DNA from: an uncultured bacterium | Lineage (GTDB): Bacteria; Bipolaricaulota; Bipolaricaulia; UBA7950; UBA9294 | Assembly (NCBI GenBank): GCA_903857865.1 | Contig: CAIOGO010000014.1 | Span: forward strand, 62,001-126,000 | Direction: 5' to 3' | DNA: 64,000 nucleotides | In this document: piece after piece, positions 1-64,000 of the stretch | Position numbering within the stretch: position 1 is the stretch's first letter | Layout: every line of letters begins with the position of its first letter | Made by a program: the position numbers and the translations under genes | The notes under the pieces: generated by a model | What the model was told of the DNA's origin: nothing | Seen by the model: the letters and a program-made list of their open reading frames with translations, nothing else | The model's database searches: none

Positions 1-787
1 GCGGCAGTTCTCCCACCAGCGTTCCCCTCATCCCATCGTACGGAAGGGCCGTGATCGCCTCTCCCTCCTTTGGCCGGTCGATGACGAGTTCGACCGTCGG
101 CGCAACGCTCACCGGAGCTTGAGCAGTAGTAGCCGCCGTTTGGGTAGTAGCACCTTGCGCTTGTGGCCGAGCGGGGATCTCGTCCGCCCTTGTGACGTTC
201 ACCCTGGCGAGAATGCTTGCGCCCAGTGGGAGTGTCGGGAACCCACCCCAATCGCCCCGCCGGACTCGATCATCGAACCAGGCCAGCGCGTTCTTGTCTG
301 CGAGGCAAACGCTCAACTGCCAAGATCCAGGAGTCGCCATGCAAACATTGTCCTGGGTCCACTCATTCCCTGGGCCGGCCACTTGGGTGGGGGGGTTCAT
401 AAGGAAGTAGTTGTATCCCTCATGCGCTAGGACACGAAGCGCGTACCCCGAAGGCAGCTCGGCGTAGAGTTTCCCGTGCATCTTGGAGTACGCAGCCTCC
501 GTGATTTCTTGCCCCTCCACTGGGTCTTCGATCGTCGTCGAGGCGGCAATCACCATGAGAGCTGACCGATCGAGTGCCTCGCGCGCGTCGCGTGACGCCG
601 CGTCCGCCGTGACCACTGCTTCGCGCGACTGACGCTTGGTCTGCATGACCTCCACAAGGCCTATCGCGGCGGTCGCCAGCGCCAGAAGTGCCGTCACAAG
701 GGAGAGGGTTGTCCAGAGTCGTTCACGGGTGCGGCAGCGATTCGACTGGCGGCTTCCTCCGTCCGATGTAGAGCCGTTCGATCTCAT
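1..787 (-). CDS. Membrane-anchored protein of unknown function, 3' end outside window
   Basis: The reading frame is open from an ATG at 787 to the window edge (262 codons, no stop reached). The start has a strong AGGAGGAA site at 791-798. Residues about 24-42 form one hydrophobic segment (LWTTLSLVTALLALATAAIGL), so this is probably a single-pass signal-anchor protein with most of its mass outside. The exported part contains a unit running from EGQEIT through MHGKLYAELPSGY to a tryptophan- and cysteine-containing stretch (TQDNVCMATPGSW). The pattern begins again near the window edge (EGEAIT, then MRGTLVGELP), so the protein carries at least two copies of one domain, joined by a Thr/Ala/Gln linker. 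I do not recognise the domain. The role is unknown; surface or periplasmic ligand binding is only a guess. Confidence 0.65.
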   Translation of the reverse strand, partial: MRSNGSTSDGGSRQSNRCRTRERLWTTLSLVTALLALATAAIGLVEVMQTKRQSREAVVTADAASRDAREALDRSALMVIAASTTIEDPVEGQEITEAAYSKMHGKLYAELPSGYALRVLAHEGYNYFLMNPPTQVAGPGNEWTQDNVCMATPGSWQLSVCLADKNALAWFDDRVRRGDWGGFPTLPLGASILARVNVTRADEIPARPQAQGATTQTAATTAQAPVSVAPTVELVIDRPKEGEAITALPYDGMRGTLVGELP

Positions 788-1620
788 TCCTTCCTCCTGT
801 GTCGTGCGAACACCGTCTTGCCCAGATGGCTTTCTCTGCATCTACGACGCCCATTATACACTCCTCGTGTTCTCCTTCATAGTGTTTTCTGATGTAGTGT
901 GCGCCTATTCCGTGATGTCTCCAGCTTCGTCGAAGTGGATGCGCAGGGCCGGATGCCGGGGCACGATCCGGCGATCGGATTCGAGCGAGGCAACGGCGCC
1001 GCGGCCCGTGCTCCGCCGTGTTGCGGGGCGCATCATCCGCCGCACCTTGGGACAACGCACGTGGCGGGACGGAAGTGAACCTCGTAGCCGAAGTCATTCG
1101 CTCATCCTCGGGCGGAGACGGGTCTAGCCGCGCGGCCCTGCCGCGCTCGCGAATCCGGTGGGGGAGCACCATGGGTTGAGCGCGTGTTTCTTGCGGGAGG
1201 GCCAGGGACGTGCATACGTTCTGCGACCTTCGGGCGTGCATCGAACGCGAGATGCCGGAAGGAGACATCCCCGCCTTCTCAATCGCTGTCGTCGAGGTAA
1301 GAGCATCCTCTGGACAGAGGGCTTCAGTGCCACACCTCAGGGGGCAGACCTAAGGAATGCGGTTTGTGCCCTCGGTTCTCAATCCGACGTCGTCGAGGCG
1401 GCGATTTCGACAGGGCAGAGGACGTCGGAAGGCGCGACCAGCGAGACAGGCGTAGCGGCAACTCCCGCGACCACGATCGACATCGTAAAGAGCGTGGCCT
1501 AGAGCCCACGCATGGTGATCACCCTAGGAGAAGCGCCGTAGCGCCGCATGTTTCACGAGGCCGCCGTGGCGTCTGGACAGGCGGCGTCTGCCTCGGCTCC
1601 AGGTCCACTCCCTTGGCTGA
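788..1620. other. Gap without a convincing gene; possible gene remnants
   Basis: No frame here looks like a normal gene. On the minus strand two short stretches look like decayed coding sequence. One is a 43-codon frame at 905-1036 ending PALRIHFDEAGDITE. The other is a hydrophobic leader-like stretch at about 1395-1515 in which ATG-CGT-GGG-CTC is followed by an in-frame TAG and then TLFTMSIVVAGVAATPVS. Neither is long enough to name. The promoter of the gene at 1-787 should lie in 800-900. Confidence 0.3.
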
Positions 1621-2187
1621 CTAGAGGTGGCGCTCCCTGCCCTCCGCGCACGGGATGCAGAAGAAGCGACCGTTCACCTCTCGGAGCCGGGTCTCCATCA
1701 CCGGCTCGCCACACGCCGCGCAGGGAACGGAGTGGAAGACCCGCGCCGTCGGCGGCTCGTCGACCGTTGCTTCCTGGCAAGAGACCACGTCGGCCTACGG
1801 GGCGGTGAGGATCCAGCGGATGCGGCCTTCGCGATCGTCTTCGAGCCCTTCCGGCATCCCGCGGCGATGCCCCAGCACGCGCACACCACGCCCCGTCGTT
1901 CGCGAGAAGAACGTGTACACGTGTTTTCCGTAGTCGCGGAAGACGAGGTTTCCCTTGCCGAAGCTGCACCCGGCCACGACCTGCACCGCATCCACGCCGC
2001 AGGCATCGTTTTCGACGATGGCGACGAGTTCCTCGTCGCTGGCTCTTGCCGCCCGAAGGGCAGCGAGAGCCGCAGTTGTTGCCTCGAGCGCAGTCAGGGC
2101 AGCGAGCGTCATCCGGTAGCCGATGGCAAGTCCAGGGCAACTGTGGCCGTGGAACTGCACGACATCTTCGTACGTGGGAGTCTTCAT
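1621..2187 (-). pseudogene. FmdE-family protein, interrupted by one in-frame TAG
   Basis: FmdE-family proteins pair an N-terminal domain carrying HGHxCPG with a C-terminal zinc ribbon, and are named after a subunit linked to formylmethanofuran dehydrogenase; most bacterial members have no known role. The start is ATG 2187 behind GGAAGGGA. The protein opens with [14 protein letters not shown] and continues with [11 protein letters not shown] and GCSFGKGN, all typical. At codon 131 the frame hits TAG (1795-1797), just after WILTAP. The same frame then continues for 57 codons into CAACG...FFCIPC, the expected zinc ribbon, ending at TAG 1621. The total of 188 residues matches full-length relatives, and the stop replaces a position that is usually acidic, so GAG to TAG is the simplest explanation. 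It could be a real nonsense mutation, a read error or readthrough. The N-terminal 130-residue product may still be made. Confidence 0.75.
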
Positions 2188-2226
2188 GGTCCCTTCCGCC
2201 AAGAGCCGGCGATACCCCCTCCAAAC

Positions 2227-2475
2227 TCAGGGTCCGAAGAGGTGGCGAACGAGTTCATGCTTCTCTAGCTTGAGATGCCGCGCCACATCCGAGAGCACCG
2301 CGCTCAGAGTGCCGATCTTGAGCGGTTTGTGATTCGGAAGGGTCAAGCTATGCACACTGCCGCCAGCCGAGGAGGTCAGTCGTAGGTGACTTCCTGTCTG
2401 ACGTGTGATCTTGTACCCGTATGTCGAGAGGAGATCGGCAAGGTCCTGTCCGCCGATGTCCCGCGGGAGCCTCAT
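2227..2475 (-). CDS. hicA: HicA-family toxin (mRNA interferase)
   Basis: This 82-residue protein has the HicA layout: an N-terminal helix, then TGSHLRL with the conserved catalytic histidine, then SLTLPNHKPLKIGTL. HicA toxins are small dsRBD-fold ribonucleases that cut mRNA and are held inactive by HicB. The ATG overlaps the last bases of the upstream hicB gene (ATGA, 2472-2475), so the two are translationally coupled, antitoxin first. The length is normal and no key residue is missing. Confidence 0.88.
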   Translation of the reverse strand: MRLPRDIGGQDLADLLSTYGYKITRQTGSHLRLTSSAGGSVHSLTLPNHKPLKIGTLSAVLSDVARHLKLEKHELVRHLFGP

Positions 2476-2681
2476 GCCGCAATGACCTCGTCTCGGACTT
2501 GGTGCAACCGGATGAGAGACGGCATTTCCGCGGGCTCGAAGTGGCAGCGGACAGCATCCTGGATTCTCACCCTCAGCTCGTCGAGCGTCTCCGCCTCAGT
2601 GAACACGGAGTGGCCGACGGCCTTTGCCTCGTACCCGCCCTCCGGCGACTCCTCGACGATGAAGATGATCTCGCGTGCCAT
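2472..2681 (-). CDS. hicB: HicB-family antitoxin
   Basis: This 69-residue protein has the partial RNase H-like fold of short HicB proteins: a first beta strand (REIIFIVEESPEGGYEAKA), the VGHSVFTEAETLDEL turn, and a helix followed by CHFEP. It has no separate DNA-binding domain, which is common in the short HicB class. It binds and blocks HicA, encoded just downstream with a 4-base overlap. The start is supported by GGGAGGTGC 4-5 bases before ATG 2681. Confidence 0.85.
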   Translation of the reverse strand: MAREIIFIVEESPEGGYEAKAVGHSVFTEAETLDELRVRIQDAVRCHFEPAEMPSLIRLHQVRDEVIAA

Positions 2682-2779
2682 AGCGCACCTCCCTCTTCCT
2701 AGTGCCCCATTCTACTCCACACAAGGACACGGCCAATGCCCCAAGCTGCCATGAAAAGCGAAGTGACGTGTGCTCTCCT

Positions 2780-3202
2780 CTAGCCGCGCGACTGAGCCGC
2801 TGGCACAAACGGGGTGGGGTCGACGAGCGCGCCGAACTGTTCCTTGGCGATCTCGAGAAGCAGCTTACGGTGACAGGGCTTGTCGTACCCCTCGTAACAG
2901 ATGAGGAAGATGTCGCGCGTCTCGGCCCGTTCGACGAGGTCCCTCAAGCGGGCGGCCGACTTCGGGTTCGCGGCAATCTGGGCGCGGAACCGCGCTTCGT
3001 AGTTCGACTTGTCCCACGCGTAGTGAAAGGCCGTCTCGTAGCCCCGGCCGGGCACGAACTTCGCCTTCCACAGATTGAACTCGTCGAGCAAGTCCTTGGA
3101 TGGCGCAAGCTCATCGTTCCCGCGCCCGTGCATGACCAAAACAAACTCGGCGCCTGCCGGAAGCTTGTCCTTCATGCTCAGATACGTCTGACGTAGAGCC
3201 AT
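2780..3202 (-). CDS. DUF488 family protein
   Basis: This 140-residue protein resembles DUF488 proteins, small soluble proteins of unknown activity. The family signature appears near the C-terminus as DIFLICYEGYDKPCHRKLL, where the Cys and His residues are conserved (usually LLCaE...CHR). The central part, WKAKFVPGRGYETAFHYAWDKSNYEARF, is less typical. It sits between the HicBA and MazEF modules on the same strand but is separated from both by short gaps, so co-transcription with the downstream hicBA is possible but not shown. The function is unknown. Confidence 0.7.
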   Translation of the reverse strand: MALRQTYLSMKDKLPAGAEFVLVMHGRGNDELAPSKDLLDEFNLWKAKFVPGRGYETAFHYAWDKSNYEARFRAQIAANPKSAARLRDLVERAETRDIFLICYEGYDKPCHRKLLLEIAKEQFGALVDPTPFVPAAQSRG

Positions 3203-3217
3203 GCCTGCCCTTCCCGA

Positions 3218-3553
3218 CTACGAGATGATCTCGTTCAGGCCCTCGACCAGCCGACCCAACTCCTCGTCGGGCAACGTGGCGATGAGGCCTTCAATGCGGC
3301 TCGTCGCCAGGGTGCGCACCTGACTGATCTTGACCCACGAAGGCTTGGGCAGCTCTCCGGTCCCGAGCTCGAGCGTGAGCGGAAACCCTGCTTGTTGCGG
3401 CTGGCTCGTCACTGCCATGGCGATGACCGTGCCCGAGCGCTCGTTGAACACGTCATGGCTCAGGATCACGACTGGCCGTTTGCCCCCCTGCTCGCTTCCG
3501 CGGACCGGACTGAGATCGGCCCAGCGCATCTCGCCCCGCCGGATGCGCTTCAT
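3218..3553 (-). CDS. MazF/PemK-family endoribonuclease toxin
   Basis: This 111-residue protein has the PemK/MazF fold signature: RRGEMRWADLSPVRGSEQGGKRP at the N-terminus (GEIW and GsEQxgkRPvvv motifs), then VVILSHDVFNERSGTVIAMAVTS and the C-terminal VKISQVRTLATSRI. MazF toxins cut single-stranded mRNA at short motifs. The gene overlaps the upstream antitoxin by 4 bases (ATGA at 3550-3553), giving antitoxin-then-toxin order. All expected core residues are present. Confidence 0.9.
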   Translation of the reverse strand: MKRIRRGEMRWADLSPVRGSEQGGKRPVVILSHDVFNERSGTVIAMAVTSQPQQAGFPLTLELGTGELPKPSWVKISQVRTLATSRIEGLIATLPDEELGRLVEGLNEIIS

Positions 3554-3780
3554 GCCTCCGTCTCCTCGAGCATGCCTTCCTCGGCGAGCGCCTGCTCGTC
3601 ACGCCGGTCGAGCTTGGCGCATTGCGCGGCGAGTCGAGTCCGCTCGATGCGCGCCAGTTTCTCCTCAACTGCCTGCTGAATGGCTCCGCTTCGACTTGGG
3701 AAGACGCGCTCCGCCACCATCTGGTCGAGCCTTTCGAGCGTGCTCTTCTCGAGGCTCACTGCTACTTTGCCTGTTCTCAT
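3550..3780 (-). CDS. Ribbon-helix-helix antitoxin of the MazF-like toxin
   Basis: The first 40 of 76 residues (MRTGKVAVSLEKSTLERLDQ, then VAERVFPSRSGAIQQAVEE) fit a ribbon-helix-helix DNA-binding domain. The charged helical tail rich in Arg, Lys and Glu is the likely toxin-binding part. Antitoxins of this type repress their own operon and neutralise the toxin encoded immediately downstream. The inverted repeat at 3792-3812, twelve bases upstream of the start, is a good operator candidate. Confidence 0.8.
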   Translation of the reverse strand: MRTGKVAVSLEKSTLERLDQMVAERVFPSRSGAIQQAVEEKLARIERTRLAAQCAKLDRRDEQALAEEGMLEETEA

Positions 3781-3791
3781 CGTCGACCACC

Positions 3792-3812
3792 GGTATGACC
3801 ATACATCATACC
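3792..3812. promoter_or_regulatory. Putative operator of the MazEF-like pair
   Basis: GGTATGA and TCATACC are perfect 7-base inverted arms separated by 7 bases, placed just upstream of the antitoxin ATG at 3780. A dyad there is what a dimeric ribbon-helix-helix autorepressor would bind. The link is an inference from position and symmetry. Confidence 0.5.
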
Positions 3813-3887
3813 ACCGTCCGCGGCAAGGCAGGAAAACCCTGCCGAAGCCCAGGCCTTCCGGGTCGTGCTCTCACGGGCCCTGCATCT

Positions 3888-5354
3888 CTACGGCGCAACA
3901 GGGATCTCTTCCCCCGCGTCTTGCGGCGCTTCGATGGAGATCGGGGCGTTCACGTCGGAGAGTTCCATCGTCCAGAGGATCGTGCCGCGATTTCCCTCCT
4001 CATCGAGACTGTTCGCCGTGAGACGGTAGCGGACGGGGTATCCCGCTTCGGCGATCCAGACATCGCCTTTCGCGTCCGTCACGTCGCCGCTCCAGGATTC
4101 GGACCATTCGCTGTACGTCGACGTGTAGTGCCGCGCCGAAATGCCGTTCACGGTTTCGGACCCCACGTAGTTGGACGACGCCTGCAGCCCCTCAGCGAAC
4201 GCACCCCAACCCATCATCGGGGAGAACACCAAGATGCCTTGGCTCATGGCGTCGGCCACCATCGCCGGGACCTCGGTCCACTCCTCACCTTCGCGGATCC
4301 AGGTGCGGGCGCCCACGCGAGTGAGGGCGAACTCGTCGCCCGTCTCGAGATCTTTCCACGTCAGGCTCTGGCGCTCGGACGAGGCAACCGTGCCGTGCAT
4401 CTCGATCGATCCCGACTCCGGCTCGCCGCCCTCCTTGGCGGTGAACGAGAACGTGGTCGTGTAGCGGTAGCTTCCAAGTCCAGCCAGAACGTCCGCGGAC
4501 TCCGCGAAGAGGTCGTCCAGAGCCTGAGTCGCGGCCTCCAACTCCGCCTGCGCTCCCTCGGGCACCACGAGCGGCTCGACCGACGCAGATGCTCCTGGCG
4601 CGGATGCAGTTGTGGGCGTCACCAGAATGGTTGGAACGACAGGCCCCGACGTCGTCGGCGTGACAACGACCGGCTGAGACGGCGCCGGAGCCTGCGAAGG
4701 CTCCATTGGCGTCGAGGTCGCAGAACCCTCAGGGGTAGGAGTCGGCACGCTCACCGTCGGTGCGGCACCCGTCGCAGGACTCGTCGAGGGCATTGCAGGC
4801 ACCGTGGGAGGTAGAGCGGCAGGCGCTGCCGTCGCGTTGGCCACGGCGGTGGGAGCACCAGCCGTGCTCGTAGGCGCGCTAGCTGCCGCGACTTCGGGGG
4901 TTGCGGTAGCCGTAGTGCTAGCTGCACTCGTCGGCGCACTAGCAGTTGGCTGGCTCTGAGCCGCCGGCGTCTCAGAAACGTTCGGCGACGCGCTAGCTAC
5001 CCCACCAGGGCTAGCCGTACCCGCGGGCACGGCCGCCGTCGTCGCACTAGGTGCCCCCGCAGGGGCAGCCGGGGGCGTCGATGTCGCCGCTGCGGGCGCG
5101 GCCGCCGTCGGTGAAGTTGCAGGCGCCGCCGGCACTGTAGCGGCGGGTGCCGCACTGGCCGCGCCGGTGGGCGCGCTAGCTGCCGCGACTTCGGGGGTTG
5201 TGGCAGCCGCCGTCGGCGGCGTGGTTGCCGGTGTCTTGGTCGTTGACGTTGCGATCGCTGGCGAACTCGTGGTCTTTCGCTCCGACGTGCACGCAACGAC
5301 GGTGAGAAGTAGCAGCAACGCCATGACTGCCACGATCCAGGTCTTTCGTTTCAT
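3888..5354 (-). CDS. Lipoprotein with long Ala/Thr/Ser/Pro-rich stalk
   Basis: This 488-residue protein starts MKRKTWIVAVMALLLLLTVV followed by AC, a lipoprotein signal with Cys at about 22. Residues about 25-265 are almost only Ala, Thr, Ser, Pro and Val and contain repeats of the TPEVAAASAPT type; one repeat is also exact at DNA level (4873-4903 and 5170-5200, 297 bases apart, in frame). The last 200 residues form a folded domain (SYRYTTTFSFTAKEGGEPESG, then GARTWIREGEEWTEVP and GDVWIAEAGYPVRYRL). That pattern resembles LppX/LolA-like half-barrel lipoproteins that hold lipids, though I see no exact family signature. It is probably a surface- or membrane-attached lipoprotein with its binding domain held away on a flexible stalk. 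Its 5' 180 bases recur at 9413-9591. Confidence 0.75.
   Translation of the reverse strand: MKRKTWIVAVMALLLLLTVVACTSERKTTSSPAIATSTTKTPATTPPTAAATTPEVAAASAPTGAASAAPAATVPAAPATSPTAAAPAAATSTPPAAPAGAPSATTAAVPAGTASPGGVASASPNVSETPAAQSQPTASAPTSAASTTATATPEVAAASAPTSTAGAPTAVANATAAPAALPPTVPAMPSTSPATGAAPTVSVPTPTPEGSATSTPMEPSQAPAPSQPVVVTPTTSGPVVPTILVTPTTASAPGASASVEPLVVPEGAQAELEAATQALDDLFAESADVLAGLGSYRYTTTFSFTAKEGGEPESGSIEMHGTVASSERQSLTWKDLETGDEFALTRVGARTWIREGEEWTEVPAMVADAMSQGILVFSPMMGWGAFAEGLQASSNYVGSETVNGISARHYTSTYSEWSESWSGDVTDAKGDVWIAEAGYPVRYRLTANSLDEEGNRGTILWTMELSDVNAPISIEAPQDAGEEIPVAP
4873..5200. repeat. In-frame direct repeat inside the lipoprotein gene
   Basis: The 31-base sequence starting GGCGCGCTAGCTGCCGCGAC occurs at 4873-4903 and again at 5170-5200. 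The second copy lies at the edge of the duplicated segment that reappears at 9413, so it may have served as the recombination site. Confidence 0.7.
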
Positions 5355-5972
5355 CCCAGCCCCCCTGTCCCGTTTCCCGATGCAGAGAACGGACGCCCCA
5401 CTCTACCGGGGGACCCATATCCGCGGCAACGCCACGGCATCCAGGAACTCAGCCTCAGCCTCCGCCACAGCCACAGCCTCAGCCGGTGGATTGCGGAGTG
5501 TGTCTCGGCTTGGTGCACGAGAGCCGTCTGTGTACCGGTCTAGAACTCCGCGATCTCCAGCGGTGCGCTGCTTTGGGCCATGCGCCAGACGATCGACGTC
5601 CCCTTCGCGAGCCGGAAGGAGGAGAATATCTGGTACCCATACTGCGCGACGATGGGCTTCAGGAACGTAAACACCTCGTCGATAATCCGCTTCGTCACCA
5701 TGGCGTCGGCCACGCGCTCCATCTCGCCGCGCACGCGCACCTGGACGTCATTCTTCGCGTCCCAGTACGCGAGCTCGACCGAGCCACCCGCCACCAGTTG
5801 CTGGTGAACATCCTTCTGAACGCCCGTGCAGAACACGAGCCCCGCCGGCTCGACGAGCGCCGTCTGCATCGCCCGCACGCGCGGCTTGCCACGCTCCACC
5901 GTCGCCATGAACGCCACCGGGTTCGCCTTCACGAACGCAAGAACTTCGTCTCTGGTCATGGCGGCATCCTAC
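5176..5972. repeat. Duplicated segment, copy 1 (complete)
   Basis: This segment, from inside the lipoprotein gene through the start of the next gene, is repeated at 9413-10198 with scattered base changes. The 3' part is repeated a third time at 10396-10618. The coding parts are best conserved; the middle of the intergenic region differs between copies. Confidence 0.85.
5540..5959 (-). CDS. Pyridoxamine 5'-phosphate oxidase-like protein, copy 1
   Basis: This 139-residue protein has the split-barrel fold of PNPOx-like flavin- or heme-binding proteins: MTRDEVLAFVKANPVAFMAT, then GKPRVRAMQTALVEPAGLVFCTG, QKDVHQQLVAGGSVELAYWD and a C-terminal FSSFRLAKGTSIVWRM. Relatives include small FMN-binding reductases and general-stress-type proteins; the substrate cannot be told from sequence. 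A second nearly identical full copy is at 9764-10183 and a truncated third at 10326-10604. The gene lies upstream of the lipoprotein on the same strand, 185 bases away. Confidence 0.8.
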   Translation of the reverse strand: MTRDEVLAFVKANPVAFMATVERGKPRVRAMQTALVEPAGLVFCTGVQKDVHQQLVAGGSVELAYWDAKNDVQVRVRGEMERVADAMVTKRIIDEVFTFLKPIVAQYGYQIFSSFRLAKGTSIVWRMAQSSAPLEIAEF

Positions 5973-6053
5973 GGGGAGTGCTCAGGCCAGACAAGAGCCT
6001 TGAGAGACGTGGCGGCGCAGCGTGCGTCAGCTGGCAGCCGCTAGGATTCTAGC

Positions 6054-6237
6054 GCCGAGAAGGGGTAGTCCCGGCTCCCCAGTACGCCTTCTCCGCCGGA
6101 CAGCCAAGTGCCAGAACAAGGGGGAGGTCCGATTCGGCCAGACGCCGGCAGCGCGACATGTCGACCTACGTCAGAAGACGAGCCGCGAGCCGGCCGTCGC
6201 GCTCAGCGTTGAGCGCGGAAGAGCGGAGAAGCGAGGA
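6054..6237. repeat. Long direct repeat, copy 1
   Basis: This block, with the landmark AAGTGCCAGAACAAGGGGGA, recurs at 10787-10990 at high identity by eye. Both copies end directly at a REP-like element. The pair brackets the SIR2 insertion and the duplicated genes. Confidence 0.8.
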
Positions 6238-6268
6238 ATGCTGCAGTGCAAGACCAGACCCCACGCCC
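6238..6268. repeat. REP-like element, family A
   Basis: The core is TGCAGTGCAAGACCAGACCC. Related units are at 6333, 6368, 9231, 9378, 10358, 10730 and 10991. The motif resembles the short extragenic elements spread by REP-associated Y1 transposases, but no such transposase gene lies in this window. Confidence 0.65.
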
Positions 6269-6332
6269 GACGCCCCTCGCACCGTACGTGAGGTGACGGG
6301 GATGACCCACCGCCCCTGTGGCGGAACCTGTC

Positions 6333-6392
6333 AAGTGCAGATCTGACCCTCGCGCCGACCTCGTGCCAAGTTAAGACATGACCCTCGCGCCC
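6333..6392. repeat. Two tandem partial REP-like units, family A
   Basis: Two degenerate units (6333-6356 and 6368-6392) each end in TGACCCTCGCGCC. They lie just downstream of the gene ending at 6426 and mark the left edge of the SIR2 insertion. Confidence 0.6.
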
Positions 6393-6425
6393 AAGAGTGT
6401 CAATGCTGTTCTGATCTCAGGTAAT

Positions 6426-7136
6426 CTAGAGGCTCTGCCACTCGATGGCGAATCTGTCGCCCACCTGAGCGTGGCAGGCCACCCATGAGTAGGTCGTCCG
6501 GTCTATGTCCTCGTCGACGATGCGCTCCGGCGGAATCCGCTTAGTCCCGTCTGCCGCCGTGACTTTCGCGGTGGGCTCCTGGGCAAATTCCTTGCGGAGT
6601 CCCACTCCCAAGGAGAAGAAGGAGACCTCAAGCCGAAGCTCGGCTGCTGGGGCAAGGCACTTGTATGCGCTCGATTCCCGGACTCCTGTGCTCATGTCGT
6701 AGAGCCCAGGGAAGCCCCACTCCCATGCGTACCCGATCTCCTCGCCAACATCACACTGCGGGGAGAACTCGAAAAGGACCGCGCGCATCCTCTCTCCGGG
6801 GTCTCCCTCCGTGGGCAGCTCGCTCGCCGCAATTCTCAGTTTCTGGGGTCGTGTGCCGACAAGCCCGTAGTTCATGAAGGACTGCTGTGGGGCTGCCGGC
6901 AGCTTCCGGGCGCACATCTCCTGCACCGAGGGAAGCCGCTGATCCTTGGGGACTGTCGGCGTCAAGCCGAAGTAGTGCACGGCGCCGAGGAACGCAGCGT
7001 CTCCAACTCTGAGAGTCGCATCGAAACGCACATGCCCGTAGCCCGACGGGTAAACCCATGCACGCTTCGCAAGTGACACGAAGCTGTACCGTCGAGCTAT
7101 CTCTACTGGGGACTCTGCCACACTCCCGACAGCCAT
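6426..7136 (-). CDS. Protein of unknown function encoded downstream of the SIR2-like gene
   Basis: I do not recognise this 236-residue protein. It has no signal peptide and no membrane segment and looks soluble, with mixed strands and helices (VYPSGYGHVRFDATLRVGD, then FEFSPQCDVGEEIGYAWEW and a C-terminal VACHAQVGDRFAIEWQ). The start at 7136 is supported by GGGGAGGA four bases upstream. It follows the SIR2-like gene on the same strand after 243 bases, and the two together fill the insertion between REP-like elements, which suggests a functional pair. The pattern could be an effector, an inhibitor or a passenger; nothing in the sequence decides. Confidence 0.6.
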   Translation of the reverse strand: MAVGSVAESPVEIARRYSFVSLAKRAWVYPSGYGHVRFDATLRVGDAAFLGAVHYFGLTPTVPKDQRLPSVQEMCARKLPAAPQQSFMNYGLVGTRPQKLRIAASELPTEGDPGERMRAVLFEFSPQCDVGEEIGYAWEWGFPGLYDMSTGVRESSAYKCLAPAAELRLEVSFFSLGVGLRKEFAQEPTAKVTAADGTKRIPPERIVDEDIDRTTYSWVACHAQVGDRFAIEWQSL

Positions 7137-7379
7137 GTCCTCCCCTCTTCAGACTCCAGGCGTCTCACACCACGCTCGAGAAGGGCGCAAGGTCTTCCTC
7201 TGTTCTCCGGGGTCACGCCGCTCACCCGCTGATGTCTCCGTCGTCACACATGCCGATCGGCCTCCGCTTTCTCTGACTCAAGTCCTCGGCGGCCCCGCGG
7301 GAAGCCGCCCCGTTTCGACGTGCCAAGATCACATTCAATCCCAGTTCCAGCCTCTCGTACGTCCCCGTTTTGACCTCCC
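7137..7379. other. Spacer between the two insertion genes, with a possible small frame
   Basis: A minus-strand frame of about 55 codons (VKTGTYERLELGLNVILARR, ending CDDGDISG) begins right behind the stop of the SIR2-like gene. It has no standard start near a ribosome site, only internal TTG or GTG codons. It may be a small gene, a remnant or chance. Confidence 0.25.
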
Positions 7380-9110
7380 TCAGCCTTCAGTGTCCCCTCG
7401 CCGAGGGGCATTTGTCAACTCGGGCCTGAGGTACGCCGCGAGCACCCCTTCTCCTTCTCTGACTAGTGATGCAACTCTTCGGGTCACCGAGAGTGCCAGC
7501 AAGGCTTCCTCCCGTGTCGGGACATGCCCGTTGTGAACCACGGCGCACCTCGTCCTCCAGGACGCCTCTACCGCACCCATGGCCAGCTCGGAGACGGGAT
7601 CCAAACCTCGCTGGGAAACTAGCCGTCTGATCAAGCGAAGAACAGCGGGGTCCTGACCGGCCTTGCCATCCTCCGGTTGCCTTGCCTCCACATATGCTCT
7701 CCGAACGGCGAGCTCTGCCGCAATCCAGGACTGGGTAACGACCACATCCCAGGCTTCCTCGTCAATGAAGCCATCGCACCGGGAGAAGCGGTCCTGGATC
7801 GTCCCCATGAAGATCTGATCGCTCAAGTATCGGCCGAGATCGGCATCATCGAACGACCTGCGTCGCAGCAGGTCGGTGTAGAAACCGAGGTGTGCTTGAT
7901 CACTGTAGAGAACAACTGCTCGGCAGCGTTCGCCCAGCACGCGAGCAACCACCTCCTCAATCCCTCTCCTTCGACTGTCGATCAGAAAGACGGCACACTC
8001 GCTGTCGCGCAGCAACTCGATATCAAGACTAAGACCCTCGGCTGCAGGGTCGTCCTCATCTGCTCCGCCGAAGTCAATGACCGTGGTTTCCCAGCCCTCT
8101 GCGCGGCACAGCGGCAGGATCTGATCCTGCAGGACTGCCTTTGCCCTGTCCCCGCCCGTCGTGATCACGGGGAGCCTATTTGCGTTCCTCACGGAGGCCT
8201 CGTGGTGACTCTTCCGTTCGTCGGCTGACGGCTGATCGGGGGCTCGCTTCCATCGTAGGTCGGGACACGTTTCCGAGCAGTACCGATACGAGTCAAGCAA
8301 GAACGTGCTGACTGCTTTGGTCTTGTTCGAGCTGATTCTGTCGAGTCGCACGACATGCAGATTGTGTTCGCGCATTAGATCTGTCAGGTCGTCGTCGGGT
8401 TCCTCAAAGAGAACAATGAAACTGGCACGGCGCGCTTGTTGGCCGCGGGCCGCTGCACGGACCTTCGCAAGCTGCAACGCAAAATGGAGGAACACGTCGC
8501 CCAAGCTGTAGCCCAGGAACAAGAAACTGCCTCCGTCCAGGTGCCAAATCAGGTCCTCGTATAGCCCCCTGCATTCTGCCTCTAGACTTGCCGGCTGAAG
8601 CCTCGGCGTTGTAGCACGCATTGTAGGTCTCAGGTCGCGGTCGCCGCAGAGTTTCAGGATCATCGTGCGCCAGCGGAGCTTCCAGTAGTAGTACTGGTCA
8701 TCTGTCGCAACTTCGATATAGTCTCCGCCGCCAGCGCGCCCTAGAAGCTGATCGTAGTTTGTTGTGTAGATCCGGACCCACCTAAAGGCCATTAGCCGCT
8801 CATGCACCAGTCCGGGCTTGTCTTGGGAAGGCAAGATCCTGTCGCATATCTGGTCATGGAGCGAGTCTGGGCCGTCTTTATCTGCGACGCGATCCGTAAC
8901 CCGCAACGGGTTCGACCGCGCGATTTCGCGTGTCAGTCGGTGGGAGTCCGGAAGCTCCGCGTTGAGCTTGTCAGCTAGCTCAAAGAACAGCGGGTATCGA
9001 TCGGAGGCGCACTTCGAGAACCCCGCTCCAAGGAATGGAATCACGGTTCCATGGCATATTGCATCCAGAAGCTCGGGTCCGTATTCCTTCAGCCGCTGAG
9101 AAAGCTCCAC
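7380..9110 (-). CDS. SIR2-like protein with Rossmann-like middle and HEPN-like C-terminal regions
   Basis: This 576-residue protein has three regions. Residues about 15-270 match bacterial SIR2-like domains that degrade NAD in anti-phage defence: VIPFLGAGFS (23-32), TTNYDQLL (116-123) with the conserved Asn, and SFLFLGYSLGD (195-205). The residue that is normally the catalytic His of the LHGD motif is Cys here (LKLCGD, about 152-157), which may change or abolish activity. Residues about 312-405 look like a Rossmann-type nucleotide-binding region (VITTGGDRAKAV, then CAVFLIDSRR and RAVVLYSDQ). Residues about 455-565 are helical and contain RCAVVH (521-526), fitting the RX4-6H ribonuclease motif of HEPN domains. 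It is encoded upstream of an unknown 236-residue protein, and the pair sits between REP-like elements. A defence role is inferred from the SIR2 domain and the mobile-looking context. The middle and C-terminal assignments are by eye only. Confidence 0.7.
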   Translation of the reverse strand: MELSQRLKEYGPELLDAICHGTVIPFLGAGFSKCASDRYPLFFELADKLNAELPDSHRLTREIARSNPLRVTDRVADKDGPDSLHDQICDRILPSQDKPGLVHERLMAFRWVRIYTTNYDQLLGRAGGGDYIEVATDDQYYYWKLRWRTMILKLCGDRDLRPTMRATTPRLQPASLEAECRGLYEDLIWHLDGGSFLFLGYSLGDVFLHFALQLAKVRAAARGQQARRASFIVLFEEPDDDLTDLMREHNLHVVRLDRISSNKTKAVSTFLLDSYRYCSETCPDLRWKRAPDQPSADERKSHHEASVRNANRLPVITTGGDRAKAVLQDQILPLCRAEGWETTVIDFGGADEDDPAAEGLSLDIELLRDSECAVFLIDSRRRGIEEVVARVLGERCRAVVLYSDQAHLGFYTDLLRRRSFDDADLGRYLSDQIFMGTIQDRFSRCDGFIDEEAWDVVVTQSWIAAELAVRRAYVEARQPEDGKAGQDPAVLRLIRRLVSQRGLDPVSELAMGAVEASWRTRCAVVHNGHVPTREEALLALSVTRRVASLVREGEGVLAAYLRPELTNAPRRGDTEG

Positions 9111-9230
9111 AGCACCTACTGTATGTTGTGCAGTGCCTTCGTGTCAAGACAACTCCCCAACGAGAACCGCTCCGCACACCTAGAACTGACCTTCCCCTGG
9201 TGGACTGGCCGATTCTCAAGCAAGCTGGAC

Positions 9231-9296
9231 TCCAATGCCGGAGTACAAGGCGCGACTCCATCGCCCGTGGCGCGAGCACATCGGGATCGTGTCCCC
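9231..9296. repeat. Degenerate REP-like elements (families A and B)
   Basis: A degenerate A unit (CCAATGCCGGAGTACAAGGC, 9231-9266) is followed by the right half of a B unit (TCGGGATCGTGTCCCC, 9281-9296). They mark the right edge of the SIR2 insertion. Confidence 0.45.
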
Positions 9297-9315
9297 GGCC
9301 TGCACGATGCGCGGT

Positions 9316-9591
9316 CTACGTCGCACCATCATGGCGCTCCCCAGCGCCATCCACCGAGCCAATGGGATCTAGCAGAATCCAATGCTGGAATGCAAGACCA
9401 GACCCTCGCGCCCTAGCTGCCGCGACTTCGGGGGTTGCGGCAGCCGCCGTCGGCGTCGTGGTTGCCGGTGTCTTGGTCGTTGACGTTGCGGTCGCCGGCG
9501 AGCTCGTGGTCTTTCGCTCCGACGTGCACGCAACGACGGTGAGAAGTAGCAGCAACGCCATGACTGCAACGATCCAGGTCTTCCGTTTCAT
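9316..9591 (-). pseudogene. Truncated copy of the lipoprotein gene
   Basis: Codons 1-60 repeat the start of the lipoprotein at 3888-5354, including MKRKTWIVAVMALLLLLTVV, the lipobox Cys and the first Thr/Ala-rich residues, and the region just upstream. Similarity stops at 9413. There the frame runs straight into a REP-like element and then unrelated sequence, giving a 91-residue hybrid ending GAGERHDGAT. It could still be exported as a small lipoprotein, but it lacks the folded C-terminal domain and is best read as a broken duplicate. Confidence 0.8.
9378..9412. repeat. REP-like element A at the lipoprotein truncation point
   Basis: AATGCTGGAATGCAAGACCA, then GACCCTCGCGCC, abuts the first base of duplicated lipoprotein sequence at 9413. 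Confidence 0.75.
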
Positions 9592-9675
9592 CCCAGCCCC
9601 CTGTTCCGTTCTCCGATGCAGAAAACAGACGGCCCCACTCTAGCGGGAGAGCGGCGCCACGGGCAACGACCCGTC

Positions 9676-9729
9676 GGGGACACAATCCCGATTTGTGGCC
9701 ACGCAGCCAGCGAATTGCGGAGTGTGTCC
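9676..9729. repeat. REP-like element, family B
   Basis: This is an imperfect inverted repeat, GGGGACACAATCCCGATT against GAATTGCGGAGTGTGTCC, between the truncated lipoprotein and PNPOx copy 2. The right half is also present in copy 1 near 5487-5505. Confidence 0.6.
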
Positions 9730-9763
9730 TAGCTTGGTGCACGAGAGCCGTCTGTGTACCGGT

Positions 9764-10183
9764 CTAGAACTCCGCGATCTCCAGCGGTGCGCTGCTTTGG
9801 GCCATACGCCAGACGATCGACGTCCCCTTCGCGAGCCGGAAGGAGGAGAAGATCTCGTACTCATACTGCGCGACGACGGGCTTCAGGAACGTGAACACCT
9901 CGTCGAGGATCCGTTTCGTCACCGTGACGTCGGCCACGCGCTCCATCTCGCCGCGCACGCGCACCTGGACGTCGTTCTTCGCGTCCCAGTATGCGATCTC
10001 GACCGAGCGTCCCGCCACCAGCTGCTGGTGCACGTCCTTCTGAACGCCCGTGCAGAACACGAGCCCCGCCGGCTCGACGAGCGCCGTCTGCATCGCCCGC
10101 ACGCGCGGCTTCCCGCGCTCCACCGTCGCCATGAACGCCACGGGATTCGCCTTCACAAACTCAAGAACCTGATCTCGTGTCAT
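9764..10183 (-). CDS. Pyridoxamine 5'-phosphate oxidase-like protein, copy 2
   Basis: This is a full-length 139-residue duplicate of the gene at 5540-5959. Differences are few and mostly conservative, for example QVLEFVK for EVLAFVK near the start, GRSVEIAYWD for GGSVELAYWD, and VAQYEYEIFSS for VAQYGYQIFSS. The open frame and mostly conservative changes suggest it is under selection, or recently copied. The upstream sequence around the start (TATCGGCGCCATCC on the plus strand) differs slightly from copy 1. Confidence 0.8.
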   Translation of the reverse strand: MTRDQVLEFVKANPVAFMATVERGKPRVRAMQTALVEPAGLVFCTGVQKDVHQQLVAGRSVEIAYWDAKNDVQVRVRGEMERVADVTVTKRILDEVFTFLKPVVAQYEYEIFSSFRLAKGTSIVWRMAQSSAPLEIAEF

Positions 10184-10250
10184 ATCGGCGCCATCCTACG
10201 CGCCGCCTTCCACCCGAACAACCAGTCGGGGGTCTGCGAGCGGGCCGATC

Positions 10251-10305
10251 GGGGACACAACCCGATTCGCAACGATCCGGTCGGCGAATCGGGGATTGTG
10301 TCCCC
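10251..10305. repeat. REP-like element, family B, near-perfect dyad
   Basis: GGGGACACAACCCGATTCGC pairs with GCGAATCGGGGATTGTGTCCCC across a 13-base loop. It is the best preserved of the B elements. Confidence 0.75.
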
Positions 10306-10325
10306 CACCCCGCATGGCGCCCCCG

Positions 10326-10604
10326 TCATCGTCCATCGGGCCAAGAAGATGCAATAGAATCCAGTGCTGGAATGCAAGACCGAACCCCGTCGGCTTTCTT
10401 CGCGTCCCAGTACGCGAGCTCGACCGAGCGTCCCGCCACCAGTTGCTGGTGCACGTCCTTCTGAACGCCCGTGCAGAACACGAGCCCCGCCGGCTCCACG
10501 AGCGCCGTCTGCATCGCCCGCACGCGCGGCTTGCCACGGTCCACCGTCGCCATGAACGCCACCGGATTCGCCTTCACGAACGCGAGGACTTCGTCTCTGG
10601 TCAT
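10326..10604 (-). pseudogene. Truncated third copy of the PNPOx-like gene
   Basis: Codons 1-69 match the start of the other two copies (MTRDEVLAFVKANPVAFMAT through ELAYWDAKK). Homology ends at 10396, exactly where a REP-like element begins. The frame then reads ADGVRSCIPALDSIASSWPD from repeat sequence and stops. The C-terminal half of the split barrel is missing, so the product should not fold normally. Confidence 0.85.
10358..10394. repeat. REP-like element A at the PNPOx copy 3 truncation point
   Basis: ATCCAGTGCTGGAATGCAAG, then ACCGAACCCCGTC, sits directly beside the first base of truncated PNPOx sequence at 10396. This is the same arrangement as at 9378-9413. Confidence 0.75.
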
Positions 10605-10618
10605 AGTGGCGCCATCCT
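10396..10618. repeat. Duplicated segment, copy 3 (partial)
   Basis: It matches the 5' half of the PNPOx-like gene and about 14 bases upstream. It is closer to copy 1 in the coding part and to copy 2 just upstream of the start. Confidence 0.8.
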
Positions 10619-10668
10619 ATGCGCCTCCCCGCGCGGGGACAACCCGCCCGGACTCCGCAGGAAGTCTT

Positions 10669-10759
10669 GGGACACAACCCCAATTCACGGCCATGCATTC
10701 GGCGGATTGGGGATTGTGTCCCCCGCTTCGATGCTGGAATGGAGGACTCGACCCCGTCA
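10669..10759. repeat. REP-like element B followed by a degenerate element A
   Basis: GGGACACAACCCCAATTC pairs with GGATTGGGGATTGTGTCCC (10669-10724). A degenerate A unit (ATGCTGGAATGGAGGACTCG) follows within 10730-10759. Confidence 0.65.
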
Positions 10760-10786
10760 CCCTCAACCGTAGGGGCACCTTCTCCG

Positions 10787-10990
10787 CCAAGAAGGGGTAG
10801 TCTCGACTCGCCAGTGCCCCTTCTGGACCTGAGAGCACCCTCTCTCCGCCGCACTGCCAAGTGCCAGAACAAGGGGGAGGTGCGATTCGACCAGACGCCG
10901 GCAGCGCGGCACGCCAACCTACGTCAGAAAACGAGGCGCAAGCCGGCCGTCGCGCTCACCGTTGAGCGCGAAAGAGCGGAGAAGCGAGGA
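10787..10990. repeat. Long direct repeat, copy 2
   Basis: This is the second copy of the block at 6054-6237, with a small extra stretch near 10826-10850. It ends at a family A element, as copy 1 does. Confidence 0.8.
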
Positions 10991-11024
10991 GTGTTGCAGT
11001 GCAGGACCAGACCCTCGCACCCCC
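10991..11024. repeat. REP-like element, family A
   Basis: GTGTTGCAGTGCAGGACCAG, then ACCCTCGCACC, lies 52 bases past the stop of the restriction gene ending at 11077. Confidence 0.65.
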
Positions 11025-11076
11025 CAACGCCTGCTGCACTACGGTCTGCACTGCCCCTACGCGGTGCACGCGCTTC

Positions 11077-13869
11077 TCACGCCAGCAGGCCCGTCTCACC
11101 TTCATGGCCCTGTCCCGCAAGCTCTCGGACCATCTTCTCGAGCGAGCTCCAGCGGTCGCGTTTCAGAGTGAAGTCGCTCTGATTCACTCGGATGAATCGC
11201 CAGTGCTCGCCGGACGCCTTGGTGACCTGGTCACACCAGTGGGCCATGGCGGCGTCCTTCACGAGGGTGTCTTCCCAGACGCGGCCCTTGGTCTCGATGA
11301 TCCAGTGGGTCTCCTTACCCTTGACGCGCTGCACGGCAGCGAAGTCGGGGTAGTAGAAGCCGATGGCGCCGCTCGGCTTGAGATAGTCGATCTTGAAGGC
11401 TACGCCGCTTTCGCTCTCAGTTGTCCCTAGGGAGGCGAAGCGCACGACATCATCGAGACCATCAAGGAACTGGGCGAACTGCTTCTCGTAGTCGTTGAAG
11501 GTCGCAACGCAGTTGAAGATGGTCTTCTCGCACTCGAGCAGGGGTAGGTTCCGCCGCCAGGTGAAGGTCTTGGCCTCGGACAGTCGGAGAGCCGCGCTCT
11601 CGAGTTCAACGGGCTTCCGCTCCGTCGCGAGCGCACCGACGTACCTGCCAAGGAGCTTCGCGATCGCAGCCTGCGTTGGCGCGCTACATAGGTGCCAGCG
11701 GACGCGCTCATCCTCGAGGTTCACCTCTCTGCCGAAGCACCGCTCGCGTAGGTAGGCGCGCACCTTGGGGTAGAGCTTATCGAACCCACTCGGAAGGTTC
11801 GCCTCGCGCATCACCTTGCTGCATATCGATGACACGAGAGCCTGCGAGAACGGCAGCGGACCAGACCCGATATCGGTCCTGTGTACTTCGGTCTCCGTCG
11901 TGGCGAACTCCATCATGAGTTCGATCCGCTTAGGTTCACTGAGTAGCTCCCCTTCGCTGTAGATCGCACCAATCGCCGATGGGTCGAATTCCTCAAGCCG
12001 GGTGTAGTTGCGCGAGTAGATCGTCTTGGTTCTGGGGAAGACGATGTCGAACTGCGCCTTGTCCGCTACCGGGAAGACCTTGGCCGGCGGCGCGGGCGGC
12101 GTTGACACAGTCTTGATGCCGACGCCTTCTTTCTCGAGTTGGCGCACGAAGTCCTCAAACGCTTCCGTGCCCATGACCTCAAGGGTCTGGGTGCGATCGG
12201 GGCTGATCCCGGACATGAGCCGCAGTCCTCGCCCGACAGCCTGCTCGGGCAGTATCTTCGACTTGGCGGTGAAGGGTCGGAGGCCAAGAGCGACGGTCAC
12301 GTTCTTGACATCCCACCCTTCGCGCAGCATCAGCACGCTGACGATGACCTTCACCTTGTTGCCCGGCAGGTCGATGTCCCGCGCAGCCTGTCGCGCCTTC
12401 TCGAGGTCGCTCTCCCTGACATCGCCCTCGTTGTCGGTGTGGATGACTAGGACCTCATTCTTGCCGAGTCCGGCTCCGGCCGCCTCGACAAGCCATTGCC
12501 CGATGGCATCAGCAAAGACGTTCTTCTCGGCCATGATGAACAGGACCGGCTTCTGTCCTAGGTCGCTGTACGTCTGGTAGTGAACGCGCCAGCGCGCCAA
12601 CGCGGCAAGGAGCCACTCCTGGTAGGCCTCCACGACGTTGTCCTTGGTGACTTCGTCGGGATCTTCGCGCTTCACGCGATGCACGATCAGCGGCGCTTTG
12701 ACGATGCGGTCTTCCACCGCCTGCGCCAGTGGGTAGTCGCAGATGTTCCACGGGAAGTACGTCCCGTTCTGATCTTTCGGCGTCGCTGAGAAGTCGAGCC
12801 AATGGGAGAGACCGCCCGTGATGGCCCCGTGAAGCTCCGTGAGCGCCTTGTGCCACTCGAGCTCGGGCTCGTGGATGTGGTGCGCCTCGTCGTTGAGCAC
12901 GCAGAGGTTCGGGCAGGACTTGATCCGGTCCATGACGGGGCGCCGGCGCAAACTCAGGTCCTTGACCGGCGTCGGACCGAGCACGCGGTCGACGGGGTTC
13001 ACCGGCCGCCACTCGGCGGACCGCGCCGCGTAGAGCTGCTGGACGTTCGTGAGGAAGAGCGTGCCTGCCGTGTCCGGCTCGTTGGCGTCGTCGCGCAGGA
13101 TCACCTTCATGCTCCAGCGCGACTTCCATTCGGGCGGGATGAGCGGCAGCTCGTAGAACATCTTGTTGCTGGCGAAGTCCTTCTCCAGCCGCTGGTAGAC
13201 GATGACGTTCGGCGCCACGACGAGGAAGTTCGCCGCGAGGTCCGAACCTTCAGTCAGCTTGCGGTGGAAGTAGGACCAGACGATGGCCATGGCCATCACG
13301 AGCGTCTTCCCCGAACCCGTGGCCATCTTCAACGCGTAGCGCCGCAGGTTCTGCTCGGGTAGCTCCTGCGTCTGCTCGCCCTCGACCTCCGGGATGTACC
13401 GCACGACCCGGCGCCTGCCGTCCATGGCGGTCTCGAAGCGCAGGTCGTCTCCCTCGAGTCGCTTCTGCGAGCCATCGGGGTAGAAGACCTCGCCGAACGA
13501 GCGGATGAGGTCGACAGCGTCGAGGTTCTGCTCGACCTCCGTGAGGTAGATCAAGGTCTCGATGGCCTCTTGCTGCCCGAAGTAGTAGCGCCACAGCTTG
13601 CCGTCGACCTCGTGGTCCTCGCTGAACCAGAAGGTGAGCAGCCGGTGGGTCGCTGCAGAGACGCCAGGATAGTCGGCATCGCGCCAGACGCGCACGGCTT
13701 GCCGAAGCTGATTCACCAGGATGAGGCGACTCGGGCGGCGCCCGTCGACGACCTCGAAGTCCTCCTTCTTGCCCGGCTTCTTGCGCAGGTAGCGGTCTGG
13801 TTCTCGGTAGGCCGAGTGCTCCGGGATCTCCGGTAGATCCTTGTCGTAGGAGATGACGGCTTCGGCCAT
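11077..13869 (-). CDS. Type III-style restriction helicase-endonuclease (Res-like)
   Basis: This 930-residue superfamily 2 helicase has Walker A ATGSGKT (about 183-189), a DEAH-type box LNDEAHH, FSATP, and QAVGRGLR (motif VI). The C-terminus has a PD-(D/E)XK nuclease signature, YYPDFAAV followed by WIIETKGR. This is the layout of Res subunits, which cut DNA only together with their Mod methyltransferase after ATP-driven movement. The start at ATG 13869 was chosen because the methyltransferase stop lies 2 bases upstream. The same frame is open well upstream of this ATG, but that part only overlaps the methyltransferase. It is the last gene of the operon. Confidence 0.88.
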   Translation of the reverse strand: MAEAVISYDKDLPEIPEHSAYREPDRYLRKKPGKKEDFEVVDGRRPSRLILVNQLRQAVRVWRDADYPGVSAATHRLLTFWFSEDHEVDGKLWRYYFGQQEAIETLIYLTEVEQNLDAVDLIRSFGEVFYPDGSQKRLEGDDLRFETAMDGRRRVVRYIPEVEGEQTQELPEQNLRRYALKMATGSGKTLVMAMAIVWSYFHRKLTEGSDLAANFLVVAPNVIVYQRLEKDFASNKMFYELPLIPPEWKSRWSMKVILRDDANEPDTAGTLFLTNVQQLYAARSAEWRPVNPVDRVLGPTPVKDLSLRRRPVMDRIKSCPNLCVLNDEAHHIHEPELEWHKALTELHGAITGGLSHWLDFSATPKDQNGTYFPWNICDYPLAQAVEDRIVKAPLIVHRVKREDPDEVTKDNVVEAYQEWLLAALARWRVHYQTYSDLGQKPVLFIMAEKNVFADAIGQWLVEAAGAGLGKNEVLVIHTDNEGDVRESDLEKARQAARDIDLPGNKVKVIVSVLMLREGWDVKNVTVALGLRPFTAKSKILPEQAVGRGLRLMSGISPDRTQTLEVMGTEAFEDFVRQLEKEGVGIKTVSTPPAPPAKVFPVADKAQFDIVFPRTKTIYSRNYTRLEEFDPSAIGAIYSEGELLSEPKRIELMMEFATTETEVHRTDIGSGPLPFSQALVSSICSKVMREANLPSGFDKLYPKVRAYLRERCFGREVNLEDERVRWHLCSAPTQAAIAKLLGRYVGALATERKPVELESAALRLSEAKTFTWRRNLPLLECEKTIFNCVATFNDYEKQFAQFLDGLDDVVRFASLGTTESESGVAFKIDYLKPSGAIGFYYPDFAAVQRVKGKETHWIIETKGRVWEDTLVKDAAMAHWCDQVTKASGEHWRFIRVNQSDFTLKRDRWSSLEKMVRELAGQGHEGETGLLA

Positions 13870-13871
13870 CG

Positions 13872-15830
13872 CTACACCTCCACGGGGAAGACCTGTGTCG
13901 TGTCGTTCCCGAAGATGTCCACGACCTTGACCATGACGTTCGCCGGCGCGTGTCGCTCGTACTCGTGGACGTCCGACTCTAGAGAGAGCGCGCGGTCCTT
14001 CCTCGTACGGTAGGCGACCCACCCCTGCATGAACGTGTCGTTCTGGAAGTCCCAGTCGATTGCCCAGTAGTCGACGTAGTCGGACCACTTGGTGATCTTG
14101 TCCCGCACATCCTCGGGGATGAGGTCGGCATACGGGAACGCGAAGTCGGTCAGCTTGACCTGCAGCTTCCGCTCGCCCGCCTTCTTGATGCTGACTTCGA
14201 CGTGAGCGAGCTCGAAGAAGCGAACGTCGCCCTTCTCCACGGCTTGCTCCTCCATCACCTCGTGCGGAATCGCTAGAAGCAGGAGCTTCACGTCCCGGCG
14301 CCTCGCCTCGTCGACGATGTACGGCGTCATCCCCATCTCCCACTCCCAACCGAGGATGTGAAGTTCCTTCTGCTTCACAGCAAGGCACTCCTCGATGGCA
14401 CCGTTCACTTCGTCGATGGTCACCGGCGTGTCCACGGCACCGACGTGGACCACGGCTTTGCCCTTCTTCCCGTGCAGATGTTGTGTGCCCGAGAGCGGCT
14501 GTGCGCCGTAGAGTTTCAGGATGAACGCCAGATACTCGTAGATGGTCAACTCCTCGTCACTCTTTCGCGCTGCGAACGTCACACCAGCCCAGTAGGTTCG
14601 TTCGTACTTCCCCAGATTGAGCACTTCAAAGGGTTTGCAGTCTTCAATCCCAAGCATGCGCTTGCGCGTAACGTGCATCGCCCAGCGACCGAGATCACAC
14701 CCAATCCAGCGGCGGTCAAGCTTCTCTGCAGCAGCAAGCGTGGTGCCCGAACCGCAGAAGAAGTCGGCGACCAGCGCATCCTCGTCGGAGAACGCACGAA
14801 TCACCCTCGTGAGCAGCGGCTCCGGCTTCTGCGTGGCGTAGCCGGTCTGCTCAGCTTCCGGCATGTGCATGGCGTCTGCGATGTCGACCCACGAGTCTCC
14901 CACCGGAACCCGTTCAACGACCTTTCCGCCCTCGACTGGGAGGAAATACTTGATCCGAATGCCGCCAGTCCGTGTCTTGTGGATGCGTCCCTCTGCCTCG
15001 AGACGCGCAATGCTTTCGTCGGTATAGTCACCTCGCGGTGCGGTCTTGAACCAGCGACCCTCTCCGTCTTGGCGGAACCCTCTCTGTCGCGCTTCCTCAA
15101 TCGAGAACGCGCGAGTGACGAAATCGCCGTTGAAAGTCCAGCCATCGCCTGAGCGGTAGCAGAGCAGGTCGTCATGATTACGAGGGAACTGGGAAGCGAC
15201 TGCTTTGGCGCCCCTAGCCGACTCCCCGTAGACCCAAACGACGCTGTTTAGAAACGCGTCGATCCCGAAGCACTCGTCGAGGAGCATGCGCACTCGGTGT
15301 GCCATTCGCCAATCGCAGTGGATCACGATTATGCCGGTTTGCGACAAGAGCTCCCGCATCAGGACCAGTCGGTCCCGCAGCATAGCGAGGAAGCTCTCGA
15401 TCCCTGCCCCCCACGTGTCGTGATATGCCTTCTCCTCTATCGCTGATGGCGCTTTGGTGATCTCCTCGCCAGACTCCCCGATCTCGGTCGTGAACGAGAA
15501 GTCCGCCCCCGTAGCGAATGGCGGGTCGATGTAGATGAGGTCGATCTTCCCGGCGAACTTCTCGAGCAGCGATCCCATCACCAGCAGGTTGTCGCCCCAG
15601 ATGAGTTTGTTCTTCCAGCCATCCTCGAAGGTGTCGCCTTCCTTGCCGTCGTAGACATCGAAGAGACCTACACCCTTCGTCTTCTTTGCCTCCCGAGAGC
15701 CGCGACTCTCGTTGACGGTTTCGATGACCTGGAACGGCAGCCGGACCCGCGGCACTTCCTTCAGCGTCCCATCGTCGTTGTACTTGCCTGGCCAGACCAG
15801 CTCGACCTTGTTCACTTCGATCTTTGCCAC
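13872..15830 (-). CDS. Type III-style DNA methyltransferase (Mod-like)
   Basis: This 652-residue beta-class amino-methyltransferase has motif IV first (IDPPFATGADF, about residue 105) and the SAM-binding motif I late (VADFFCGSGTTLAAA, about 370). The region between, about 260 residues, would hold the target recognition domain. It methylates adenine (less likely cytosine N4) in a short asymmetric site, protecting DNA from the Res-like protein encoded 2 bases downstream. The start ATG 15830 lies 21 bases after the upstream helicase stop. The C-terminal 250 residues (MTPYIVDEARRRDVKLLLLA and beyond) are unusually long and may contact Res. Confidence 0.88.
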   Translation of the reverse strand: MAKIEVNKVELVWPGKYNDDGTLKEVPRVRLPFQVIETVNESRGSREAKKTKGVGLFDVYDGKEGDTFEDGWKNKLIWGDNLLVMGSLLEKFAGKIDLIYIDPPFATGADFSFTTEIGESGEEITKAPSAIEEKAYHDTWGAGIESFLAMLRDRLVLMRELLSQTGIIVIHCDWRMAHRVRMLLDECFGIDAFLNSVVWVYGESARGAKAVASQFPRNHDDLLCYRSGDGWTFNGDFVTRAFSIEEARQRGFRQDGEGRWFKTAPRGDYTDESIARLEAEGRIHKTRTGGIRIKYFLPVEGGKVVERVPVGDSWVDIADAMHMPEAEQTGYATQKPEPLLTRVIRAFSDEDALVADFFCGSGTTLAAAEKLDRRWIGCDLGRWAMHVTRKRMLGIEDCKPFEVLNLGKYERTYWAGVTFAARKSDEELTIYEYLAFILKLYGAQPLSGTQHLHGKKGKAVVHVGAVDTPVTIDEVNGAIEECLAVKQKELHILGWEWEMGMTPYIVDEARRRDVKLLLLAIPHEVMEEQAVEKGDVRFFELAHVEVSIKKAGERKLQVKLTDFAFPYADLIPEDVRDKITKWSDYVDYWAIDWDFQNDTFMQGWVAYRTRKDRALSLESDVHEYERHAPANVMVKVVDIFGNDTTQVFPVEV

Positions 15831-15851
15831 CTGGTTCCTCCAATCTCCCTG

Positions 15852-18626
15852 CTAGGCGTGACCCGACGCCGCGCGGCAGCTCGAGCACAGCCCCGTGAAG
15901 TCGCACTCCGCGCATGCACTCAGCGTCGGCGTCGCATCCAGTTTGCCCGCGCGAAGTGATTCCGCAGCGCTGCGCACGGATGTGCGCACGTCCTCGATGA
16001 AGTCCTCGTCCACCGAGCGAGGCTTCCGCTTCTGCTCCTCCAGCTCGTAGATCTCCACGTAGTCTGCGTTCCGGCCAGTCAGCTCCCTGTACCCGAGCGC
16101 GTAGATGTGCAGCTGCATCTCCGTGACCTCTTCCGCTTGGGAACGCTCGGCGGTCTTGAGGTCGACGATCGTGACCTCGCCCGTGTCCTTGCGTCGGACG
16201 AGGTCGACGCGGCCGACAACGGAGACGCCGTCGCCCAAGTTCAGCTCGATCGTCTGCTCAGAGAACTCGATCTTGTCGAAGTCGGCCTTGTTCTTGGCGA
16301 TGTACCCGCCGATCACGGCCTTCGCGTTCGCGGCCAACGTGTCCTTGAGCGCTGGATAGGCGAAGGGCACATGCAAGTGGGTAGCGACGAGACGCTCCGC
16401 GTCCGCCTCACTGCACGGCTTCTTCTCGAGGGCTGCCTTGTGAACCTCGGCCAGCGCGTCGTGGAGGCTCTTCCCGTAGCCGAGGGCTTCGTGAATAGGT
16501 GGGTTGAAGCCGTAGAGGATGCGAAGCTTGAACTGGTACGGACACTCGAAGAAGTACTTCAGGTCGCTGAACGTCAGGACGACATTCTGCACTCCCGTTT
16601 TCGACCTGGAAGGAGCGCGCCGCCGCCCAGCATAGCTCTGCCTGTGCCGCTTCATGTACTTCGACGCGAGGACGTCTTCCCAAAACTCCGAACGCTTCTG
16701 GTACAGCTGGTTCCCTAGCACCGGCGCCCATGTCAGGAAGAGGAACTTCTGGCTCCGGGTCAGCGCGACGTAGAAGAGCCGCCGCTCGTCTTCCACTCCG
16801 CCAACGAAGCGCTCCTGCCCCAGGACACTCGCCGCCGGGACAAGGTGCCAGACGGTCTTCCCTTTCGACTTCGAAGCCGGAAAGCGATTCCGCAAGAGCG
16901 CGGGAACGAAGACCACGGGCCACTCCATACCCTTCGCTTGGTGCACGGTCATGACGCGCACTGCGTCGGGGTTGGCGTACTGGCTGTCCTGCCAGCCTTC
17001 AGGGTAGGCGTCCGCCGCCTGGTGCTGAAGGAAGGAGGCGAAGCTCTCGTACTTCTGCTTTGGCTCGGAGTGGAAGTGGATCTGCTCGAAGTCGGAGATG
17101 ACCTGGCTGAACTTCCCCAGGTTGTAGAAGACCACTTCGCCACGCTTGCTGCCGTCCAGGCCGTCCGGTACCGCCTCTTCGCGGAGGCCGACGTTCTCAA
17201 GGAACTCGCGGTACTGGCGCTGAAGTGAGTACGCAGACCATCGTGCTTCCGCCTTCTCGCCCATTCCCGCTCTCACGCGCTCGAGCTCGTCGATGGCCCG
17301 ATCTACCGCGGCGGCATCCACGCCCAGGTTGGCCGATAGCCAGCTCGCCTTCAGGGAATCCCTGCCGCAGTCCTCGACTCCGGCCATGAACAGGAAGATG
17401 GCTCTCGCTGCCTCGGCCTCGGGTGCCCCGAACAAGTCGTTCATGCCGATGACGAGGGTCGGAATCCCCGCTGCACGCAGTGCCGCGATGATCGGTGCCC
17501 CGTTCCGTCTGACGCTCCGGAGAAGGACGGCGAAGTCGGACCAAGCCAGCCCGCGCTCGCCGGCAGCCTCGGAGATCGCTACGCCGTGAAGCTCTCGGAT
17601 CGTGTCGACGATGTACTGCGCTTCGTCCTCCGGGGTCTCGAAGGAGAGAGCCACGATGTCCCCCGGTTCGTAGGCACGAACCTCGGTCGGGATCATGGCC
17701 TTTGCGAGGCGCTCGGTGTTCTGCGCGATGAAGTCCCGGGCTGTCTCGACAACCCCGGGACTACTCCGGAAGTTCTCCTGAAGGCGTATCGGCTCGACGG
17801 GACTGTAGCGCTTCTCAAACGTAAGGATGTTGTCGATGTCGCTTCCGCGCCACTGGTAGATCGTCTGGTCGTCATCTCCTACGACGCACACCTCGGCCCC
17901 GCCTTTGTGCAGAAGGCGGATGATGCACTCCTGGATCGGGTTCACGTCCTGGTACTCGTCGCAGATCACGTACCGTACCCGCCCGCAGACTCTTGCCCTA
18001 AGCTCATCGTCGTCCGCCAGCGCTTCCACGGCGCGCTGCATGATGCTCGAGTAGTCGAAGTAGCATCTCTCGTCGAGCAGGTTCGCGTACTCTCGCAGCC
18101 CCTCCACGACGGAGCAGCCGACCAGCTCCGCCTCCACGAGCCGGGCCTCGCGCAGGATGTTGAGAGCCTCGATGTACCGCCCGGTGTCCACCCACCGCTT
18201 CAGCGGGTCTCCCTTCAGGTCCGTGGATGTGGTCAGGCCGCACTGCTTTGAGTGCCGATCCACGAAGAGCACCTGCTGGACTTCATTGAGTACGCCGCAC
18301 TTGAGGAAGCGGAGCGCCTCCGTGCGCAGCAGGTCAAGGCAGAAGCCGTGGATCGTGCCGACGTACATCTCGGCCATGCCGACAACGTCCCCGGCAGCCT
18401 CGCGCACCCGGGTGACGATCCGGTCCTTCAGCTCCCCCGCTGCCTTGTCCGTAAAGGTGAAGGCGACGATGTTCCGCGGGGCTAGGCCGGACTGCTTCGG
18501 GTCGGCCAGCAGCGCTGCGACGCGCTGTGCGACGACCTCTGTCTTCCCCGAGCCTGCGCAAGCGATGAGCTGCAGGTTGGAGCCTCGATGGCCGATTGCC
18601 TTCTTCTGCGCTTCGGTCAGCTTCAG
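15852..18626 (-). CDS. UvrD/RecB-type helicase fused to PD-(D/E)XK nuclease with Cys cluster
   Basis: This superfamily 1 helicase of about 924 residues has CAGSGKTEVV (Walker A, near residue 25), VVGDDDQTIYQWRGSD (motif III region) and MTVHQAKGMEWPVV (motif V). The C-terminal 250 residues are a RecB/AddB-type nuclease: VTIVDLKTAE and QLHIYALGY are the active-site and Q motifs. One Cys in FECPYQFKL plus CAECDFTGLC resembles the AddB iron-sulfur cluster. It should unwind and degrade DNA ends. The likely start is CTG at 18626, placed 7 bases after GGAGG and overlapping the RadC stop as CTGA; the frame upstream has no homologous look. It stands as gene two of a four-gene restriction operon. Confidence 0.85.
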   Translation of the reverse strand: MKLTEAQKKAIGHRGSNLQLIACAGSGKTEVVAQRVAALLADPKQSGLAPRNIVAFTFTDKAAGELKDRIVTRVREAAGDVVGMAEMYVGTIHGFCLDLLRTEALRFLKCGVLNEVQQVLFVDRHSKQCGLTTSTDLKGDPLKRWVDTGRYIEALNILREARLVEAELVGCSVVEGLREYANLLDERCYFDYSSIMQRAVEALADDDELRARVCGRVRYVICDEYQDVNPIQECIIRLLHKGGAEVCVVGDDDQTIYQWRGSDIDNILTFEKRYSPVEPIRLQENFRSSPGVVETARDFIAQNTERLAKAMIPTEVRAYEPGDIVALSFETPEDEAQYIVDTIRELHGVAISEAAGERGLAWSDFAVLLRSVRRNGAPIIAALRAAGIPTLVIGMNDLFGAPEAEAARAIFLFMAGVEDCGRDSLKASWLSANLGVDAAAVDRAIDELERVRAGMGEKAEARWSAYSLQRQYREFLENVGLREEAVPDGLDGSKRGEVVFYNLGKFSQVISDFEQIHFHSEPKQKYESFASFLQHQAADAYPEGWQDSQYANPDAVRVMTVHQAKGMEWPVVFVPALLRNRFPASKSKGKTVWHLVPAASVLGQERFVGGVEDERRLFYVALTRSQKFLFLTWAPVLGNQLYQKRSEFWEDVLASKYMKRHRQSYAGRRRAPSRSKTGVQNVVLTFSDLKYFFECPYQFKLRILYGFNPPIHEALGYGKSLHDALAEVHKAALEKKPCSEADAERLVATHLHVPFAYPALKDTLAANAKAVIGGYIAKNKADFDKIEFSEQTIELNLGDGVSVVGRVDLVRRKDTGEVTIVDLKTAERSQAEEVTEMQLHIYALGYRELTGRNADYVEIYELEEQKRKPRSVDEDFIEDVRTSVRSAAESLRAGKLDATPTLSACAECDFTGLCSSCRAASGHA

Positions 18627-19312
18627 AGCAAGCCCTCCTCGCGAAAGCTGAAGACCTCGTCGGGTGCCACGATCAGATGATCGTACACCTCCACCTGGAT
18701 CGCCTCGCACGCCAGAACGACGGCCCGGGTGACGAGTCTATCGTGCTCGCTCGGTTGCGCACTGCCCACGGTGTGGTTGTGTGCGAGCACGACAGCCACA
18801 GCCTCGCGGCGCAAGGCGCCTTCGGCGACTCGCCGCGGATACACGACGGCGCGGTCGGGAGTCCCCACTTGCAGAGTCTCGACACCATCCCGAAGCAACC
18901 GATGCTCGCCGTCGAGGTAGCATACCTCGAACACCTCGTGCCCGAGCGCGCCCAACCTCAGACGACAGAAGGGAGCCAGCGCTTCGAGAGTCGACAGGTC
19001 CTGGCGAGTCTCGGCTGACTGCTGTAGGTAGAGACCAGCAGAGGCGCGGATCACTTTGAGAGACGTCGACGCGACCGGGCCAATCCCCGCGACGCGCTCG
19101 AGTTCGGCCATCTGTGCATCTAGGATCCCCCGCAGACTCCCGAACCGAGCAAGCAGAGCCTTCGCAGGCACCTTAACGTCGCACCGAGGAATGGCCAGGG
19201 TGAGTAGCAGCTCAACGATCTCATGCTCCGCGAACCCGTCCAGCCCGCTCTTGCGGAAACGCTCACGCAAGCGCTCCCGATGCCCGTGAAAGTGGGGAGT
19301 CTCCCCTTGCAT
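18623..19312 (-). CDS. RadC-family JAMM-domain protein in a restriction operon
   Basis: This protein of about 229 residues has an N-terminal helix-hairpin-helix region (RVAGIGPVASTSLKVIRAS) and a C-terminal MPN/JAMM domain with VVLAHNHTVGSAQPSEHD, the HxH...S..D metal site. RadC proteins are widespread; the activity is uncertain, and many are carried by mobile or defence islands. The start MQGETPHFHG at 19312 was chosen because it begins the conserved part; the frame is open to 19408. It is the first gene of the operon and overlaps the helicase start. A second, separate RadC is at 34608-35333. Confidence 0.85.
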   Translation of the reverse strand: MQGETPHFHGHRERLRERFRKSGLDGFAEHEIVELLLTLAIPRCDVKVPAKALLARFGSLRGILDAQMAELERVAGIGPVASTSLKVIRASAGLYLQQSAETRQDLSTLEALAPFCRLRLGALGHEVFEVCYLDGEHRLLRDGVETLQVGTPDRAVVYPRRVAEGALRREAVAVVLAHNHTVGSAQPSEHDRLVTRAVVLACEAIQVEVYDHLIVAPDEVFSFREEGLL

Positions 19313-19689
19313 CTTCTCGCCCCCGGGTGGGAATTGCCCAAGAGATCTGGTAGCCAGTCCATCCAATCGCTTCTGTACGATTCTAGCGTAGGCGTAGGTG
19401 GAATCCAACTATTCGGAACCTGGGACAATGGCTGTTGGCCGATGGCTGCTCGGCAACGGTCGTTCCGAGCAGCTAGGAAGAAAGCGCTACTTCTCTTGAC
19501 GGGGCCGTCAGCTAGTGAGTGGCCGGCACGCACGCGCGTGTGCCGGCTAGGGAATTCGCATCGATGGCGCGTGGCGAACTCGAGAAGGGTTCCGATTGCC
19601 GAACTCCGAGCTCGTTGCTCGCAGCCGGTCAGCTGGTACGCTGACTCGGAGGAGAGTGCTCGGGAGGCGCAGCGCCGCTCGACGACCGC
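19313..19689. other. Intergenic stretch with two hairpins upstream of the restriction operon
   Basis: No gene is seen. A hairpin at about 19446-19476 (GCTGCTCGG against CCGAGCAGC) closely resembles one at 23080-23109. A second at about 19549-19590 (GAATTCGC against GCGAACTC, preceded by CGGCTAGGG) resembles one at 22754-22792. The operon promoter should lie here. Confidence 0.45.
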
Positions 19690-19920
19690 CTACTCCTTCT
19701 CCCCCTTTGAGGGCTCCTCAGGTTGCGCCTTGCGGGACTTCTTCCGCTTCTCCATTGCGTTCGAGAACCACGCGACGACGAGGAGAATCCCTGCGGCGGC
19801 GAGGCCCCCGCCGAAGCCGGTGCCGCCGTCCATCCAAACGCCCACCCCGAGGGCCACGAGCACGCCTCCCACCACGAACACCGCAACACCCTTCAAGATC
19901 GACTTCGTCTTCTGCTCCAT
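19690..19920 (-). CDS. Small membrane protein with two transmembrane segments
   Basis: This 76-residue protein has two hydrophobic stretches (GVAVFVVGGVLVALGVGVWM and FGGGLAAAGILLVVAWF), separated by a short Gly-rich turn. The basic N-terminus and the charged tail KRKKSRKAQPEEPSKGEKE suggest both ends face the cytoplasm. I do not recognise the family. GGTGAG precedes the ATG. It stands alone between the restriction operon and the divergent fic gene. Confidence 0.65.
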   Translation of the reverse strand: MEQKTKSILKGVAVFVVGGVLVALGVGVWMDGGTGFGGGLAAAGILLVVAWFSNAMEKRKKSRKAQPEEPSKGEKE

Positions 19921-20145
19921 CTCAACTCACCCCCTGGACGCGCGAGCAGTATAGCGGCCGCCGAACTCCAGGCTCGGTCGGCGGCGGCTCGTCACCGAGC
20001 CGCTAGGAAGGAGCCTCGCTTGGCTCGCTCCTTCTGGTTGGGCAAGAAGCGAGGGAGTGCCCGGCGCGCTCACAGGTCGAGGATGTTATGATCGTTTGTG
20101 GCCTCCTTCGCTCATTCGGCAAGGCCAAGGCCACCCGCGCGCTCA

Positions 20146-20174
20146 TTGGCATCCGCCGTTATGTGCGCTATGCT
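20146..20174 (+). promoter_or_regulatory. Promoter of the fic gene
   Basis: TTGGCA (20146-20151) and TATGCT (20169-20174) are separated by exactly 17 bases, a good housekeeping sigma-factor promoter 32 bases before the GTG start. Confidence 0.6.
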
Positions 20175-20193
20175 ATCCATACGCTCATAGCGA
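20167..20193. promoter_or_regulatory. Dyad overlapping the fic -10 box
   Basis: CGCTATG and CATAGCG are perfect 7-base inverted arms around a 13-base centre, covering the -10 box and the expected transcription start. It could be the operator for the winged-helix tail of the Fic protein or another repressor. Confidence 0.4.
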
Positions 20194-20205
20194 CAGGAGG
20201 GGAAC

Positions 20206-21348
20206 GTGCCTCAGCCGGGGGAGTGGATCAAGAGTCAAGAAGGGTACTCTGCCTTCGTTCCCAACCCGTTGCCGCCAGCGCTCGAGTGGACGCGGGAGAT
20301 CGTCCACGCGCTCTCGGACGCGGATCGCGCAATCGGCCGCCTGGCCGGGGAAGGTCGCGGCCTGCCGAACCCGCATATCCTCATTCGCCCCTTCGTTGCC
20401 CGAGAGGCCGTGCTCTCCAGTCGAATCGAGGGCACGCAGGCCACACTTGGCGAACTGCTCGCTGCCGAGGCCGGCGCCATTGTCGATCGGAGCCCCGAAG
20501 ACCTGCGCGAGGTTGCGAACTACGTCGTCGCCCTTGAGCACGGGATCGATCGGTTGCCAGCTCTCGGCCTCTCCGTGCCACTCCTGAAGGAAGTTCACGC
20601 TCTCCTGATGCGCGAGGTGCGCGGCGGCCGCGCTCAACCCGGGAGGGTTCGCACGATTCAGAACTGGATTGGCCTCCCTGGTTCGACCCCGCACACGGCG
20701 GTGTACGTTCCGCCGCCGCCGGCACGCGTCCCCGCACTTCTGCGCGACTTGGAAGGATTCCTGCAGGATCGCTCTCTCCCTCCACTCGTTCAGGCCGCGC
20801 TTGCACACGTCCAGTTTGAGGCGATTCACCCGTTCCTTGATGGGAACGGCCGCGTCGGTCGGCTGCTCATCAGCCTCTTCCTCGTGGACAGCGGGATTCT
20901 CTCGTCTCCGCTCCTCTACCTGAGTGCGTTCTTCGAGGCGACCCGCTCCGACTACTACACGCGCTTGCGCGAAGTCACGAGCGCGGGAGACTGGGCGAAC
21001 TGGCTTGTCTACTTCCTCAACGGCGTCGCACGGCAATCGGAGGACGCTGTCGACCGCGCGGCGCGCATGCGAGATCAGCTCTCCGCATGGCAGGCGGAAC
21101 TCCGCGGCACAGGTTCGGACACTCCTGCGCGCGTCCTGGATCTGCTTGTGGGGAACCCCTTCGTCACCGCGAAGTACGTGTCGGATCGCCTCGGCGTTGC
21201 GCGAACGTCGGCCACACGCGCGATTTCCGTCCTGGTAGACCGCAGCATTCTGTCTCCCGTGGATTCGCGGCAGCGCGACCGCGCATACTGCGCGAATGCC
21301 CTCTTGAGCATCCTCGAAGAGCCCGCACGACTGATCGCGGGGCCATAG
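20206..21348 (+). CDS. Fic family protein with N-terminal inhibitory helix and winged-helix tail
   Basis: Fic enzymes usually transfer AMP from ATP to hydroxyl groups of target proteins. This 380-residue protein has the complete active site [12 protein letters not shown] (about residue 207), with the catalytic His. The N-terminal SSRIEGT fits the (S/T)xxxE(G/N) inhibitory motif, so activity is self-restrained (class II). The last 100 residues look like a winged helix ([20 protein letters not shown]), as in many bacterial Fic proteins that regulate their own gene. The GTG start at 20206 has AGGAGGGG upstream. The gene stands alone and converges on the PKD gene. Confidence 0.9.
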
Positions 21349-21413
21349 CCCGTCGTGAGGTCTGTTGGGTCGGGCTCGGATGCGCGGTGCGGATGAATGC
21401 GGCTCTCTCTCAC

Positions 21414-21438
21414 TTGAGGTGCCGACTTGGCGCCTCAG
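21414..21438. repeat. ORF6N-type palindrome outside an ORF6N gene
   Basis: TTGAGGTGCC-GACTT-GGCGCCTCAG nearly matches the palindrome inside the ORF6N gene at 23778-23806. It overlaps the stop of the PKD gene and lies between convergent genes. Confidence 0.6.
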
Positions 21439-22725
21439 GGTGCGATCGTGGGGCCAACACGAACAGCCTTCGGGTTGCGATCCACGCTGGACACGTCGTA
21501 CACCGTATCGACGTCGTCCTCCGTGAGTCCCCAAGGGTCGACGCCAAGGGGGACGTAGCCGCCTTCGACGGCGGTCTCGGCGAAGGCGTAGGTCCTGCCC
21601 TCGTACTGCCAGAAGCTGCGATCCGGGTGCGCGGTCACGAAGCTCTGCTCGACGGGAACCCAGGCGATCATGTGATCGGCGACGCCATCGCCGCTGGTGT
21701 CGACGGCGACCATCAGGGCGCCGTAGCCGAGCGTGCGAACAAGGCTGGTGTAGAGGATGGCTGTGTCCTCGCAGTCTCCGATCTCGTCCACGAGGACCTC
21801 GATGGGGTAGCGGGGATACTCGGTCCAGGCCGGGTCGTTGACGTACTCGATGCAGTGCTGCACGAAGAAGAGGGCGTCCTCGAACGCCGCGTAGCGGTCG
21901 CCAGCTGAGGTGCCGAGGCCTTCCGTCGTGACGGTCTCGAGGTAGTCGTCGTCGAGGGGATCGAGCACGTACTCATCGTAGTCCCGAAGCCCCCACGCGA
22001 TCCGCGGCTGGGACTTGTAGTAGATGTAGAGATCGCGCGAGATCGCGAGATCGCAGCTCTGCGCGTGCCCGTTGTAGTCCCACGCGAACTGGCGAGGAAT
22101 GGTCCCCGAGGTGTTGATGGTGGTTGTGACGCGTAGCCCGGCGGTCGCGGTCCGCTCGCCTCCGTCGTTGTCGCGAATAGTGAGGATGATGTTGTAGGTC
22201 CCCTGAGCGCTGTACTGATGCCACACCAGCTTGCCACTGCCAGTCGCTCCGTCTCCGTACGCCCACTCGTACGACACGATCTCTCCGTCCGGATCGTAGG
22301 ACGCGCCAGCGCCGAACTGGACTCCCTGCCCCGGAAAGGCCGGAGACGGGTACACGGAGAAGGCGGCGACGGGAAGTGCGTTCGTTGCGCGAACGTCGAT
22401 CTCGACGGAGGCGCTCGAACGACCTCCCCGCTGGTCGGTCACGGTGAGGGTGGCCTCGAAAGCGCCGGCATCCAAGTAGGTGTGCTGGATCTGAGACCCG
22501 ACACCTTCGTCCCCGTCGCCGAAGTCCCACCGGTCCGCCGGATTGCGCCGTCGGGATCGAACGAGCCCATCCCATCAAACTGGATGGTGAGAGGCGCGAT
22601 CCCGTCTGTCTTGTCGACGTCGACGTCGGCGATTGGGAGCAAGTTTGGAATGAGAAAGCACCCGGCCGCCACAGAAGCGATGGCAGCCAGCAGACCCGCA
22701 ACACTCGCTGCCCGTACGCGTGCGT
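21435..22725 (-). pseudogene. PKD-domain lipoprotein with transglutaminase-like domain, frameshifted
   Basis: Read across two frames, this is an exported protein. A hydrophobic leader with lipobox-like VAAGC is followed by a first PKD domain (GIAPLTIQFDGMGSFDPDGA). After a one-base loss near 22530-22550 the frame continues as DRWDFGDGDEG. A second PKD domain follows (ASYDPDGEIVSYEWAYGDGA). The C-terminal 200 residues look like a transglutaminase-type fold: EVLVDEIGDCEDTAILYTSL holds the Cys, VADHMIAWV the His, and an Asp comes later. No normal start codon precedes the leader, so the 5' end may also be damaged. PKD domains are binding modules; the enzyme part could be a peptidase or crosslinker. 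The intact 346-codon 3' part could start at ATG or TTG codons but would lack a signal peptide. Confidence 0.75.
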
Positions 22726-22753
22726 TGCTGCTGGCTGCCGTCTTGCGTGTGGC

Positions 22754-22792
22754 GGCTAGGGAGTTCGGCTGGAGCGTGGTTGCCGAACTCCA
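22754..22792. repeat. Intergenic hairpin, GAGTTCGGC family
   Basis: GGAGTTCGGC and GCCGAACTCC are perfect inverted arms around a 12-base loop, preceded by GGCTAG. A related hairpin is at about 19549-19590, and a half-site is near 19959. Confidence 0.5.
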
Positions 22793-22997
22793 GGCCTTGG
22801 AGACGATTGTGACTAGCAGAAGCGCGTTGGCGAGCAGCTTCGGAGTCCGGCACTGAGGATTGCCGAACCCCTGTCCCTTGCCCTTTCTCCGGTCCCCGAG
22901 GTCCTGCATCACGAGACCAGGGTGCCCCATGACCCGGCCCCTGACAACCCCAGAGGGCGTCACCGAACCTTCTGCGTTGAAGTGCCGCGGTCTGCGA

Positions 22998-23023
22998 TTG
23001 ACATCGCAAGTTGCGACCTCAAA
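22998..23023. repeat. Degenerate ORF6N-type palindrome
   Basis: TTGACATCGCAA-G-TTGCGACCTCAA shows the same TTGAG...CTCAA symmetry as the palindrome at 23443-23469, and the flanks (CAAACGCGC..CTACGGGTC) also resemble that site. This suggests an older copy of the same gene segment. Confidence 0.45.
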
Positions 23024-23108
23024 CGCGCAGACTACGGGTCGCTGGTCCCGGGTGGCATGAATTCGATGGGGCGCCGATGGCTACTCGGCAGCCCGGCCTG
23101 CCGAGTAG

Positions 23109-23468
23109 CTAGGGCAGAAGCTTCATTGAAGAGTGGCTTCTGCTGGGGTTCATCAGTTGGCGAAGCGCTTCAACGATGGCGCGCAGGTCTTGGCTGTGCT
23201 GGCTGACCTTCGTGCCGAGCTCGTCGAGCCTCCGCGTGAGCTCAATGTGCGAAGCGTAGATGCTCCTCAGGCGCACGAAGGCCCTCACTACGAACACACT
23301 CGCGAACAACGCGCAGGGCACGGTCACATCGAGCAAGAGAAACCGGAGCTTTCTCTCTAGCTGCCTCGCGGGCAGCCAGCCATCAGCGAACTCCATGCTC
23401 GGTGAATGCAAAGGGCAGATATCGGCGACCTCCACGGCCGCGTTTGAGATCACACATTGTGATCTCAA
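23109..23468 (-). pseudogene. C-terminal remnant of an ORF6N-domain gene
   Basis: Residues about 60-119 (RAFVRLRSIYASHIELTRRL, then QDLRAIVEALRQLMNP) match the C-terminal helical tail of the intact ORF6N protein just upstream ([20 protein letters not shown], then [12 protein letters not shown]). The first 50 residues do not match, so the ORF6N domain is lost. A perfect palindrome overlaps its first codons. It is best read as a decayed tandem duplicate. A hairpin (GCTACTCGGCA against TGCCGAGTAGC, 23080-23109) sits at its stop. Confidence 0.55.
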
Positions 23469-23469
23469 A
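23443..23469. repeat. Perfect ORF6N-type palindrome
   Basis: TTTGAGATCACA-CAT-TGTGATCTCAAA has 12-base perfect arms. It lies between the intact ORF6N gene and its remnant. Confidence 0.8.
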
Positions 23470-23477
23470 CCCGCTGC

Positions 23478-23999
23478 CTACAGGCCAGTGGTCTCAGATG
23501 GCGTGAACCCGATCGGATGTCGATTGGGTGCCGCCGGAGCTATCAGTTGGTGTATGGTGTCGAACACCGCTCGAAACTGCTTGTCGTAGCGCTTCTCAAG
23601 TGCATCGAGCTTCCTCGCAAGCTCCTCGTGGCCGACAAGCGCTCGCCTCAGCTGAACGAAGGCACGCATGATCGCGATGTTCACTGCAGCGGCACGTTCA
23701 CTTCGGAGGACACTCGACAGCATCGCAACGCCATGTTCGGTGAACGCAAGCGGAGGGTATCTGCGCCCGCCCCACTGACTTGAGGTGCCAGATTGGCGCC
23801 TCAAGTGAGCGAACTCCCCGCCTGACAGCTGAAACATGAAGTCCGCCGGGAAGCGCTCGGGGTTTCTGCGGACTGCGCGCGTGAGTGCCTTGGTCTCGAC
23901 GTCGTAGAGCGCAGCAAGGTCCGCATCGAGGATGACCTTCACGCCTCGGATCTCGATGATCGAACGTTCCGCGCACTCAACCGGTACCAGTTCGCCCAT
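23478..23999 (-). CDS. ORF6N domain-containing protein
   Basis: This 173-residue protein has the phage-type ORF6N DNA-binding domain: [20 protein letters not shown], then [40 protein letters not shown] and [14 protein letters not shown] helical C-terminal tail follows. Such proteins are common in phages and in genomic islands and are thought to bind DNA; their targets are mostly unknown. The ATG at 23999 follows AGGAGGGCGG. The codons for LRRQSGTSS form a DNA palindrome (23778-23806) that recurs nearby, which hints at self-binding or recombination. Confidence 0.85.
23778..23806. repeat. ORF6N palindrome inside its own coding sequence
   Basis: ACTTGAGGTGCCA-GAT-TGGCGCCTCAAGT has 13-base arms with one G-T pair. 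It encodes the conserved LRRQSGTSS stretch on the minus strand. Confidence 0.75.
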
Positions 24000-24193
24000 T
24001 CCGCCCTCCTGCGAAGGTGGTCGCAGAGTGCTGTGACCTCGCATGCGGCATTGTGCATATCTCTGAGTCTACTCCATGCATTGAGCTGAGCCAAGGCACA
24101 GACATCGGCGAGGCGTGTTGAGAGACAACGCGACGCGATGGGTCAATGGCTTTGCTGCGCGCAGAGCCGAGGTTATGGACCACGGACTCGGGA

Positions 24194-26383
24194 CTACGGA
24201 CTGTCCCCCCCGTTCTTGATGCACGCGATGGAGATCTGGACCTCGTCGTAGGTGATGGCGCCTTCGAGTTCCCGGAGGATGGAGATCGGGCGCGCGAGGC
24301 CGAGGCGGGTTGCTGCGGCGGCAACCCGAGCGAAAAGCGAGGCTTGGACCCACGGCTCGGGCGAGGTGAGCTTCTTCTCGCAGAGGTAGTCGAGGAGGTA
24401 CTCAAGCACGCGCTCGGACGGCTTGCCGACGGCGTCGACAACGTTGGCGAGGGACTCGCCGCGGTCGAAGCGGCCGTAGGCCATCTGCTTCGCGAGGTCG
24501 ACCGTGGGGCGCACGGCTCTTCCCCTTCGCGTGCGCTCTGGCTTCGGCACGGGCTTGAGGGTCGGATCGACGTTCATCTCGAGGCTGCGGCTTTCGCACG
24601 CCTCGACGATGGCGGCAACGAAGGCGTCGCCGTACTGGCGCGCCTTGGCTTCGCCGACGCCGGACACTTCGCGGAAGCCTTCGAGCGACGACGGCCGCCG
24701 TCGCGCCATGTCGCGCAGCGCGGCGTCGGTAAACACGATGTAGGCGGGCACGTTCTTCTCCCCGGCAAAGCGGCGGCGCAGAACACGCAGGGTGTCGAAT
24801 AGCCCGCGATCGACGCCGTCCCACGAGTCGGCCGCTACGCCTCGCGGAGCGGCTGTGTGCGGTGCGGCAGGTTTCAGCAGCCGCGGAGTCTCCTGGCCGC
24901 GCAGGACGCGGCGGCCGCGATCGGTGATCTTGAGCAGGTCGTATTCGCCCTCTCTCGTAAGGACACCCTGCCCGACGAGTTGCTCGATCCAGTCGCGCAC
25001 GAGCTTCTTTGAGAAGTCGCCAAGGAGGCCGTACGTGGAGAGCGTATCGTGGCTGTTCCCGAGCACGCGTTCGTCGCGCGAGCCGGTCAGCACGCTCGCG
25101 GTGTAGTCGCCGCCGTAGCGTTCCTCGAGACGGTAGACGCAGGATACGATCTTCTGTGCCACGACGAGCGCGTCGTCGAGGAGTTCGAGGTCGCCGAGGC
25201 AGACGTCGCACGCGTTGCAGCTCTCGCCCGCGAGCTCCTGGCCGAAGTACTTGAGGATTCCGCGATGTCGGCAGACGGCGCCGGCCGCGTACGCGGAGAC
25301 ATCGTCAAGCTTGGCGTGCGCGATCGTGCGCGCTTCCTCGGACTCGGACTGCTCGATGATGTAGCGCCACACGGCGTAGTCGCCGGAGCCGTAGAGGAGT
25401 ACGCATTCGGCGTCGAGCCCGTCGCGGCCGGCGCGGCCGCTCTCTTGCTGATAGTGTTCGAGCGACTTCGGCATCCCGGCGTGCACAACGGCGCGGACGT
25501 TCGACTTATCGATTCCCATCCCGAACGCGACGGTCGCGACGATGACGTCAATCTCTTCGCGAATGAACGCGTCCTGGGCGCGCTTGCGCGCGTCGTCGGG
25601 CAGGCCGGCGTGGTACGGAGCAGCGTGATACCCGGCGCCGGAGAGCTTCTCGGCGAGCGAGTCGACGTCGGCGCGGCGAATGCAGTAGACGATGGCCGAC
25701 TCGCCGCGGTGGCGGTCGAGGACTTCGCGCACTTGCTCGAGCGCGTCGGTGCGGCGCTCGACGGAGTAGACGAGGTTCGGTCGGTCGAACGAGCCGACGA
25801 GGACGCGCGGGTTCGCGAGCTTCAACTGCTCGACGATGTCGTCGCGCACGTGCTCGGTGGCGGTCGCGGTGTAGGCGTGAAGCGCCACGCCGGGAAAGGC
25901 GTCGCGCACGAGGCCAAGTTGGCGATACTCGGGGCGGAAGTCGTGGCCCCACATGCTGACGCAGTGCGCTTCGTCGACGGCGACGAGCGACAGGGACTGT
26001 TGTCGCAGGAAGCGTGCAAAGCCGTTCATCATCAGCCGCTCGGGGGAGACGTAGAGGATCTTGAGATCTCGGCGACCGATGGCGTCGACGACGTCGTCCT
26101 GCTCATCGGGCGTCTGCGAGCTGTCGAGCCGCGCCGCGGCAACGCCGTAGTCGACAAGCGCATCGACTTGGTCCTTCATCAGTGAGATGAGCGGCGAGAC
26201 GACGACGGCCAGTCCGGGAAGGACGAGGGCGGGCGCTTGGAAGCAGAGGGACTTCCCTCCGCCGGTCGGGAGAACGACGAGCGAGTCGCGGCCGTGGAGC
26301 GCGCACTCCATCGCCTCACGTTGCAGCGGGCGGAAGTCGCTGTAGCCCCAATGCTTGCGCAGAACCGCGGCGATCCGTTCCAC
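24194..26383 (-). CDS. recQ: ATP-dependent DNA helicase RecQ
   Basis: This 729-residue RecQ has PTGGGKSLCFQAPAL (Walker A), VDEAHCVSMWGHDFRP (DEAH box and aromatic-rich loop), TATATEHV and QESGRAGRDG (motif VI). The zinc-binding part of the RQC region is intact (CRHRGILKYFGQ, then CNACDVC), followed by a winged-helix region and an HRDC domain (SLEGFREVSGVGEAKARQYG). The last 100 residues hold a helix-turn-helix-like extension also seen in long RecQs. It unwinds recombination intermediates and stalled forks. GTG 26383 was chosen because GGGGGTGA lies just upstream and homology begins there. The last codons overlap a run of GGACTNN heptamers (24177-24204). Confidence 0.93.
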   Translation of the reverse strand: MERIAAVLRKHWGYSDFRPLQREAMECALHGRDSLVVLPTGGGKSLCFQAPALVLPGLAVVVSPLISLMKDQVDALVDYGVAAARLDSSQTPDEQDDVVDAIGRRDLKILYVSPERLMMNGFARFLRQQSLSLVAVDEAHCVSMWGHDFRPEYRQLGLVRDAFPGVALHAYTATATEHVRDDIVEQLKLANPRVLVGSFDRPNLVYSVERRTDALEQVREVLDRHRGESAIVYCIRRADVDSLAEKLSGAGYHAAPYHAGLPDDARKRAQDAFIREEIDVIVATVAFGMGIDKSNVRAVVHAGMPKSLEHYQQESGRAGRDGLDAECVLLYGSGDYAVWRYIIEQSESEEARTIAHAKLDDVSAYAAGAVCRHRGILKYFGQELAGESCNACDVCLGDLELLDDALVVAQKIVSCVYRLEERYGGDYTASVLTGSRDERVLGNSHDTLSTYGLLGDFSKKLVRDWIEQLVGQGVLTREGEYDLLKITDRGRRVLRGQETPRLLKPAAPHTAAPRGVAADSWDGVDRGLFDTLRVLRRRFAGEKNVPAYIVFTDAALRDMARRRPSSLEGFREVSGVGEAKARQYGDAFVAAIVEACESRSLEMNVDPTLKPVPKPERTRRGRAVRPTVDLAKQMAYGRFDRGESLANVVDAVGKPSERVLEYLLDYLCEKKLTSPEPWVQASLFARVAAAATRLGLARPISILRELEGAITYDEVQISIACIKNGGDSP

Positions 26384-26842
26384 CCGTTCACCCCCGGGCG
26401 AATGATACTCGGGCCTGTGGCATGTGGGGGAGGCGGCCTGGATGCGCGGTACGCGGCCCGTCGCGCACAAGAGGTGCGGCGCGTTCTTCCACAGAACCGA
26501 ACGCGCGCGCCTTCATAGAGGAGCGCGTAGCACTCTCTTCTTAGGCCCGGGTGCGACGCTACAGCGTCTCCCCGCCAACGGACGCACCGTCCGCGTTGTC
26601 CCGTGAACGGACGTAGCGTCGGAGCTTGTCTCCGACGTTCGCCTGGTGGAAACGAGATGGGGACGACGCGATCGCGACGTCGGAGACAAGCTCACGACAC
26701 TACACCGAACCCCAGGCCACGCACACCGCGAACGGCTCAGAATGGGCTGCGCGTTCAGGTTCAGTGCTATGATCGTACGGCGCAATGTCCGCTTGGGTCG
26801 GGAACGTGGCCGAAGAGTGAGGGTCCGGGCAGAGGAGGAGGG
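26384..26842. other. Gap with a REP-like inverted repeat
   Basis: No gene is seen. GAGCTTGTCTCCGACGT (26622-26638) recurs inverted and perfect at 26677-26693. The first arm is itself part of a hairpin (CGTCGGAG-CTTGT-CTCCGACG). The promoter of the 26843 gene should lie at 26760-26820. Confidence 0.5.
26622..26693. repeat. Inverted repeat of 17 bases with 38-base spacer
   Basis: The arms GAGCTTGTCTCCGACGT and ACGTCGGAGACAAGCTC are perfect. This may be a REP-like or small inverted-repeat element. Confidence 0.7.
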
Positions 26843-27481
26843 ATGCGAACGCGGCGGGTCGGTCTCTTGGTGCTGGTTCTCGCGGCGGGCGTCGCGTGCT
26901 CGGCGGCAGCGATGGACGTCCTGGAGGTTGGGGTGCGCATCGATCTCGCCCTCCAGCCACTGCGGGTCGGAGGCGCGGTCGACTGGGACCTTGCCGTCGG
27001 GGGCTACGGGCTCGTGCGTCTCAGCGAAAGCTGGAGGGCGCGCGCGTCGGCCGGATACGACATCCTGAACGCTGGCCCGTACCTGAGCCTCGGTCTCGCT
27101 CGCACCGTGACCGCGAACGTCTTCCTGGAGGGCGACATGTCCTTGCAGTGGAACTTCCGCGAGCGCAGCTCGGCGGCCAGCGTCAACGCCGGCGTTCGTC
27201 TCAGGCCAAGCCCGGGAGCGCCACAGCACTGGTCTCTGGCGGCTTTCCCGGTGAGTTGGACGGTTGACATGGCCACGGGCCAATCGATGGCCTTCTCGCC
27301 GCACGTGACAGCGGATGCCGCAGTGCAATCCGAGACGGGTCTCTTGCTCGGGGGAGCGGTGGGCGTGAGCTTCCTGCGCGGGCCGTCGCTCGCCGGCCAG
27401 CCGGTGATAGCACTCGGCGGCGGCTGGATGCTGGCGACGCGCCTCACTACGCGCATCGGCTACGTGCCTCCCACTCCGTAG
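26843..27481 (+). CDS. Exported protein, probably a small beta-barrel
   Basis: The 212 residues begin with a clear signal peptide (MRTRRVGLLVLVLAAGVACS, then AAAM). The rest is alternating short strands rich in Gly, Ala and aromatic residues (WDLAVGGYGLVRLSESWRAR, then NVFLEGDMSLQWNF and GGGWMLATRLTTRIGYV). This is the look of an outer-membrane beta-barrel or a beta-sandwich secreted protein. I do not recognise a family. GAGGAGGG supports ATG 26843. It precedes the chagasin-like gene by 80 bases on the same strand and may share its transcript. Confidence 0.65.
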   Translation: MRTRRVGLLVLVLAAGVACSAAAMDVLEVGVRIDLALQPLRVGGAVDWDLAVGGYGLVRLSESWRARASAGYDILNAGPYLSLGLARTVTANVFLEGDMSLQWNFRERSSAASVNAGVRLRPSPGAPQHWSLAAFPVSWTVDMATGQSMAFSPHVTADAAVQSETGLLLGGAVGVSFLRGPSLAGQPVIALGGGWMLATRLTTRIGYVPPTP

Positions 27482-27561
27482 ATGCCGCCCTGTTCCCTGC
27501 GGGCCGATGCTGGTGAAACCGGCCGGCACGCCCGAGAGTACTTACGTTCGAGGAGGTTTGG

Positions 27562-28347
27562 ATGATGAAACGGCTCCCGAAGCCAGTCTGGTTTGTCGCG
27601 GTGTTGGCTGTCGTAGCTCTAGGTGGCCTGGTGGTCTCTAGCTCCGCGCCGGTGGGGAAGGTCGACGTGCGCGTGAACGGGTTCGCCTTCGAGCCCGGCT
27701 CGAGCGTGGCACTCGAACTCGTCCCCGCGGATGGCGCCGCGTGCTTCGACGCAACCTTGTGGGTAGAACAGGTGGAACTCATCGACGCGAACGGAGACCT
27801 CATCTCTGTAGCGTTCTACGAGCCGCAGGTCGATGCAACCGAGTGGATCGGCACGGTGATCCTCCGCGCCGCGGATGGATCGGATCTGGCTTCCGGGGCC
27901 TACGAGATTCGCGTAACGACGAGCGGAGGCTCGTTCGTCGCCGGGCTCGAGGTCCTCTTGCCGGCGCAATTCGCTGACCTGGGCCAGTTCGTGGCCGGCG
28001 TGCCGGCGTGCAACACCTCGCTCCGCGTCAGTCGCCTCATTACGGAACTCGATGGCGGAGCCCGCGCGACGCTGCGCCGCGGCGATCGGCTGACGGTGGC
28101 TCTCGCCGGGAACCCGACGACGGGCTACTCGTGGTTGGACTCGCTCGCCTACGAGTACGCCGCCGTACGTGCCTCGGACGACGTCGAGTTCCGTCCCGAC
28201 TCAAGCCTCCTCGGAGCGGGCGGATTCTTCTTCTTCCGCTACCTGGCGTTTGACGTGGGATTGCAGGAGTTCCGCTTCGGCTACCAGCGGCCGTGGGAGT
28301 CGGTCCAGCCGCTTACGACGCTCACCTTCTCCGTCGACGTGCGCTGA
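27562..28347 (+). CDS. Exported protein with C-terminal chagasin-type (I42) protease inhibitor domain
   Basis: This 261-residue protein has an N-terminal hydrophobic signal or anchor (VWFVAVLAVVALGGLVVSS). A first domain of about 110 residues (residues 30-140) is a beta-sandwich of unknown type. The last 110 residues carry all three loops of chagasin inhibitors: NPTTGYSW, LGAGGFFFFRY (the GxGG loop) and YQRPWE. I42 inhibitors block papain-type cysteine proteases. It converges on a subtilisin-type protease gene, which belongs to a different catalytic class, so any link between them is open. GGAGGTTTGG precedes the start. Confidence 0.82.
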   Translation: MMKRLPKPVWFVAVLAVVALGGLVVSSSAPVGKVDVRVNGFAFEPGSSVALELVPADGAACFDATLWVEQVELIDANGDLISVAFYEPQVDATEWIGTVILRAADGSDLASGAYEIRVTTSGGSFVAGLEVLLPAQFADLGQFVAGVPACNTSLRVSRLITELDGGARATLRRGDRLTVALAGNPTTGYSWLDSLAYEYAAVRASDDVEFRPDSSLLGAGGFFFFRYLAFDVGLQEFRFGYQRPWESVQPLTTLTFSVDVR

Positions 28348-28399
28348 TCGGATCTTGACAGGATAGCCTCTTCGCCGCGGAGACGCGGCACAAGGGCAT

Positions 28400-28425
28400 A
28401 GGGTGTCGCCCCCAGGCGGCACCCT
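28400..28425. terminator. Bidirectional terminator-like hairpin
   Basis: AGGGTGTCGCC-CCCA-GGCGGCACCCT has an 11-base stem with one wobble pair. It lies between the convergent inhibitor and subtilase genes. Confidence 0.6.
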
Positions 28426-28458
28426 CTGTCTTCGCACTGCTGCTTGCTTTACAGAGCC

Positions 28459-29868
28459 CTATGGCAGCACGGCGGCCAGTGCCGCGTCGGCCAGCGCGAG
28501 GCCGGAGCCGGTGGCGTTGGAGTCCCACGAGATCTCCACGACCTGGCCGCTACCGTCGTCGACGCGAGCCGAGCCTCGCGGGATCTCCAGGGCCGTCGCC
28601 TCGAGGATGGTCTCAACCTGGGCGGCCGTCAACGCCGGGTTCTTCTCCAGCATCAGCGCGACCAAGCTGGCCACGTGCGGCGACGCCATGCTCGTCCCAC
28701 CAAGGTAGTAGTACTGGCCGTTCTGGCTGTGCGACCAGAATGGCGGGTGCGACGCCCCGTTCCCGAGGTACGGTCCAACAATCCAGCTTCCAGGAGCCAA
28801 GACGTCGAGATCCTGACCCACCTTCTCGCGGCTGCTGAAGTCGGACACGTAGACGTCGCCGACGACCGTCGGGTCTGCGACATCAGTGCGCCACCAGGCG
28901 ATGCCGCCAACGCTCACCCACTCGTTCGTCCAGCCGACCGAGCCGACGCTGATCACGGGCGCGTAGGCGCCGGGATAGCCCATGCCCTGCTCGCCCTCGT
29001 TGCCGGCTGAAGCGACGACGATGACGCCGTTCTCGATCGCGTAGTCGATGGCCGCCTTCTCGAGCGGCGACAGAATCGAGCCACCGAGACTCATGTTGAT
29101 GACGACCGGCGCGCCGTCGAGTTCGGCCTTCAAATCAGCAATGTAGAGAATGCCGTGCGCGATCACGGTCGACCAGCCCGAGCCGTTGTTCTTCAGCACC
29201 TTGACCGGAATGACCGTCGCGAGCGGCGCGGCGCCGTTGATGCGGCGGGTTGGCATCTCGTACCCGAGCACGGTGCTCGTCACGTGCGTGCCGTGCCCCT
29301 CGGTATCCCGTTCCCAGGCATTCCTCGGCTCGGAAATGCTCGCGCTCTCGCTTCCACCTCCGGCGAACGCCTTGGCGTACTCAACCGCAATCTGATCCGC
29401 GGGCAGATAGTCGCGCCAGTTGCCGACGAGCCCCGTGTCGAGGACGGCGACGTACACGCCCGCGCCGCCTTGGATGACGACGCGAGGGCCCGTGGGATCC
29501 GTCGGATCCGTGATATTCATCATGTCGAGGTCCCACGTGCTCAGCCCGCCCGAGTAGTCGTAGGCGTGGCGTTCGGCACGATCCCCGACGACGGCCACGT
29601 ACGGCAGCGCCTCGATGGCGGCGAGCGCCGATTGGCGAACGTCCATCGCCACTCCGCCGATCTGCGGGTACGTATCGGTGACTTTCCCGTAGCCGCCGAG
29701 CTCAGCGATGACGGCATCTGTCAGCGTTCCGTCAACGACGACTTCAATGCTCCGCGCCGGGTCGCTGGCCATCGGATCGATGGACGCGGGTCCGAACGAC
29801 GTGCAACTCGCCGCGGCAAGTCCTAACAGCACTGCGAGCGCTGCAACGCCAACCCACCTTGTTCTCAT
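28459..29868 (-). CDS. Exported subtilisin-family (S8) serine protease
   Basis: This 469-residue protein starts with a signal peptide ending in a lipobox-like LAAASC (VGVAALAVLLGLAAASC), so it is probably a lipoprotein. A short propeptide-like region follows. The catalytic triad is complete: Asp in VAVLDTGLVG, His in EGHGTHVTS and Ser in GGTSMASPHVA; the oxyanion Asn lies in VVASAGNEGEQ. It would degrade proteins outside the cell membrane. The length is normal. The start follows GGGAGGATTCG. A 400-base region with several hairpins lies upstream, downstream of the silk-like gene's terminator. Confidence 0.92.
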   Translation of the reverse strand: MRTRWVGVAALAVLLGLAAASCTSFGPASIDPMASDPARSIEVVVDGTLTDAVIAELGGYGKVTDTYPQIGGVAMDVRQSALAAIEALPYVAVVGDRAERHAYDYSGGLSTWDLDMMNITDPTDPTGPRVVIQGGAGVYVAVLDTGLVGNWRDYLPADQIAVEYAKAFAGGGSESASISEPRNAWERDTEGHGTHVTSTVLGYEMPTRRINGAAPLATVIPVKVLKNNGSGWSTVIAHGILYIADLKAELDGAPVVINMSLGGSILSPLEKAAIDYAIENGVIVVASAGNEGEQGMGYPGAYAPVISVGSVGWTNEWVSVGGIAWWRTDVADPTVVGDVYVSDFSSREKVGQDLDVLAPGSWIVGPYLGNGASHPPFWSHSQNGQYYYLGGTSMASPHVASLVALMLEKNPALTAAQVETILEATALEIPRGSARVDDGSGQVVEISWDSNATGSGLALADAALAAVLP

Positions 29869-30275
29869 CGCGAATCCTCCCTTGGCTCCAACGCATTCAC
29901 GCCGGCCGCGTTGACGACGCGGCCGGCAGTCTTCGCTCCGATGCTACCCTTCTCTCCTCGTGCTAGACACGACCCAGGCGACCCGCGATGCCTCACGGCT
30001 GGAGAGTCGGAGGCTCGCCGGCTACGCCGGACGGAGACGGATCCGCGACGCACGACGATCACTCTCGCCCGATGAAGCTCGTCGAGCCATCGGGTGAACC
30101 AGGAGGCCGGCGACCCCGACGTACCTGCGAGCGTCGCCGGCCACCGCTGGTGCGGTCGAGTCTCTCCCGCCGGAGGACCCTGCAGGCCCGCTTCGCCGGC
30201 ACTCGATTCCCGCTGGGCGATGCAGGAAAAGAAGGGGGCGTCCCACGGACGCCCCTCCCAAGACTCCGATATCCT
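29869..30275. other. Upstream region of the subtilase gene with consecutive hairpins
   Basis: No gene is seen. Three strong stems lie in a row: 29901-29927 (GCCGGCCGCGT-TGACG-ACGCGGCCGGC), 30068-30095 (CCCGATG with nested GCTCG-T-CGAGC and CATCGGG) and 30105-30142 (GGCCGGCGAC and GTCGCCGGCC). A terminator for the upstream gene lies at 30235-30255. The stems could form a structured leader of the subtilase mRNA. Confidence 0.4.
30231..30255 (-). terminator. Rho-independent terminator of the silk-like gene
   Basis: On the minus strand GGGGCGTCC-GTG-GGACGCCCC is followed by CCTTCTTTTCC, 20 bases after the stop at 30276. Confidence 0.75.
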
Positions 30276-33200
30276 CTAGCGGAGTTGGATCGCCTGTCGA
30301 TACACCGCCCGCAGCTGTGCTGCGTTCTCCAGAGTCACGCTGAGAACGTTCGTTGGCTGCGTCTCGGAGGTCAGCTGGATGAGGATGTCGTCCCACGCCT
30401 CCGTCGCTGCGTTGTAGCGCTGCCACTTCCAGAACACGAGCTTCACTTGCTCCCGCGTCCAGTACTCGCTCGCCGCCTGGAGAACGTAGGTGATGCCCGG
30501 CGTCCCACACAGGCGGAACGGCGTGTCCTGCGGCTTGTCCCGACCCACGCTGATGGGCGCAGTCAGCGGGTCGGTCGCAAACTCGGGTACGGCCGCCGTC
30601 ACGAGAGGAATGCGCTGGTACATCAGCACGGACGAGACCTCCATGCATGCCTGCGTGACCCTCGTCCCGGGTGTGAACGTGAAGCCCTTCTGCGCATACA
30701 CCGCGCGATACTGCGCGTCAGGTTCGAGGACCACAACGATCGCGGTCTCCGTGGAGATTGCCTCCCACGCGCCCGTTGCGGCGCTGAGTTTCTCCCAGCG
30801 GGCGAACGGGGAAGGATCGGAACCGGCCGCCCCGGCCGTCGCCGCGGCCTGCAGCATGAACTTCATGCCCGCAGCGTCGCAGACCTGGAATGGAGTGACC
30901 CGCTCCTCGGCGTACCCAACAACGATCGTTGCCGAGATCTCCGCCATGCGCGTCCCAAGGAACAGGAAGACAGACGATTCCTGCACCGCGGAGATGCTCG
31001 TGCAGGCGCGCGCCACTTGCTCCGGCTCTGACGTGCGACCCGTCGACATCGTCACCAGGAGCCGCACCACCGCGCACTGGCGGGAGTCGAGGAACTCGAA
31101 GGTCGCGTAGTAGCTCATGCCGGCAGTGAAGGTCCCGCTCACGATGCCCTTCCGCCCTTCGAGGTCGATCGAGACGCTCGCCCCCGCCGGAAGGTTGTCT
31201 CCGGATGGGATTGCGCCCACGATCGCATACGCACTCAAGCGCTGCATGACGTCACTGGGAATGGATTGGCTCCCGTTGAAGGACATGCCGCTCGGGACCT
31301 CTCCAAAGTCCCAACTGAGTTCCTCCGCCTTCCCGCAACCCGTGGGCGTCGTCCCGGGGACTCCGGGCTGTTCTTGTCCACAGGGCGGGCATGGCCCCGT
31401 CCCGGCCTGCTGACAGACCGGAGTGAGGCAGTCTGGGTCGATGAATGACTGAATAGACGTCTGGACGTTCGGAACGACCTCCACCGACGTGCGGGCCGTC
31501 GCTTCAGCGTTGGCGGCCGCGCTGGCCATGGCGTACGCCTGCGCCAGAGCCTCGGCCGTCGCTTCGGCGGCCACGACAGCACTCGCGTTCGCCTCGGCCG
31601 CCGCGGACGCCGACGCCGTCGCGTCTGCCATAGCCAGCGCCAACACCTCGGCCGAGACCGACGCGCTGGCCTGCACTTCCGCGATCGTCTGGGCGGCGGC
31701 AAAGGCTGCGACCTGCGCACTCGCCTCGGCCGCGGCCGCCGCACCCGCATACGCCGACGCCTCGGCGAAGGCATCTGCTGCCGCCCGCACGGCCACGGCC
31801 ACCGCAGCGTTCGCCGCGGCCACCGCGCTCGCCGCGGCGTACGCGGCTGCCTCCGCATCGGCTTGGGCAAGGGCGATCGCCCCGACACCCGTGCGCGCAG
31901 CGGCCTCCGCATTGGCGTATGCCCATGCAGCCGCGTGTGCGTCCGCTTCTGCGGTCGCCTGTGCGCTCGCCAGCGCGTCCACGCCTACCGCAACCTGTGT
32001 CCACGCGTCCGCTTCGGCTCGAGCCGCCGCACGAGCGGACGCTCCGGCCTCCGCCAGCGCACTGGCCAACGATTCGGCTTCGGCTCGTGCCGTGGCTTCA
32101 GCCTGTGCTCTTGCTTCGGCCGCGGCCAGAGCGCTCGCTTGAGCGTCCCCGACGGCCCCGCACAAGGATTGCGAGCCCGTCGCCGCCGCCGCGTATGCGT
32201 TCGCGTATGCCGCAGACGCCGCCCCCAGCGCCGCTTGCGCTCGCGCCGCGGCCGCAGCGGCCGCCTGTGCGTGCGCGAACGCCTCGGACGACGAGGTCGC
32301 CACGGCAGCCGCGAACGTCTGGGAATAGGCTTCTCCCGTACCCGCAGCTGACGCGGTTGCCTCGGCGCTCGACGCTGCACTGGCCGTCGCCTCGGCGCAC
32401 GCTGTCGCCGACGCTTGTGCCTCAGCGGCTGCCGCCGCGCACGCTCCTGCCTGAGCCTGCGCCTCGGCCACCGCAGCTGCAATCGCCGCCGCCTGGGCGG
32501 CCGCCGCCGCTTGCGCGGAGCCATAGGCCGTCGCCGCCGCGGTTGCGCTGGCCGTCGCCTCGCTGGCTGCGGTCGCGTACGCGCTTGCAGCAGCGCTCGC
32601 TGCGGCCTGGGCACGCGCACACGCACTCGCTGCAGCGGCCGCGCCGGCGGATGCTGCCGCCTGCGACTCGGCCACTGCGGATGCCATTGCTTGCGCGACG
32701 GCGCTTGCCTGGGCGCACGCTTGCGCGATGGCCTCGGAATACGATTGAGCCGAAGCCGTGGCGCGTGCAACGGCTTCGGCCATGGCCTCCGCATGGGCGA
32801 ATGCCGCCGCGCACGCCTGCGCAACTGCCGTCGCCTCAGCCTCAGCCGAGCTCTTCGCGACCGCGATCGCGGACGCCGCAGCTCGCGCCGCGGCCTGAGC
32901 CTGCGCTGCTGCCACCGCGATCGCCCCCGCACGAGCCTCCGCTTCCGCGTGCGCTTGGGCGATGGCCGCTGCCGCCGCAAAGGCCTCCGCCTTCGCAGAC
33001 GCCTGGGCCTGTGCGATGGCCTGTGCTGCAGCTTCCGCGCGGCTGTACGCGACGGCCGCTGCGTCCGCCTGGGCCTGCGCGCGCGCGTGCGCCGAGGCAG
33101 CCGCCTCCGCATGCGCGCTCGCGCTCGCCGAGGCCAGCGCTGCGGCCTGCGCCGCCGCCTTCGCCGCTGCGTCCGCCTGAGCAACTGCGGTCGCAATCGC

Positions 33201-34193
33201 CTCGACGACGCCCCGGACTTCGGCAACGACCACTCCACACGGAACCTGCTGGCTGAGCGTCTCCGAGACGAGCGCCGCGGCGCTCTGCGCCTCGGAGTAG
33301 GCGCTCGCGCTGGCGCCCGCATAGGCAGCGGCCTGCGCCGCCGCCCCACTCACGGCCATCGCACGGACCGCTGCCATCGCCGCGACTTCGGCACTGGCGT
33401 CCGCTTCAGCCTGCGCGCTCGCAAACGCGGCGGCGGCAGCCGTCACCTCGGCCTGGGCTCGGGCGAAGACCTCGGCCATCGCCTCGGCCACGGAGGAGGC
33501 GTAGCTCTCAACTCCGACCGCCACTGCCGCGCAAGCTTCGGCGCTCGCTCTGGCTTCCGCTGCCGCCACTGCAATCGCCTGCGCGATCGCGGCGGCATCC
33601 GCCGATGCATTCGCGCTCGCCACCGCGCACGCGCCCGCCGACGCATCAGCCCGTGACGCTGCGCTCGCGCAAGCAAGCGCAAAGGCATCGGCTGACGAGG
33701 ACGCAGCCGCGGATGCCGTAGCACACGCGGTCGCACTGGCCGCGGCTCGGGCCTCGGCACCCGCGCAGGACTCCGCGAACGCCGCGGCACGCCCGACCGC
33801 CCAACTGGCCGCATCGGCAATCGCCGCGACGCTCGCCTCGGCGGTTGCCGCCGCCTCCGCGCACGCGACGGCGGAGCTCGACGCTTCCTGAGTTGCCACG
33901 TCTCGTGCGGATGCCACGGCCGCCGCGGCGTCCGCTGCCGCTTGGCTCGCGGACCAAGCCGCCGCGAGCCTTCCGCTTCCGTCGAATTGCCCCAAGAGCC
34001 CCTGCGCGGCCGCCGCGATCGCCGCTGCATCCGCGGCCGCCTGTGCTGCCGCCGCGGCGGATGCCTGCGCCCCGTCAACGATGTCGGACAAGATGATCGT
34101 TCTGCTCGGAGCCTGTGTGCCCGTTTGCGTGGACGCCGCGAGACTCGCGAGTACGAGAAGTCCGACCAGTAGAAGAACCTTCGTCGCTCTCAC
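30276..34193 (-). CDS. Giant alanine/serine-rich silk-like exported protein with C-terminal repeated modules
   Basis: This is a protein of 1,305 residues. Residues 1-25 form a signal peptide (VLLLVGLLVLASLAAS). Residues about 35-910 are almost entirely Ala, with Ser, Glu, Gln, Thr, Val and a regular scatter of Tyr, Cys and Arg, in patterns such as AQAxAxAxA; Pro and Gly are rare. Such sequence favours long helices or stacked Ala sheets, like silk or coiled fibre proteins. A Cys/Pro/Gly-rich hinge follows (CQQAGTGPCPPCGQEQPG). The C-terminal 330 residues are a normal domain region with two related units, each with a Cys, a phenylalanine (F-V/L-C), YVLQAA or MLQAA and a final LRAVY or YRAVY. 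It is probably an extracellular fibre or matrix protein whose tail anchors or assembles it. GTG 34193 was chosen from GGAGG spacing. Confidence 0.8.
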   Translation of the reverse strand: MRATKVLLLVGLLVLASLAASTQTGTQAPSRTIILSDIVDGAQASAAAAAQAAADAAAIAAAAQGLLGQFDGSGRLAAAWSASQAAADAAAAVASARDVATQEASSSAVACAEAAATAEASVAAIADAASWAVGRAAAFAESCAGAEARAAASATACATASAAASSSADAFALACASAASRADASAGACAVASANASADAAAIAQAIAVAAAEARASAEACAAVAVGVESYASSVAEAMAEVFARAQAEVTAAAAAFASAQAEADASAEVAAMAAVRAMAVSGAAAQAAAYAGASASAYSEAQSAAALVSETLSQQVPCGVVVAEVRGVVEAIATAVAQADAAAKAAAQAAALASASASAHAEAAASAHARAQAQADAAAVAYSRAEAAAQAIAQAQASAKAEAFAAAAAIAQAHAEAEARAGAIAVAAAQAQAAARAAASAIAVAKSSAEAEATAVAQACAAAFAHAEAMAEAVARATASAQSYSEAIAQACAQASAVAQAMASAVAESQAAASAGAAAAASACARAQAAASAAASAYATAASEATASATAAATAYGSAQAAAAAQAAAIAAAVAEAQAQAGACAAAAAEAQASATACAEATASAASSAEATASAAGTGEAYSQTFAAAVATSSSEAFAHAQAAAAAAARAQAALGAASAAYANAYAAAATGSQSLCGAVGDAQASALAAAEARAQAEATARAEAESLASALAEAGASARAAARAEADAWTQVAVGVDALASAQATAEADAHAAAWAYANAEAAARTGVGAIALAQADAEAAAYAAASAVAAANAAVAVAVRAAADAFAEASAYAGAAAAAEASAQVAAFAAAQTIAEVQASASVSAEVLALAMADATASASAAAEANASAVVAAEATAEALAQAYAMASAAANAEATARTSVEVVPNVQTSIQSFIDPDCLTPVCQQAGTGPCPPCGQEQPGVPGTTPTGCGKAEELSWDFGEVPSGMSFNGSQSIPSDVMQRLSAYAIVGAIPSGDNLPAGASVSIDLEGRKGIVSGTFTAGMSYYATFEFLDSRQCAVVRLLVTMSTGRTSEPEQVARACTSISAVQESSVFLFLGTRMAEISATIVVGYAEERVTPFQVCDAAGMKFMLQAAATAGAAGSDPSPFARWEKLSAATGAWEAISTETAIVVVLEPDAQYRAVYAQKGFTFTPGTRVTQACMEVSSVLMYQRIPLVTAAVPEFATDPLTAPISVGRDKPQDTPFRLCGTPGITYVLQAASEYWTREQVKLVFWKWQRYNAATEAWDDILIQLTSETQPTNVLSVTLENAAQLRAVYRQAIQLR

Positions 34194-34196
34194 CAC

Positions 34197-34607
34197 GACC
34201 TCCTCTTAGATCTGCCCCGGGCTTCCCGGGGAGCTTCTCCTTGACGGTCGACGGAGAGCCGCATCGAAGCGGCATAGCGAGCCACAGACAATGCACCCTT
34301 GCAGGCGGACCCAGCGAGGTTGCGCCGGATTCTCAGCAGAGGGCCATGGCCGATCTATTTCTTCGCCAACCCACCGCAGCCACCGATCACTATACAGCCG
34401 ACCCCGCCAGAACGTGTCATGCCGGGCACCTCTGTGCGTTCATCGCCTGCGAACCCCTCCGGACTTCCCCCCGTGGGACGCTGCTGCTCGACGTCGAGGG
34501 GCACTCTCCCAGCAGCCCATCTGTGGCCTCACCGGCCAAACCACACGGCGGATTCGACCATCGCTTGCCCTCTTGTTCTCACCTATGTCTTCCGCTATCA
34601 TCCTCTC
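34197..34607. other. Divergent intergenic region between silk-like and radC genes
   Basis: No gene is seen. A hairpin CCCCGGG-CTT-CCCGGGG lies near 34216-34232 in the leader of the silk-like gene. The radC promoter is at 34573-34601. Confidence 0.4.
34573..34601 (+). promoter_or_regulatory. Putative radC promoter, close to leaderless
   Basis: TTGTTC and TATCAT are separated by 17 bases. The -10 box ends only 6 bases before ATG 34608 and no ribosome site fits between, so the transcript may begin at or near the start codon. Confidence 0.4.
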
Positions 34608-35333
34608 ATGACTCCCGTACCCCTTTCTGGAAAGACACAAGAGCCGTCGCTCACGCGCTGGGACCCCGACGGGGTGCGCCAAATGCGCCTTCTCCCCCGC
34701 ATCGACCGGCCGCGAGAGAAGCTGGCCGCCCGCGGGCCCACCGCGCTGTCGGACGCCGAACTCCTCGCCGTTCTCCTCGGCAGCGGCACGCGCAAACTCG
34801 GGATCCTTGACCTCGCCAAGAGGGTTTTCGAGACATTCGGGGGCCGCCTGGCGACGGTCACGCCGCTCGCACTCCAGGAGATTCCGGGGCTCGGTCAGGC
34901 CAAGGCGTGCCAGATCGTCGCGGCGATGGAATTGGCGCGGCGCGAGCTGGCGCGTCCACGCGTCGTCATCGAGCACGCCGCCGACGCTCTGCCGTACCTC
35001 GAGTCGATCCGCGGGCAGAGACAGGAGCACTTCGTCTGCCTCTCACTCAGCGGCGCCAACGAGGTCCTCGCCTCACGCACTGTCACGGTCGGCTTGCTCG
35101 ACCAGAACCAGGTCCACCCGCGCGAGGTGTTCGCGGACCCGCTCTCCGACCGCGCGGCGGCGATCCTCGTCGCGCACAACCACCCGTCGGGGACCCTCAC
35201 GGCAAGCCCCGAGGACATCGCGCTCACGTCCCGCCTAGCCAGGGCCGGTGAGCTACTCGGCATCCGCGTCCTCGATCACCTCATCGTGACGAAGGACGGC
35301 TACCTGTCCCTCAAGGCGGCCGGACACTTGTAG
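34608..35333 (+). CDS. radC: RadC-family protein (JAMM/MPN domain)
   Basis: This 241-residue protein is a canonical RadC: PREKLAARGPTALSDAELLA, then the helix-hairpin-helix LQEIPGLGQAKACQI, and the JAMM metal site LVAHNHPSGTLTASPEDIAL. The name is historical; a direct role in DNA repair is doubtful. It stands alone and converges on the MFS gene 30 bases away. An internal ATG at 34683 is an alternative start. Unlike the copy at 18623 it is not linked to restriction genes. Confidence 0.9.
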   Translation: MTPVPLSGKTQEPSLTRWDPDGVRQMRLLPRIDRPREKLAARGPTALSDAELLAVLLGSGTRKLGILDLAKRVFETFGGRLATVTPLALQEIPGLGQAKACQIVAAMELARRELARPRVVIEHAADALPYLESIRGQRQEHFVCLSLSGANEVLASRTVTVGLLDQNQVHPREVFADPLSDRAAAILVAHNHPSGTLTASPEDIALTSRLARAGELLGIRVLDHLIVTKDGYLSLKAAGHL

Positions 35334-35363
35334 CCGACCGATCTTTCTTCCCGTGGTCCTCCG

Positions 35364-36575
35364 CTAGCGACGCCCCGTGAGCAGCTCCGACTCCCGCAAT
35401 TGGGTGGCGAGAACGAGAGCGACGACGAGAAGTCCGGTCAAGATGACCAGAGAGAGCGTCATCGAGCCCGACGACGACTTCAGCGCATCCATCCCGAGGA
35501 TGAAGGCGATCCCCGAGACCTGCCCGACGAGAAGCAGGAGCCCGTTCGACGTGCCCTCCGGCGCCGGGTGCGTGATCTCGGCGCCGTACTGCAACCCGAG
35601 CGGCCCCGACGAGAGGAGGAACGCGCCAAGGACGAAGCTCGACGCGAGCAAGAGTCCGTAGCCTGTCGCGAACGTCACCCCAACCAGCCCCGGGATGGCT
35701 CCGGCGAGCGCCACGAGCATGAACGGCACACGGCGACGCAGCCGATCCGACAGCGCCGGGATCACGAGTGCACCGACGATTCCCCCGACGACCATCATTC
35801 CTCCGGCCAGGCCGGCCTGGTCGATCGAGAATCCTCGGGGCCGCACGATGTCCTCAATCCACGTCGTGACGGCGTTGAACAGGCCGAGGCCGATGAGGAA
35901 GAGGACGAGAAGGAGGAGGAAATTGCGGTTGCGCAGCATCGACTTGAGGCCGTCGAACACGAGCGACCGCTCCTCGGGACCCACAGGGGTTGCCGGCCTC
36001 TCCCGCACAAAGACGAAGAACAGAGTGGACGCCGCCGCGGCAGCTATCCCGTAGATGAGCAAAGCCTGAGGAAGACTCGATCCGAGAACGAGGACCGGCG
36101 TCACGGCCAGCCCGATGAAGATGCCGCCGTACATGGCCAGCGACCCGAGCCCGGCCGCCGTCGCGCGCTCCCGCAGCGGGAACCAACGCCCGGCGAGCTT
36201 GGCGATCGCATTGAGGATGAACGGCTGCCCGATGGCGATTCCTACTTGCGCCACGAGGACCCAGGCGTAGTCCGCGGCCAGGAGGCCGCGCAGGAGGCCG
36301 AAGGCGCCGGTTAGCACGACGCCGATGCCGACTCCGACGCGGATCCCGTACGTGTCGAGAACCCACGACGCCGGGATCGAGACGACGATGAACACAAGCA
36401 TAAAGACGAGGGACAGGAGTCCGATCGCCAGGTCGGAGACGCCGTAGAACTCGGCCGCCACGCGGGTGACGGGCGCGAAGCTGATCCACAGGAGCTGGTT
36501 TGCCGCGACGGCCAGCATGAACGCGGCAAGAACGACGAAGCGATACCCAGACGCACGAACCGACGACTCGGTCAT
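35364..36575 (-). CDS. Major facilitator superfamily transporter
   Basis: This 403-residue protein has 12 predicted membrane segments, the first being RFVVLAAFMLAVAANQLLWI. The MFS loop motif appears in altered form between segments 2 and 3, and ERATAAGLGSLAMYGGIFIG marks segment 5. The pattern resembles FLVCR/heme-type or sugar-phosphate-type MFS members, but the substrate cannot be called. The central loop (about residues 190-215) is cytoplasmic and charged. ATG 36575 follows GGGAGG. The beta-barrel-like gene upstream ends 82 bases before... on the same strand at 36658, so the two may be co-transcribed. Confidence 0.85.
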   Translation of the reverse strand: MTESSVRASGYRFVVLAAFMLAVAANQLLWISFAPVTRVAAEFYGVSDLAIGLLSLVFMLVFIVVSIPASWVLDTYGIRVGVGIGVVLTGAFGLLRGLLAADYAWVLVAQVGIAIGQPFILNAIAKLAGRWFPLRERATAAGLGSLAMYGGIFIGLAVTPVLVLGSSLPQALLIYGIAAAAASTLFFVFVRERPATPVGPEERSLVFDGLKSMLRNRNFLLLLVLFLIGLGLFNAVTTWIEDIVRPRGFSIDQAGLAGGMMVVGGIVGALVIPALSDRLRRRVPFMLVALAGAIPGLVGVTFATGYGLLLASSFVLGAFLLSSGPLGLQYGAEITHPAPEGTSNGLLLLVGQVSGIAFILGMDALKSSSGSMTLSLVILTGLLVVALVLATQLRESELLTGRR

Positions 36576-36657
36576 TGAATCCTCCCAGATCCGTAGTGCG
36601 GCCGCCGGCTGCGACAGCGGTTGCCGCACCCGGAGAGGCCGTCTCTTCCTTCCTCTT

Positions 36658-37755
36658 CTACAGGAGCTCCAACGCCGCGGACATGGACACGTCGATCGAC
36701 CATCCCGGTTCTCCCGTCCTATGCGACACCGAGGCCTGCAGTCCGAGGCTGCCACGAGAGAGACTGAACACCAGGCCCAGGCTCGCCTGGTGCGTCGTCG
36801 TCGCCGGGACTCCGGACGGCTTGATCCGGGAGAGTGTGTACCCGGCCGTCACAGCTTGTCCTTCGCCGAGATCGACGACGTAGGATGCGGAGCCGACGAG
36901 CGAGTTCTCGTCAAGGAGGTCGAACGGCCCCGAGAAGCTCACGTGGAAGAGGAACTGGTCGCTCGGACTCGACGCGAACGCCGCGTCGGCGGAGCTCGCG
37001 AAGACGGCGCTCTGCGCCCCGCCGTACGGGTCGAGCAGCTCGTAGCCCGCTCCAACCTGCACAGCCCACCCGCAACGGCGTCCCCTGCCCGTCGAAAGCA
37101 CGAGATCCTCAATCGTAAGAAGAGCGCGCGCGTCCAACTGGACGCCGGCGTCGAACTCGACGATCGCTTCGATGTCGGCCACGAGTTCACTCGGCGATGC
37201 GTACTCACCCGCCCGCGCGATCACGCTCGCGACGGCGAGAACGGCATCCTCGGACAAGCTGGCGGGAATCGCCCGGAGGGAGACGAGAGCCGTACCGATC
37301 TCGATCGCTTTGGCGAGCGGCGTGACATCGGTGAATCGCCCGAGGCCGAGCCCGGCGCGGGCGTCCAATCCCGGTTGTGGGAGTCCCGTCGACGCTGCCG
37401 CTTCCAGGCCACCGAAGAGGAAGAAGGCGCCCTCACTCCACGGATACACCCGATAGGTGAACGCTCCCTGGCCGAGCCAGGCTGTGGGGACGAAGCCCGA
37501 CAACGCGAGTTCGGCCGCACCGACAAGCGTGCATCCTGAATTCGGCGAGTCGAAGAGCTGGTCGTAGGCCACGGCCAGGCGCCCGGAATTGACGTCGACG
37601 AACGGGGTCGCCGCATCGTCGTAGTAGCGGTACGCGAACGTCACCCGCGCGTCGACCATCGACGACTCCGGGGACCGGTAGCTGCACAAAGACTGCGCAC
37701 TCGCAGCCGACGCAGCGAACGCAACGAGAAGCAGACCCACGCCCATCCTTCTCAC
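36658..37755 (-). CDS. Exported beta-barrel-like protein
   Basis: This 365-residue protein begins with a signal peptide (VGLLLVAFAASAASA, then QS). The rest is a series of amphipathic strands (DARVTFAYRYYDD, FTYRVYPWSEGAFFLFGGLE, WAVQVGAGYELLD) and ends with alternating hydrophobic residues (IDVSMSAALELL). This suggests an outer-membrane-type beta-barrel, although the final residue is not aromatic. Family unknown. GTG 37755 follows GGGAGG with good spacing; ATG 37746 is the alternative. Confidence 0.65.
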   Translation of the reverse strand: MRRMGVGLLLVAFAASAASAQSLCSYRSPESSMVDARVTFAYRYYDDAATPFVDVNSGRLAVAYDQLFDSPNSGCTLVGAAELALSGFVPTAWLGQGAFTYRVYPWSEGAFFLFGGLEAAASTGLPQPGLDARAGLGLGRFTDVTPLAKAIEIGTALVSLRAIPASLSEDAVLAVASVIARAGEYASPSELVADIEAIVEFDAGVQLDARALLTIEDLVLSTGRGRRCGWAVQVGAGYELLDPYGGAQSAVFASSADAAFASSPSDQFLFHVSFSGPFDLLDENSLVGSASYVVDLGEGQAVTAGYTLSRIKPSGVPATTTHQASLGLVFSLSRGSLGLQASVSHRTGEPGWSIDVSMSAALELL

Positions 37756-38351
37756 CTTGCCACCTCCCGCGGCACGCCAAGTCTATGCCCGGATGCACTG
37801 TGGAGCCAACCGGCCGCCGCCCACCCCCTCCCACCGCGGGCCGCAGGCACGGCAGGGCCCACGGCCGCCCGGAGCCTGGACGGCGCCAAGGTCACTGCGC
37901 CCCATGTTGGCGGACCGATGTCCCTTGTCACGCCGGTGGGACCAACTATACTCCCACCCTATCATTGCCCAGAGCGCCCACAGCGCCGCGGGACTCACAC
38001 AAGGTCGGGAGGAGGCGTCTCATGAGCGTAGCTCGTTGTGAGCTTGTCGATGCGGGCCTCCGAAGCCCGTCGACTCGATAGGCGCACCCCGGCCGTTCGT
38101 CTTCCCGCAGGACCGATTCATTCGGTGAGTTGGTGTCCGTTCGGACGCACCGGTTCCCACGAGGCGCAGTGACGTCTCTCGGCCAGCGTCCGGCATCCCT
38201 CGAACCTTGCGAGGGGGTTCGACGACTCATCTGTGGAAGAGCCCGCAAGGGGCTCACCGAGAAGGGCGGGCAGTGGGAACGGCGACCCACAGTAAGGAAG
38301 AACCAGCGCGGGCCGTCAGCCCGCACGAGAAGGTTGACCAGGGAGGTCGAG
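37756..38351. other. Long gap, hairpin-dense, possible structured RNA
   Basis: No credible protein gene. From about 38045 to 38345 many short GC-rich stems follow each other: GTCGATGCGGGC with GCCCGTCGAC, GTCCG-TTC-GGAC, GAGCCC-GCAAG-GGGCTC and GCGGGC-CGTCA-GCCCGC. CTGTGG and CCACAG could close the 3' part. It directly precedes a small gene at 38352 on the plus strand. No known RNA family motif was recognised. Confidence 0.35.
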
Positions 38352-38570
38352 ATGCACGAGACGCACTTCTTTTTTGAGATGGCGCAAGCGATTGCCACGG
38401 AGCGCATCGCGGACGCAGAGAAGGAGCGGGCCACTCACCGCGCCCACCTGCGGAACCGCGCCGAGATACGTCTGCAGCGGGCCGTAGCTCTCTGCCGGCG
38501 CGATGGGCTCGATCGAGGGACGGTGGCACGAGAACTCGCCACGCTCTTGAGCGATCGCTCGGAGAACTAG
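38352..38570 (+). CDS. Small charged protein of unknown function
   Basis: This 72-residue, highly helical and basic protein (MHETHFFFEMAQAIATERIA, then RAHLRNRAEIRLQRAVALCR) has no signal or membrane segment. GGGAGGTCGAG precedes the ATG. It is followed by two hairpins, which supports a real transcription unit. No family recognised. Confidence 0.5.
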   Translation: MHETHFFFEMAQAIATERIADAEKERATHRAHLRNRAEIRLQRAVALCRRDGLDRGTVARELATLLSDRSEN

Positions 38571-38578
38571 ACCGCATG

Positions 38579-38609
38579 GGAGGGGAGGGACCGCCGGTCC
38601 CTCCCCTCC
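38579..38609. terminator. Perfect 14-base hairpin after the small gene
   Basis: GGAGGGGAGGGACC-GCC-GGTCCCTCCCCTCC lies 8 bases after the stop at 38570. Confidence 0.65.
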
Positions 38610-38622
38610 GATCCGAGGTTGG

Positions 38623-38644
38623 GGGGCGGCTGGCCGCCCCTTTT
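38623..38644 (+). terminator. Rho-independent terminator
   Basis: GGGGCGGC-TG-GCCGCCCC is followed by TTTT. It is the second hairpin downstream of the small gene. Confidence 0.65.
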
Positions 38645-38828
38645 CCTCGCCGGGGCAGCTTGCGCCTCCCATTCTTTTCGTCCGGGCGGCCGGGGCCCAC
38701 CCCTCTTCCTCGCCGTGGGCAGCTAGGGCCGCTTTCTCTTTTCCTAACGAGCAAGTAGAATCACCCCCGTTCCGGTGAGAGGGATTCTCGTCGAGCGACG
38801 AGAGTGGCGTTCCTGCAAGGAGATCCGC

Positions 38829-40067
38829 ATGAGGGTGTTGGTCACGGGGCTGTTCGAGCCCGCTGCCGTCCTCGCCATTCGGCGGCTCGGCGAGCTCGGC
38901 CATACGGTCGTCGCCGCCGAGGGGCATCACCTGGCCTACGCCGCCTACTCAAAGCACGTCAGCCGGCGCATCTGGGTTCCCAACATGCGGCACCATCCGG
39001 ACGCGTACGCTCAGGCGATCCTTCGCGAAATCGAGACGGGTCTCTACGACGCCTACTTCCCGAACTACGAAGAGATCATCCTCATGAGCCACTTCCGCGA
39101 CCGCGTCCTTGCGGCAACGAAGACGGCGATGGCCGACACGCAGACTCTTCTCACACTGCACGACAAGACGCGCCTCGATCGGCTCGCACACGAACTCGGC
39201 ATCGACACGCCGTCGACGTTCGCCCCGACCAGCATGGACGAGGCACGAGAGCACATCGCGAAGGTGAAACTCCCCGTCGTGATCAAGATGCGTCACACCT
39301 CGGGCGCCGCGGGATTCCGCAAGGCCACGACGCGCAAGGAGCTGGAGACGCAGTACGCCAACGTCGTGCGCGCGAACCGGCTCCCGGACTCGGACCTCCC
39401 TCTAGTCCAGCAGATGATTGACGGGCCGACAACCTGCACGCTCCACCTTTGCCGTGCCGGCGAAGTCGTCGGCGAAGTGATGTACCAGGGAGTCCGCACG
39501 ATGCCACGCACCGGCGGGACCACCGTGTGCCGCGAGAGCCGGCCGGACGCGGCGTGCAAGGAGGCCGCGGCGCGCATCGTTCGCCATCTTGGGTTCGAAG
39601 GGTTCTGCGGCTTTGACTTCGTCATGCAGACGGGGACCGGACGCGCGTTCCTCGTGGACGGCAACTGCCGGATCACGCCCGGCGTCGCCATGGCCTACCA
39701 CGGCGGCTGCGACATGGTCGAGGCGTGGATCCGCATGGTCAATGAAGAAGAGGTGTCGCCTCTTCCGCCGACACGAACCGGCGTGCGCACGAAGATGGGG
39801 TTCGGCGACTTCGTTTGGCTGCTCGAGAGCTACGCCGGAAGCTTCAAGGATTGGCGCGGCGAGCGCGCTCTGCGCAGGACCTGGTGGGCCGACCGCAAGG
39901 TGCCCGACGACATCGCCAGCCGGTCCGACCCTCTGCCCATCGTGATGCTGTGGGTCTACATCCTGGCAAACCTGTGGAAGCTCGTCTTCACGAGCTTCGA
40001 CTCAGCGCAGCTGTTCCTCTTCCACAACCAGTACGTGGAGCGCCCCCCGCAGCGAGGCAAGGCCTAG
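38829..40067 (+). CDS. ATP-grasp family ligase-like protein
   Basis: This 412-residue protein opens with a Rossmann-like preATP-grasp region (VLVTGLFEPAAVLAIRRLGE) and carries the ATP-grasp core. LPVVIKMRHTSGAAGFRKA is the ATP-binding loop strand; VQQMIDGPTTCTLHL and GFEGFCGFDFVMQ lead to FLVDGNCRITPGV, the metal-binding end. Such proteins join a carboxylate to an amine or other nucleophile; carbamoyl-phosphate-synthetase-like members act in cell wall, antibiotic or cofactor synthesis. The C-terminus holds a hydrophobic helix (PLPIVMLWVYILANLWKLVF) that could attach it to the membrane. AAGGAGAT supports ATG 38829. It converges on the LRR gene with stop codons overlapping at 40064-40067. Confidence 0.8.
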   Translation: MRVLVTGLFEPAAVLAIRRLGELGHTVVAAEGHHLAYAAYSKHVSRRIWVPNMRHHPDAYAQAILREIETGLYDAYFPNYEEIILMSHFRDRVLAATKTAMADTQTLLTLHDKTRLDRLAHELGIDTPSTFAPTSMDEAREHIAKVKLPVVIKMRHTSGAAGFRKATTRKELETQYANVVRANRLPDSDLPLVQQMIDGPTTCTLHLCRAGEVVGEVMYQGVRTMPRTGGTTVCRESRPDAACKEAAARIVRHLGFEGFCGFDFVMQTGTGRAFLVDGNCRITPGVAMAYHGGCDMVEAWIRMVNEEEVSPLPPTRTGVRTKMGFGDFVWLLESYAGSFKDWRGERALRRTWWADRKVPDDIASRSDPLPIVMLWVYILANLWKLVFTSFDSAQLFLFHNQYVERPPQRGKA

Positions 40068-41158
40068 GGTCCCGGATCGGCCAGCACGCGAACGCCGCGC
40101 GCTTCCAGCGCGGCAATCGACGTCGCAAACGCGCTGTCGATCCGCAGGCCGCGCAGGTTGACTTCGTCCCCTTCCCCGAGTCCGGGGTTCTGCACGAGCG
40201 GCGCAAGGTCGCCAATGCGTGTGCCGGAGAGCCCGAGGATTTCTAGCTTCGTCATACCCGACACCACGCCGGCGTCGGCGATGGGGTTCATGTCGAGCCA
40301 CAGCCTCTCCAACGCCGTCATGTTCTCGAGCGGACCGATATCGGAAACCTGATTGTCCCACAGGCTGAGCCGCCGCAGATGCACGAGCCCGACGAGCGGG
40401 GAGACATCACGGATCCGGTTCTCGCTCAGCCCGAGGAACTGGAGCGAGACAAGCCCCCGCAGGGGCTCGAGGTCCTCGATCTCGTTCTCGCCAAGACTGA
40501 GCTTCTTCAGGCTCGTGAGCGGAGGGAGAAACGCGAGGTCGCGCAGCCCCGTTCCAGGGAGCCCCAGCCACTCGAGCCGCGTCAGCCTCGAGAGCGGCCT
40601 CGGATCCTCGATCGGGCAAGCGCTCAGGCCGAGCTCAACGAGAGCCGTGAGCTCTCCGAGCGGCACAATGTCCCGAATGCGGCTGCCCCACAGGCCGAGG
40701 AAGCGCAATTCGCGCAGGTTCCTCAGGGCTTCCACGCTGTCGACGCTGTTGAAATCGAGATCGAGCCTCTGCAGCCTGATAAGCCGTCCGAGCGGAGTCA
40801 CGTCCTCCACGCGGTTGCTACGCAGGATGAGGGTCTCGAGACTAACGAGCCCCGCCAACGGGGAAAGGTCCGCGATGTAGTTCTCGCCGAGATCGAGGGC
40901 CGTGAGTCCTGTGCAAGCATCGAGGCCATCGAGGCGGCTGATCTCGCTTCCGACGGCACGCAGCTCCGTGAGGTCGGCCAGGCGCTTGCGAGTCAAGGCG
41001 TCGGTAGGAGCGCCAAGCGCCGCGCGCACCGCCGCTTCGAGGTGCGAATCGAAGAAGCGGACGCCGGACTCACTCGAACCGGGTCCCATCACGACGAAGA
41101 GGGCGAGGCCGGCGACCGCGACCAGCACGCGTCCCAGAGTCCGAGAGATGACGCTCAT
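40064..41158 (-). CDS. Exported leucine-rich repeat protein
   Basis: The first 30 of 364 residues form a signal or anchor (RVLVAVAGLALFVVM). Residues about 75-350 are about eleven 22-residue leucine-rich repeats of the internalin/SDS22 type, such as LTALDLGENYIADLSPLAGL and LQFLGLSENRIRDVSPLVGL. They form a curved beta solenoid used for protein binding. No LPXTG motif is present. A strong hairpin 50-90 bases upstream (41207-41246) separates it from the neighbouring gene. The stop overlaps the convergent ATP-grasp stop (CTAG). Confidence 0.88.
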   Translation of the reverse strand: MSVISRTLGRVLVAVAGLALFVVMGPGSSESGVRFFDSHLEAAVRAALGAPTDALTRKRLADLTELRAVGSEISRLDGLDACTGLTALDLGENYIADLSPLAGLVSLETLILRSNRVEDVTPLGRLIRLQRLDLDFNSVDSVEALRNLRELRFLGLWGSRIRDIVPLGELTALVELGLSACPIEDPRPLSRLTRLEWLGLPGTGLRDLAFLPPLTSLKKLSLGENEIEDLEPLRGLVSLQFLGLSENRIRDVSPLVGLVHLRRLSLWDNQVSDIGPLENMTALERLWLDMNPIADAGVVSGMTKLEILGLSGTRIGDLAPLVQNPGLGEGDEVNLRGLRIDSAFATSIAALEARGVRVLADPGP

Positions 41159-41206
41159 GGCAGGTCAGTGTACGACGCACAACGAGGCAATCCACCCAAC
41201 GAAGAA

Positions 41207-41246
41207 GGAGGGAGGAAAGCGGCTCTCGTTTCGCTTTCCTCCCTCC
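41207..41246 (-). terminator. Terminator of the Cys-rich protein gene
   Basis: GGAGGGAGGAAAGCG and CGCTTTCCTCCCTCC are perfect 15-base arms around a 10-base loop. On the minus strand a pyrimidine-rich TTCTTCG follows. It lies 124 bases after the stop at 41370. Confidence 0.6.
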
Positions 41247-41369
41247 CGGAGTCAAGGAGGCGTCGTTGTTTCGGAGGTTTCGCGTCCAGTCTAGCGTCGC
41301 GCGCCCCGCGGCCAAGGAGCTACGTCCGCCGCGCTCGGGACGCTGGGCACCTCGCAAGGGGACTCGCGC

Positions 41370-41933
41370 CTACGGGGTCGTCCACCCCCAGTGAAACTGG
41401 AACGACAAACCGCAGCAGCTCTTCGTGGAGTCGATGTCGAGCACCAGATACGGCTCACCACACGCCGTCGGGCAGCGGCCGGCTCCCCCGTTTGGGCACG
41501 TTGAGCAGAGGCAGCAGGACCAACACGTCACGCACGGAGTGCAGTAGGAGACGAGGCGAACGTCGGCCGACACGACGCCGGCCGTAGTGGATACGAGGAT
41601 GCGGTAAAAGCCTGGCCCCACGTCGCGCCCCGCGCCGTCGGTCAAATCCCACACGAAGTCCTGTCCCCACCCGACGACGACGTCAAACGCCGTGCTGCGG
41701 ACGAGTGCCCCGTCCACCGTCTCGACAGACCAACCGAGGAGGAACGGCGTCTCGGTCGTCGAGTGCACCGTGAAGTAGTCGATCGGGAACACGGTAGAGA
41801 ACGAGATCAATTCGTTGCTGCGAAACGTCACATAGCACGAGGGTCCCAGCCCCTGGGCACAACCGCAATCCGCGGACGCCGAGAGCGCCCACCCGACGAC
41901 GACCAGTGCCAACAGCCACCCCATACGCCGCAT
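41370..41933 (-). CDS. Secreted cysteine-rich protein of unknown function
   Basis: This 187-residue protein starts with a signal peptide (MGWLLALVVVGWALSASADC). The N-terminal domain is beta-rich and ends with GAGRDVGPGFYRILVSTTAG, the same style as the Ig-like modules of neighbouring proteins. A dense cluster of Cys follows (YCTPCVTCWSCCLCSTCPN), then PTACGEPYLV and KSCCGLSFQF. The Cys pairs could bind metal or form disulfides. Family not recognised. GGAGG lies 8 bases before ATG 41933. Confidence 0.6.
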   Translation of the reverse strand: MRRMGWLLALVVVGWALSASADCGCAQGLGPSCYVTFRSNELISFSTVFPIDYFTVHSTTETPFLLGWSVETVDGALVRSTAFDVVVGWGQDFVWDLTDGAGRDVGPGFYRILVSTTAGVVSADVRLVSYCTPCVTCWSCCLCSTCPNGGAGRCPTACGEPYLVLDIDSTKSCCGLSFQFHWGWTTP

Positions 41934-42036
41934 ATCTGCACCTCCACAGTTCTCGAAGCCAATCCAACACAACCGCGGCCGCGAGACCGCGCCGAAGGAC
42001 TTACCCCCCACGAGCGCCGCGGTTTCGAGGCGCGCG

Positions 42037-42477
42037 TCAGTTCTCCCGCGAAGTCCCTTCGTCGTAGACCGTCTCGATCTTCCTCTTGTGCTCGCGTTCT
42101 TCGTTCGCCATGGAGTGGAAGAGCGGGGCCGATTCGCCGCCGAGTTCGGCCAACCGCTCGTAGAGACGAGCCGAGGTTTCCTCTCGCTTCATCGCCACGA
42201 CGAGCGCTTCCTGCAGGGCTATTCCGGCGCGCGCCTTGATCTCGACGAGTCCTTCGGCGATCGCGAGGTCCGCCACCTGGTGCGGCCGCGCGACGAGATC
42301 TTTCGGCGTGATGTGAGCAAGCAGTTGCCAGTGCCCGTGTTCGCGAGCGCCAAGCTCGCCGAACAGAACGCGCACAGCGGGGTCTACAGTTCTCTGCGCC
42401 CAGTCCTTGTAGAACGCCTCCGCCTCCTGCTCCCTCGCCGCGGCGAAGCTGAGGACCTTCTGCAAGGGATCCTTCAT
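42037..42477 (-). CDS. Rubrerythrin-like ferritin-family diiron protein
   Basis: This four-helix protein of about 146 residues has the two diiron ligand pairs: E in AREQEAEAFY and ExxH in ELGAREHGHW, then E in KREETSARLY and ExxH in NEEREHKRKIE. Rubrerythrin-type proteins reduce peroxide or store iron in microaerobes and anaerobes. The C-terminal rubredoxin domain of classical rubrerythrins is absent. ATG 42477 was chosen over an upstream frame of low-complexity residues; GTG 42480 is an alternative. Confidence 0.8.
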   Translation of the reverse strand: MKDPLQKVLSFAAAREQEAEAFYKDWAQRTVDPAVRVLFGELGAREHGHWQLLAHITPKDLVARPHQVADLAIAEGLVEIKARAGIALQEALVVAMKREETSARLYERLAELGGESAPLFHSMANEEREHKRKIETVYDEGTSREN

Positions 42478-42592
42478 CACCCTGTCCCCTCCGCCCCCTC
42501 GTTGCCCTTGGCCACCGGCAGGTGTCCGGCGCCAACTCCAAGGGAGGCGTCGCACGGTACCGGAAAAGCGAGGCACGTTCCACTGCGCGCCG

Positions 42593-43432
42593 CTAGGGCA
42601 ACCCGCTAGGTGATGCAGCTACGAGCTCGATGCGCTGGCGCTCCGTGGTGCCAGGCGTGACGCGAACGATGATTTCGTAAGTTCCTGCAGCCAGGCCTGT
42701 CGTGTCGATTTCGTACGTCACCACTCCCGTCTCCGGGTTTGCCTCGCAGTAGAGGTAGCGCACCAGCTCGCCCGCCCCATCTCCACCGACGCGCACGAAC
42801 CCGACAAGCGCCGCGCCCTCGAGAGCCGGCTGCCCAGTTGCGGAGTCCACGAGCACGAACTCGTGGCGGATCGTTGCTCCAAGAGTGTAGACCTGCTGAG
42901 AAGGGATGAGCCTACCGCCCCCGCCCTCCGATCCGCCTCCACCGGCACCCTCCGGCTCGACGTCCGGTAGAGACGCCGTCACGATCGGCTGTTGCTGAAG
43001 CCAGAGCGCATGCACTTCGATCGCATCCCCCGGCGCCACAAGCTCGGGAATCGGACCGGATCGCGGAATACGCAGGCTCAGGGACCGGCCGGGGTCGAAC
43101 GCAACGACCTCGACGCGGAGTTGTTCCAACGTGAAGCGTTGCGTAGCCAGGAAGTCGTTCGGAATGACGACGATGCTCGCGTACGTCGGACTGAGGTGAA
43201 GCTGCCACGAGTGGATGCCGTCGGCGAACCGCGACGCATGGACCGTAACAACCCACATGAGCACGGCACTGCCGGTCTGCGGCGCCGGGCCGTCCAAGGC
43301 GACGTGGAGGGATAGCGTCGCATCGTCGGCCCAAAGAACATCGAGAGCGCCACCTGGGAAAGACGTCGTCTCAGCCGCCGCAGCGAGCGACACGAGAACG
43401 CACATCGCCGCGAGCCACGCGATGCGGCTCAT
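42593..43432 (-). CDS. Exported protein with C-terminal Ig-like module
   Basis: This 279-residue protein has a signal peptide (WLAAMCVLVSLAAAAETTS). Residues 25-155 form a beta-rich domain. A Gly/Ser linker (GAGGGGSEGGGG) leads to a C-terminal module of about 95 residues (YTLGATIRHEFVLVDSATGQ to DTTGLAAGTYEIIVRV). A closely similar module ends the protein encoded upstream at 43515-45443. That gene ends 82 bases earlier on the same strand, so both are probably in one transcript controlled by the c-di-GMP riboswitch. The function is unknown; adhesion or matrix roles are plausible. Confidence 0.7.
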   Translation of the reverse strand: MSRIAWLAAMCVLVSLAAAAETTSFPGGALDVLWADDATLSLHVALDGPAPQTGSAVLMWVVTVHASRFADGIHSWQLHLSPTYASIVVIPNDFLATQRFTLEQLRVEVVAFDPGRSLSLRIPRSGPIPELVAPGDAIEVHALWLQQQPIVTASLPDVEPEGAGGGGSEGGGGRLIPSQQVYTLGATIRHEFVLVDSATGQPALEGAALVGFVRVGGDGAGELVRYLYCEANPETGVVTYEIDTTGLAAGTYEIIVRVTPGTTERQRIELVAASPSGLP

Positions 43433-43454
43433 CTACGCATTCCCCCTCTCCGAT

Positions 43455-43494
43455 GGACGAGGTGGATGCCCCCGAAGGTACACCCACCTCGTCC
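43455..43494. terminator. Intercistronic hairpin
   Basis: GGACGAGGTGG and CCACCTCGTCC are perfect 11-base arms around an 18-base loop, between the 43515 stop and the 43432 start. With no T-run it may attenuate, or protect mRNA ends, rather than fully terminate. Confidence 0.5.
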
Positions 43495-43514
43495 GCGAAG
43501 GCTCCCGTCTCGCC

Positions 43515-45443
43515 CTACTCCGTCAGGACGATGGTGTAGCTGACGCTCTGGCCGTCGTCCGTGCCGAGATACACGACGTAGCTCCCAGGAACTAGCCCCG
43601 TCGTGTCCAGCGTGAACACGTATCCGCCAGCTGCCGCGTCGTACAACATCACACCGAAACTCACGACCTCGCACGTACCGTCCTCCAACGTGCACACCAC
43701 GGTGTACGTGACCAGCGCATCCACGACCGGCTCGCCGGTGACTGGATCGGTCAGCGCGAGGAACAGCGGAACCGTAGAACCCACAACGTAGCCGTCGAGA
43801 GCTCCGCCTGCACCGCCGCCCGCACCGCCCGGGAGCAGGCCGAGGACGGGCCCCGCCTCCACCTCCGGCGAGTCTCCGATCCCACCTAGTACGAAGTACG
43901 CATACTCAATCGCCTGGTGAGGCGTTAGCCCCAGGGCGCTCATGTAACCGAGTACTACGTCGCTTGGCACGGGCAGATAGGGATCTACGTCCACAAGCCC
44001 GATCGTATCCGGACCGTCCTCACCCCAATAGTTGAACGTCGCATCCAGCCAACCCGCACCGCCGTTCGTCACCACGGCGTAGATGTCGTTCCAGTTGATG
44101 TGGATCATCGACGCGTCGACTCCGGCTCCCACCGTGATCGACCCGGTCAACTTGAAGCCCTCATACATCCGGCCGATACGGACGTTCGCAGCATTGATCT
44201 GGACAGAGCCGCCGATCGTCGTTGCCGCCGCCCCCGAGTCGCTGACGAGAGTCGTCGAGCCGGCGGAGAAGGTGACCGATCCAGGATACGTTCCGGCCGC
44301 CACATGCACGGTGCCGCCAAATCCTTCGATCGTCTCCACGCCCTTCTGCACGGACGCGAAGGGAAGGAAACCGAAACCGAAGCCCGAGTCGCTGCCGCCT
44401 GGACCAACCCAGACGTCGGCCAGGTAGACGCCGTGGATGCCCCACATCGCCTCGCCCGTGACCTCGTTGTTCTCGCCAGACCCCGCGTAGTTTCCCCATC
44501 CTCCGGTTCCAAGCTGGAAGGCAATGAGCCACTCGGCGGCAGCCTCTATGACGCTGAGGTACTCACTTCGATCGACTGCGCTCAACGCCAGAATCGCGTA
44601 CGCTGTCTCCTGGACTTGTTCATTGGTATCGCTAGGGATCACGTAGTTGGCGTTCCAGGCGAATCCGCCAGCGCCTGTCCCCGTCGTAATCTGGTACCCT
44701 GCGAGGATGTCGGCCAAGTCATGTAGGCTTGAAGCCGCCGCCAGATCCCCCGTGGTCGGGTCGAAGTCTGCGCCAGCGACGGCAAGCCCGTAGACCGCGC
44801 CAGCCAGGCCGATGACATCATAGTAACCGGCCTTGGAGGCGGAGCTGTTGTGCTCGTTCAGCTCGGCCTTGATGCCTGCGACCCACGCGGCAGGGTCAGC
44901 GCCGCACGCAACTGCAGCCACGGCACCCATGCCGAGGTCCCACTCTGCCATGTTGTTGCCTGCTCGGGCCGTTCGGATCGACTGGACGTACGAGGCCGTG
45001 GTGTACAGGGTCCCCGCCCCATTCCTGTTGTACGTCCCGGCCGCCAGCGGGCCGTAGAACTTCGCCGTCAGGAAGTCACGATAGGTTGTACCCCCGAAGA
45101 CGGAGTCGAGGGCAGTCGCCAAGTACCCATCAGAAGGAGAGAAGTTGTTCGTCTTCTTGAGGAGCAACCCGCCGGTGTCCGCCAGAGCTGCCCTGAACGC
45201 GGGATCGGTGTCATTCCACTCCGCTCTGGCGAGTCCCATCGCGATGGGCCCGATCGTGTTCACCGGACTAGTGCTCCCCGGGTTCCCGTCGTTGAGCGGC
45301 CAGTCCCACCCGCCATCGTTGTTCTGAAGAAACTCCAACCGCACACCACCCAGATACAGCGCATTGTCATCACTCGCCACGATTCCGAGGACTCCGGCTC
45401 CAACCAGGATAAGTCCCACCAACAGACAGCTCCGCCACTTCAT
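43515..45443 (-). CDS. Exported alpha-toroid (terpenoid cyclase-like) protein with beta-helix and Ig-like module
   Basis: This 642-residue protein has a signal peptide (CLLVGLILVGAGVLGIVASD). Residues about 25-330 contain repeats of the prenyltransferase/squalene-oxidase toroid type (LQNNDGGWDWPLN, then LSVIEAAAEWLIAFQLGTGG); catalytic acid motifs of cyclases are not seen, so it is likely a binding or structural toroid. Residues about 360-480 look like a short right-handed beta-helix (IEGFGGTVHVAAGTYPGSVT, then INWNDIYAVVTNGGAGW). A Gly-rich linker precedes a C-terminal module (YVVGSTVPLFLALTDPVTGE to LDTTGLVPGSYVVYLG) shared with the downstream protein. GGGAGG supports ATG 45443. The leader carries a c-di-GMP-I riboswitch, so expression probably follows biofilm or attachment signals. 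Confidence 0.75.
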   Translation of the reverse strand: MKWRSCLLVGLILVGAGVLGIVASDDNALYLGGVRLEFLQNNDGGWDWPLNDGNPGSTSPVNTIGPIAMGLARAEWNDTDPAFRAALADTGGLLLKKTNNFSPSDGYLATALDSVFGGTTYRDFLTAKFYGPLAAGTYNRNGAGTLYTTASYVQSIRTARAGNNMAEWDLGMGAVAAVACGADPAAWVAGIKAELNEHNSSASKAGYYDVIGLAGAVYGLAVAGADFDPTTGDLAAASSLHDLADILAGYQITTGTGAGGFAWNANYVIPSDTNEQVQETAYAILALSAVDRSEYLSVIEAAAEWLIAFQLGTGGWGNYAGSGENNEVTGEAMWGIHGVYLADVWVGPGGSDSGFGFGFLPFASVQKGVETIEGFGGTVHVAAGTYPGSVTFSAGSTTLVSDSGAAATTIGGSVQINAANVRIGRMYEGFKLTGSITVGAGVDASMIHINWNDIYAVVTNGGAGWLDATFNYWGEDGPDTIGLVDVDPYLPVPSDVVLGYMSALGLTPHQAIEYAYFVLGGIGDSPEVEAGPVLGLLPGGAGGGAGGALDGYVVGSTVPLFLALTDPVTGEPVVDALVTYTVVCTLEDGTCEVVSFGVMLYDAAAGGYVFTLDTTGLVPGSYVVYLGTDDGQSVSYTIVLTE

Positions 45444-45543
45444 AGCGCCGCCTCCCTGCCTCCGTTGAAACGGGCTCGGACAAGACGTCCTGCAGGAGGG
45501 AGCGAGATCAAAAGAATCCAATCCGCTGCGTCCCAAAGAGACA

Positions 45544-45589
45544 GCCGAGCCACCACAGCCTCCTACCTTCCCGGCTCCGGCAGCTCGGC
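45544..45589 (-). terminator. Candidate riboswitch-controlled terminator
   Basis: On the minus strand GCCGAGC (45583-45589), which belongs to the aptamer 3' side, can instead pair with GCTCGGC (45544-45550), followed by TGTCTCTTT. Aptamer folding would prevent this pairing, so ligand binding should turn expression on. Confidence 0.5.
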
Positions 45590-45656
45590 CGACCGCGTAA
45601 AGGTCCCGTAGCTTTGCGTCCCAGCCTTGCGACTGGTTTGCCCTTTTGCAGAGCCC
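45571..45656 (-). promoter_or_regulatory. Cyclic di-GMP-I (GEMM-I) riboswitch
   Basis: The minus strand carries the hallmark segments in order: AAAGGGCAAACC, a hairpin with a GNRA loop (CCAGTC-GCAA-GGCTGG), GGGACGCAAAGC, then TACGGGACC...GGTCGGCCGAGCTGCCGG, and a closing P1 stem (GGGCTC with GAGCC). The GNRA loop and the GGACGCAAAGC segment are the most conserved parts of this class, which binds c-di-GMP. It lies upstream of the exported toroid protein gene and beside a diguanylate cyclase gene. Confidence 0.85.
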
Positions 45657-45674
45657 ACCCTATTCGCTGAGCCT

Positions 45675-45702
45675 AGTATAAGCACCTTCCCTGTGTTGCC
45701 AA
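45675..45702 (-). promoter_or_regulatory. Promoter of the riboswitch-controlled operon
   Basis: On the minus strand TTGGCA (45697-45702) and TATACT (45675-45680) are separated by 16 bases. The expected transcription start at about 45668 lies 12 bases before the aptamer. Confidence 0.65.
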
Positions 45703-45898
45703 GAGGAAGCTTTCCCTGTTTCCGATCCACTCAGTTACCGGACAGAACACTATGCAAGGAAGATGGAAGGCTCCGCTCCCCTAACAGCGGGAAAGACATC
45801 ATCCCCTGAGCGTTTGCCACGCTTGGATGCCACCGGGACCTGTTGGCGGAGATCGGGCGACGTCTGTAGACTGACGCTATCGTAGCTTGACAACCACA

Positions 45899-46876
45899 AT
45901 GAAGATCTGGACTCAACAAGAGGATGAGGGTCGGCTGGACGCCGTAGCGCCGCAGGCGCTCGGGCGTCTGGTACCTGGTCGTCGAAGACTGCGGCCGCCC
46001 TCCCGCGAGTGCGTGCTCGACGCGGGCGAGCTTCTCTACCGCGGCATTTTCGACGAGGCCCCCATCGGACTCTACATCACCACAGCGGACGGAACGATCG
46101 TCAATGCCAACGCGGAGCTGGCACGGATGCTTGGATACCCCAGCAAGCAGATGCTTCTCGGGACGAGCGTAGCGGAGATCTACGCTGACCGTCTCGATCG
46201 GGAGCGCACGATCGACGCTCTCGGGCAACTCGGCACCGCGCACCGGTCAGAAGTGGAACTCCGCACACGCTCCGGCGCGATCATCCTGGCTCTCGACACG
46301 TGCTGTGTGGTTCGGGACGAGAGAGGCACGCCCATCTACTACCAAGGCTGCATGCAGGATGTCACCGAGGCCAAAAGGCTCGAGGACCAGCTTCGCCACA
46401 TGGCTCGCCACGACCCGCTGACCGGCGTCTATAACCGCCACGCGTTGGCCGAGATTCTCGTGGCGGAAGCGGCGCGTTCGCGGCGTTACGGCCATCCGAT
46501 CGGGATGCTGATGGTCGACGTGGATCGGTTCAAGGAGTTCAACGACCAGTTCGGTCACGCGGCCGGAGACGAGATCCTGAAAGGCATCGCCGGGCTGATC
46601 ATGCGATGTGTTCGAGACTCCGACATTGTCGTGCGCTACGGCGGCGACGAATTCCTCGTCCTCCTCGTCGAGACCGACGGACAAGCAGTCCGGGTGAAGG
46701 AACGGATCGAATGCGCAATGGCATTGGAGTTCGGTGACTCACGGTATGGCATTCCCGTCACGGTCGCGATCGGCGCCGTGCACTGGTCTCCCGAGACGAG
46801 GGAATCGGTCAGCACCTTGCTCAGCCGAGCCGACAAGGCCATGTACGCCGAAAAGGCTGGAAAACAGTCGGGTTGA
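45899..46876 (+). CDS. PAS-GGDEF diguanylate cyclase
   Basis: This protein of about 325 residues makes c-di-GMP from two GTP. A PAS sensor domain (residues about 45-165, from YRGIFDEAPIGLYITTADGT to GCMQDVTEAKRLED) leads through a short helix to a GGDEF domain (RHDPLTGVYNRHAL, then VDVDRFKEFNDQFGH). The active site RYGGDEFLVLL is intact. RDSD five residues before it is the RxxD inhibitory site, so product inhibition is expected. No membrane segment or signal peptide, so it is cytoplasmic. The start is uncertain: ATG 45899 or an upstream TTG at 45887, neither with a clear ribosome site. It diverges from the riboswitch operon. Confidence 0.88.
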   Translation: MKIWTQQEDEGRLDAVAPQALGRLVPGRRRLRPPSRECVLDAGELLYRGIFDEAPIGLYITTADGTIVNANAELARMLGYPSKQMLLGTSVAEIYADRLDRERTIDALGQLGTAHRSEVELRTRSGAIILALDTCCVVRDERGTPIYYQGCMQDVTEAKRLEDQLRHMARHDPLTGVYNRHALAEILVAEAARSRRYGHPIGMLMVDVDRFKEFNDQFGHAAGDEILKGIAGLIMRCVRDSDIVVRYGGDEFLVLLVETDGQAVRVKERIECAMALEFGDSRYGIPVTVAIGAVHWSPETRESVSTLLSRADKAMYAEKAGKQSG

Positions 46877-46881
46877 GAAGC

Positions 46882-47523
46882 TCAGCAATCATCCGCCGCG
46901 TACTGACCTCGATACGCGGGCGGCAGCAGGGCTGCCAGCTTGTACATGATCTTGTCTGTCAGATCCTGTCTGCCCGCTTGCGTTACACGGCCTTCCACCG
47001 AGAGATGAAACGGTTCTCCCACCATGATGTGGAACGGCGTTCGCCGAAGGCGCTTCGCGTTGCGCTTCAATGCTTCTCCCCCGTAGAAGGCGAGCGGCAG
47101 AATCGGAGCCCCGCTCCGTAGGGCGAGCGCCACGACCCCGGGGTGCCCGCGCTGAAGACACCCGTGGCGACTCCTCGTACCCTCGGGGGCGACGACGAGG
47201 ATGCCTCCGTCGCGAAGAACGTCGAGGCACCCCCGGAGCGCCGCGAGGTCGGGCTCACCCCGCTTGACGGGGATGGCGCCCCACAAATCGAAGAGCCATC
47301 TCAGAAGCGGGTTCTCCCACGACTCCACCTTGGCCAACCCCACGACAGGACGCGGCCGGAGACGCGAGTGTAGGACCGGGATTTCAAGGAAGCTCACGTG
47401 GTTTGTGACGAGGATTAGCGGACCGGCCGCAGGGACCTTCGACATCTGGGCGTCGTCAACGCGGCAGAGAAGCCACACGAGTGCGCTCTCCGCTGCATTG
47501 ACGAGGTGGCTCGCGAACCTCAC
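46882..47523 (-). CDS. 1-acyl-glycerol-3-phosphate acyltransferase-like protein (PlsC family)
   Basis: This 213-residue protein has a hydrophobic N-terminus (LVNAAESALVWLLCRV) and the acyltransferase blocks: ILVTNHVSFLEIPVL (motif I), GAIPVKRGEPDLAAL (motif II) and VVAPEGTRSRHG (motif III). Motif I is HX4E instead of the usual HX4D, a conservative change at a catalytic position. The enzyme should acylate lysophosphatidic acid in the membrane. GTG 47523 overlaps the stop of the lipid kinase gene (GTGA), so the two are translationally coupled in phospholipid metabolism. Confidence 0.82.
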   Translation of the reverse strand: MRFASHLVNAAESALVWLLCRVDDAQMSKVPAAGPLILVTNHVSFLEIPVLHSRLRPRPVVGLAKVESWENPLLRWLFDLWGAIPVKRGEPDLAALRGCLDVLRDGGILVVAPEGTRSRHGCLQRGHPGVVALALRSGAPILPLAFYGGEALKRNAKRLRRTPFHIMVGEPFHLSVEGRVTQAGRQDLTDKIMYKLAALLPPAYRGQYAADDC

Positions 47524-48458
47524 GAGTTGCCGTCCTCGGCAGCCACGATGATCTCGATCTGTTTCGCCAGAAGTTCCACGTCGAGGCGCTTGCCTGCCGT
47601 GCACAGAGTCTCTCCGTCCGAATGCGCCGGAAGTGTCCCCTCTTCGGCGGTGATCGTCACCCGGCTCGCCCGCTCTGTGGTAATCGCTGGGTGCGACCCC
47701 TGCGTGCCTTTCATGAATCGAGGCATCAGTCGAAGAACAGCTCGACGGCTGATCTGCGCCGCGATGCACAGGTCGAGCAGGCCGTCGTCCGGCTGCCCGT
47801 TGGGCGCCATGAGGAATCCGCCTCCCATACGGCGGCCGTTCATGATCGATACCATGAGCGCGCGTTGCGTGATCGCACGTCCGTCCAACTCGATACGGAC
47901 GAGGGGGGCCTCGAAGTAGAGGAAGATCGTCTTCAGCGCACCGACAAGGTAGGCCATGAAGCCGTGCAGGTGTCTCAACTTCTGCGCCTCAAAACCAACA
48001 ACGGTGTCGAACCCGATCCCTACGCCGTTCCCGAAGTATCGGCCCTGAGGAAAGTCGCCGCCCACGGCACGGCCGACGTCGATCGTCCGTGTGCGGCCCG
48101 AAGCCAGAGTCCGAATCGCGGCGTCCAGCTCGCGTGGAACCCCGACTCCGAAGGCGAAGTCGTTGCCTCTCCCCACGGAGAGCACACCCATCACGGCGCA
48201 GTGTCCGCGGGCGGCCTTCGCCTGCATCAGCCCATTGAGGACTTCGTTGGCCGTCCCGTCGCCCCCGACCGTCACGACCACGTCGAACCCGTCGACCGAG
48301 GCCTGTTGCGCTAGATCGGCGGCATGCCATGGGCGCTCCGTGCGGACGAGCACGTGATCGAGTCCGGCGGCCCGCAGGGATTCCTCGACTCGAGGGATCG
48401 CGTGTTCGCCCGCCCCGCGACCTGACACCGGATTCACAATGACGTAGAACCTTTTCAT
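47520..48458 (-). CDS. Diacylglycerol kinase-family lipid kinase (YegS/DgkB type)
   Basis: This 312-residue soluble lipid kinase starts MKRFYVIVNPVSGRGAGEH and carries the ATP-binding VVTVGGDGTANEVLNGLM, then GVLSVGRGNDFAFGVGVP and the C-terminal lid (GLLDLCIAAQISR). It phosphorylates diacylglycerol or a related lipid at the membrane surface. Its product phosphatidic acid is also what the downstream PlsC-type enzyme makes. ATG 48458 was chosen for its upstream GGATGGG and the family-typical beginning. Confidence 0.88.
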   Translation of the reverse strand: MKRFYVIVNPVSGRGAGEHAIPRVEESLRAAGLDHVLVRTERPWHAADLAQQASVDGFDVVVTVGGDGTANEVLNGLMQAKAARGHCAVMGVLSVGRGNDFAFGVGVPRELDAAIRTLASGRTRTIDVGRAVGGDFPQGRYFGNGVGIGFDTVVGFEAQKLRHLHGFMAYLVGALKTIFLYFEAPLVRIELDGRAITQRALMVSIMNGRRMGGGFLMAPNGQPDDGLLDLCIAAQISRRAVLRLMPRFMKGTQGSHPAITTERASRVTITAEEGTLPAHSDGETLCTAGKRLDVELLAKQIEIIVAAEDGNS

Positions 48459-48615
48459 CGATCCCATCCTCTTGCCAATAGCACAGCTTCCCGGACCGCG
48501 GCTGTCTACCCCGCGCGCTCTGCCGCTCCCACGAGGCACTCCGCCGCCGGCCCCGCGATTCTACGCCAAGGAAGCGAGAATCGCCCCGCACGTCCTGTCC
48601 GGCCCGTCCAGGACG

Positions 48616-51600
48616 CTACACATCCAATCGGAACCCGTCCTCCGCGAACAAGCTCAGGCAGGCGGACGCCGCATCTACGTCGTAGGCCGTTCCTCTGCCC
48701 CGCGCGATCTCGGCAAGCGCTTCCTCGATCCCGAGCGCCGCACGATACGGACGGTGAGAAGCCATCGCCTCGACGCTGTCGGCCACGGCGAGGATCCGCG
48801 CCTCGAGAAGGATCTCTTCCCCCCGCAAGCCGCTCGGATAGCCAGAGCCATCCATCCGCTCGTGATGCTGAAGCACAATCGTCGCAACAGGCCAAGGGAA
48901 CTCGATCTCGCGCAATATGGCGTACCCGGTCTCGGAGTGCGATCTGACGAGGGCGAACTCGATCGTCGACAACCCGGTCGGCTTGCTCAGGATCTCGGCC
49001 GGAACGGAGACTTTGCCTACGTCGTGGAGCAGCCCGGCAACGCGCAGACCCTCGAGGCGGTCTGCGGGCAGACCCATTCTCCTGGCAATCGCCATGGCCA
49101 CCCTGGTGACGCGCTCCTGGTGTCCGGCCGTGTACGGGTCCCTCATCTCCGTGGTTATCGCAAGCGCATGAATGGTCCCCGAGAGAGCACGCTCGACTCG
49201 GTGGGCCGCTTCGACCCGTTCGGTGATGTCGACGAGGATGCCGCGGACGCCAATGGTCCGACCGTCGCGGATGATCGCGCGAGATGACACGAGAGCAGGG
49301 AACGTCGTCCCATCGCTCCGAAGCGCCGTGTACTCGCCGGCCGGCACCTCGCCCACTTCGGCCGCACGCCGGAACGTCAGCGCGGCCGTCTCCCGCTCCG
49401 CCTCCACGACCATCTCCACAACGGCTCTCTTTCCGATCACCTGGTCCTCGGAGTACCCGAACCAATCGAGTCCGATCTTGTTGGCGTACGTCACCAGACC
49501 GCCAAGATCCGCTTCGAAGACGCATGTGGGAAGCGCATTCGCAAGCTCTCGGTACTTGCGCTCGCTCTCGGCCAGCGCCGCTTCGGACTCTCTCCGCGCC
49601 GTGACGTCCTCGATCATGCTGAGGAAGTACTGGACCTTTCCTTCGGCGTTCCGCATGGCCGCCGCGGTCAGGGCACCCCAGACGACGCGGCCGTCCTTTC
49701 GGACGTAGCGCTTCTCCGTGCGATACGACGGGATCTCCCCTCGGGCAACCCGCTTGACGGATTCGACGTCGCCACCCACGTGGTCGGGATGCGTGATGTC
49801 GACGAACGTCTTCGCCAGGAGTTCTCCCTCCGTGTAGCCCAACATCCGGCAGAATGCGTCGTTGGCACCTGTGAATCGGAAGTCGAGCCCCACGGTGACC
49901 ATGCCTATCGAGCTCTCTTCGAAGATCCGGCGGAAGCGCTCCTCGCTCTCGCGCACCGCAGCCTCGGCCATCCTGCGGTCGGAGACGTCATCGACGAAGT
50001 TGAGCGTGGCAGGGCGACCCTGCCATTCGATACGGACCGCGTTGATCTCCACCCACCGGGCGGAGCCGTCAGCGTGAAGCACCCGGAATGCGTACCCGGT
50101 CTCTACATCCTCTCCAGCCAGGCGGCGCCTGTGGCGTTCGACAACCATCGCTCGATCTTCAGGATGGACGAACTCGTGGAACGGCCGAGACGACACGTCT
50201 TCCGGACTTCTCCCAAGAAGCTCCGCCGTCGCCTTGTTCGAGAACTTGAGGAACCCATCCTGAGCAACGAAGATGGCTTCGCTCGCGTTTTCCACCAGGA
50301 GTCGGTACTTCTCCTCGCTAGCGCGCAGCGCCTCGCGGGTCTCTTTCCGCGCCGTGATGTCGCGATGCGTGCCGACTAGCCTCAGCGCCTTTCCAGTCGC
50401 GTCGCGTGCTACGACCTTCCCGCGACTGAGAATCCAGCGCCAGGTTCCCGACTTCGTCCGCAGGCGAAACTCCATTTCGTACTCGTCTATCTTCCCGTCC
50501 AGGCACTCGTTGAGCGACTCCAGGGCCCGCGTTCGGTCCTCGGGATGTAGGAGGGATTCCCACGTCTCCTGGCTTGGCGTCAGCTCGTTCGGCTCGTACC
50601 CGAGCATCGTCGCGTAGCGAGGACTGTAGTGCGTGATGCTGGTCTCGAAGTCGACGTCGTAGAGCCCGTCGCTCGTCGCGTCGAGCGCGAGCGCCAAGCG
50701 TTCTTCGCTTTCCCGCACTGCGGCTGAGGCAGTCTCCTGCAGCGTCACGTCGCGCGCGATCGCGATGTAGTGGGCGAGCGGGCCTCGCTCGTTGCCCTTC
50801 GTCGCGATGGCCAGGTCAAACCAGCGACGACCGCCGGCAAGACCAAGCGAGTACGTCATACCGCGGTGGCTTCCGTGCTGCGCGGCATCGCGCAGCGCAG
50901 CGAGGATACTGCGAGCCGGATCGCGGGGAAGCACCTCCGCAATGGTTCTCCCAAGGAACGAGGCCGGCGATGCGTAGAGTTGCTCTGGATTCGGCGCATG
51001 GTATTCGTAGATCCGCCCCTCGGCGTCTACTTCGAACACGAGATCCGGAAACGCTGCGAGTGTCGCGCGAAGCTCCGCGTGCGCCTCCTGGAGAGCCTCC
51101 TCGGCCGCCTTGCGATCCGTGATGTCGCGCGACGTGCCCCACCCGCACACGAGACGTCCGCGCTTCACGACCCCTGCAATGCTGTTGAGCGTCCACATCG
51201 TCTTGCCTTCACGGTTCTGCGTCGGGACTTCGACGTCGACGAACCGGTATCCCGTGCGGATCGATGCCGCCACGAAGCGGATCTTATCCTCGTCGGTCCC
51301 CGCAAGAAGGCGCGCGAGGGGGATCCCGATCAGTTCGTCAGGGCTCTCGAAACCGTGCAGCTGTGCGAACGCACGATTGCAGAACCCCAGGCGTGCTCGT
51401 GCCACAATGGCCTCCGCCTGTTCGCGCTCGGGAAGCTTGGTCGACACGGACGGCACAACGTCGTATCGCCAGACTCCATCCGTCGTTAGGTCGAGGAACT
51501 GCTCGTACGCAACGGCCTCCGCACCTTCAGGGGCACGCGACGCAGGCTTCCGAGCTGGCGGAGCGGTCGCCTTCGCCCCGCGCGGACCCGCCGGCCGCTC

Positions 51601-51642
51601 CGCGTTGTTCCCCGTCGTGCCGGGCTTCGTGGTCCGCGGCAT
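48616..51642 (-). CDS. Six-PAS HD-GYP c-di-GMP phosphodiesterase
   Basis: After a low-complexity head (about 40 residues) this 1,008-residue protein has six successive PAS domains of about 125 residues each, most ending in the D(I/V)T/SxR linker (GTSRDITDRKAA, ARDVTLQE, THRDITARKE, VDDVSDRRMA, IEDVTARRES, VDITERVEA). The last 190 residues are an HD-GYP domain with GLLHDVGKVSVPAEIL and HHERMDGSGYPSGL, both intact, so it should cleave c-di-GMP. No membrane segment is seen, so it senses cytoplasmic signals, maybe redox, light or small ligands. GGGAGGTG precedes ATG 51642. With the GGDEF cyclase and riboswitch at 45.6-46.9 kb it forms a local c-di-GMP circuit. Confidence 0.92.
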   Translation of the reverse strand: MPRTTKPGTTGNNAERPAGPRGAKATAPPARKPASRAPEGAEAVAYEQFLDLTTDGVWRYDVVPSVSTKLPEREQAEAIVARARLGFCNRAFAQLHGFESPDELIGIPLARLLAGTDEDKIRFVAASIRTGYRFVDVEVPTQNREGKTMWTLNSIAGVVKRGRLVCGWGTSRDITDRKAAEEALQEAHAELRATLAAFPDLVFEVDAEGRIYEYHAPNPEQLYASPASFLGRTIAEVLPRDPARSILAALRDAAQHGSHRGMTYSLGLAGGRRWFDLAIATKGNERGPLAHYIAIARDVTLQETASAAVRESEERLALALDATSDGLYDVDFETSITHYSPRYATMLGYEPNELTPSQETWESLLHPEDRTRALESLNECLDGKIDEYEMEFRLRTKSGTWRWILSRGKVVARDATGKALRLVGTHRDITARKETREALRASEEKYRLLVENASEAIFVAQDGFLKFSNKATAELLGRSPEDVSSRPFHEFVHPEDRAMVVERHRRRLAGEDVETGYAFRVLHADGSARWVEINAVRIEWQGRPATLNFVDDVSDRRMAEAAVRESEERFRRIFEESSIGMVTVGLDFRFTGANDAFCRMLGYTEGELLAKTFVDITHPDHVGGDVESVKRVARGEIPSYRTEKRYVRKDGRVVWGALTAAAMRNAEGKVQYFLSMIEDVTARRESEAALAESERKYRELANALPTCVFEADLGGLVTYANKIGLDWFGYSEDQVIGKRAVVEMVVEAERETAALTFRRAAEVGEVPAGEYTALRSDGTTFPALVSSRAIIRDGRTIGVRGILVDITERVEAAHRVERALSGTIHALAITTEMRDPYTAGHQERVTRVAMAIARRMGLPADRLEGLRVAGLLHDVGKVSVPAEILSKPTGLSTIEFALVRSHSETGYAILREIEFPWPVATIVLQHHERMDGSGYPSGLRGEEILLEARILAVADSVEAMASHRPYRAALGIEEALAEIARGRGTAYDVDAASACLSLFAEDGFRLDV

Positions 51643-51720
51643 CGTCGAACACCTCCCAGGCTCTGTCTGGACAGTGTCCCCTCCCTGCGTACGCTCGGTG
51701 AGACCGGATGGCCGAGTGGG

Positions 51721-52152
51721 CTAGCTGAACTGCGACGTACAATGCGGGCAGCGCGTCGCGGCGATCGCGATCGCCGACTTGCAGTAGGGACAGACCTTGG
51801 TCGTCGGGGCCGCGCCCGCCTTCGGTCTCTGCGATCGCTGATATGCCTTGACGACGAAGAAGACGGCCAACGCGACGACGACGAAGTTGATCAGCGTGTT
51901 GATGAACGCCCCGTAGTAGATCGCGGCCGCTCCCGCCTGGCGTGCCGCCGACGCCGATTCGTACGTCGTCCCGGACAGATTGATGTACAGGTTGGCGAAG
52001 TCGACGTTCCCGATGAGTTTCCCGATGAGCGGCATGACGAGGTCGTTGACGAAAGAGCCGACCACAATGCCAAACGCTGCACCCATGACGAATGCAACGG
52101 CCAACTGGACGAGATTCCCTTTGGTGATGAAGTCGCGAAAGTCCTTCCACAT
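51721..52152 (-). CDS. mscL: Large-conductance mechanosensitive channel MscL with C-terminal zinc ribbon
   Basis: This 143-residue MscL has TM1 (VQLAVAFVMGAAFGIVVGSF), the loop with VNDLVMPLIGKLIG, and TM2 (YYGAFINTLINFVVVALAVF). MscL opens under membrane tension to save cells from osmotic shock. The normal C-terminal bundle is replaced by a double CxxC zinc-ribbon motif, CPYCKSAIAIAATRCPHC, an uncommon but known variant. ATG 52152 follows GAGGAGGTGC. Confidence 0.92.
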   Translation of the reverse strand: MWKDFRDFITKGNLVQLAVAFVMGAAFGIVVGSFVNDLVMPLIGKLIGNVDFANLYINLSGTTYESASAARQAGAAAIYYGAFINTLINFVVVALAVFFVVKAYQRSQRPKAGAAPTTKVCPYCKSAIAIAATRCPHCTSQFS

Positions 52153-52315
52153 CGCGCACCTCCTCTGTTGCCCCACACACCCAGTCTACGACGGTCGGAC
52201 TACGACGTGAAGTGCAGCCTTTGCTGGCGCGTCTGCCCGTCAATGAAGCACACTACTTCCTTGCGCCGTGCCCTCATGCATCTCGGGCCACGCCGCTCTC
52301 AAGGAGGGATGGGAA

Positions 52316-52520
52316 TGGACGAGTTGGTGAAGCGGGCACGCAGAAGTTCGGCCTCAACGAGGAAACGGCCAAGCAGGTCGTCACGACCGTAGCCGACTTC
52401 CTCAAAGCGAAGCTGCCCGCCCCGGTAGCCGGACAGATCGACCGTCTCCTCGCAGGTGGAACGGCGGACCTTGGGAGTCTCGCCAAGGGCCTTGGCGGCC
52501 TGTTGGGCGGGAAGAAGTAG
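52316..52520 (+). pseudogene. Small DUF2267-like protein gene with one-base frameshift
   Basis: A strong AAGGAGGGATGGG site leads to ATG 52316 and the start MDELVKRA. The frame then turns into basic nonsense. The +1 frame carries on as TQKFGLNEETAKQVVTTVAD, then FLKAKLPAPVAGQIDRLL and a Gly-rich end (GGLLGGKK). Joined at about 52337-52343, the two parts give a 67-residue protein typical of small proteins related to DUF2267/DUF2780, whose role is unknown. One extra base explains the break; a sequencing error is equally possible. Confidence 0.6.
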
Positions 52521-52881
52521 GCATCCCGTTTCGCCAGCAGCTGTCCCGCGAGTGCCTGCACGGCGGGGCGCCCCGGGACGCGGAATCGAAGAGCCCTTCG
52601 ACCTTGCGGCCGAAGGGTTCCTGCGTACTACCTGGCTCCGCGTGGTGGGCTACTTACAAACTCTCCGCACGGCCTCATCCTCCCCAGCGACCTGGTCGGT
52701 GCATGCGGCAACTGGAGGGGCTTGGTTGGGGCACATCCCGGGCGCTCGCCGCCCTGGCTCCCGGAGCTTTGGCCTGCGTCGCCGGAGGTGGGTTAAACTG
52801 GCTTCGGGATTGGACCGTTCACCGGGACGGGTCAGCCAGTCAAGAAGGACGCGGGGAAGCGATCCGGAAAGGGGAGACAGT
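52521..52881. other. Gap with terminator-like hairpin
   Basis: GAGCCCTTCG-ACCTTGCGGC-CGAAGGGTTC (52591-52620) is a 10-base stem, 70 bases after the previous stop. Nothing else is recognised. Confidence 0.5.
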
Positions 52882-53382
52882 ATGGTCTTTGCGAAGCTCT
52901 GGCTGGTCGGGTTGCTCGTCGCGGTGCTGTTCGTTGCAGCCATACCGCCGACAACGACCCCCATTATCGTGAACAACGAACTACCTGGACAAGACCCAGC
53001 AAGTGTCATCGCGCCGGCACAACCTTGCCCGGACGTGACCACCGCTCAGGTGGCCGCGGCGGAAGGGAGAATGGTCGAACTGCTCGAACGGAATAGGCTA
53101 GAGCTGCAAACGGAAATCGCGCAGACTGTCGCTGCCACGGCGGAAGCCGATCAGCGCATGACGCAGCTGGGGGAACGGCTAAGGCTCGCCGAGAACGCGG
53201 CGGCCGAGCGCAAGGCGGAACTGCGAGGCATTCGTGGGGCCATGATTGCCCCGCTTGTCATGACGTGGGTCATTGTCGCGGCCGCAGCCGGCGTCGTGGT
53301 AGTCGGCGGCTGCTGGGCCATACGCGCACGACGCACAAGGAAGCAAGGTCGCAACGCAACACGGACGGGCACGAAGGAGTAG
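52882..53382 (+). CDS. Membrane protein with two transmembrane segments and coiled coil
   Basis: This 166-residue protein has a first hydrophobic segment (LWLVGLLVAVLFVAAI), then a Pro/Thr-rich linker and a helical, charged region (residues about 60-115, EGRMVELLERNRLELQTEIA) with coiled-coil character. A second membrane segment (APLVMTWVIVAAAAGVVVVG) and a basic tail (RARRTRKQGRN) follow. The helical region would sit outside the membrane. Family unknown. GGGGAGAC precedes the ATG. Confidence 0.65.
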   Translation: MVFAKLWLVGLLVAVLFVAAIPPTTTPIIVNNELPGQDPASVIAPAQPCPDVTTAQVAAAEGRMVELLERNRLELQTEIAQTVAATAEADQRMTQLGERLRLAENAAAERKAELRGIRGAMIAPLVMTWVIVAAAAGVVVVGGCWAIRARRTRKQGRNATRTGTKE

Positions 53383-53457
53383 AACGACCGTCGCCTGTAG
53401 AGGGTTCCGACCGCTTTCGAACAGCGTAGTGACCTAACAGAAGGCTATTGCAGCTAC

Positions 53458-53532
53458 TGGCTCCCCGGGTAGGACTCGAACCTACAACCGTTCGGTTAAC
53501 AGCCGAGCGCTCTACCATTGAGCTACCGAGGA
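53458..53532 (-). tRNA. tRNA-Asn (anticodon GTT)
   Basis: The minus strand folds into a full cloverleaf: acceptor TCCTCGG with CCGGGGA, D-arm GCTCAATGGTAGAGC, anticodon arm CTCGGCTGTTAACCGAACG-type with GTT, and T-arm GTTCGAGTC. The discriminator G and the CCA end are encoded. Confidence 0.95.
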
Positions 53533-53577
53533 ATGTGCCACGATTCTACTTCCACGGGGAAACCTCGTCAACTGACA

Positions 53578-54651
53578 TCAAGCTAGGTTCTCGAGGAGGT
53601 TGCGCAGGATCTCTGCCCCCTTCTCGAGCGCTGAGACCGGGATGTATTCCTCGGTCGTGTGCGCCTTCTCGCCTCCCAGGCCGAGAACGACGGCCTCCAG
53701 GCCGCGGTTGGCGAGAACCAGGGCATCCGTTCCGCCCGTGATCGACTTGGCGACGGGAACGAGGCCCGCAGCGCGAACGGCTTCCATGGCGCACTGCACG
53801 ACGGCGCAATCGTGATCGATGCTCCGCGCTTCGTATTCGATCGTCTCCTCGAGCTCCACCCTGGCGCCGGCCTCCCTCGCGGCCTGCTCGAACGCGTCCC
53901 GCATCGCGTGAGCTTGGGCAAGAGCCTTCTCGTGCGTCAGGCTACGACACTCGGCCTTGATCTTCACGGTTTCGGGCACGCCGTTGCGGATCAGGCCGCC
54001 CTCGATGATGCCGACGTTGGCCGTCGTCTCGTGGTCGATACGGCCTTCGGGCATGCGCGCAATGGCCGACGCGGCGACGCGAATAGCGGAGATGCCCTTT
54101 TCCGGTTCGAGTCCGGCGTGCGCGCCTCGCCCCCGCACGGTGATGTCGAGATTGATGTGCGTCGGCCCCCCGGTGATGACCTCCTCGAGCTTCTCGCCAT
54201 CGACGATGAACGCGCGCTTCGCGCGGAGCTTTGCGAGGTCGAGGTGCCGCGCGCCGAGAAGGCCGACTTCCTCGCCCACGGTGATCACGATCTCCACGGG
54301 AGGCCGACGCCGCGCCGTTTGGATCGCGTAGACGATCTCGGCGATACCCGCCTTGTCGTCCGCGCCGAGGATCGTCGCCCCCGACGATCGAACGACCCCG
54401 TCGACAACTCGCGGCTCGATTCCGCACCCCGGCCGGACGGTGTCGCCGTGCGCGCCAAGGACGATCGCCGCGGCCTCGGAGTCCTTGGCGGAGACTCGCC
54501 CGATGAGGTTCCCATAGGCGTCGAACCCGCACTTCGCCCCCACCTCTCGCGCAAGCCAGCCAGAGAGGAACTCCATGAAGCCGCTCTCGTTGCCTGACTC
54601 GCTGTCGACCCGCACGAGCTCGCAGAGCATGTCCACCACACTGTGTGCCAT
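53578..54651 (-). CDS. M20-family metallopeptidase (PepT/tripeptidase-like)
   Basis: This 357-residue soluble zinc peptidase has VLGAHGDTVRPG (first metal ligand and catalytic Asp), ATILGADDKAGIAEIVYAI, EIVITVGEEVGLLGA (catalytic Glu pair) and a late His (GGEKAHTTEEYIP). The insert domain spans about residues 170-280 (THINLDITVRGRGAHAGLEP). It probably removes N-terminal residues from short peptides. The start ATG 54651 follows GCGAGG. It diverges from the AMMECR1 gene. Confidence 0.87.
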   Translation of the reverse strand: MAHSVVDMLCELVRVDSESGNESGFMEFLSGWLAREVGAKCGFDAYGNLIGRVSAKDSEAAAIVLGAHGDTVRPGCGIEPRVVDGVVRSSGATILGADDKAGIAEIVYAIQTARRRPPVEIVITVGEEVGLLGARHLDLAKLRAKRAFIVDGEKLEEVITGGPTHINLDITVRGRGAHAGLEPEKGISAIRVAASAIARMPEGRIDHETTANVGIIEGGLIRNGVPETVKIKAECRSLTHEKALAQAHAMRDAFEQAAREAGARVELEETIEYEARSIDHDCAVVQCAMEAVRAAGLVPVAKSITGGTDALVLANRGLEAVVLGLGGEKAHTTEEYIPVSALEKGAEILRNLLENLA

Positions 54652-54831
54652 CCGCAGACCTCGCTTTCGTAGCGAGAGTATAGCCCCATCCGCTTGCCCC
54701 CTGTTGCGAGAGAGCGCCACTTCTTCTACCGTGTCGCCATGGCAATCGGCCGCCGTGGGATTTGGCGAGCCGCGGGCGCGCTCTTGCTCGTGGGCTTGGC
54801 GACAGCTCTCCTGTTGTTGAAGGAGGACGAC

Positions 54832-55428
54832 ATGCAAGCGGGACCTCTGCAGTTGACGCAGGAAGAGACGATCACCCTGCTCCGGTGGGCGCGGACAGCT
54901 CTCCGAGCGCACTTGGAGAACGCCGCTCCGCCATCCATCGACAAGACCTCGTTGCCCCGAACCCTGCGCGAGCACGCGGCATGCTTCGTCACGCTGACGG
55001 ACGGAGGAGCGCTTCGCGGCTGCATTCTTGATTCGTTCCAGCCTCACGAGTCGGTGATTCGGAACGTGGCTCGCAACGTGGTCCTCGCGGCTACCGTCGA
55101 CTCACGTTTCGCGCCGGTCCGTCTCGACGAGCTGGACCGGCTGACGATCGAGATCAGCATCCTCGGGCGGCCCTACCCCATCCCCCACTCTCCGCCCGAA
55201 CGCCTCGCCGCGGCACTGCGCCCCGAGGTCGACGGTGTCATCCTCACAACAACGTTCGGCACGTCGACGTTTCTACCCCAAGTCTGGGAGCAGTTGCCGA
55301 GCGTGGACGTCTTCTTGTCGGAACTCTGCAGAAAGCATGGAGCTCCCAGCAACTGCTGGCGGACGAAGGACCTGTTGCGCGCCGACGTCTACCAGGTGAA
55401 TCACTTCTCCGAGGCGGGCGCCGAGTGA
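54832..55428 (+). CDS. AMMECR1-domain protein
   Basis: This 198-residue AMMECR1-family protein has the conserved LRGCILDSF loop within VTLTDGGALRGCILDSFQPH, then NVVLAATVDSRFAPV and VDVFLSELCRKHGAP. Members are linked to radical-SAM and Memo-like genes; the activity is unproven. ATG 54832 was chosen because AAGGAGGACGAC stands just before it. The frame is also open from ATG 54739, which would add a perfect membrane anchor (GALLLVGLATALLLL), so a membrane-attached form is possible. Confidence 0.85.
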   Translation: MQAGPLQLTQEETITLLRWARTALRAHLENAAPPSIDKTSLPRTLREHAACFVTLTDGGALRGCILDSFQPHESVIRNVARNVVLAATVDSRFAPVRLDELDRLTIEISILGRPYPIPHSPPERLAAALRPEVDGVILTTTFGTSTFLPQVWEQLPSVDVFLSELCRKHGAPSNCWRTKDLLRADVYQVNHFSEAGAE

Positions 55429-55487
55429 TCCTTTGACACGGCCCGTGCCGCCGACTACTCTGAACGCGGTTCCGCAGAAGGAGATAG

Positions 55488-56009
55488 ATGCCACGAGCCT
55501 CAAAGGCGCTCCCGGAGAAGCTCTACGCGAGTGCAATCCACTGGGAAGGGTGGACGTTCCACGTCCTCTCGTCCGCCGCGGGGCTGCGCCTGGTCGACCT
55601 TCACGGAACTCCGTTCACGACCTTGGGAGAACGACTCAGCGCTCGAGTCGTGCCGGACGATGAGCCCAACGCCCCTGTCTTGGCAGAGGTTCGCGAGTAT
55701 CTTCGCGGGACTCGCCGGACCTTCGACCTACCGCTCGACCTCCGCGGCACTTCGTTCCAACTCTCGGTCTGGCACGCCGTGGCCGGGATCCCCTACGGCG
55801 CCGTGCTGACGTATGGGGAGTTGGCGCGAGAGGTCGGCCACGCCTCCGCCACGCGCGCCGTCGGGCAAGCCGTCGGCGCCAACCCAGCCGCGCTGGTCGT
55901 CCCATGCCACCGCGTCGTCGGCGCATCCGGTAGTCTCGTCGGCTATGCCGGCGGCCTTCCCCTCAAGGAGCGTCTCTTGGCGCTCGAACGCGGGAGTCTC
56001 AGCCTCTAG
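55488..56009 (+). CDS. ogt: Methylated-DNA-protein-cysteine methyltransferase
   Basis: This 173-residue protein repairs O6-alkylguanine by moving the alkyl group to its own Cys. The active-site PCHRVVG is intact, with the preceding helix-turn-helix (LTYGELAREVGHASATRAVG) and the C-terminal GGLPLKERLL. The N-terminal domain is short, as in Ogt proteins. AGGAGATAG supports ATG 55488. It converges on the 5S gene. Confidence 0.92.
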   Translation: MPRASKALPEKLYASAIHWEGWTFHVLSSAAGLRLVDLHGTPFTTLGERLSARVVPDDEPNAPVLAEVREYLRGTRRTFDLPLDLRGTSFQLSVWHAVAGIPYGAVLTYGELAREVGHASATRAVGQAVGANPAALVVPCHRVVGASGSLVGYAGGLPLKERLLALERGSLSL

Positions 56010-56061
56010 GACGGCTCAACACAACGCAATGGCCCACCGCTCTCGCGGCGGATGGGGATGG

Positions 56062-56075
56062 GAGAAAAAAGAAAA
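56062..56075 (-). terminator. T-rich tract after 5S rRNA
   Basis: The minus strand reads TTTTCTTTTTTCTC right after the 5S gene. The terminal stem of 5S or a short hairpin beyond may complete the terminator. Confidence 0.5.
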
Positions 56076-56076
56076 C

Positions 56077-56192
56077 CAGGCGGCGACCTACTCTCCCGGC
56101 CCCTTACGAGGCAAGTACCATCGGCGCAGGAGGGCTTAACTGCCGTGTTCGGGATGGGAACGGGTGTTTCCCCTCCGCCATTTGCCACCTGG
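56077..56192 (-). rRNA. 5S ribosomal RNA
   Basis: The minus strand contains the invariant CCGTTCCCATCCCGAACACG and AGTTAAGCCCTCC, and ends in GGGAGAGTAGGTCGCCGCC. It lies 46 bases downstream of 23S in the same orientation. Confidence 0.95.
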
Positions 56193-56238
56193 AATCTTCT
56201 CATTCACTTCGTCCCTGCAAGTGAACAGGGTGTGTGCC

Positions 56239-59192
<2,954 letters not shown>

Positions 59193-59249
59193 GGCACACA
59201 CTCTATTCACTTGTCAAGGACCAGCGCAGCTCACGCTACGCAGTGTTGG

Positions 59250-59278
59250 ATCGTAGCACGACCGAGAGAGGGTGTCAA
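59250..59278 (-). promoter_or_regulatory. Promoter of the 23S-5S unit
   Basis: On the minus strand TTGACA (59273-59278) and TACGAT (59250-59255) are separated by 17 bases, about 55 bases upstream of mature 23S. The -35 box is the loop of a hairpin with arms 59257-59272 and 59279-59295. Confidence 0.7.
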
Positions 59279-59295
59279 CCTTCTCTCCGGTCGTG
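59257..59295. terminator. Hairpin between rsmA and 23S
   Basis: CACGACCGAGAGAGGG pairs with CCTTCTCT-C-CGGTCGTG (one bulge, one wobble). It lies 64 bases after the rsmA stop and overlaps the 23S promoter. Confidence 0.5.
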
Positions 59296-59358
59296 ACAAG
59301 GGGAGACATTACCCCACCCACTCGGGGGTTTCAAGGGGCACTCGCTCCCTTCCCGATG

Positions 59359-60270
59359 TCACGAGAGTCCTCTTCCTGTCGGGCCGTCTTCGTTCGTGCG
59401 CGCCACGTGCCCCTGCCCTTCGTCGATCGACTTCTCGGCAGCGCGCGCAAGGGCGTCCAGTTCGAGGAATCCGAGTGTCTCCCCGCGGAGCTGGCCGTCC
59501 GTGCCCGTCTCCTCGAGGATGCGTACCACGACATCGGGAGAGAAACCTCGTTGCAGAGCGTTCCGCAACGTCTTCCTGCGTGCGCCGTAGACGGCTCGAA
59601 CTACAGCGAAGAACGCGGCCTCGCGGCCCGTGTAACGCGGCAGCGCCCGCATCGTCAGCTTCCACAGGCAGGAGTCCACTTCCGGAACCGGATAGAAGGC
59701 GTGCCGGGAGATCGTACCCGCCAGGGTCACGTCCGCGTACGCCCGCACGAGCACCCCGAGAGACGTTCCCTCCGGTCCGGGGCTCGCTTCGACCTTCGCC
59801 GCGACCTCGCGCTGCGTCACGAGAATGGCGGAGCGAATGCTCTCCCTCTCCGCCACAAGCTTCTTCAGGATCGGCGCCGTGATGCTGTACGGAATGCTTC
59901 CGACGACGACCACCTTCGCGTCCCATGCCGAGGCGACGCTGCGGAAGTCGAACTCGAGAACATCCTGCAGACGGACCTCCGCGGTTCCCGACCGCGCAGC
60001 GACGCGAGGGCGCGTCTGCTCCACCAGCCGCGGGTCCACGTCGAGCGAGACGAGTCGGGCGTTTTCGTCCGCAAGGGGCAGAGTGAGCGCCCCAAGGCCA
60101 CAGCCAATCTCCACCACGCCGCAAGCGCCTTCGCTGCGCACGAGCTCAAGGACTCTCGACACGGCGCGGGGATCCACGAGGAAGTTCTGGCCAAGTCTCT
60201 TGCTCGGGCGAATCCCCGCCGCGGCCAGGGCTTGGCGCACCGCGGCAACGCCGACAACATCCTCACCCAC
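59359..60270 (-). CDS. rsmA: 16S rRNA (adenine-N6,N6)-dimethyltransferase RsmA/KsgA-like
   Basis: This 303-residue protein should methylate two adenines near the 3' end of 16S rRNA. KRLGQNFLVD opens the fold; VEIGCGLGALTLPLA binds SAM. Motif IV, normally NLPY or NIPY, reads GSIPYSITAPIL, with Ser in place of the catalytic Asn, so activity may be altered. The C-terminal helical domain is present (RRKTLRNALQRG). GTG 60270 overlaps the stop of the hydrolase gene by 8 bases, so translation is coupled. It lies just upstream of the 23S promoter. Confidence 0.88.
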   Translation of the reverse strand: MGEDVVGVAAVRQALAAAGIRPSKRLGQNFLVDPRAVSRVLELVRSEGACGVVEIGCGLGALTLPLADENARLVSLDVDPRLVEQTRPRVAARSGTAEVRLQDVLEFDFRSVASAWDAKVVVVGSIPYSITAPILKKLVAERESIRSAILVTQREVAAKVEASPGPEGTSLGVLVRAYADVTLAGTISRHAFYPVPEVDSCLWKLTMRALPRYTGREAAFFAVVRAVYGARRKTLRNALQRGFSPDVVVRILEETGTDGQLRGETLGFLELDALARAAEKSIDEGQGHVARTNEDGPTGRGLS

Positions 60271-62011
60271 GGGATCGCTCTCGCACCCACTCGACGATCG
60301 CCGAGGTGACGCGCGGATCCACCGGCTCGTCGAGGTGCTGATACACGAGACTCGGCTCCTCGGGGTGATGTCGCAGAACGTGGTTGAGATCGTCGAGAAG
60401 AATCACGTCGACAACATCGTTTCCACCCTTGCGAACCGCGGCCGCGATGAGTGCTCCCTCGGATGGGGGAACCTGGAGGTCCTTGGCGCCGTTGAGGGCC
60501 AGCACGGGACAGGCGACCCGCGCCAAGACTTCGACAGGGTCGGCGTTGTAGTGCTCGCGAAGCCACGCTAGCCCCAACGCGGAGTTCTTGAGTTGCAGCG
60601 CCGCAGCCTCGGTCAGCCACGGCATCGCGGCGCGAAGCGCCTCCACCGTGTAATCGGACCACTGGCCCGCGGACGTCTGAACGAAGGCAAGGTAGCTGTC
60701 CTCCTGTTCCATGGCCGCACGAACCTGATCGTCCGTCGCCCCCTGCTGCCGAAGCAGCGTCTCCACCTGCCAGCGTGTCACGTCGGCGAGGGACTTCGCC
60801 GCACCGCACAGGAGGACGAGCCCGTCCACGTCGCGGTTGTCCGCCGCCAGCTCCTCCACCAAGTACGCACCCTCACTGTGTCCCACGGCGATGCGCGGGA
60901 TGCTGCCGCCGATCTCGGGCTGTATCCGAAGCGTTTCCCACGCCGCGCGCACGTCCGCGAGCAGATCGGATCTCGATGCCGTTCGGCCATCCCCCTCGCT
61001 CGACCCCGTCCCGCGTTTGTCGTAACGCAGGGACGCAATCCCGCTCCCAGCCAGGGCATAGGCAAGCTGGCGATAGGCGTCCATTTGGAATCCGGGCGCG
61101 TTGCCGTCCCGGTCGACGGGACCCGATCCATGCACAAGAAGCACCGCACACGACGCCGCGGACTGCGCGGGAGGCATCGTGAGGGAGCCCACCAGGGTCA
61201 GCTCCCCGCTCTGGAACGACACCTCTCGCTCGATCACGTCGGCCGGCGGACTCGCCGCCTCGGCTCGATCGAACGAAAGCCCGTCGGGGAGAAGGTCGAT
61301 GTCGTACGCCACGGTGCTTTGAGTTCGATTGACCAACCCTACGAGCCTTCCGTCGTAGGCGACAAGATCGATCGTGGTGTCCCCGAGATGCACCGTGAAC
61401 AACTTGCCGTCATAGGTCCGCGAGCCAGACCGGAACTCGACAGACTGAGACGCGTCCCATCGGGAGGGAAACGCTGTCAAAACCTGAGGAACAGCGGCCG
61501 AGAAGGTCTGACCGACCGCCTCCGCCCGGAGTGCGTCGAGCAGAACGACGTAGTGGCTGATCACGTTGTTGTCGAGCAGAACGAGATTCTCGACCTCGGC
61601 GACATCGGCCGACTGCCTCATCGCTCCTGCGCGCACCTCCATCGTGAGCCCACGATCGCCTCTCTGCGCGCTCACGATCTGCGTACCGGTCGGAGTGGCC
61701 GCGGCAAGCTGGTACGTTAGGGGGCGATACTCGGGGCCGTACCGCGTCTGCTGCGCGATCCCGATGCTCGCGCCCGCAACCGTCAGCGTCCCCTTAGAGA
61801 TCAGCATGTACCCACCCTCAGGATCGAAGAAGAGCGAGTACGTCTCTTCGAGCAGTCGCACTCCCGACTGCTCCAGCACGAAGTGTCCTGAGCTCACGAG
61901 CTGGCCCTGGACGGCTGACGGCTCCGGCCCTGGTGTCCGTTGCAGCAGGACCAACCCCGCAAGGACGATGCCAAGGATGATCCCCAGAACCAGGAGAAGC
62001 TTCGCGCTCAT
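60263..62011 (-). CDS. Membrane-anchored alpha/beta hydrolase (S33-like)
   Basis: This 582-residue protein has an N-terminal anchor (LLLVLGIILGIVLAGLVLL). Residues about 35-255 form a beta-rich region of unknown family. The C-terminal 310 residues are an alpha/beta hydrolase: AVLLVHGSGPVDRDG (oxyanion loop), VGHSEGAYLV (nucleophile Ser), NGAKDLQVP (Asp) and DDLNHVLR (His). Relatives are esterases or peptidases acting outside the membrane. GHSEG rather than GHSxG with small residues is within family range. The gene is upstream of and overlaps rsmA. Confidence 0.85.
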   Translation of the reverse strand: MSAKLLLVLGIILGIVLAGLVLLQRTPGPEPSAVQGQLVSSGHFVLEQSGVRLLEETYSLFFDPEGGYMLISKGTLTVAGASIGIAQQTRYGPEYRPLTYQLAAATPTGTQIVSAQRGDRGLTMEVRAGAMRQSADVAEVENLVLLDNNVISHYVVLLDALRAEAVGQTFSAAVPQVLTAFPSRWDASQSVEFRSGSRTYDGKLFTVHLGDTTIDLVAYDGRLVGLVNRTQSTVAYDIDLLPDGLSFDRAEAASPPADVIEREVSFQSGELTLVGSLTMPPAQSAASCAVLLVHGSGPVDRDGNAPGFQMDAYRQLAYALAGSGIASLRYDKRGTGSSEGDGRTASRSDLLADVRAAWETLRIQPEIGGSIPRIAVGHSEGAYLVEELAADNRDVDGLVLLCGAAKSLADVTRWQVETLLRQQGATDDQVRAAMEQEDSYLAFVQTSAGQWSDYTVEALRAAMPWLTEAAALQLKNSALGLAWLREHYNADPVEVLARVACPVLALNGAKDLQVPPSEGALIAAAVRKGGNDVVDVILLDDLNHVLRHHPEEPSLVYQHLDEPVDPRVTSAIVEWVRERSRG

Positions 62012-62204
62012 TGAGACCCCCTATTGCAGCAGTGGGAGAGTATAGATCCCAAGAGCAGCAGGCGCAGGCATTCTCCTTGGCGCCACATAGTCACAGCCGG
62101 CGCAGAGTGCAAGACCTCTGCGCACGCTGGTGTGCGGTCACTGAGGGCGGTCCGCAGCATTTGGTGACGAGTCCTGGAACTGCCTCAGCGCAGGAAGGCA
62201 CCCG
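62012..62204. other. Short gap, nothing recognised
   Basis: No gene, repeat or clear hairpin. It should contain the promoter of the hydrolase-rsmA pair. Confidence 0.4.
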
Positions 62205-62465
62205 CTAGCTCTCCGAAGCCGGCACCGCAGGGACGGCCGCCTCACTCTCCGCCGGACCACCCTCTGGATCGTTCCCTCCGCTTCGCCGCGCATGGTCCGT
62301 CCGATAGAACCCGCTCCCCTTGAACTGGATGGCGACACGAGGCAAGAGCCGACGCGTCTGGTGGCCGCCACACGCCGGACACGCCGCCACGCTTTCTATT
62401 CCTGAGAGATCAAGGATACGGAACACGCAGCCGCACTTTGTACACTCGTTTCGATGCAGCGGCAC
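62205..62465 (-). CDS. FmdB-family zinc ribbon protein
   Basis: This 86-residue protein has the FmdB zinc ribbon: two CxxC pairs (CTKCG and CPACGG) 24 residues apart, then RLLPRVAIQFKGSGFYRTD, the family's conserved tail. The Ala/Glu/Pro-rich end is flexible. Members are putative regulators or accessory proteins; the role is not established. It is unrelated in sequence to the FmdE gene at 1621. Confidence 0.87.
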   Translation of the reverse strand: MPLHRNECTKCGCVFRILDLSGIESVAACPACGGHQTRRLLPRVAIQFKGSGFYRTDHARRSGGNDPEGGPAESEAAVPAVPASES

Positions 62466-62578
62466 CTTGACCTCCCCGCGCTTCAGCGCGTTAGCACTTC
62501 GCTACATTGACTGCCAACCATAGTAACCTCGGCGAGTAGCTCAATCAAGCCGCTGTGGCACCGCCGAGTGAGTTGCTC

Positions 62579-63211
62579 CTACAGAGTCGCGGGTCTCGGG
62601 TATCCGAAACTGGCGAAGTCGATGTCTTCGCTGTTCTTGACCGTCATCCCGAGAACGGGCCAGGATGCGTTGTAGTAGGCAAGAACGTCCAGACTCCCAC
62701 CTCCCGAGTGAGCATCGGCGATGACCCACGTGTCGTAGCCCAGTCGCACCGCGTTCTGCGCGGTTGCATCCACGCATCCGTTTGTCGCGAGCCCCGTGAC
62801 GAGTATCCGGCTAGCGCCGAGCGCGGCGAGCACGCCAGCGAGCTCCGTGTCCCAGAAAGCGCTCTGGTGCGTCTTCCACACAACGGGGTCGCCAGCATGG
62901 GGAGCAAGCGCAGACACGGTGTCGAGGAGCGGGTCGCCGGGCGCATAGCGAGGATCGCGGTGCTGGATGTAGACAATGGGGATGCCCGCGGCGCGAGCCG
63001 TCGCGAGGGCGGCGACCAATTGCGGAACGAGCTGCACGCCATCGATCGTCGTGAGGTCAAGGGCATTGATGTAGGCGCTCTGGACGTCGACAACGAGCAG
63101 GACCGTCGAACAGCCCGACGGGGCTGCAGTAGAGGAGTTCCCACATGCAGAAATGGCCAAGAGCGCCAGCACGGCGCCAAGGATCGTCGCGATGGTCCCA
63201 AATTGCTTCAT
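62579..63211 (-). CDS. Isochorismatase-like cysteine hydrolase, lipoprotein
   Basis: This 210-residue protein has a lipoprotein signal (TILGAVLALLAISAC, Cys at about 23). The hydrolase triad is complete: Asp in LLVVDVQSAY, Lys in WKTHQSAFW and Cys in LATNGCVDATA. Relatives hydrolyse nicotinamide, carbamoyl groups or similar amides; an exported lipoprotein form is less usual. GGAGGGC precedes ATG 63211. It shares direction with the FmdB gene downstream, 113 bases away. Confidence 0.85.
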   Translation of the reverse strand: MKQFGTIATILGAVLALLAISACGNSSTAAPSGCSTVLLVVDVQSAYINALDLTTIDGVQLVPQLVAALATARAAGIPIVYIQHRDPRYAPGDPLLDTVSALAPHAGDPVVWKTHQSAFWDTELAGVLAALGASRILVTGLATNGCVDATAQNAVRLGYDTWVIADAHSGGGSLDVLAYYNASWPVLGMTVKNSEDIDFASFGYPRPATL

Positions 63212-63323
63212 GCCCTCCTCCTGACCTGAGTCGGCGGCCGCCCGATGTGGCCGCTCCTGGACGAACCTTACCTGAGCTCGACCTCGGCGTCCATGCGGTC
63301 TGTATCGCATGGCATCGAGGTTC

Positions 63324-64000
63324 TCAGAGGTAGACGAGGCGGCCTTCGACGCGGCTCGTCAGGTTCTGGTGACCCTGCAGGAACTCGCGAAGCACGTCCT
63401 GGAAGGACGTAGCGACTACCTTGGGCCGTCCGCGCGCCTCAAGCTCCTCTGGCGTGATGCCAAGGAAGTCCTGCGCGTTGCGAACGTGGTAGCTGGGAAT
63501 GACGACCGTATAGAGCCCATCGGCGTCGGCGGGCTCGCCGCGCACGTCAAGCGAGGCAAGCTGATGATCGGAGTCTCGATAGACGGCGCAGATGCCGCAG
63601 TTCACCTGGTAGCACTCCCCCTCCCCGGTCCGGTTCTCCGGCCGCATGATGTGCGCGAAGATGCGCAAGAGGTCGCGACCCGTCACCGTGAAGCGGACGA
63701 GCGATTCGTCAAACGGGAAACAAGCGGCGAAGTCGCCGAGCGTGACCACGGGGCCAAGCGACTTCGCACGGATGGACCCGCTGCCGACGAGCACGAGGTC
63801 GGCCTCCGCCCTCTCCACCAATGCGTCGGCCACGAGGTTCCCAAGCGGAGTCTCTTCGGTCCGCGTGCCGTGGGACAACGCCTCCTGGAACTTGCACAGC
63901 ATCGCGCCGTACTTGCGGTCGACGACCGCCTTGAACGAGTCGATATAGTCGCGCAGCTCGCGGTCGGGCTCGGCGATCGCCTCATCGATCGGCACGAGAC
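63324..64000 (-). CDS. 5'-nucleotidase C-terminal domain protein, 5' end outside window
   Basis: The visible 225 codons match the C-terminal substrate-binding domain of 5'-nucleotidases/UshA: RTEETPLGNLVADALVERAE, VLVGSGSIRAKSLGPVVTLG, ACFPFDESLVRFTVTGRDLL and TVVIPSYHVRNAQDFL. This region holds the base-stacking residues. The frame stays open to the window edge beyond the GTG at 63995, so the metal-dependent phosphatase domain is probably upstream. Such enzymes dephosphorylate nucleotides outside the cell. Confidence 0.85.
   Translation of the reverse strand, partial: LVPIDEAIAEPDRELRDYIDSFKAVVDRKYGAMLCKFQEALSHGTRTEETPLGNLVADALVERAEADLVLVGSGSIRAKSLGPVVTLGDFAACFPFDESLVRFTVTGRDLLRIFAHIMRPENRTGEGECYQVNCGICAVYRDSDHQLASLDVRGEPADADGLYTVVIPSYHVRNAQDFLGITPEELEARGRPKVVATSFQDVLREFLQGHQNLTSRVEGRLVYL

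Follow-up and report, generated by a model that had tools for sequence, protein, structure and literature searches.

In accounts of abortive infection, SIR2, TIR and HEPN domains usually figure as alternative executioners, and no description of all three in a single protein was found in the literature searched. Several characterized systems provide points of reference for such a combination, in particular DSR2, in which replacement of the catalytic histidine of the SIR2 domain (H171A) eliminates the NADase activity (PMC11290490), and the HEPN families, among which DUF4145 has been classed (PMC3710099). Here, we analyze a protein, P0001, encoded in a 64,000-nucleotide stretch of DNA (hereafter, the window), together with its small neighbor, P0002. 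The balance of the evidence tips slightly toward P0001 being a single-gene defense protein of the abortive-infection type, highly divergent and probably acquired by horizontal transfer, with the layout SIR2 - TIR/NDT-like - HEPN-like. This reading draws directly on the domain order, the homology of the individual parts, the residue changes in the active sites and the defense neighborhood, all of which are documented below.

The gene and its three domains

The initial annotation recognized two minus-strand genes, for proteins of 576 aa (P0001) and 236 aa (P0002), and both stand as described (Table 1), each showing coding-like codon-position composition in its stated minus-strand frame. P0001 occurs in a single copy in its own genome and is absent from the other 99 of the 100 genomes of the phylum that were searched. 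Full-length relatives were not recovered among phages, plasmids, viral contigs or genome contigs in a single-sequence search, a BFVD search yielded nothing at E<0.001, and Pfam, PADLOC, PHROGs and NCBIfam contain no model matching the whole protein. The GC3 of P0001 is 0.67, compared to 0.73-0.89 in the other recognized genes sampled in the window, and this low value suggests recent acquisition. The promoter-like site upstream ends 7 bases before the GTG codon, so that the transcript of P0001 may be leaderless.

Table 1. Coordinates, within the window, of the genes, predicted domains and repeats of the insert and its borders.
Feature	Position	Strand	Remarks
Left copy of the duplicated segment	5171..6261		PNPOx (pyridoxamine-oxidase-like) gene, lipoprotein 5' end and DNA downstream
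Border direct repeat, left	6237..6268
P0002, 236-aa ORFan	6426..7136	minus	ATG start, GGGGAGGA upstream
P0001, 576-aa SIR2 - TIR/NDT-like - HEPN-like protein	7380..9110	minus	GTG start
HEPN-like four-helix domain, residues about 451-551	7458..7760	minus	R521-X4-H526, Glu466
TIR/NDT-like alpha/beta domain, residues about 312-437	7800..8177	minus	AlphaFold model, profile comparison
SIR2-like domain, residues 1-284	8259..9110	minus	GAG 28-30, TTNYD 116-120, Cys155 replacing His
Sigma-70-like promoter TTGACA-18-TACAGT	9118..9147	minus	consensus match only; just 5' of the P0001 GTG
Border direct repeat, right	9381..9413
Right copy of the duplicated segment	9408..11014		also carries a further, partial PNPOx copy and hairpin repeats

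The SIR2-like N-terminus is confirmed by a match to Pfam PF13289 (E=1.9e-10) and by the retrieval of KomC with phmmer (1.9e-10); in the fold comparison, KomC and DSR2 align with the SIR2 part at a Z of about 20, with an rmsd of 3.1-4.0 over about 252-271 residues. The residues of the NAD pocket are kept, namely, G28 and G30 of the GAG motif, the catalytic asparagine N118, and D120. Cys155 aligns with H146 of KomC, that is, with the catalytic-His column, which also holds the DSR2 histidine that is required for activity; hence, the suggestion in the initial annotation that this cysteine alters or abolishes the SIR2 chemistry is well founded. Among the 79 other SIR2 domains sampled, this column contains His (50/79) or Asn (29/79) and never Cys, leaving P0001 alone among the 80. 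The sequences with Asn form a class in which the usual HG motif is replaced by HxNG (29 loci, e.g., L051, L057 and L072, mostly in proteins >800 aa), with a histidine at the position -2, where P0001 has a lysine. The TExxY region that follows the HG motif is not conserved in P0001, and its SIR2 branch is extremely long (2.93 changes per column). For the SIR2 domain of P0001, which lacks the catalytic histidine, a role in NAD binding, assembly or regulation is more likely than NAD hydrolysis. Hydrolysis of the usual type by this domain is improbable, judging from the residue changes and from the behavior of DSR2, and the TIR-like or the HEPN-like part would be the likelier effector.

The two remaining domains were delineated on an AlphaFold model of moderate quality (mean pLDDT 59) built from a shallow alignment. 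The middle part, which was initially taken to be Rossmann-like, is indeed an alpha/beta domain in this model, with predicted strands at 312-317, 341-346, 374-378 and 398-403 separated by helices (low to moderate confidence); however, it resembles TIR/NDT domains rather than a generic Rossmann fold. Its match to an NDT/TIR-like profile attained a score that was reached by 1 of 2000 shuffled sequences. At the start of the helix after the third strand, E385/E386 lie near the TIR/NDT glutamate, a position where the alignments differ. The C-terminal part is modeled as four helices (451-475, 488-500, 508-527 and 533-551; likewise low to moderate confidence), and contains an RX4-6H motif, R521-C-A-V-V-H526, that aligns with the RNxxxH of the relatives described below; the residue after the arginine is Cys522 rather than a polar N/D/H. 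Two of the three catalytic sites of P0001 are thus altered, with Cys155 in place of the SIR2 histidine and Cys522 in place of the polar HEPN residue.

Direct searches with the second half of P0001 gave no matches in Pfam, PADLOC, PHROGs, NCBIfam or PDB; when PDB was queried with the C-terminal half, its family profile or the middle domain of a relative, only chance matches were returned. The fold search listed SIR2 matches only, with the SIR2 part aligned, so that the absence of HEPN and TIR chains from it carries no weight. When compared to a profile of the five-member family introduced below, the C-terminal half of P0001, as well as its HEPN part alone, attained scores that were reached by 0 of 2000 shuffled sequences in each case, an improvement over a weaker test of the C-terminus with a three-member profile, in which the score of the real sequence was attained by 2 of 1000 shuffled ones. 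The HEPN-like assignment, already put forward in the initial annotation on the strength of the RX4H motif, is supported by this homology.

A rare family with the same layout

The same three-part architecture recurs elsewhere. An alignment scan of genome contigs based on the SIR2 domain identified 74 SIR2 loci, 3 of which (L035, L067 and the truncated L049, all from Clostridia) continue into a TIR/NDT-like domain, with the C-terminal motif RNDIVH or RNKIIH in L035 and L067. With L067 as the query, a full-length member, L087, was found on an Agrobacterium plasmid. A further member, L086, from a Bradyrhizobium plasmid (5950-7700), is broken up by frameshifts, its pieces being annotated as three separate genes, and L088 and L097 come from a Bradyrhizobium genome and another genome of its family. 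We define the family by the single genes with the SIR2-TIR/NDT-HEPN layout, L035, L067, L087, L088 and L097, from Clostridia and Rhizobiales. Searches in further sets of 391, 198, 289 and 400 genomes added L097 as the sole new member, indicating that the three-domain family is rare. The scan also yielded another fusion, in which SIR2 is followed by a C-terminus resembling HAD phosphatases (VFDFGGTLT), in L009 (7995-9866) and L010 (7917-9863), from Thalassobius and Mesoflavibacter.

The active sites of the family are largely intact, with both SIR2 residues (Asn and His) and the RNxxxH motif retained, and a glutamate at or near the TIR/NDT position in most members. The C-termini match HEPN families of Pfam weakly, below the cut-offs (DUF4145, 0.0014; HEPN_RiboL-PSP, 1.6e-4), and the middle domains show weak matches to TIR_2, DUF4062 and a PADLOC TIR effector. 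The middle domain is also matched by stand-alone proteins of streptococcal and staphylococcal phages carrying the signature NPNxFYELG, one of which matches nucleoside deoxyribosyltransferase at 0.0017.

P0001 and the family share the domain order, their parts are collinear, and homology is detectable in the C-terminal half. Phylogenetic analysis, however, placed the SIR2 domain of P0001 outside the SIR2 clade of the family (AU p=0.007, with the caveat of the long branch), so that the two layouts may have arisen separately. Thus, the layout is common to P0001 and the family, and the parts are homologous, whereas the case for common descent of the whole proteins falls short.

The family members are stand-alone genes and, like P0001, occupy variable places: L087 lies near a multiubiquitin-ThiF operon and VapC, L086 near a relaxase, and L097 adjoins a gene for a GMP-synthase-like protein.

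The insert, its flanks and the defense neighborhood

P0001 and P0002 are the sole genes within an insert that is bordered on both sides by a 33-bp direct repeat (88% identity). On either side of the insert, a duplicated segment of about 1 kb is present in direct orientation, the copies being 88-94% identical over the long blocks. In relatives, the segment is found without the SIR2 cassette, as far as the short stretches compared extend. The two full PNPOx-like genes of the segment copies differ at 30 bases, with 19 synonymous changes and 10 amino-acid codon changes, and a partial third copy of the PNPOx-like segment is located at 10396-10620. The description of the cassette as REP-flanked is therefore largely wrong, given that the flanks are segment copies and the hairpins lie mainly on one side: the hairpin repeat GGGGATTGTGTCCCC has two exact copies, at 10291 and 10709, both on the right, with weaker ones at 9282 and 9676, and no copy to the left of the cassette. 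A genome-wide REP family was considered and rejected, with 6 matches to the pattern close to GGGGATTGTGTCCCC (<=2 mismatches) in the 2.24-Mb genome. The same flank contains long near-perfect hairpins at 9660-9745, 10240-10310 and 10655-10728 (-35 to -40 kcal/mol), with the core GGGGACACAA...TTGTGTCCCC; few of these are present genome-wide.

The genes around the cassette encode type III Mod and Res proteins (the methyltransferase matches MTase_III at E=1.6e-124), a UvrD-PD-(D/E)XK protein, RadC, SoFic, and MazF-like and HicA proteins; the Fic protein (window 20206-21348) is a near full-length match to PADLOC SoFic (E=5.3e-114). Judged by these neighbor genes, in particular those for type III R-M, the UvrD-nuclease and SoFic, P0001 resides in a defense island, in agreement with the defense role that was initially proposed. 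Within the stretch 11077-18710, the type III-like Mod/Res genes adjoin that of a UvrD helicase which also contains a PD-(D/E)XK/Cas4-like nuclease domain, followed by RadC, and these genes possibly form one defense operon. Farther away, at 30276-34196, the window encodes a 1306-aa protein with a very long, repetitive, Ala/Ser-rich region.

P0002, initially noted as a partner of no recognized family, proved to be an ORFan: searches of Pfam, PADLOC, PHROGs, NCBIfam, plasmids, phages and viral contigs retrieved nothing, PDB gave only chance matches, and the 100 genomes of the phylum contained no convincing relative. Weak matches in three relatives (E 0.003-0.006), to different stretches of 40-70 residues, were dismissed as chance. 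The single-sequence structure prediction (pLDDT 30) is unusable.

Possible function and comparison with known systems

The activation of P0001, its enzymatic activity and its role in phage defense are inferred. In the mechanism that we propose, infection would switch P0001 on, probably by making it assemble via its SIR2 part in the manner of ThsA, Avs5 and KomC, for which filament structures are available. The toxic step would then be cleavage of NAD or nucleotides by the TIR-like domain, cleavage of RNA by the HEPN-like domain, or both, and the cell would be stopped before phage release. A more specific and rather unlikely version holds that the proteins of this class combine a HEPN RNase with two different NAD-glycohydrolase modules, one SIR2 and one TIR-like, and that, in the lineage of P0001, the His to Cys replacement turned the SIR2 domain into an NAD sensor or assembly platform gating the TIR-like and HEPN effectors.

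The altered active sites can be read differently. P0001 could be an acquired defense gene in decay, non-working and with active sites no longer under constraint, an explanation that we consider rather improbable. The changes in two of the three catalytic motifs, the extreme SIR2 branch length, the unconserved TExxY region, and the single copy that is missing from the other genomes of the phylum all fit such decay, but the 576 codons remain open with a coding-like composition, the consensus promoter is in place, and G28, G30, N118 and D120, along with the HEPN arginine and histidine, have been retained. Retention of the other residues of the catalytic pocket is also compatible with the SIR2 domain still functioning as an NADase that relies on Cys155 or a different residue, the HEPN part being a second effector, and the catalytic position can change, as in the Asn class, where a histidine lies two residues earlier. 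However, the cysteine, found in none of the other sampled sequences, the lysine at the position -2 and the loss of NADase activity upon replacement of the equivalent histidine of DSR2 by alanine make this explanation very unlikely.

The initial annotation further proposed a new two-gene defense system, in which P0002 could serve as a sensor, activator or antitoxin. The two genes lie alone inside one insert, on the same strand, 243 bp apart, with a good ribosome-binding site for P0002; no terminator-like site was found between them, so that co-transcription is possible. Yet the family members occur alone, and the co-occurrence check detected no relative of P0002 beside any of them (for L088 and L097, within the roughly 1.5 kb of flanking sequence covered) or anywhere else searched, leaving the two-gene system unsupported and, in our assessment, quite improbable. 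P0002 is best explained as cargo, either accessory to P0001 or unrelated to it.

The presence of three modules in one chain, in a family that ranges from Clostridia to rhizobial plasmids, would allow a direct test of whether such modules work one after the other (sensor, NAD cleavage, RNA cleavage) or are redundant effectors. P0001, in which the SIR2 histidine is replaced, would provide a natural experiment on the module that is required.

Among the known systems, DSR2 has a SIR2 domain of the same fold and is the best NCBIfam and PADLOC match of P0001, in the SIR2 part only; unlike P0001, it exceeds 1000 aa, retains the catalytic histidine, and does not match in the remainder. Against the DSR2 model NF041819, P0001 scores 36.7 bits, over residues 26-126 only, well below the cut-off of 1400 bits. 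KomC, the Kongming SIR2 NADase, is the closest solved SIR2 by sequence and among the top ones by fold, but consists of SIR2 only and has His146 at the position of Cys155. ThsA of Thoeris (SIR2-SLOG) shares with P0001 both the SIR2 fold and the succession of SIR2 and an alpha/beta domain in one protein; however, the middle domain of P0001 is more similar to TIR/NDT than to SLOG (Pfam gave no SLOG match, and the fold search aligned the SIR2 part only), the adjacent genes showed no ThsB, and P0001 has the extra HEPN-like domain. The Swarozyc/DUF4062 TIR-like NADases belong to the same TIR/NDT superfamily as the middle domain, as suggested by weak profile matches of the relatives (PMC13174449), with DUF4062 in L067 below the threshold (E=0.034-0.056); they differ in the accessory domains, and DUF4062 is not matched in P0001 itself. 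Finally, the HEPN abortive-infection proteins (DUF4145, HEPN_RiboL-PSP and ApeA type) share with P0001 the RX4H motif in a helical domain, whereas in P0001 the usual polar residue is replaced by C522 and the HEPN-like domain is fused to SIR2 and TIR-like domains.

Follow-up and report, generated by a model that had tools for sequence, protein, structure and literature searches.

The honeybee silk fibroins F1-F4 form an antiparallel tetrameric coiled coil (PMC12284834), and Omp-alpha of Thermotoga forms a rod of 50 nm (PMC5082667). Coiled coils that are conserved more in length than in sequence are typical spacers (PMC5082667). Previous searches of the type genome of the phylum Bipolaricaulota did not detect pili, fimbriae or adhesins (PMC6092417). 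The DNA analysed here, a stretch of 64,000 nucleotides hereafter called the window, comes from an uncultured member of this phylum and encodes a long Ala-rich exported protein, designated the rod protein. In this phylum, which has a reported prosthecate member and lacks cultured genetics, it is a candidate for a large protein of the surface or envelope. The reading that we consider likely is a single-chain, up-down-up three-helix rod which gives the envelope a stalk or spacer of fixed length and bears folded modules at one end.

Gene layout and distribution of the rod protein

The rod protein gene is located on the minus strand (30276..34196), as are all the features described below, and contains 1,306 codons from the GTG at 34196, or 1,305 from the GTG at 34193, plus the stop codon; its homologues in related genomes range from 1,190 to 1,340 amino acids. 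Position 34193, where the initial annotation placed the end of the gene, is the second in-frame GTG of the ORF (34196..30276, minus strand). It is probably the true start, because it lies 5 nt after a putative ribosome-binding site, AAGAGGAGG (34199..34207), a spacing shared with several relatives in which the arrangement AAGGAGG-5 nt-start was also found. From its N-terminus, the exported protein consists of a signal peptide, an Ala region (approximately residues 41-900), a linker with Cys and Pro, and three folded modules. The Sec-type signal peptide (34131..34196, approximately residues 1-22) is predicted from the sequence, and relatives have a similar charged and hydrophobic leader; export would thus proceed through the Sec pathway. 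The Ala-rich patterned region of approximately 875 residues that had been reported behind the signal peptide is real: residues 41-900 contain 50.7% Ala, followed by S, E, V and Q, with 13 Cys, 14 Tyr, one Pro and 28 Gly. Its description as lacking Pro or Gly breaks is wrong, since besides the 28 Gly there are two conserved breaks, VPCG (residues 318-321) and AAGTGEAY (residues 617-624), which are important for the fold and split the region into three arms of equal length.

The assembly containing the window comprises 2.24 Mb in 22 contigs, and its named relatives are Candidatus Bipolaricaulota MAGs. Of 100 genomes sampled from the phylum, 33 have rod homologues according to a profile of the first turn, and 44 match a codon pattern of 12 alternating Ala, at least one of these matches (G073) being a simple repeat. 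Many relatives are without the rod; these are metagenome assemblies, in which absences may be gaps. The rod is normally single-copy, with one gene per genome in nearly all cases, and genome G099 has a second copy (L032) with a longer tail. Close relatives of the tail were found only in Bipolaricaulota in one scan of 84,980 species, the sole test outside the phylum. Phage and plasmid collections gave no match, and no conserved gene neighbourhood was found across families.

Three arms, their lengths and the end modules

A predicted helix 0 (residues 34-70; 33987..34097), which opens with the conserved motif xPFLPDIVA in the alignment, precedes three predicted helical arms separated by two turns. 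Arm 1 (helix 1, residues 73-314; 33255..33980), with Ala at every second residue, is followed by turn 1 (residues 315-323; 33228..33254), where alignment and AF2 place the conserved (V/I)PCGxVVxEVxG with its invariant Cys. Arm 2 (helix 2, residues 324-618; 32343..33227), delimited like arm 1 by the alternation, AF2 and the periodicity, ends at turn 2 (residues 619-621; 32334..32342), predicted by AF2 within AAGTGEAY and site of 2-residue loop indels in relatives. Arm 3 (helix 3, residues 622-918; 31443..32333), supported by alignment and AF2, finishes in the conserved TSVxVVPxIxTSxxxFIDPxCL. AF2, run with 23 homologues, shows helices only (H3-39, H42-283, H293-587 and H591-887 in rod numbering), with breaks at rod residues 40-41, 284-292 and 588-590 and a low-confidence one at 134-155, inside H42-283; its weak zones are at matching heights of the rod. 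Helix 0 likewise comes from AF2 and the alignment.

Arm spacings were taken between four anchors: the xPFLPDIVA start, the Cys of VPCG, the Gly of AAGTGEAY and the Cys of FIDPxCL. Between these anchors, the window and the long-rod relatives show 285/297/306, and most short-rod relatives with all anchors readable show 253/265/274, so that long rods have exactly 32 additional residues in each arm. Expressed as arm lengths, the values are 285/299/304 in the window and 253/267/272 in most relatives. The 32-residue slabs missing from short-rod relatives are located approximately at 33849..33944 in arm 1, 32577..32672 in arm 2 and 31998..32093 in arm 3; their best-fitting positions, to each of which an uncertainty of tens of residues applies, would allow the three slabs to lie at one height of a folded-back bundle. 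Two distant members keep equal arms, L033 with 224/223/225 and L063 with 90/93/100; a partial one has a third arm of 225. Other indels are mainly at predicted loops, with the exception of a 5-residue insertion (L025) and an irregular, low-quality partial copy (L055). Judged by these spacings, the lengths of all three arms evolve together, and selection therefore seems to act on the length of the rod. If the arms did not pack laterally, their equality across a threefold range of length would be difficult to account for.

In the rod that we favour, the chain would fold back twice to give an up-down-up bundle of three alpha-helical arms of approximately 290 residues. The result would be a stiff rod of approximately 43-45 nm (1.5 A per residue), with the N-terminus at one end and the Ig/CnaB-like modules at the other. 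The modules would be approximately 44 nm from the N-terminus, because three arms place the N- and C-termini at opposite ends of the rod. Ala at alternate residues would allow close packing of three long helices along the whole length, and a 32-residue repeat of nine helical turns would set the register, which the matched Cys of arms 1 and 2 may lock. Alternatively, the fold could be a domain-swapped oligomer. The sequence itself shows the export signal, the alternation and the selection on it, the three arms, their joint change in length and the matched Cys, and prediction supports the helices and modules. The packing of the rod, a surface or envelope location and a spacer or adhesin role are inferred; the rod would be a fixed-length stalk that holds variable, possibly binding, modules at a set distance from the anchor point. 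Neither a membrane anchor nor an SLH domain nor a sorting signal could be found in the rod protein. An envelope stalk is favoured because coiled coils that conserve length over sequence are typically spacers (PMC5082667).

The Cys residues give supporting evidence for the register between arms 1 and 2. Arm 1 shows a ladder of Cys112, Cys144 and Cys176 (33669..33863), 32 residues apart and at heights 208/176/144 from the turn-1 Cys, and arm 2 shows Cys462, Cys494 and Cys526 (32619..32813), putative partners of Cys176, Cys144 and Cys112, respectively, with heights 206/174/142. The arm 1 heights 176/144 match the arm 2 heights 174/142 in 19 of 23 sequences; three of the others (L021, L025 and L040) have both arms without matched Cys and in L031 one partner is missing. 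The third pair (208/206), in the extra slab, is present in all five long rods. This matching is given a supporting weight because a spacing of 32 leaves the register defined modulo 32 only, and because the Cys, gained or lost jointly in the two arms, changed in approximately two evolutionary events. Families f1 and f4 are without VKOR, which is one of the routes to disulfides.

Downstream of the arms, a Cys/Pro-rich linker read from the sequence (residues 919-954; 31335..31442; low pLDDT) leads to three modules predicted by AF2: an Ig/cadherin-like beta-sandwich (module 1, residues 958-1053; 31038..31325; Z of approximately 7 to cadherin domains), a CnaB/pilin-like beta-sandwich (module 2, residues 1063-1170; 30687..31010) and a third related to the second (module 3, residues 1183-1302; 30291..30650), the last two also according to the fold search. 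Modules 2 and 3 are 36% identical, which bears out the two related modules of the initial annotation; the Ig/cadherin-like module is additional to its count. The fold matches of the tail are generic Ig/CnaB-like beta-sandwiches (Z <= 7.2, many tied rows, unspecific), and none of the end modules has a Pfam match above cut-off to the CnaB or Gram-positive pilin family. Kelch-like matches of an end module were rejected, as their basis is a short W-x-RYN-x-W motif and none of the stretches passed by itself. Tail composition varies among relatives while rod length stays constant, different modules being carried on the same rod. A search for the tail module in other secreted proteins of the same genome had been proposed; there is no other copy at E <= 0.001 in the window's own genome, and a rod-less exported protein with four module copies is encoded in a related genome, G004.

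The initial annotation proposed a bacterial fibre that may be a new extracellular material, which is not supported. A silk-like structural protein, whose helical rods would join by their ends or along their sides to form an extracellular fibre, sheath or coat, is the most probable alternative, although we consider it unlikely. Honeybee silk is also an Ala-rich antiparallel helical coil (PMC12284834), an export signal is present, and cross-links between molecules could form through the unpaired Cys conserved at heights 162/130/98 of arm 1. However, rod length is fixed: the arms change together, and only by units of 32 residues or at loops. There are two conserved turns and the gene is normally single-copy; the few tandem DNA repeats show no repeat expansion, and modules at only one end fit a stalk better than a bulk fibre. 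The related claim of a sequence closer to insect coiled silk than to S-layer or curli proteins most likely holds for the structural class, an Ala-rich helical coil by AF2, periodicity and phases, but not for the several chains of a tetramer, since one gene provides three arms. Likewise, the predicted structure is the helical coil of such a silk, but arranged in three arms of a folded-back rod and not as a monotonous silk. The initial annotation would have been refuted by a tail from a known S-layer or adhesin family and an Ala region that is a common linker in relatives; the tail resembles only generic Ig/CnaB-like beta-sandwiches, and the Ala region is indeed common in relatives, as a selected structural element and not as a free linker.

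Slightly less probable still is an inward placement, in which the rod protein would be a periplasmic spacer setting the distance between inner and outer membranes, like Omp-alpha of Thermotoga. At approximately 44 nm, the rod would be nearly as long as Omp-alpha with its 50 nm (PMC5082667), and a Thermotoga-like envelope has been proposed for Ran1 (PMC6092417). This placement is possible because an Omp85 and an SLH protein, both encoded in these genomes, are consistent with a diderm envelope; however, that SLH protein is a separate one, and the rod protein contains neither an SLH domain nor an outer-membrane anchor. Variable beta-sandwich modules are also more typical of outward-facing proteins, and the rod is missing from many relatives.

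Helical periodicity and selection on the Ala positions

Over residues 41-900, Ala occupies 350 of the 430 even positions and 86 of the 430 odd ones, in a single phase with zero register slips over 860 residues; the even-odd difference is 264, against a maximum of 62 in 20,000 shuffles. This strict period of two is the strongest feature of the region and had not been named in the initial annotation, where a check of composition and periodicity was proposed. At the non-Ala sites, A, S, E, Q, V, R and T predominate, and these sites show a 32-residue repeat, in which similarity falls with lag as expected for nine turns per 32 residues.

A period of two held in one register over 860 residues is also the in/out period of a beta-strand, and the first idea was a beta-silk or beta-solenoid with Ala at the alternate, inward-facing residues. 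It was dropped on the helical period of the non-Ala sites and on a phase test that excludes the alias. The hydrophobicity of the non-Ala sites has a period of 3.545-3.553 residues in each arm, with a power of 14.6-21.6 that was reached by 0 of 2,000 shuffles. Sampling only every second residue makes 4.57 an alias of the 3.55 period, and the two parities together resolve it: the Ala-parity and non-Ala hydrophobic phases agree at 9/32 (3.556), with differences of 21, 21 and 58 degrees, and disagree at the alias 7/32 (4.571), with 159, 159 and 122 degrees, so that the alias to be expected from a 32-residue beta-coil fails this test. The strict in/out alternation of a solenoid is thus present, but it is accompanied by a helical period and by no predicted beta structure; turn-forming residues are few, AF2 gives helices only, and a solenoid does not predict equal arms separated by turns. 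The beta reading is therefore very improbable. AF2 confidence is moderate (mean pLDDT 70.5, pTM 0.36, below 50 in the mid-rod) and Ala-rich sequences are readily predicted as helix, a bias for which, together with that mean pLDDT, the sequence periodicity was given more weight than AF2. The Ala region is most likely an Ala-rich alpha-helical coil and not a beta structure, and this fold class is well supported.

Among the five long-rod species, the Ala sites are 88-95% kept and the other sites only 38-52% identical. In these species the silent sites of shared Ala codons are close to saturation, with a different third base at 65-77% of sites, and the gene contains few tandem DNA repeats. Because the Ala sites are kept though silent sites are saturated, the alternation is under strong selection at the protein level and does not represent a DNA repeat of recent origin. 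A low-complexity, largely unstructured Ala-rich linker from GC-rich drift, for which the GC content of 74.7% and the biased composition could speak, was rejected as extremely improbable on this conservation despite silent-site saturation, the exactly conserved length and the helical phase signal.

Comparison with known systems

No known family gave a convincing match that covers the rod protein. Pfam and NCBIfam showed no match except a sub-threshold COS, and PHROGs showed two weak, sub-significant matches to the tail. The rod profile found nothing in the PDB sequences, and the PDB fold search of the rod found nothing convincing, the best match being a designed protein (E 1e-3, TM 0.07). The alternating-Ala code, the 32/9 repeat and the concerted length change of three arms are new features. 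More tentatively than for the rod itself, they may together represent a novel helix-packing code (alternate Ala, 32 residues per nine turns, Cys rungs) with which Bipolaricaulota build a molecular ruler of three helices in a single chain. The length of this ruler would evolve through gain or loss of a matching 32-residue slab in each arm, and the rod would set a fixed distance on the envelope. If true, this would be a natural rule for designing helical rods that are very long, rigid and made of one chain, and three separate parts of a single gene would provide a clear example of length evolving in concert.

In its likely mode of action the rod protein resembles the coiled-coil stalks and spacers Omp-alpha, SlpA and antigen I/II, and it has the helical coil of honeybee silk, but it departs from defining features of each of these families. 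The rod protein shares with honeybee silk F1-F4 an exported, Ala-rich, alpha-helical antiparallel coil, as predicted. It differs in having three arms in one chain instead of four separate chains as a tetramer, and in its 32-residue repeat with Ala at alternate positions, its locked length and its terminal beta-sandwich modules. With Omp-alpha of Thermotoga and SlpA of Deinococcus it has in common a long, length-conserved coiled-coil rod in atypical diderm bacteria (PMC5082667, PMC9388160). In contrast to both, the rod protein is without SLH domain (Pfam, NCBIfam), outer-membrane anchor or beta-barrel, and it is predicted to be an antiparallel folded-back chain instead of a parallel oligomer; the SLH match of the genome belongs to a different ORF, in contig C3, and the C-terminus consists of two predicted beta-sandwich modules. 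In antigen I/II (SpaP/P1) of streptococci, an Ala-rich helix is a long stalk for beta-sandwich domains, as would be the case in the rod protein, which has neither proline-rich repeats nor LPXTG and whose helix is predicted to pair with its own other arms. In the type I hyperactive antifreeze protein Maxi, Ala-rich helices with an 11-residue Thr repeat are folded back into a bundle, whereas the rod protein shows a 32-residue repeat without a Thr ladder and is far longer.

Genes surrounding the rod gene

In family f1, a gene encoding a RecQ-like helicase is located near the rod gene and on the same strand, both in the window (24194-26470, minus strand) and in genome G023 (locus L036, 2099-4306, minus strand), which points to a weak trace of synteny within the family. 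Three f1 genomes show a gene encoding a small exported Cys-rich protein directly upstream of the rod gene: 7789-8424 (minus strand) in locus L021, 8876-9457 (minus strand) in L038 and 3990-4622 (plus strand) in L041. This small protein is a possible partner of the rod protein; no such gene was found next to the rod gene in the window.

Downstream of the rod gene and on the same strand, the window contains a gene encoding an exported subtilisin-like protease (28459-29868, minus strand). Its leader includes a Cys, from which the protease is possibly a lipoprotein. This arrangement beside the rod gene is not conserved in the relatives. Near the subtilase gene, another gene (27562-28347, plus strand) encodes an exported protein with the motif PTTGYSW, which we take to be the signature of chagasin-like (I42) peptidase inhibitors.

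Upstream elements in family f4

The f4 loci L017, L018, L020, L022, L024, L027 and L029 have in common a promoter-like element, TATAGTG, upstream of the rod gene, and several of them also show a G+C-rich inverted repeat immediately 5' of the ribosome-binding site.

Unusual rods and other architectures

One genome carries a second rod gene copy (L032, G099:C225, 908-5815, plus strand), which encodes a protein of 1,636 aa with a rod of unchanged length and several additional Ig-like modules. In the copy at L055 (G096:C152), arm 2 is shorter by 4 residues and arm 3 shows an apparent deletion; this irregular rod would be either an assembly error or a decaying copy.

The end modules are also present in proteins of other architecture. 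One of these (L015, G004:C57, 1576-3381, minus strand), exported and about 600 aa long, lacks the Ala rod and consists of an Ig-like module together with the end module of the rod protein, which is present four times. Another exported protein, incomplete at the contig end (L054, G022:C12, 1675-4176, plus strand), combines, in its partial sequence, Ig-like and end modules with WD40-like and PKD-like repeats. Finally, in family f3, a short rod with arms of 90/93/100 residues (L063, G075:C267, minus strand) follows a domain with a GEVED-like motif, DYGDAP, so that here a rod of the same type forms part of another protein.
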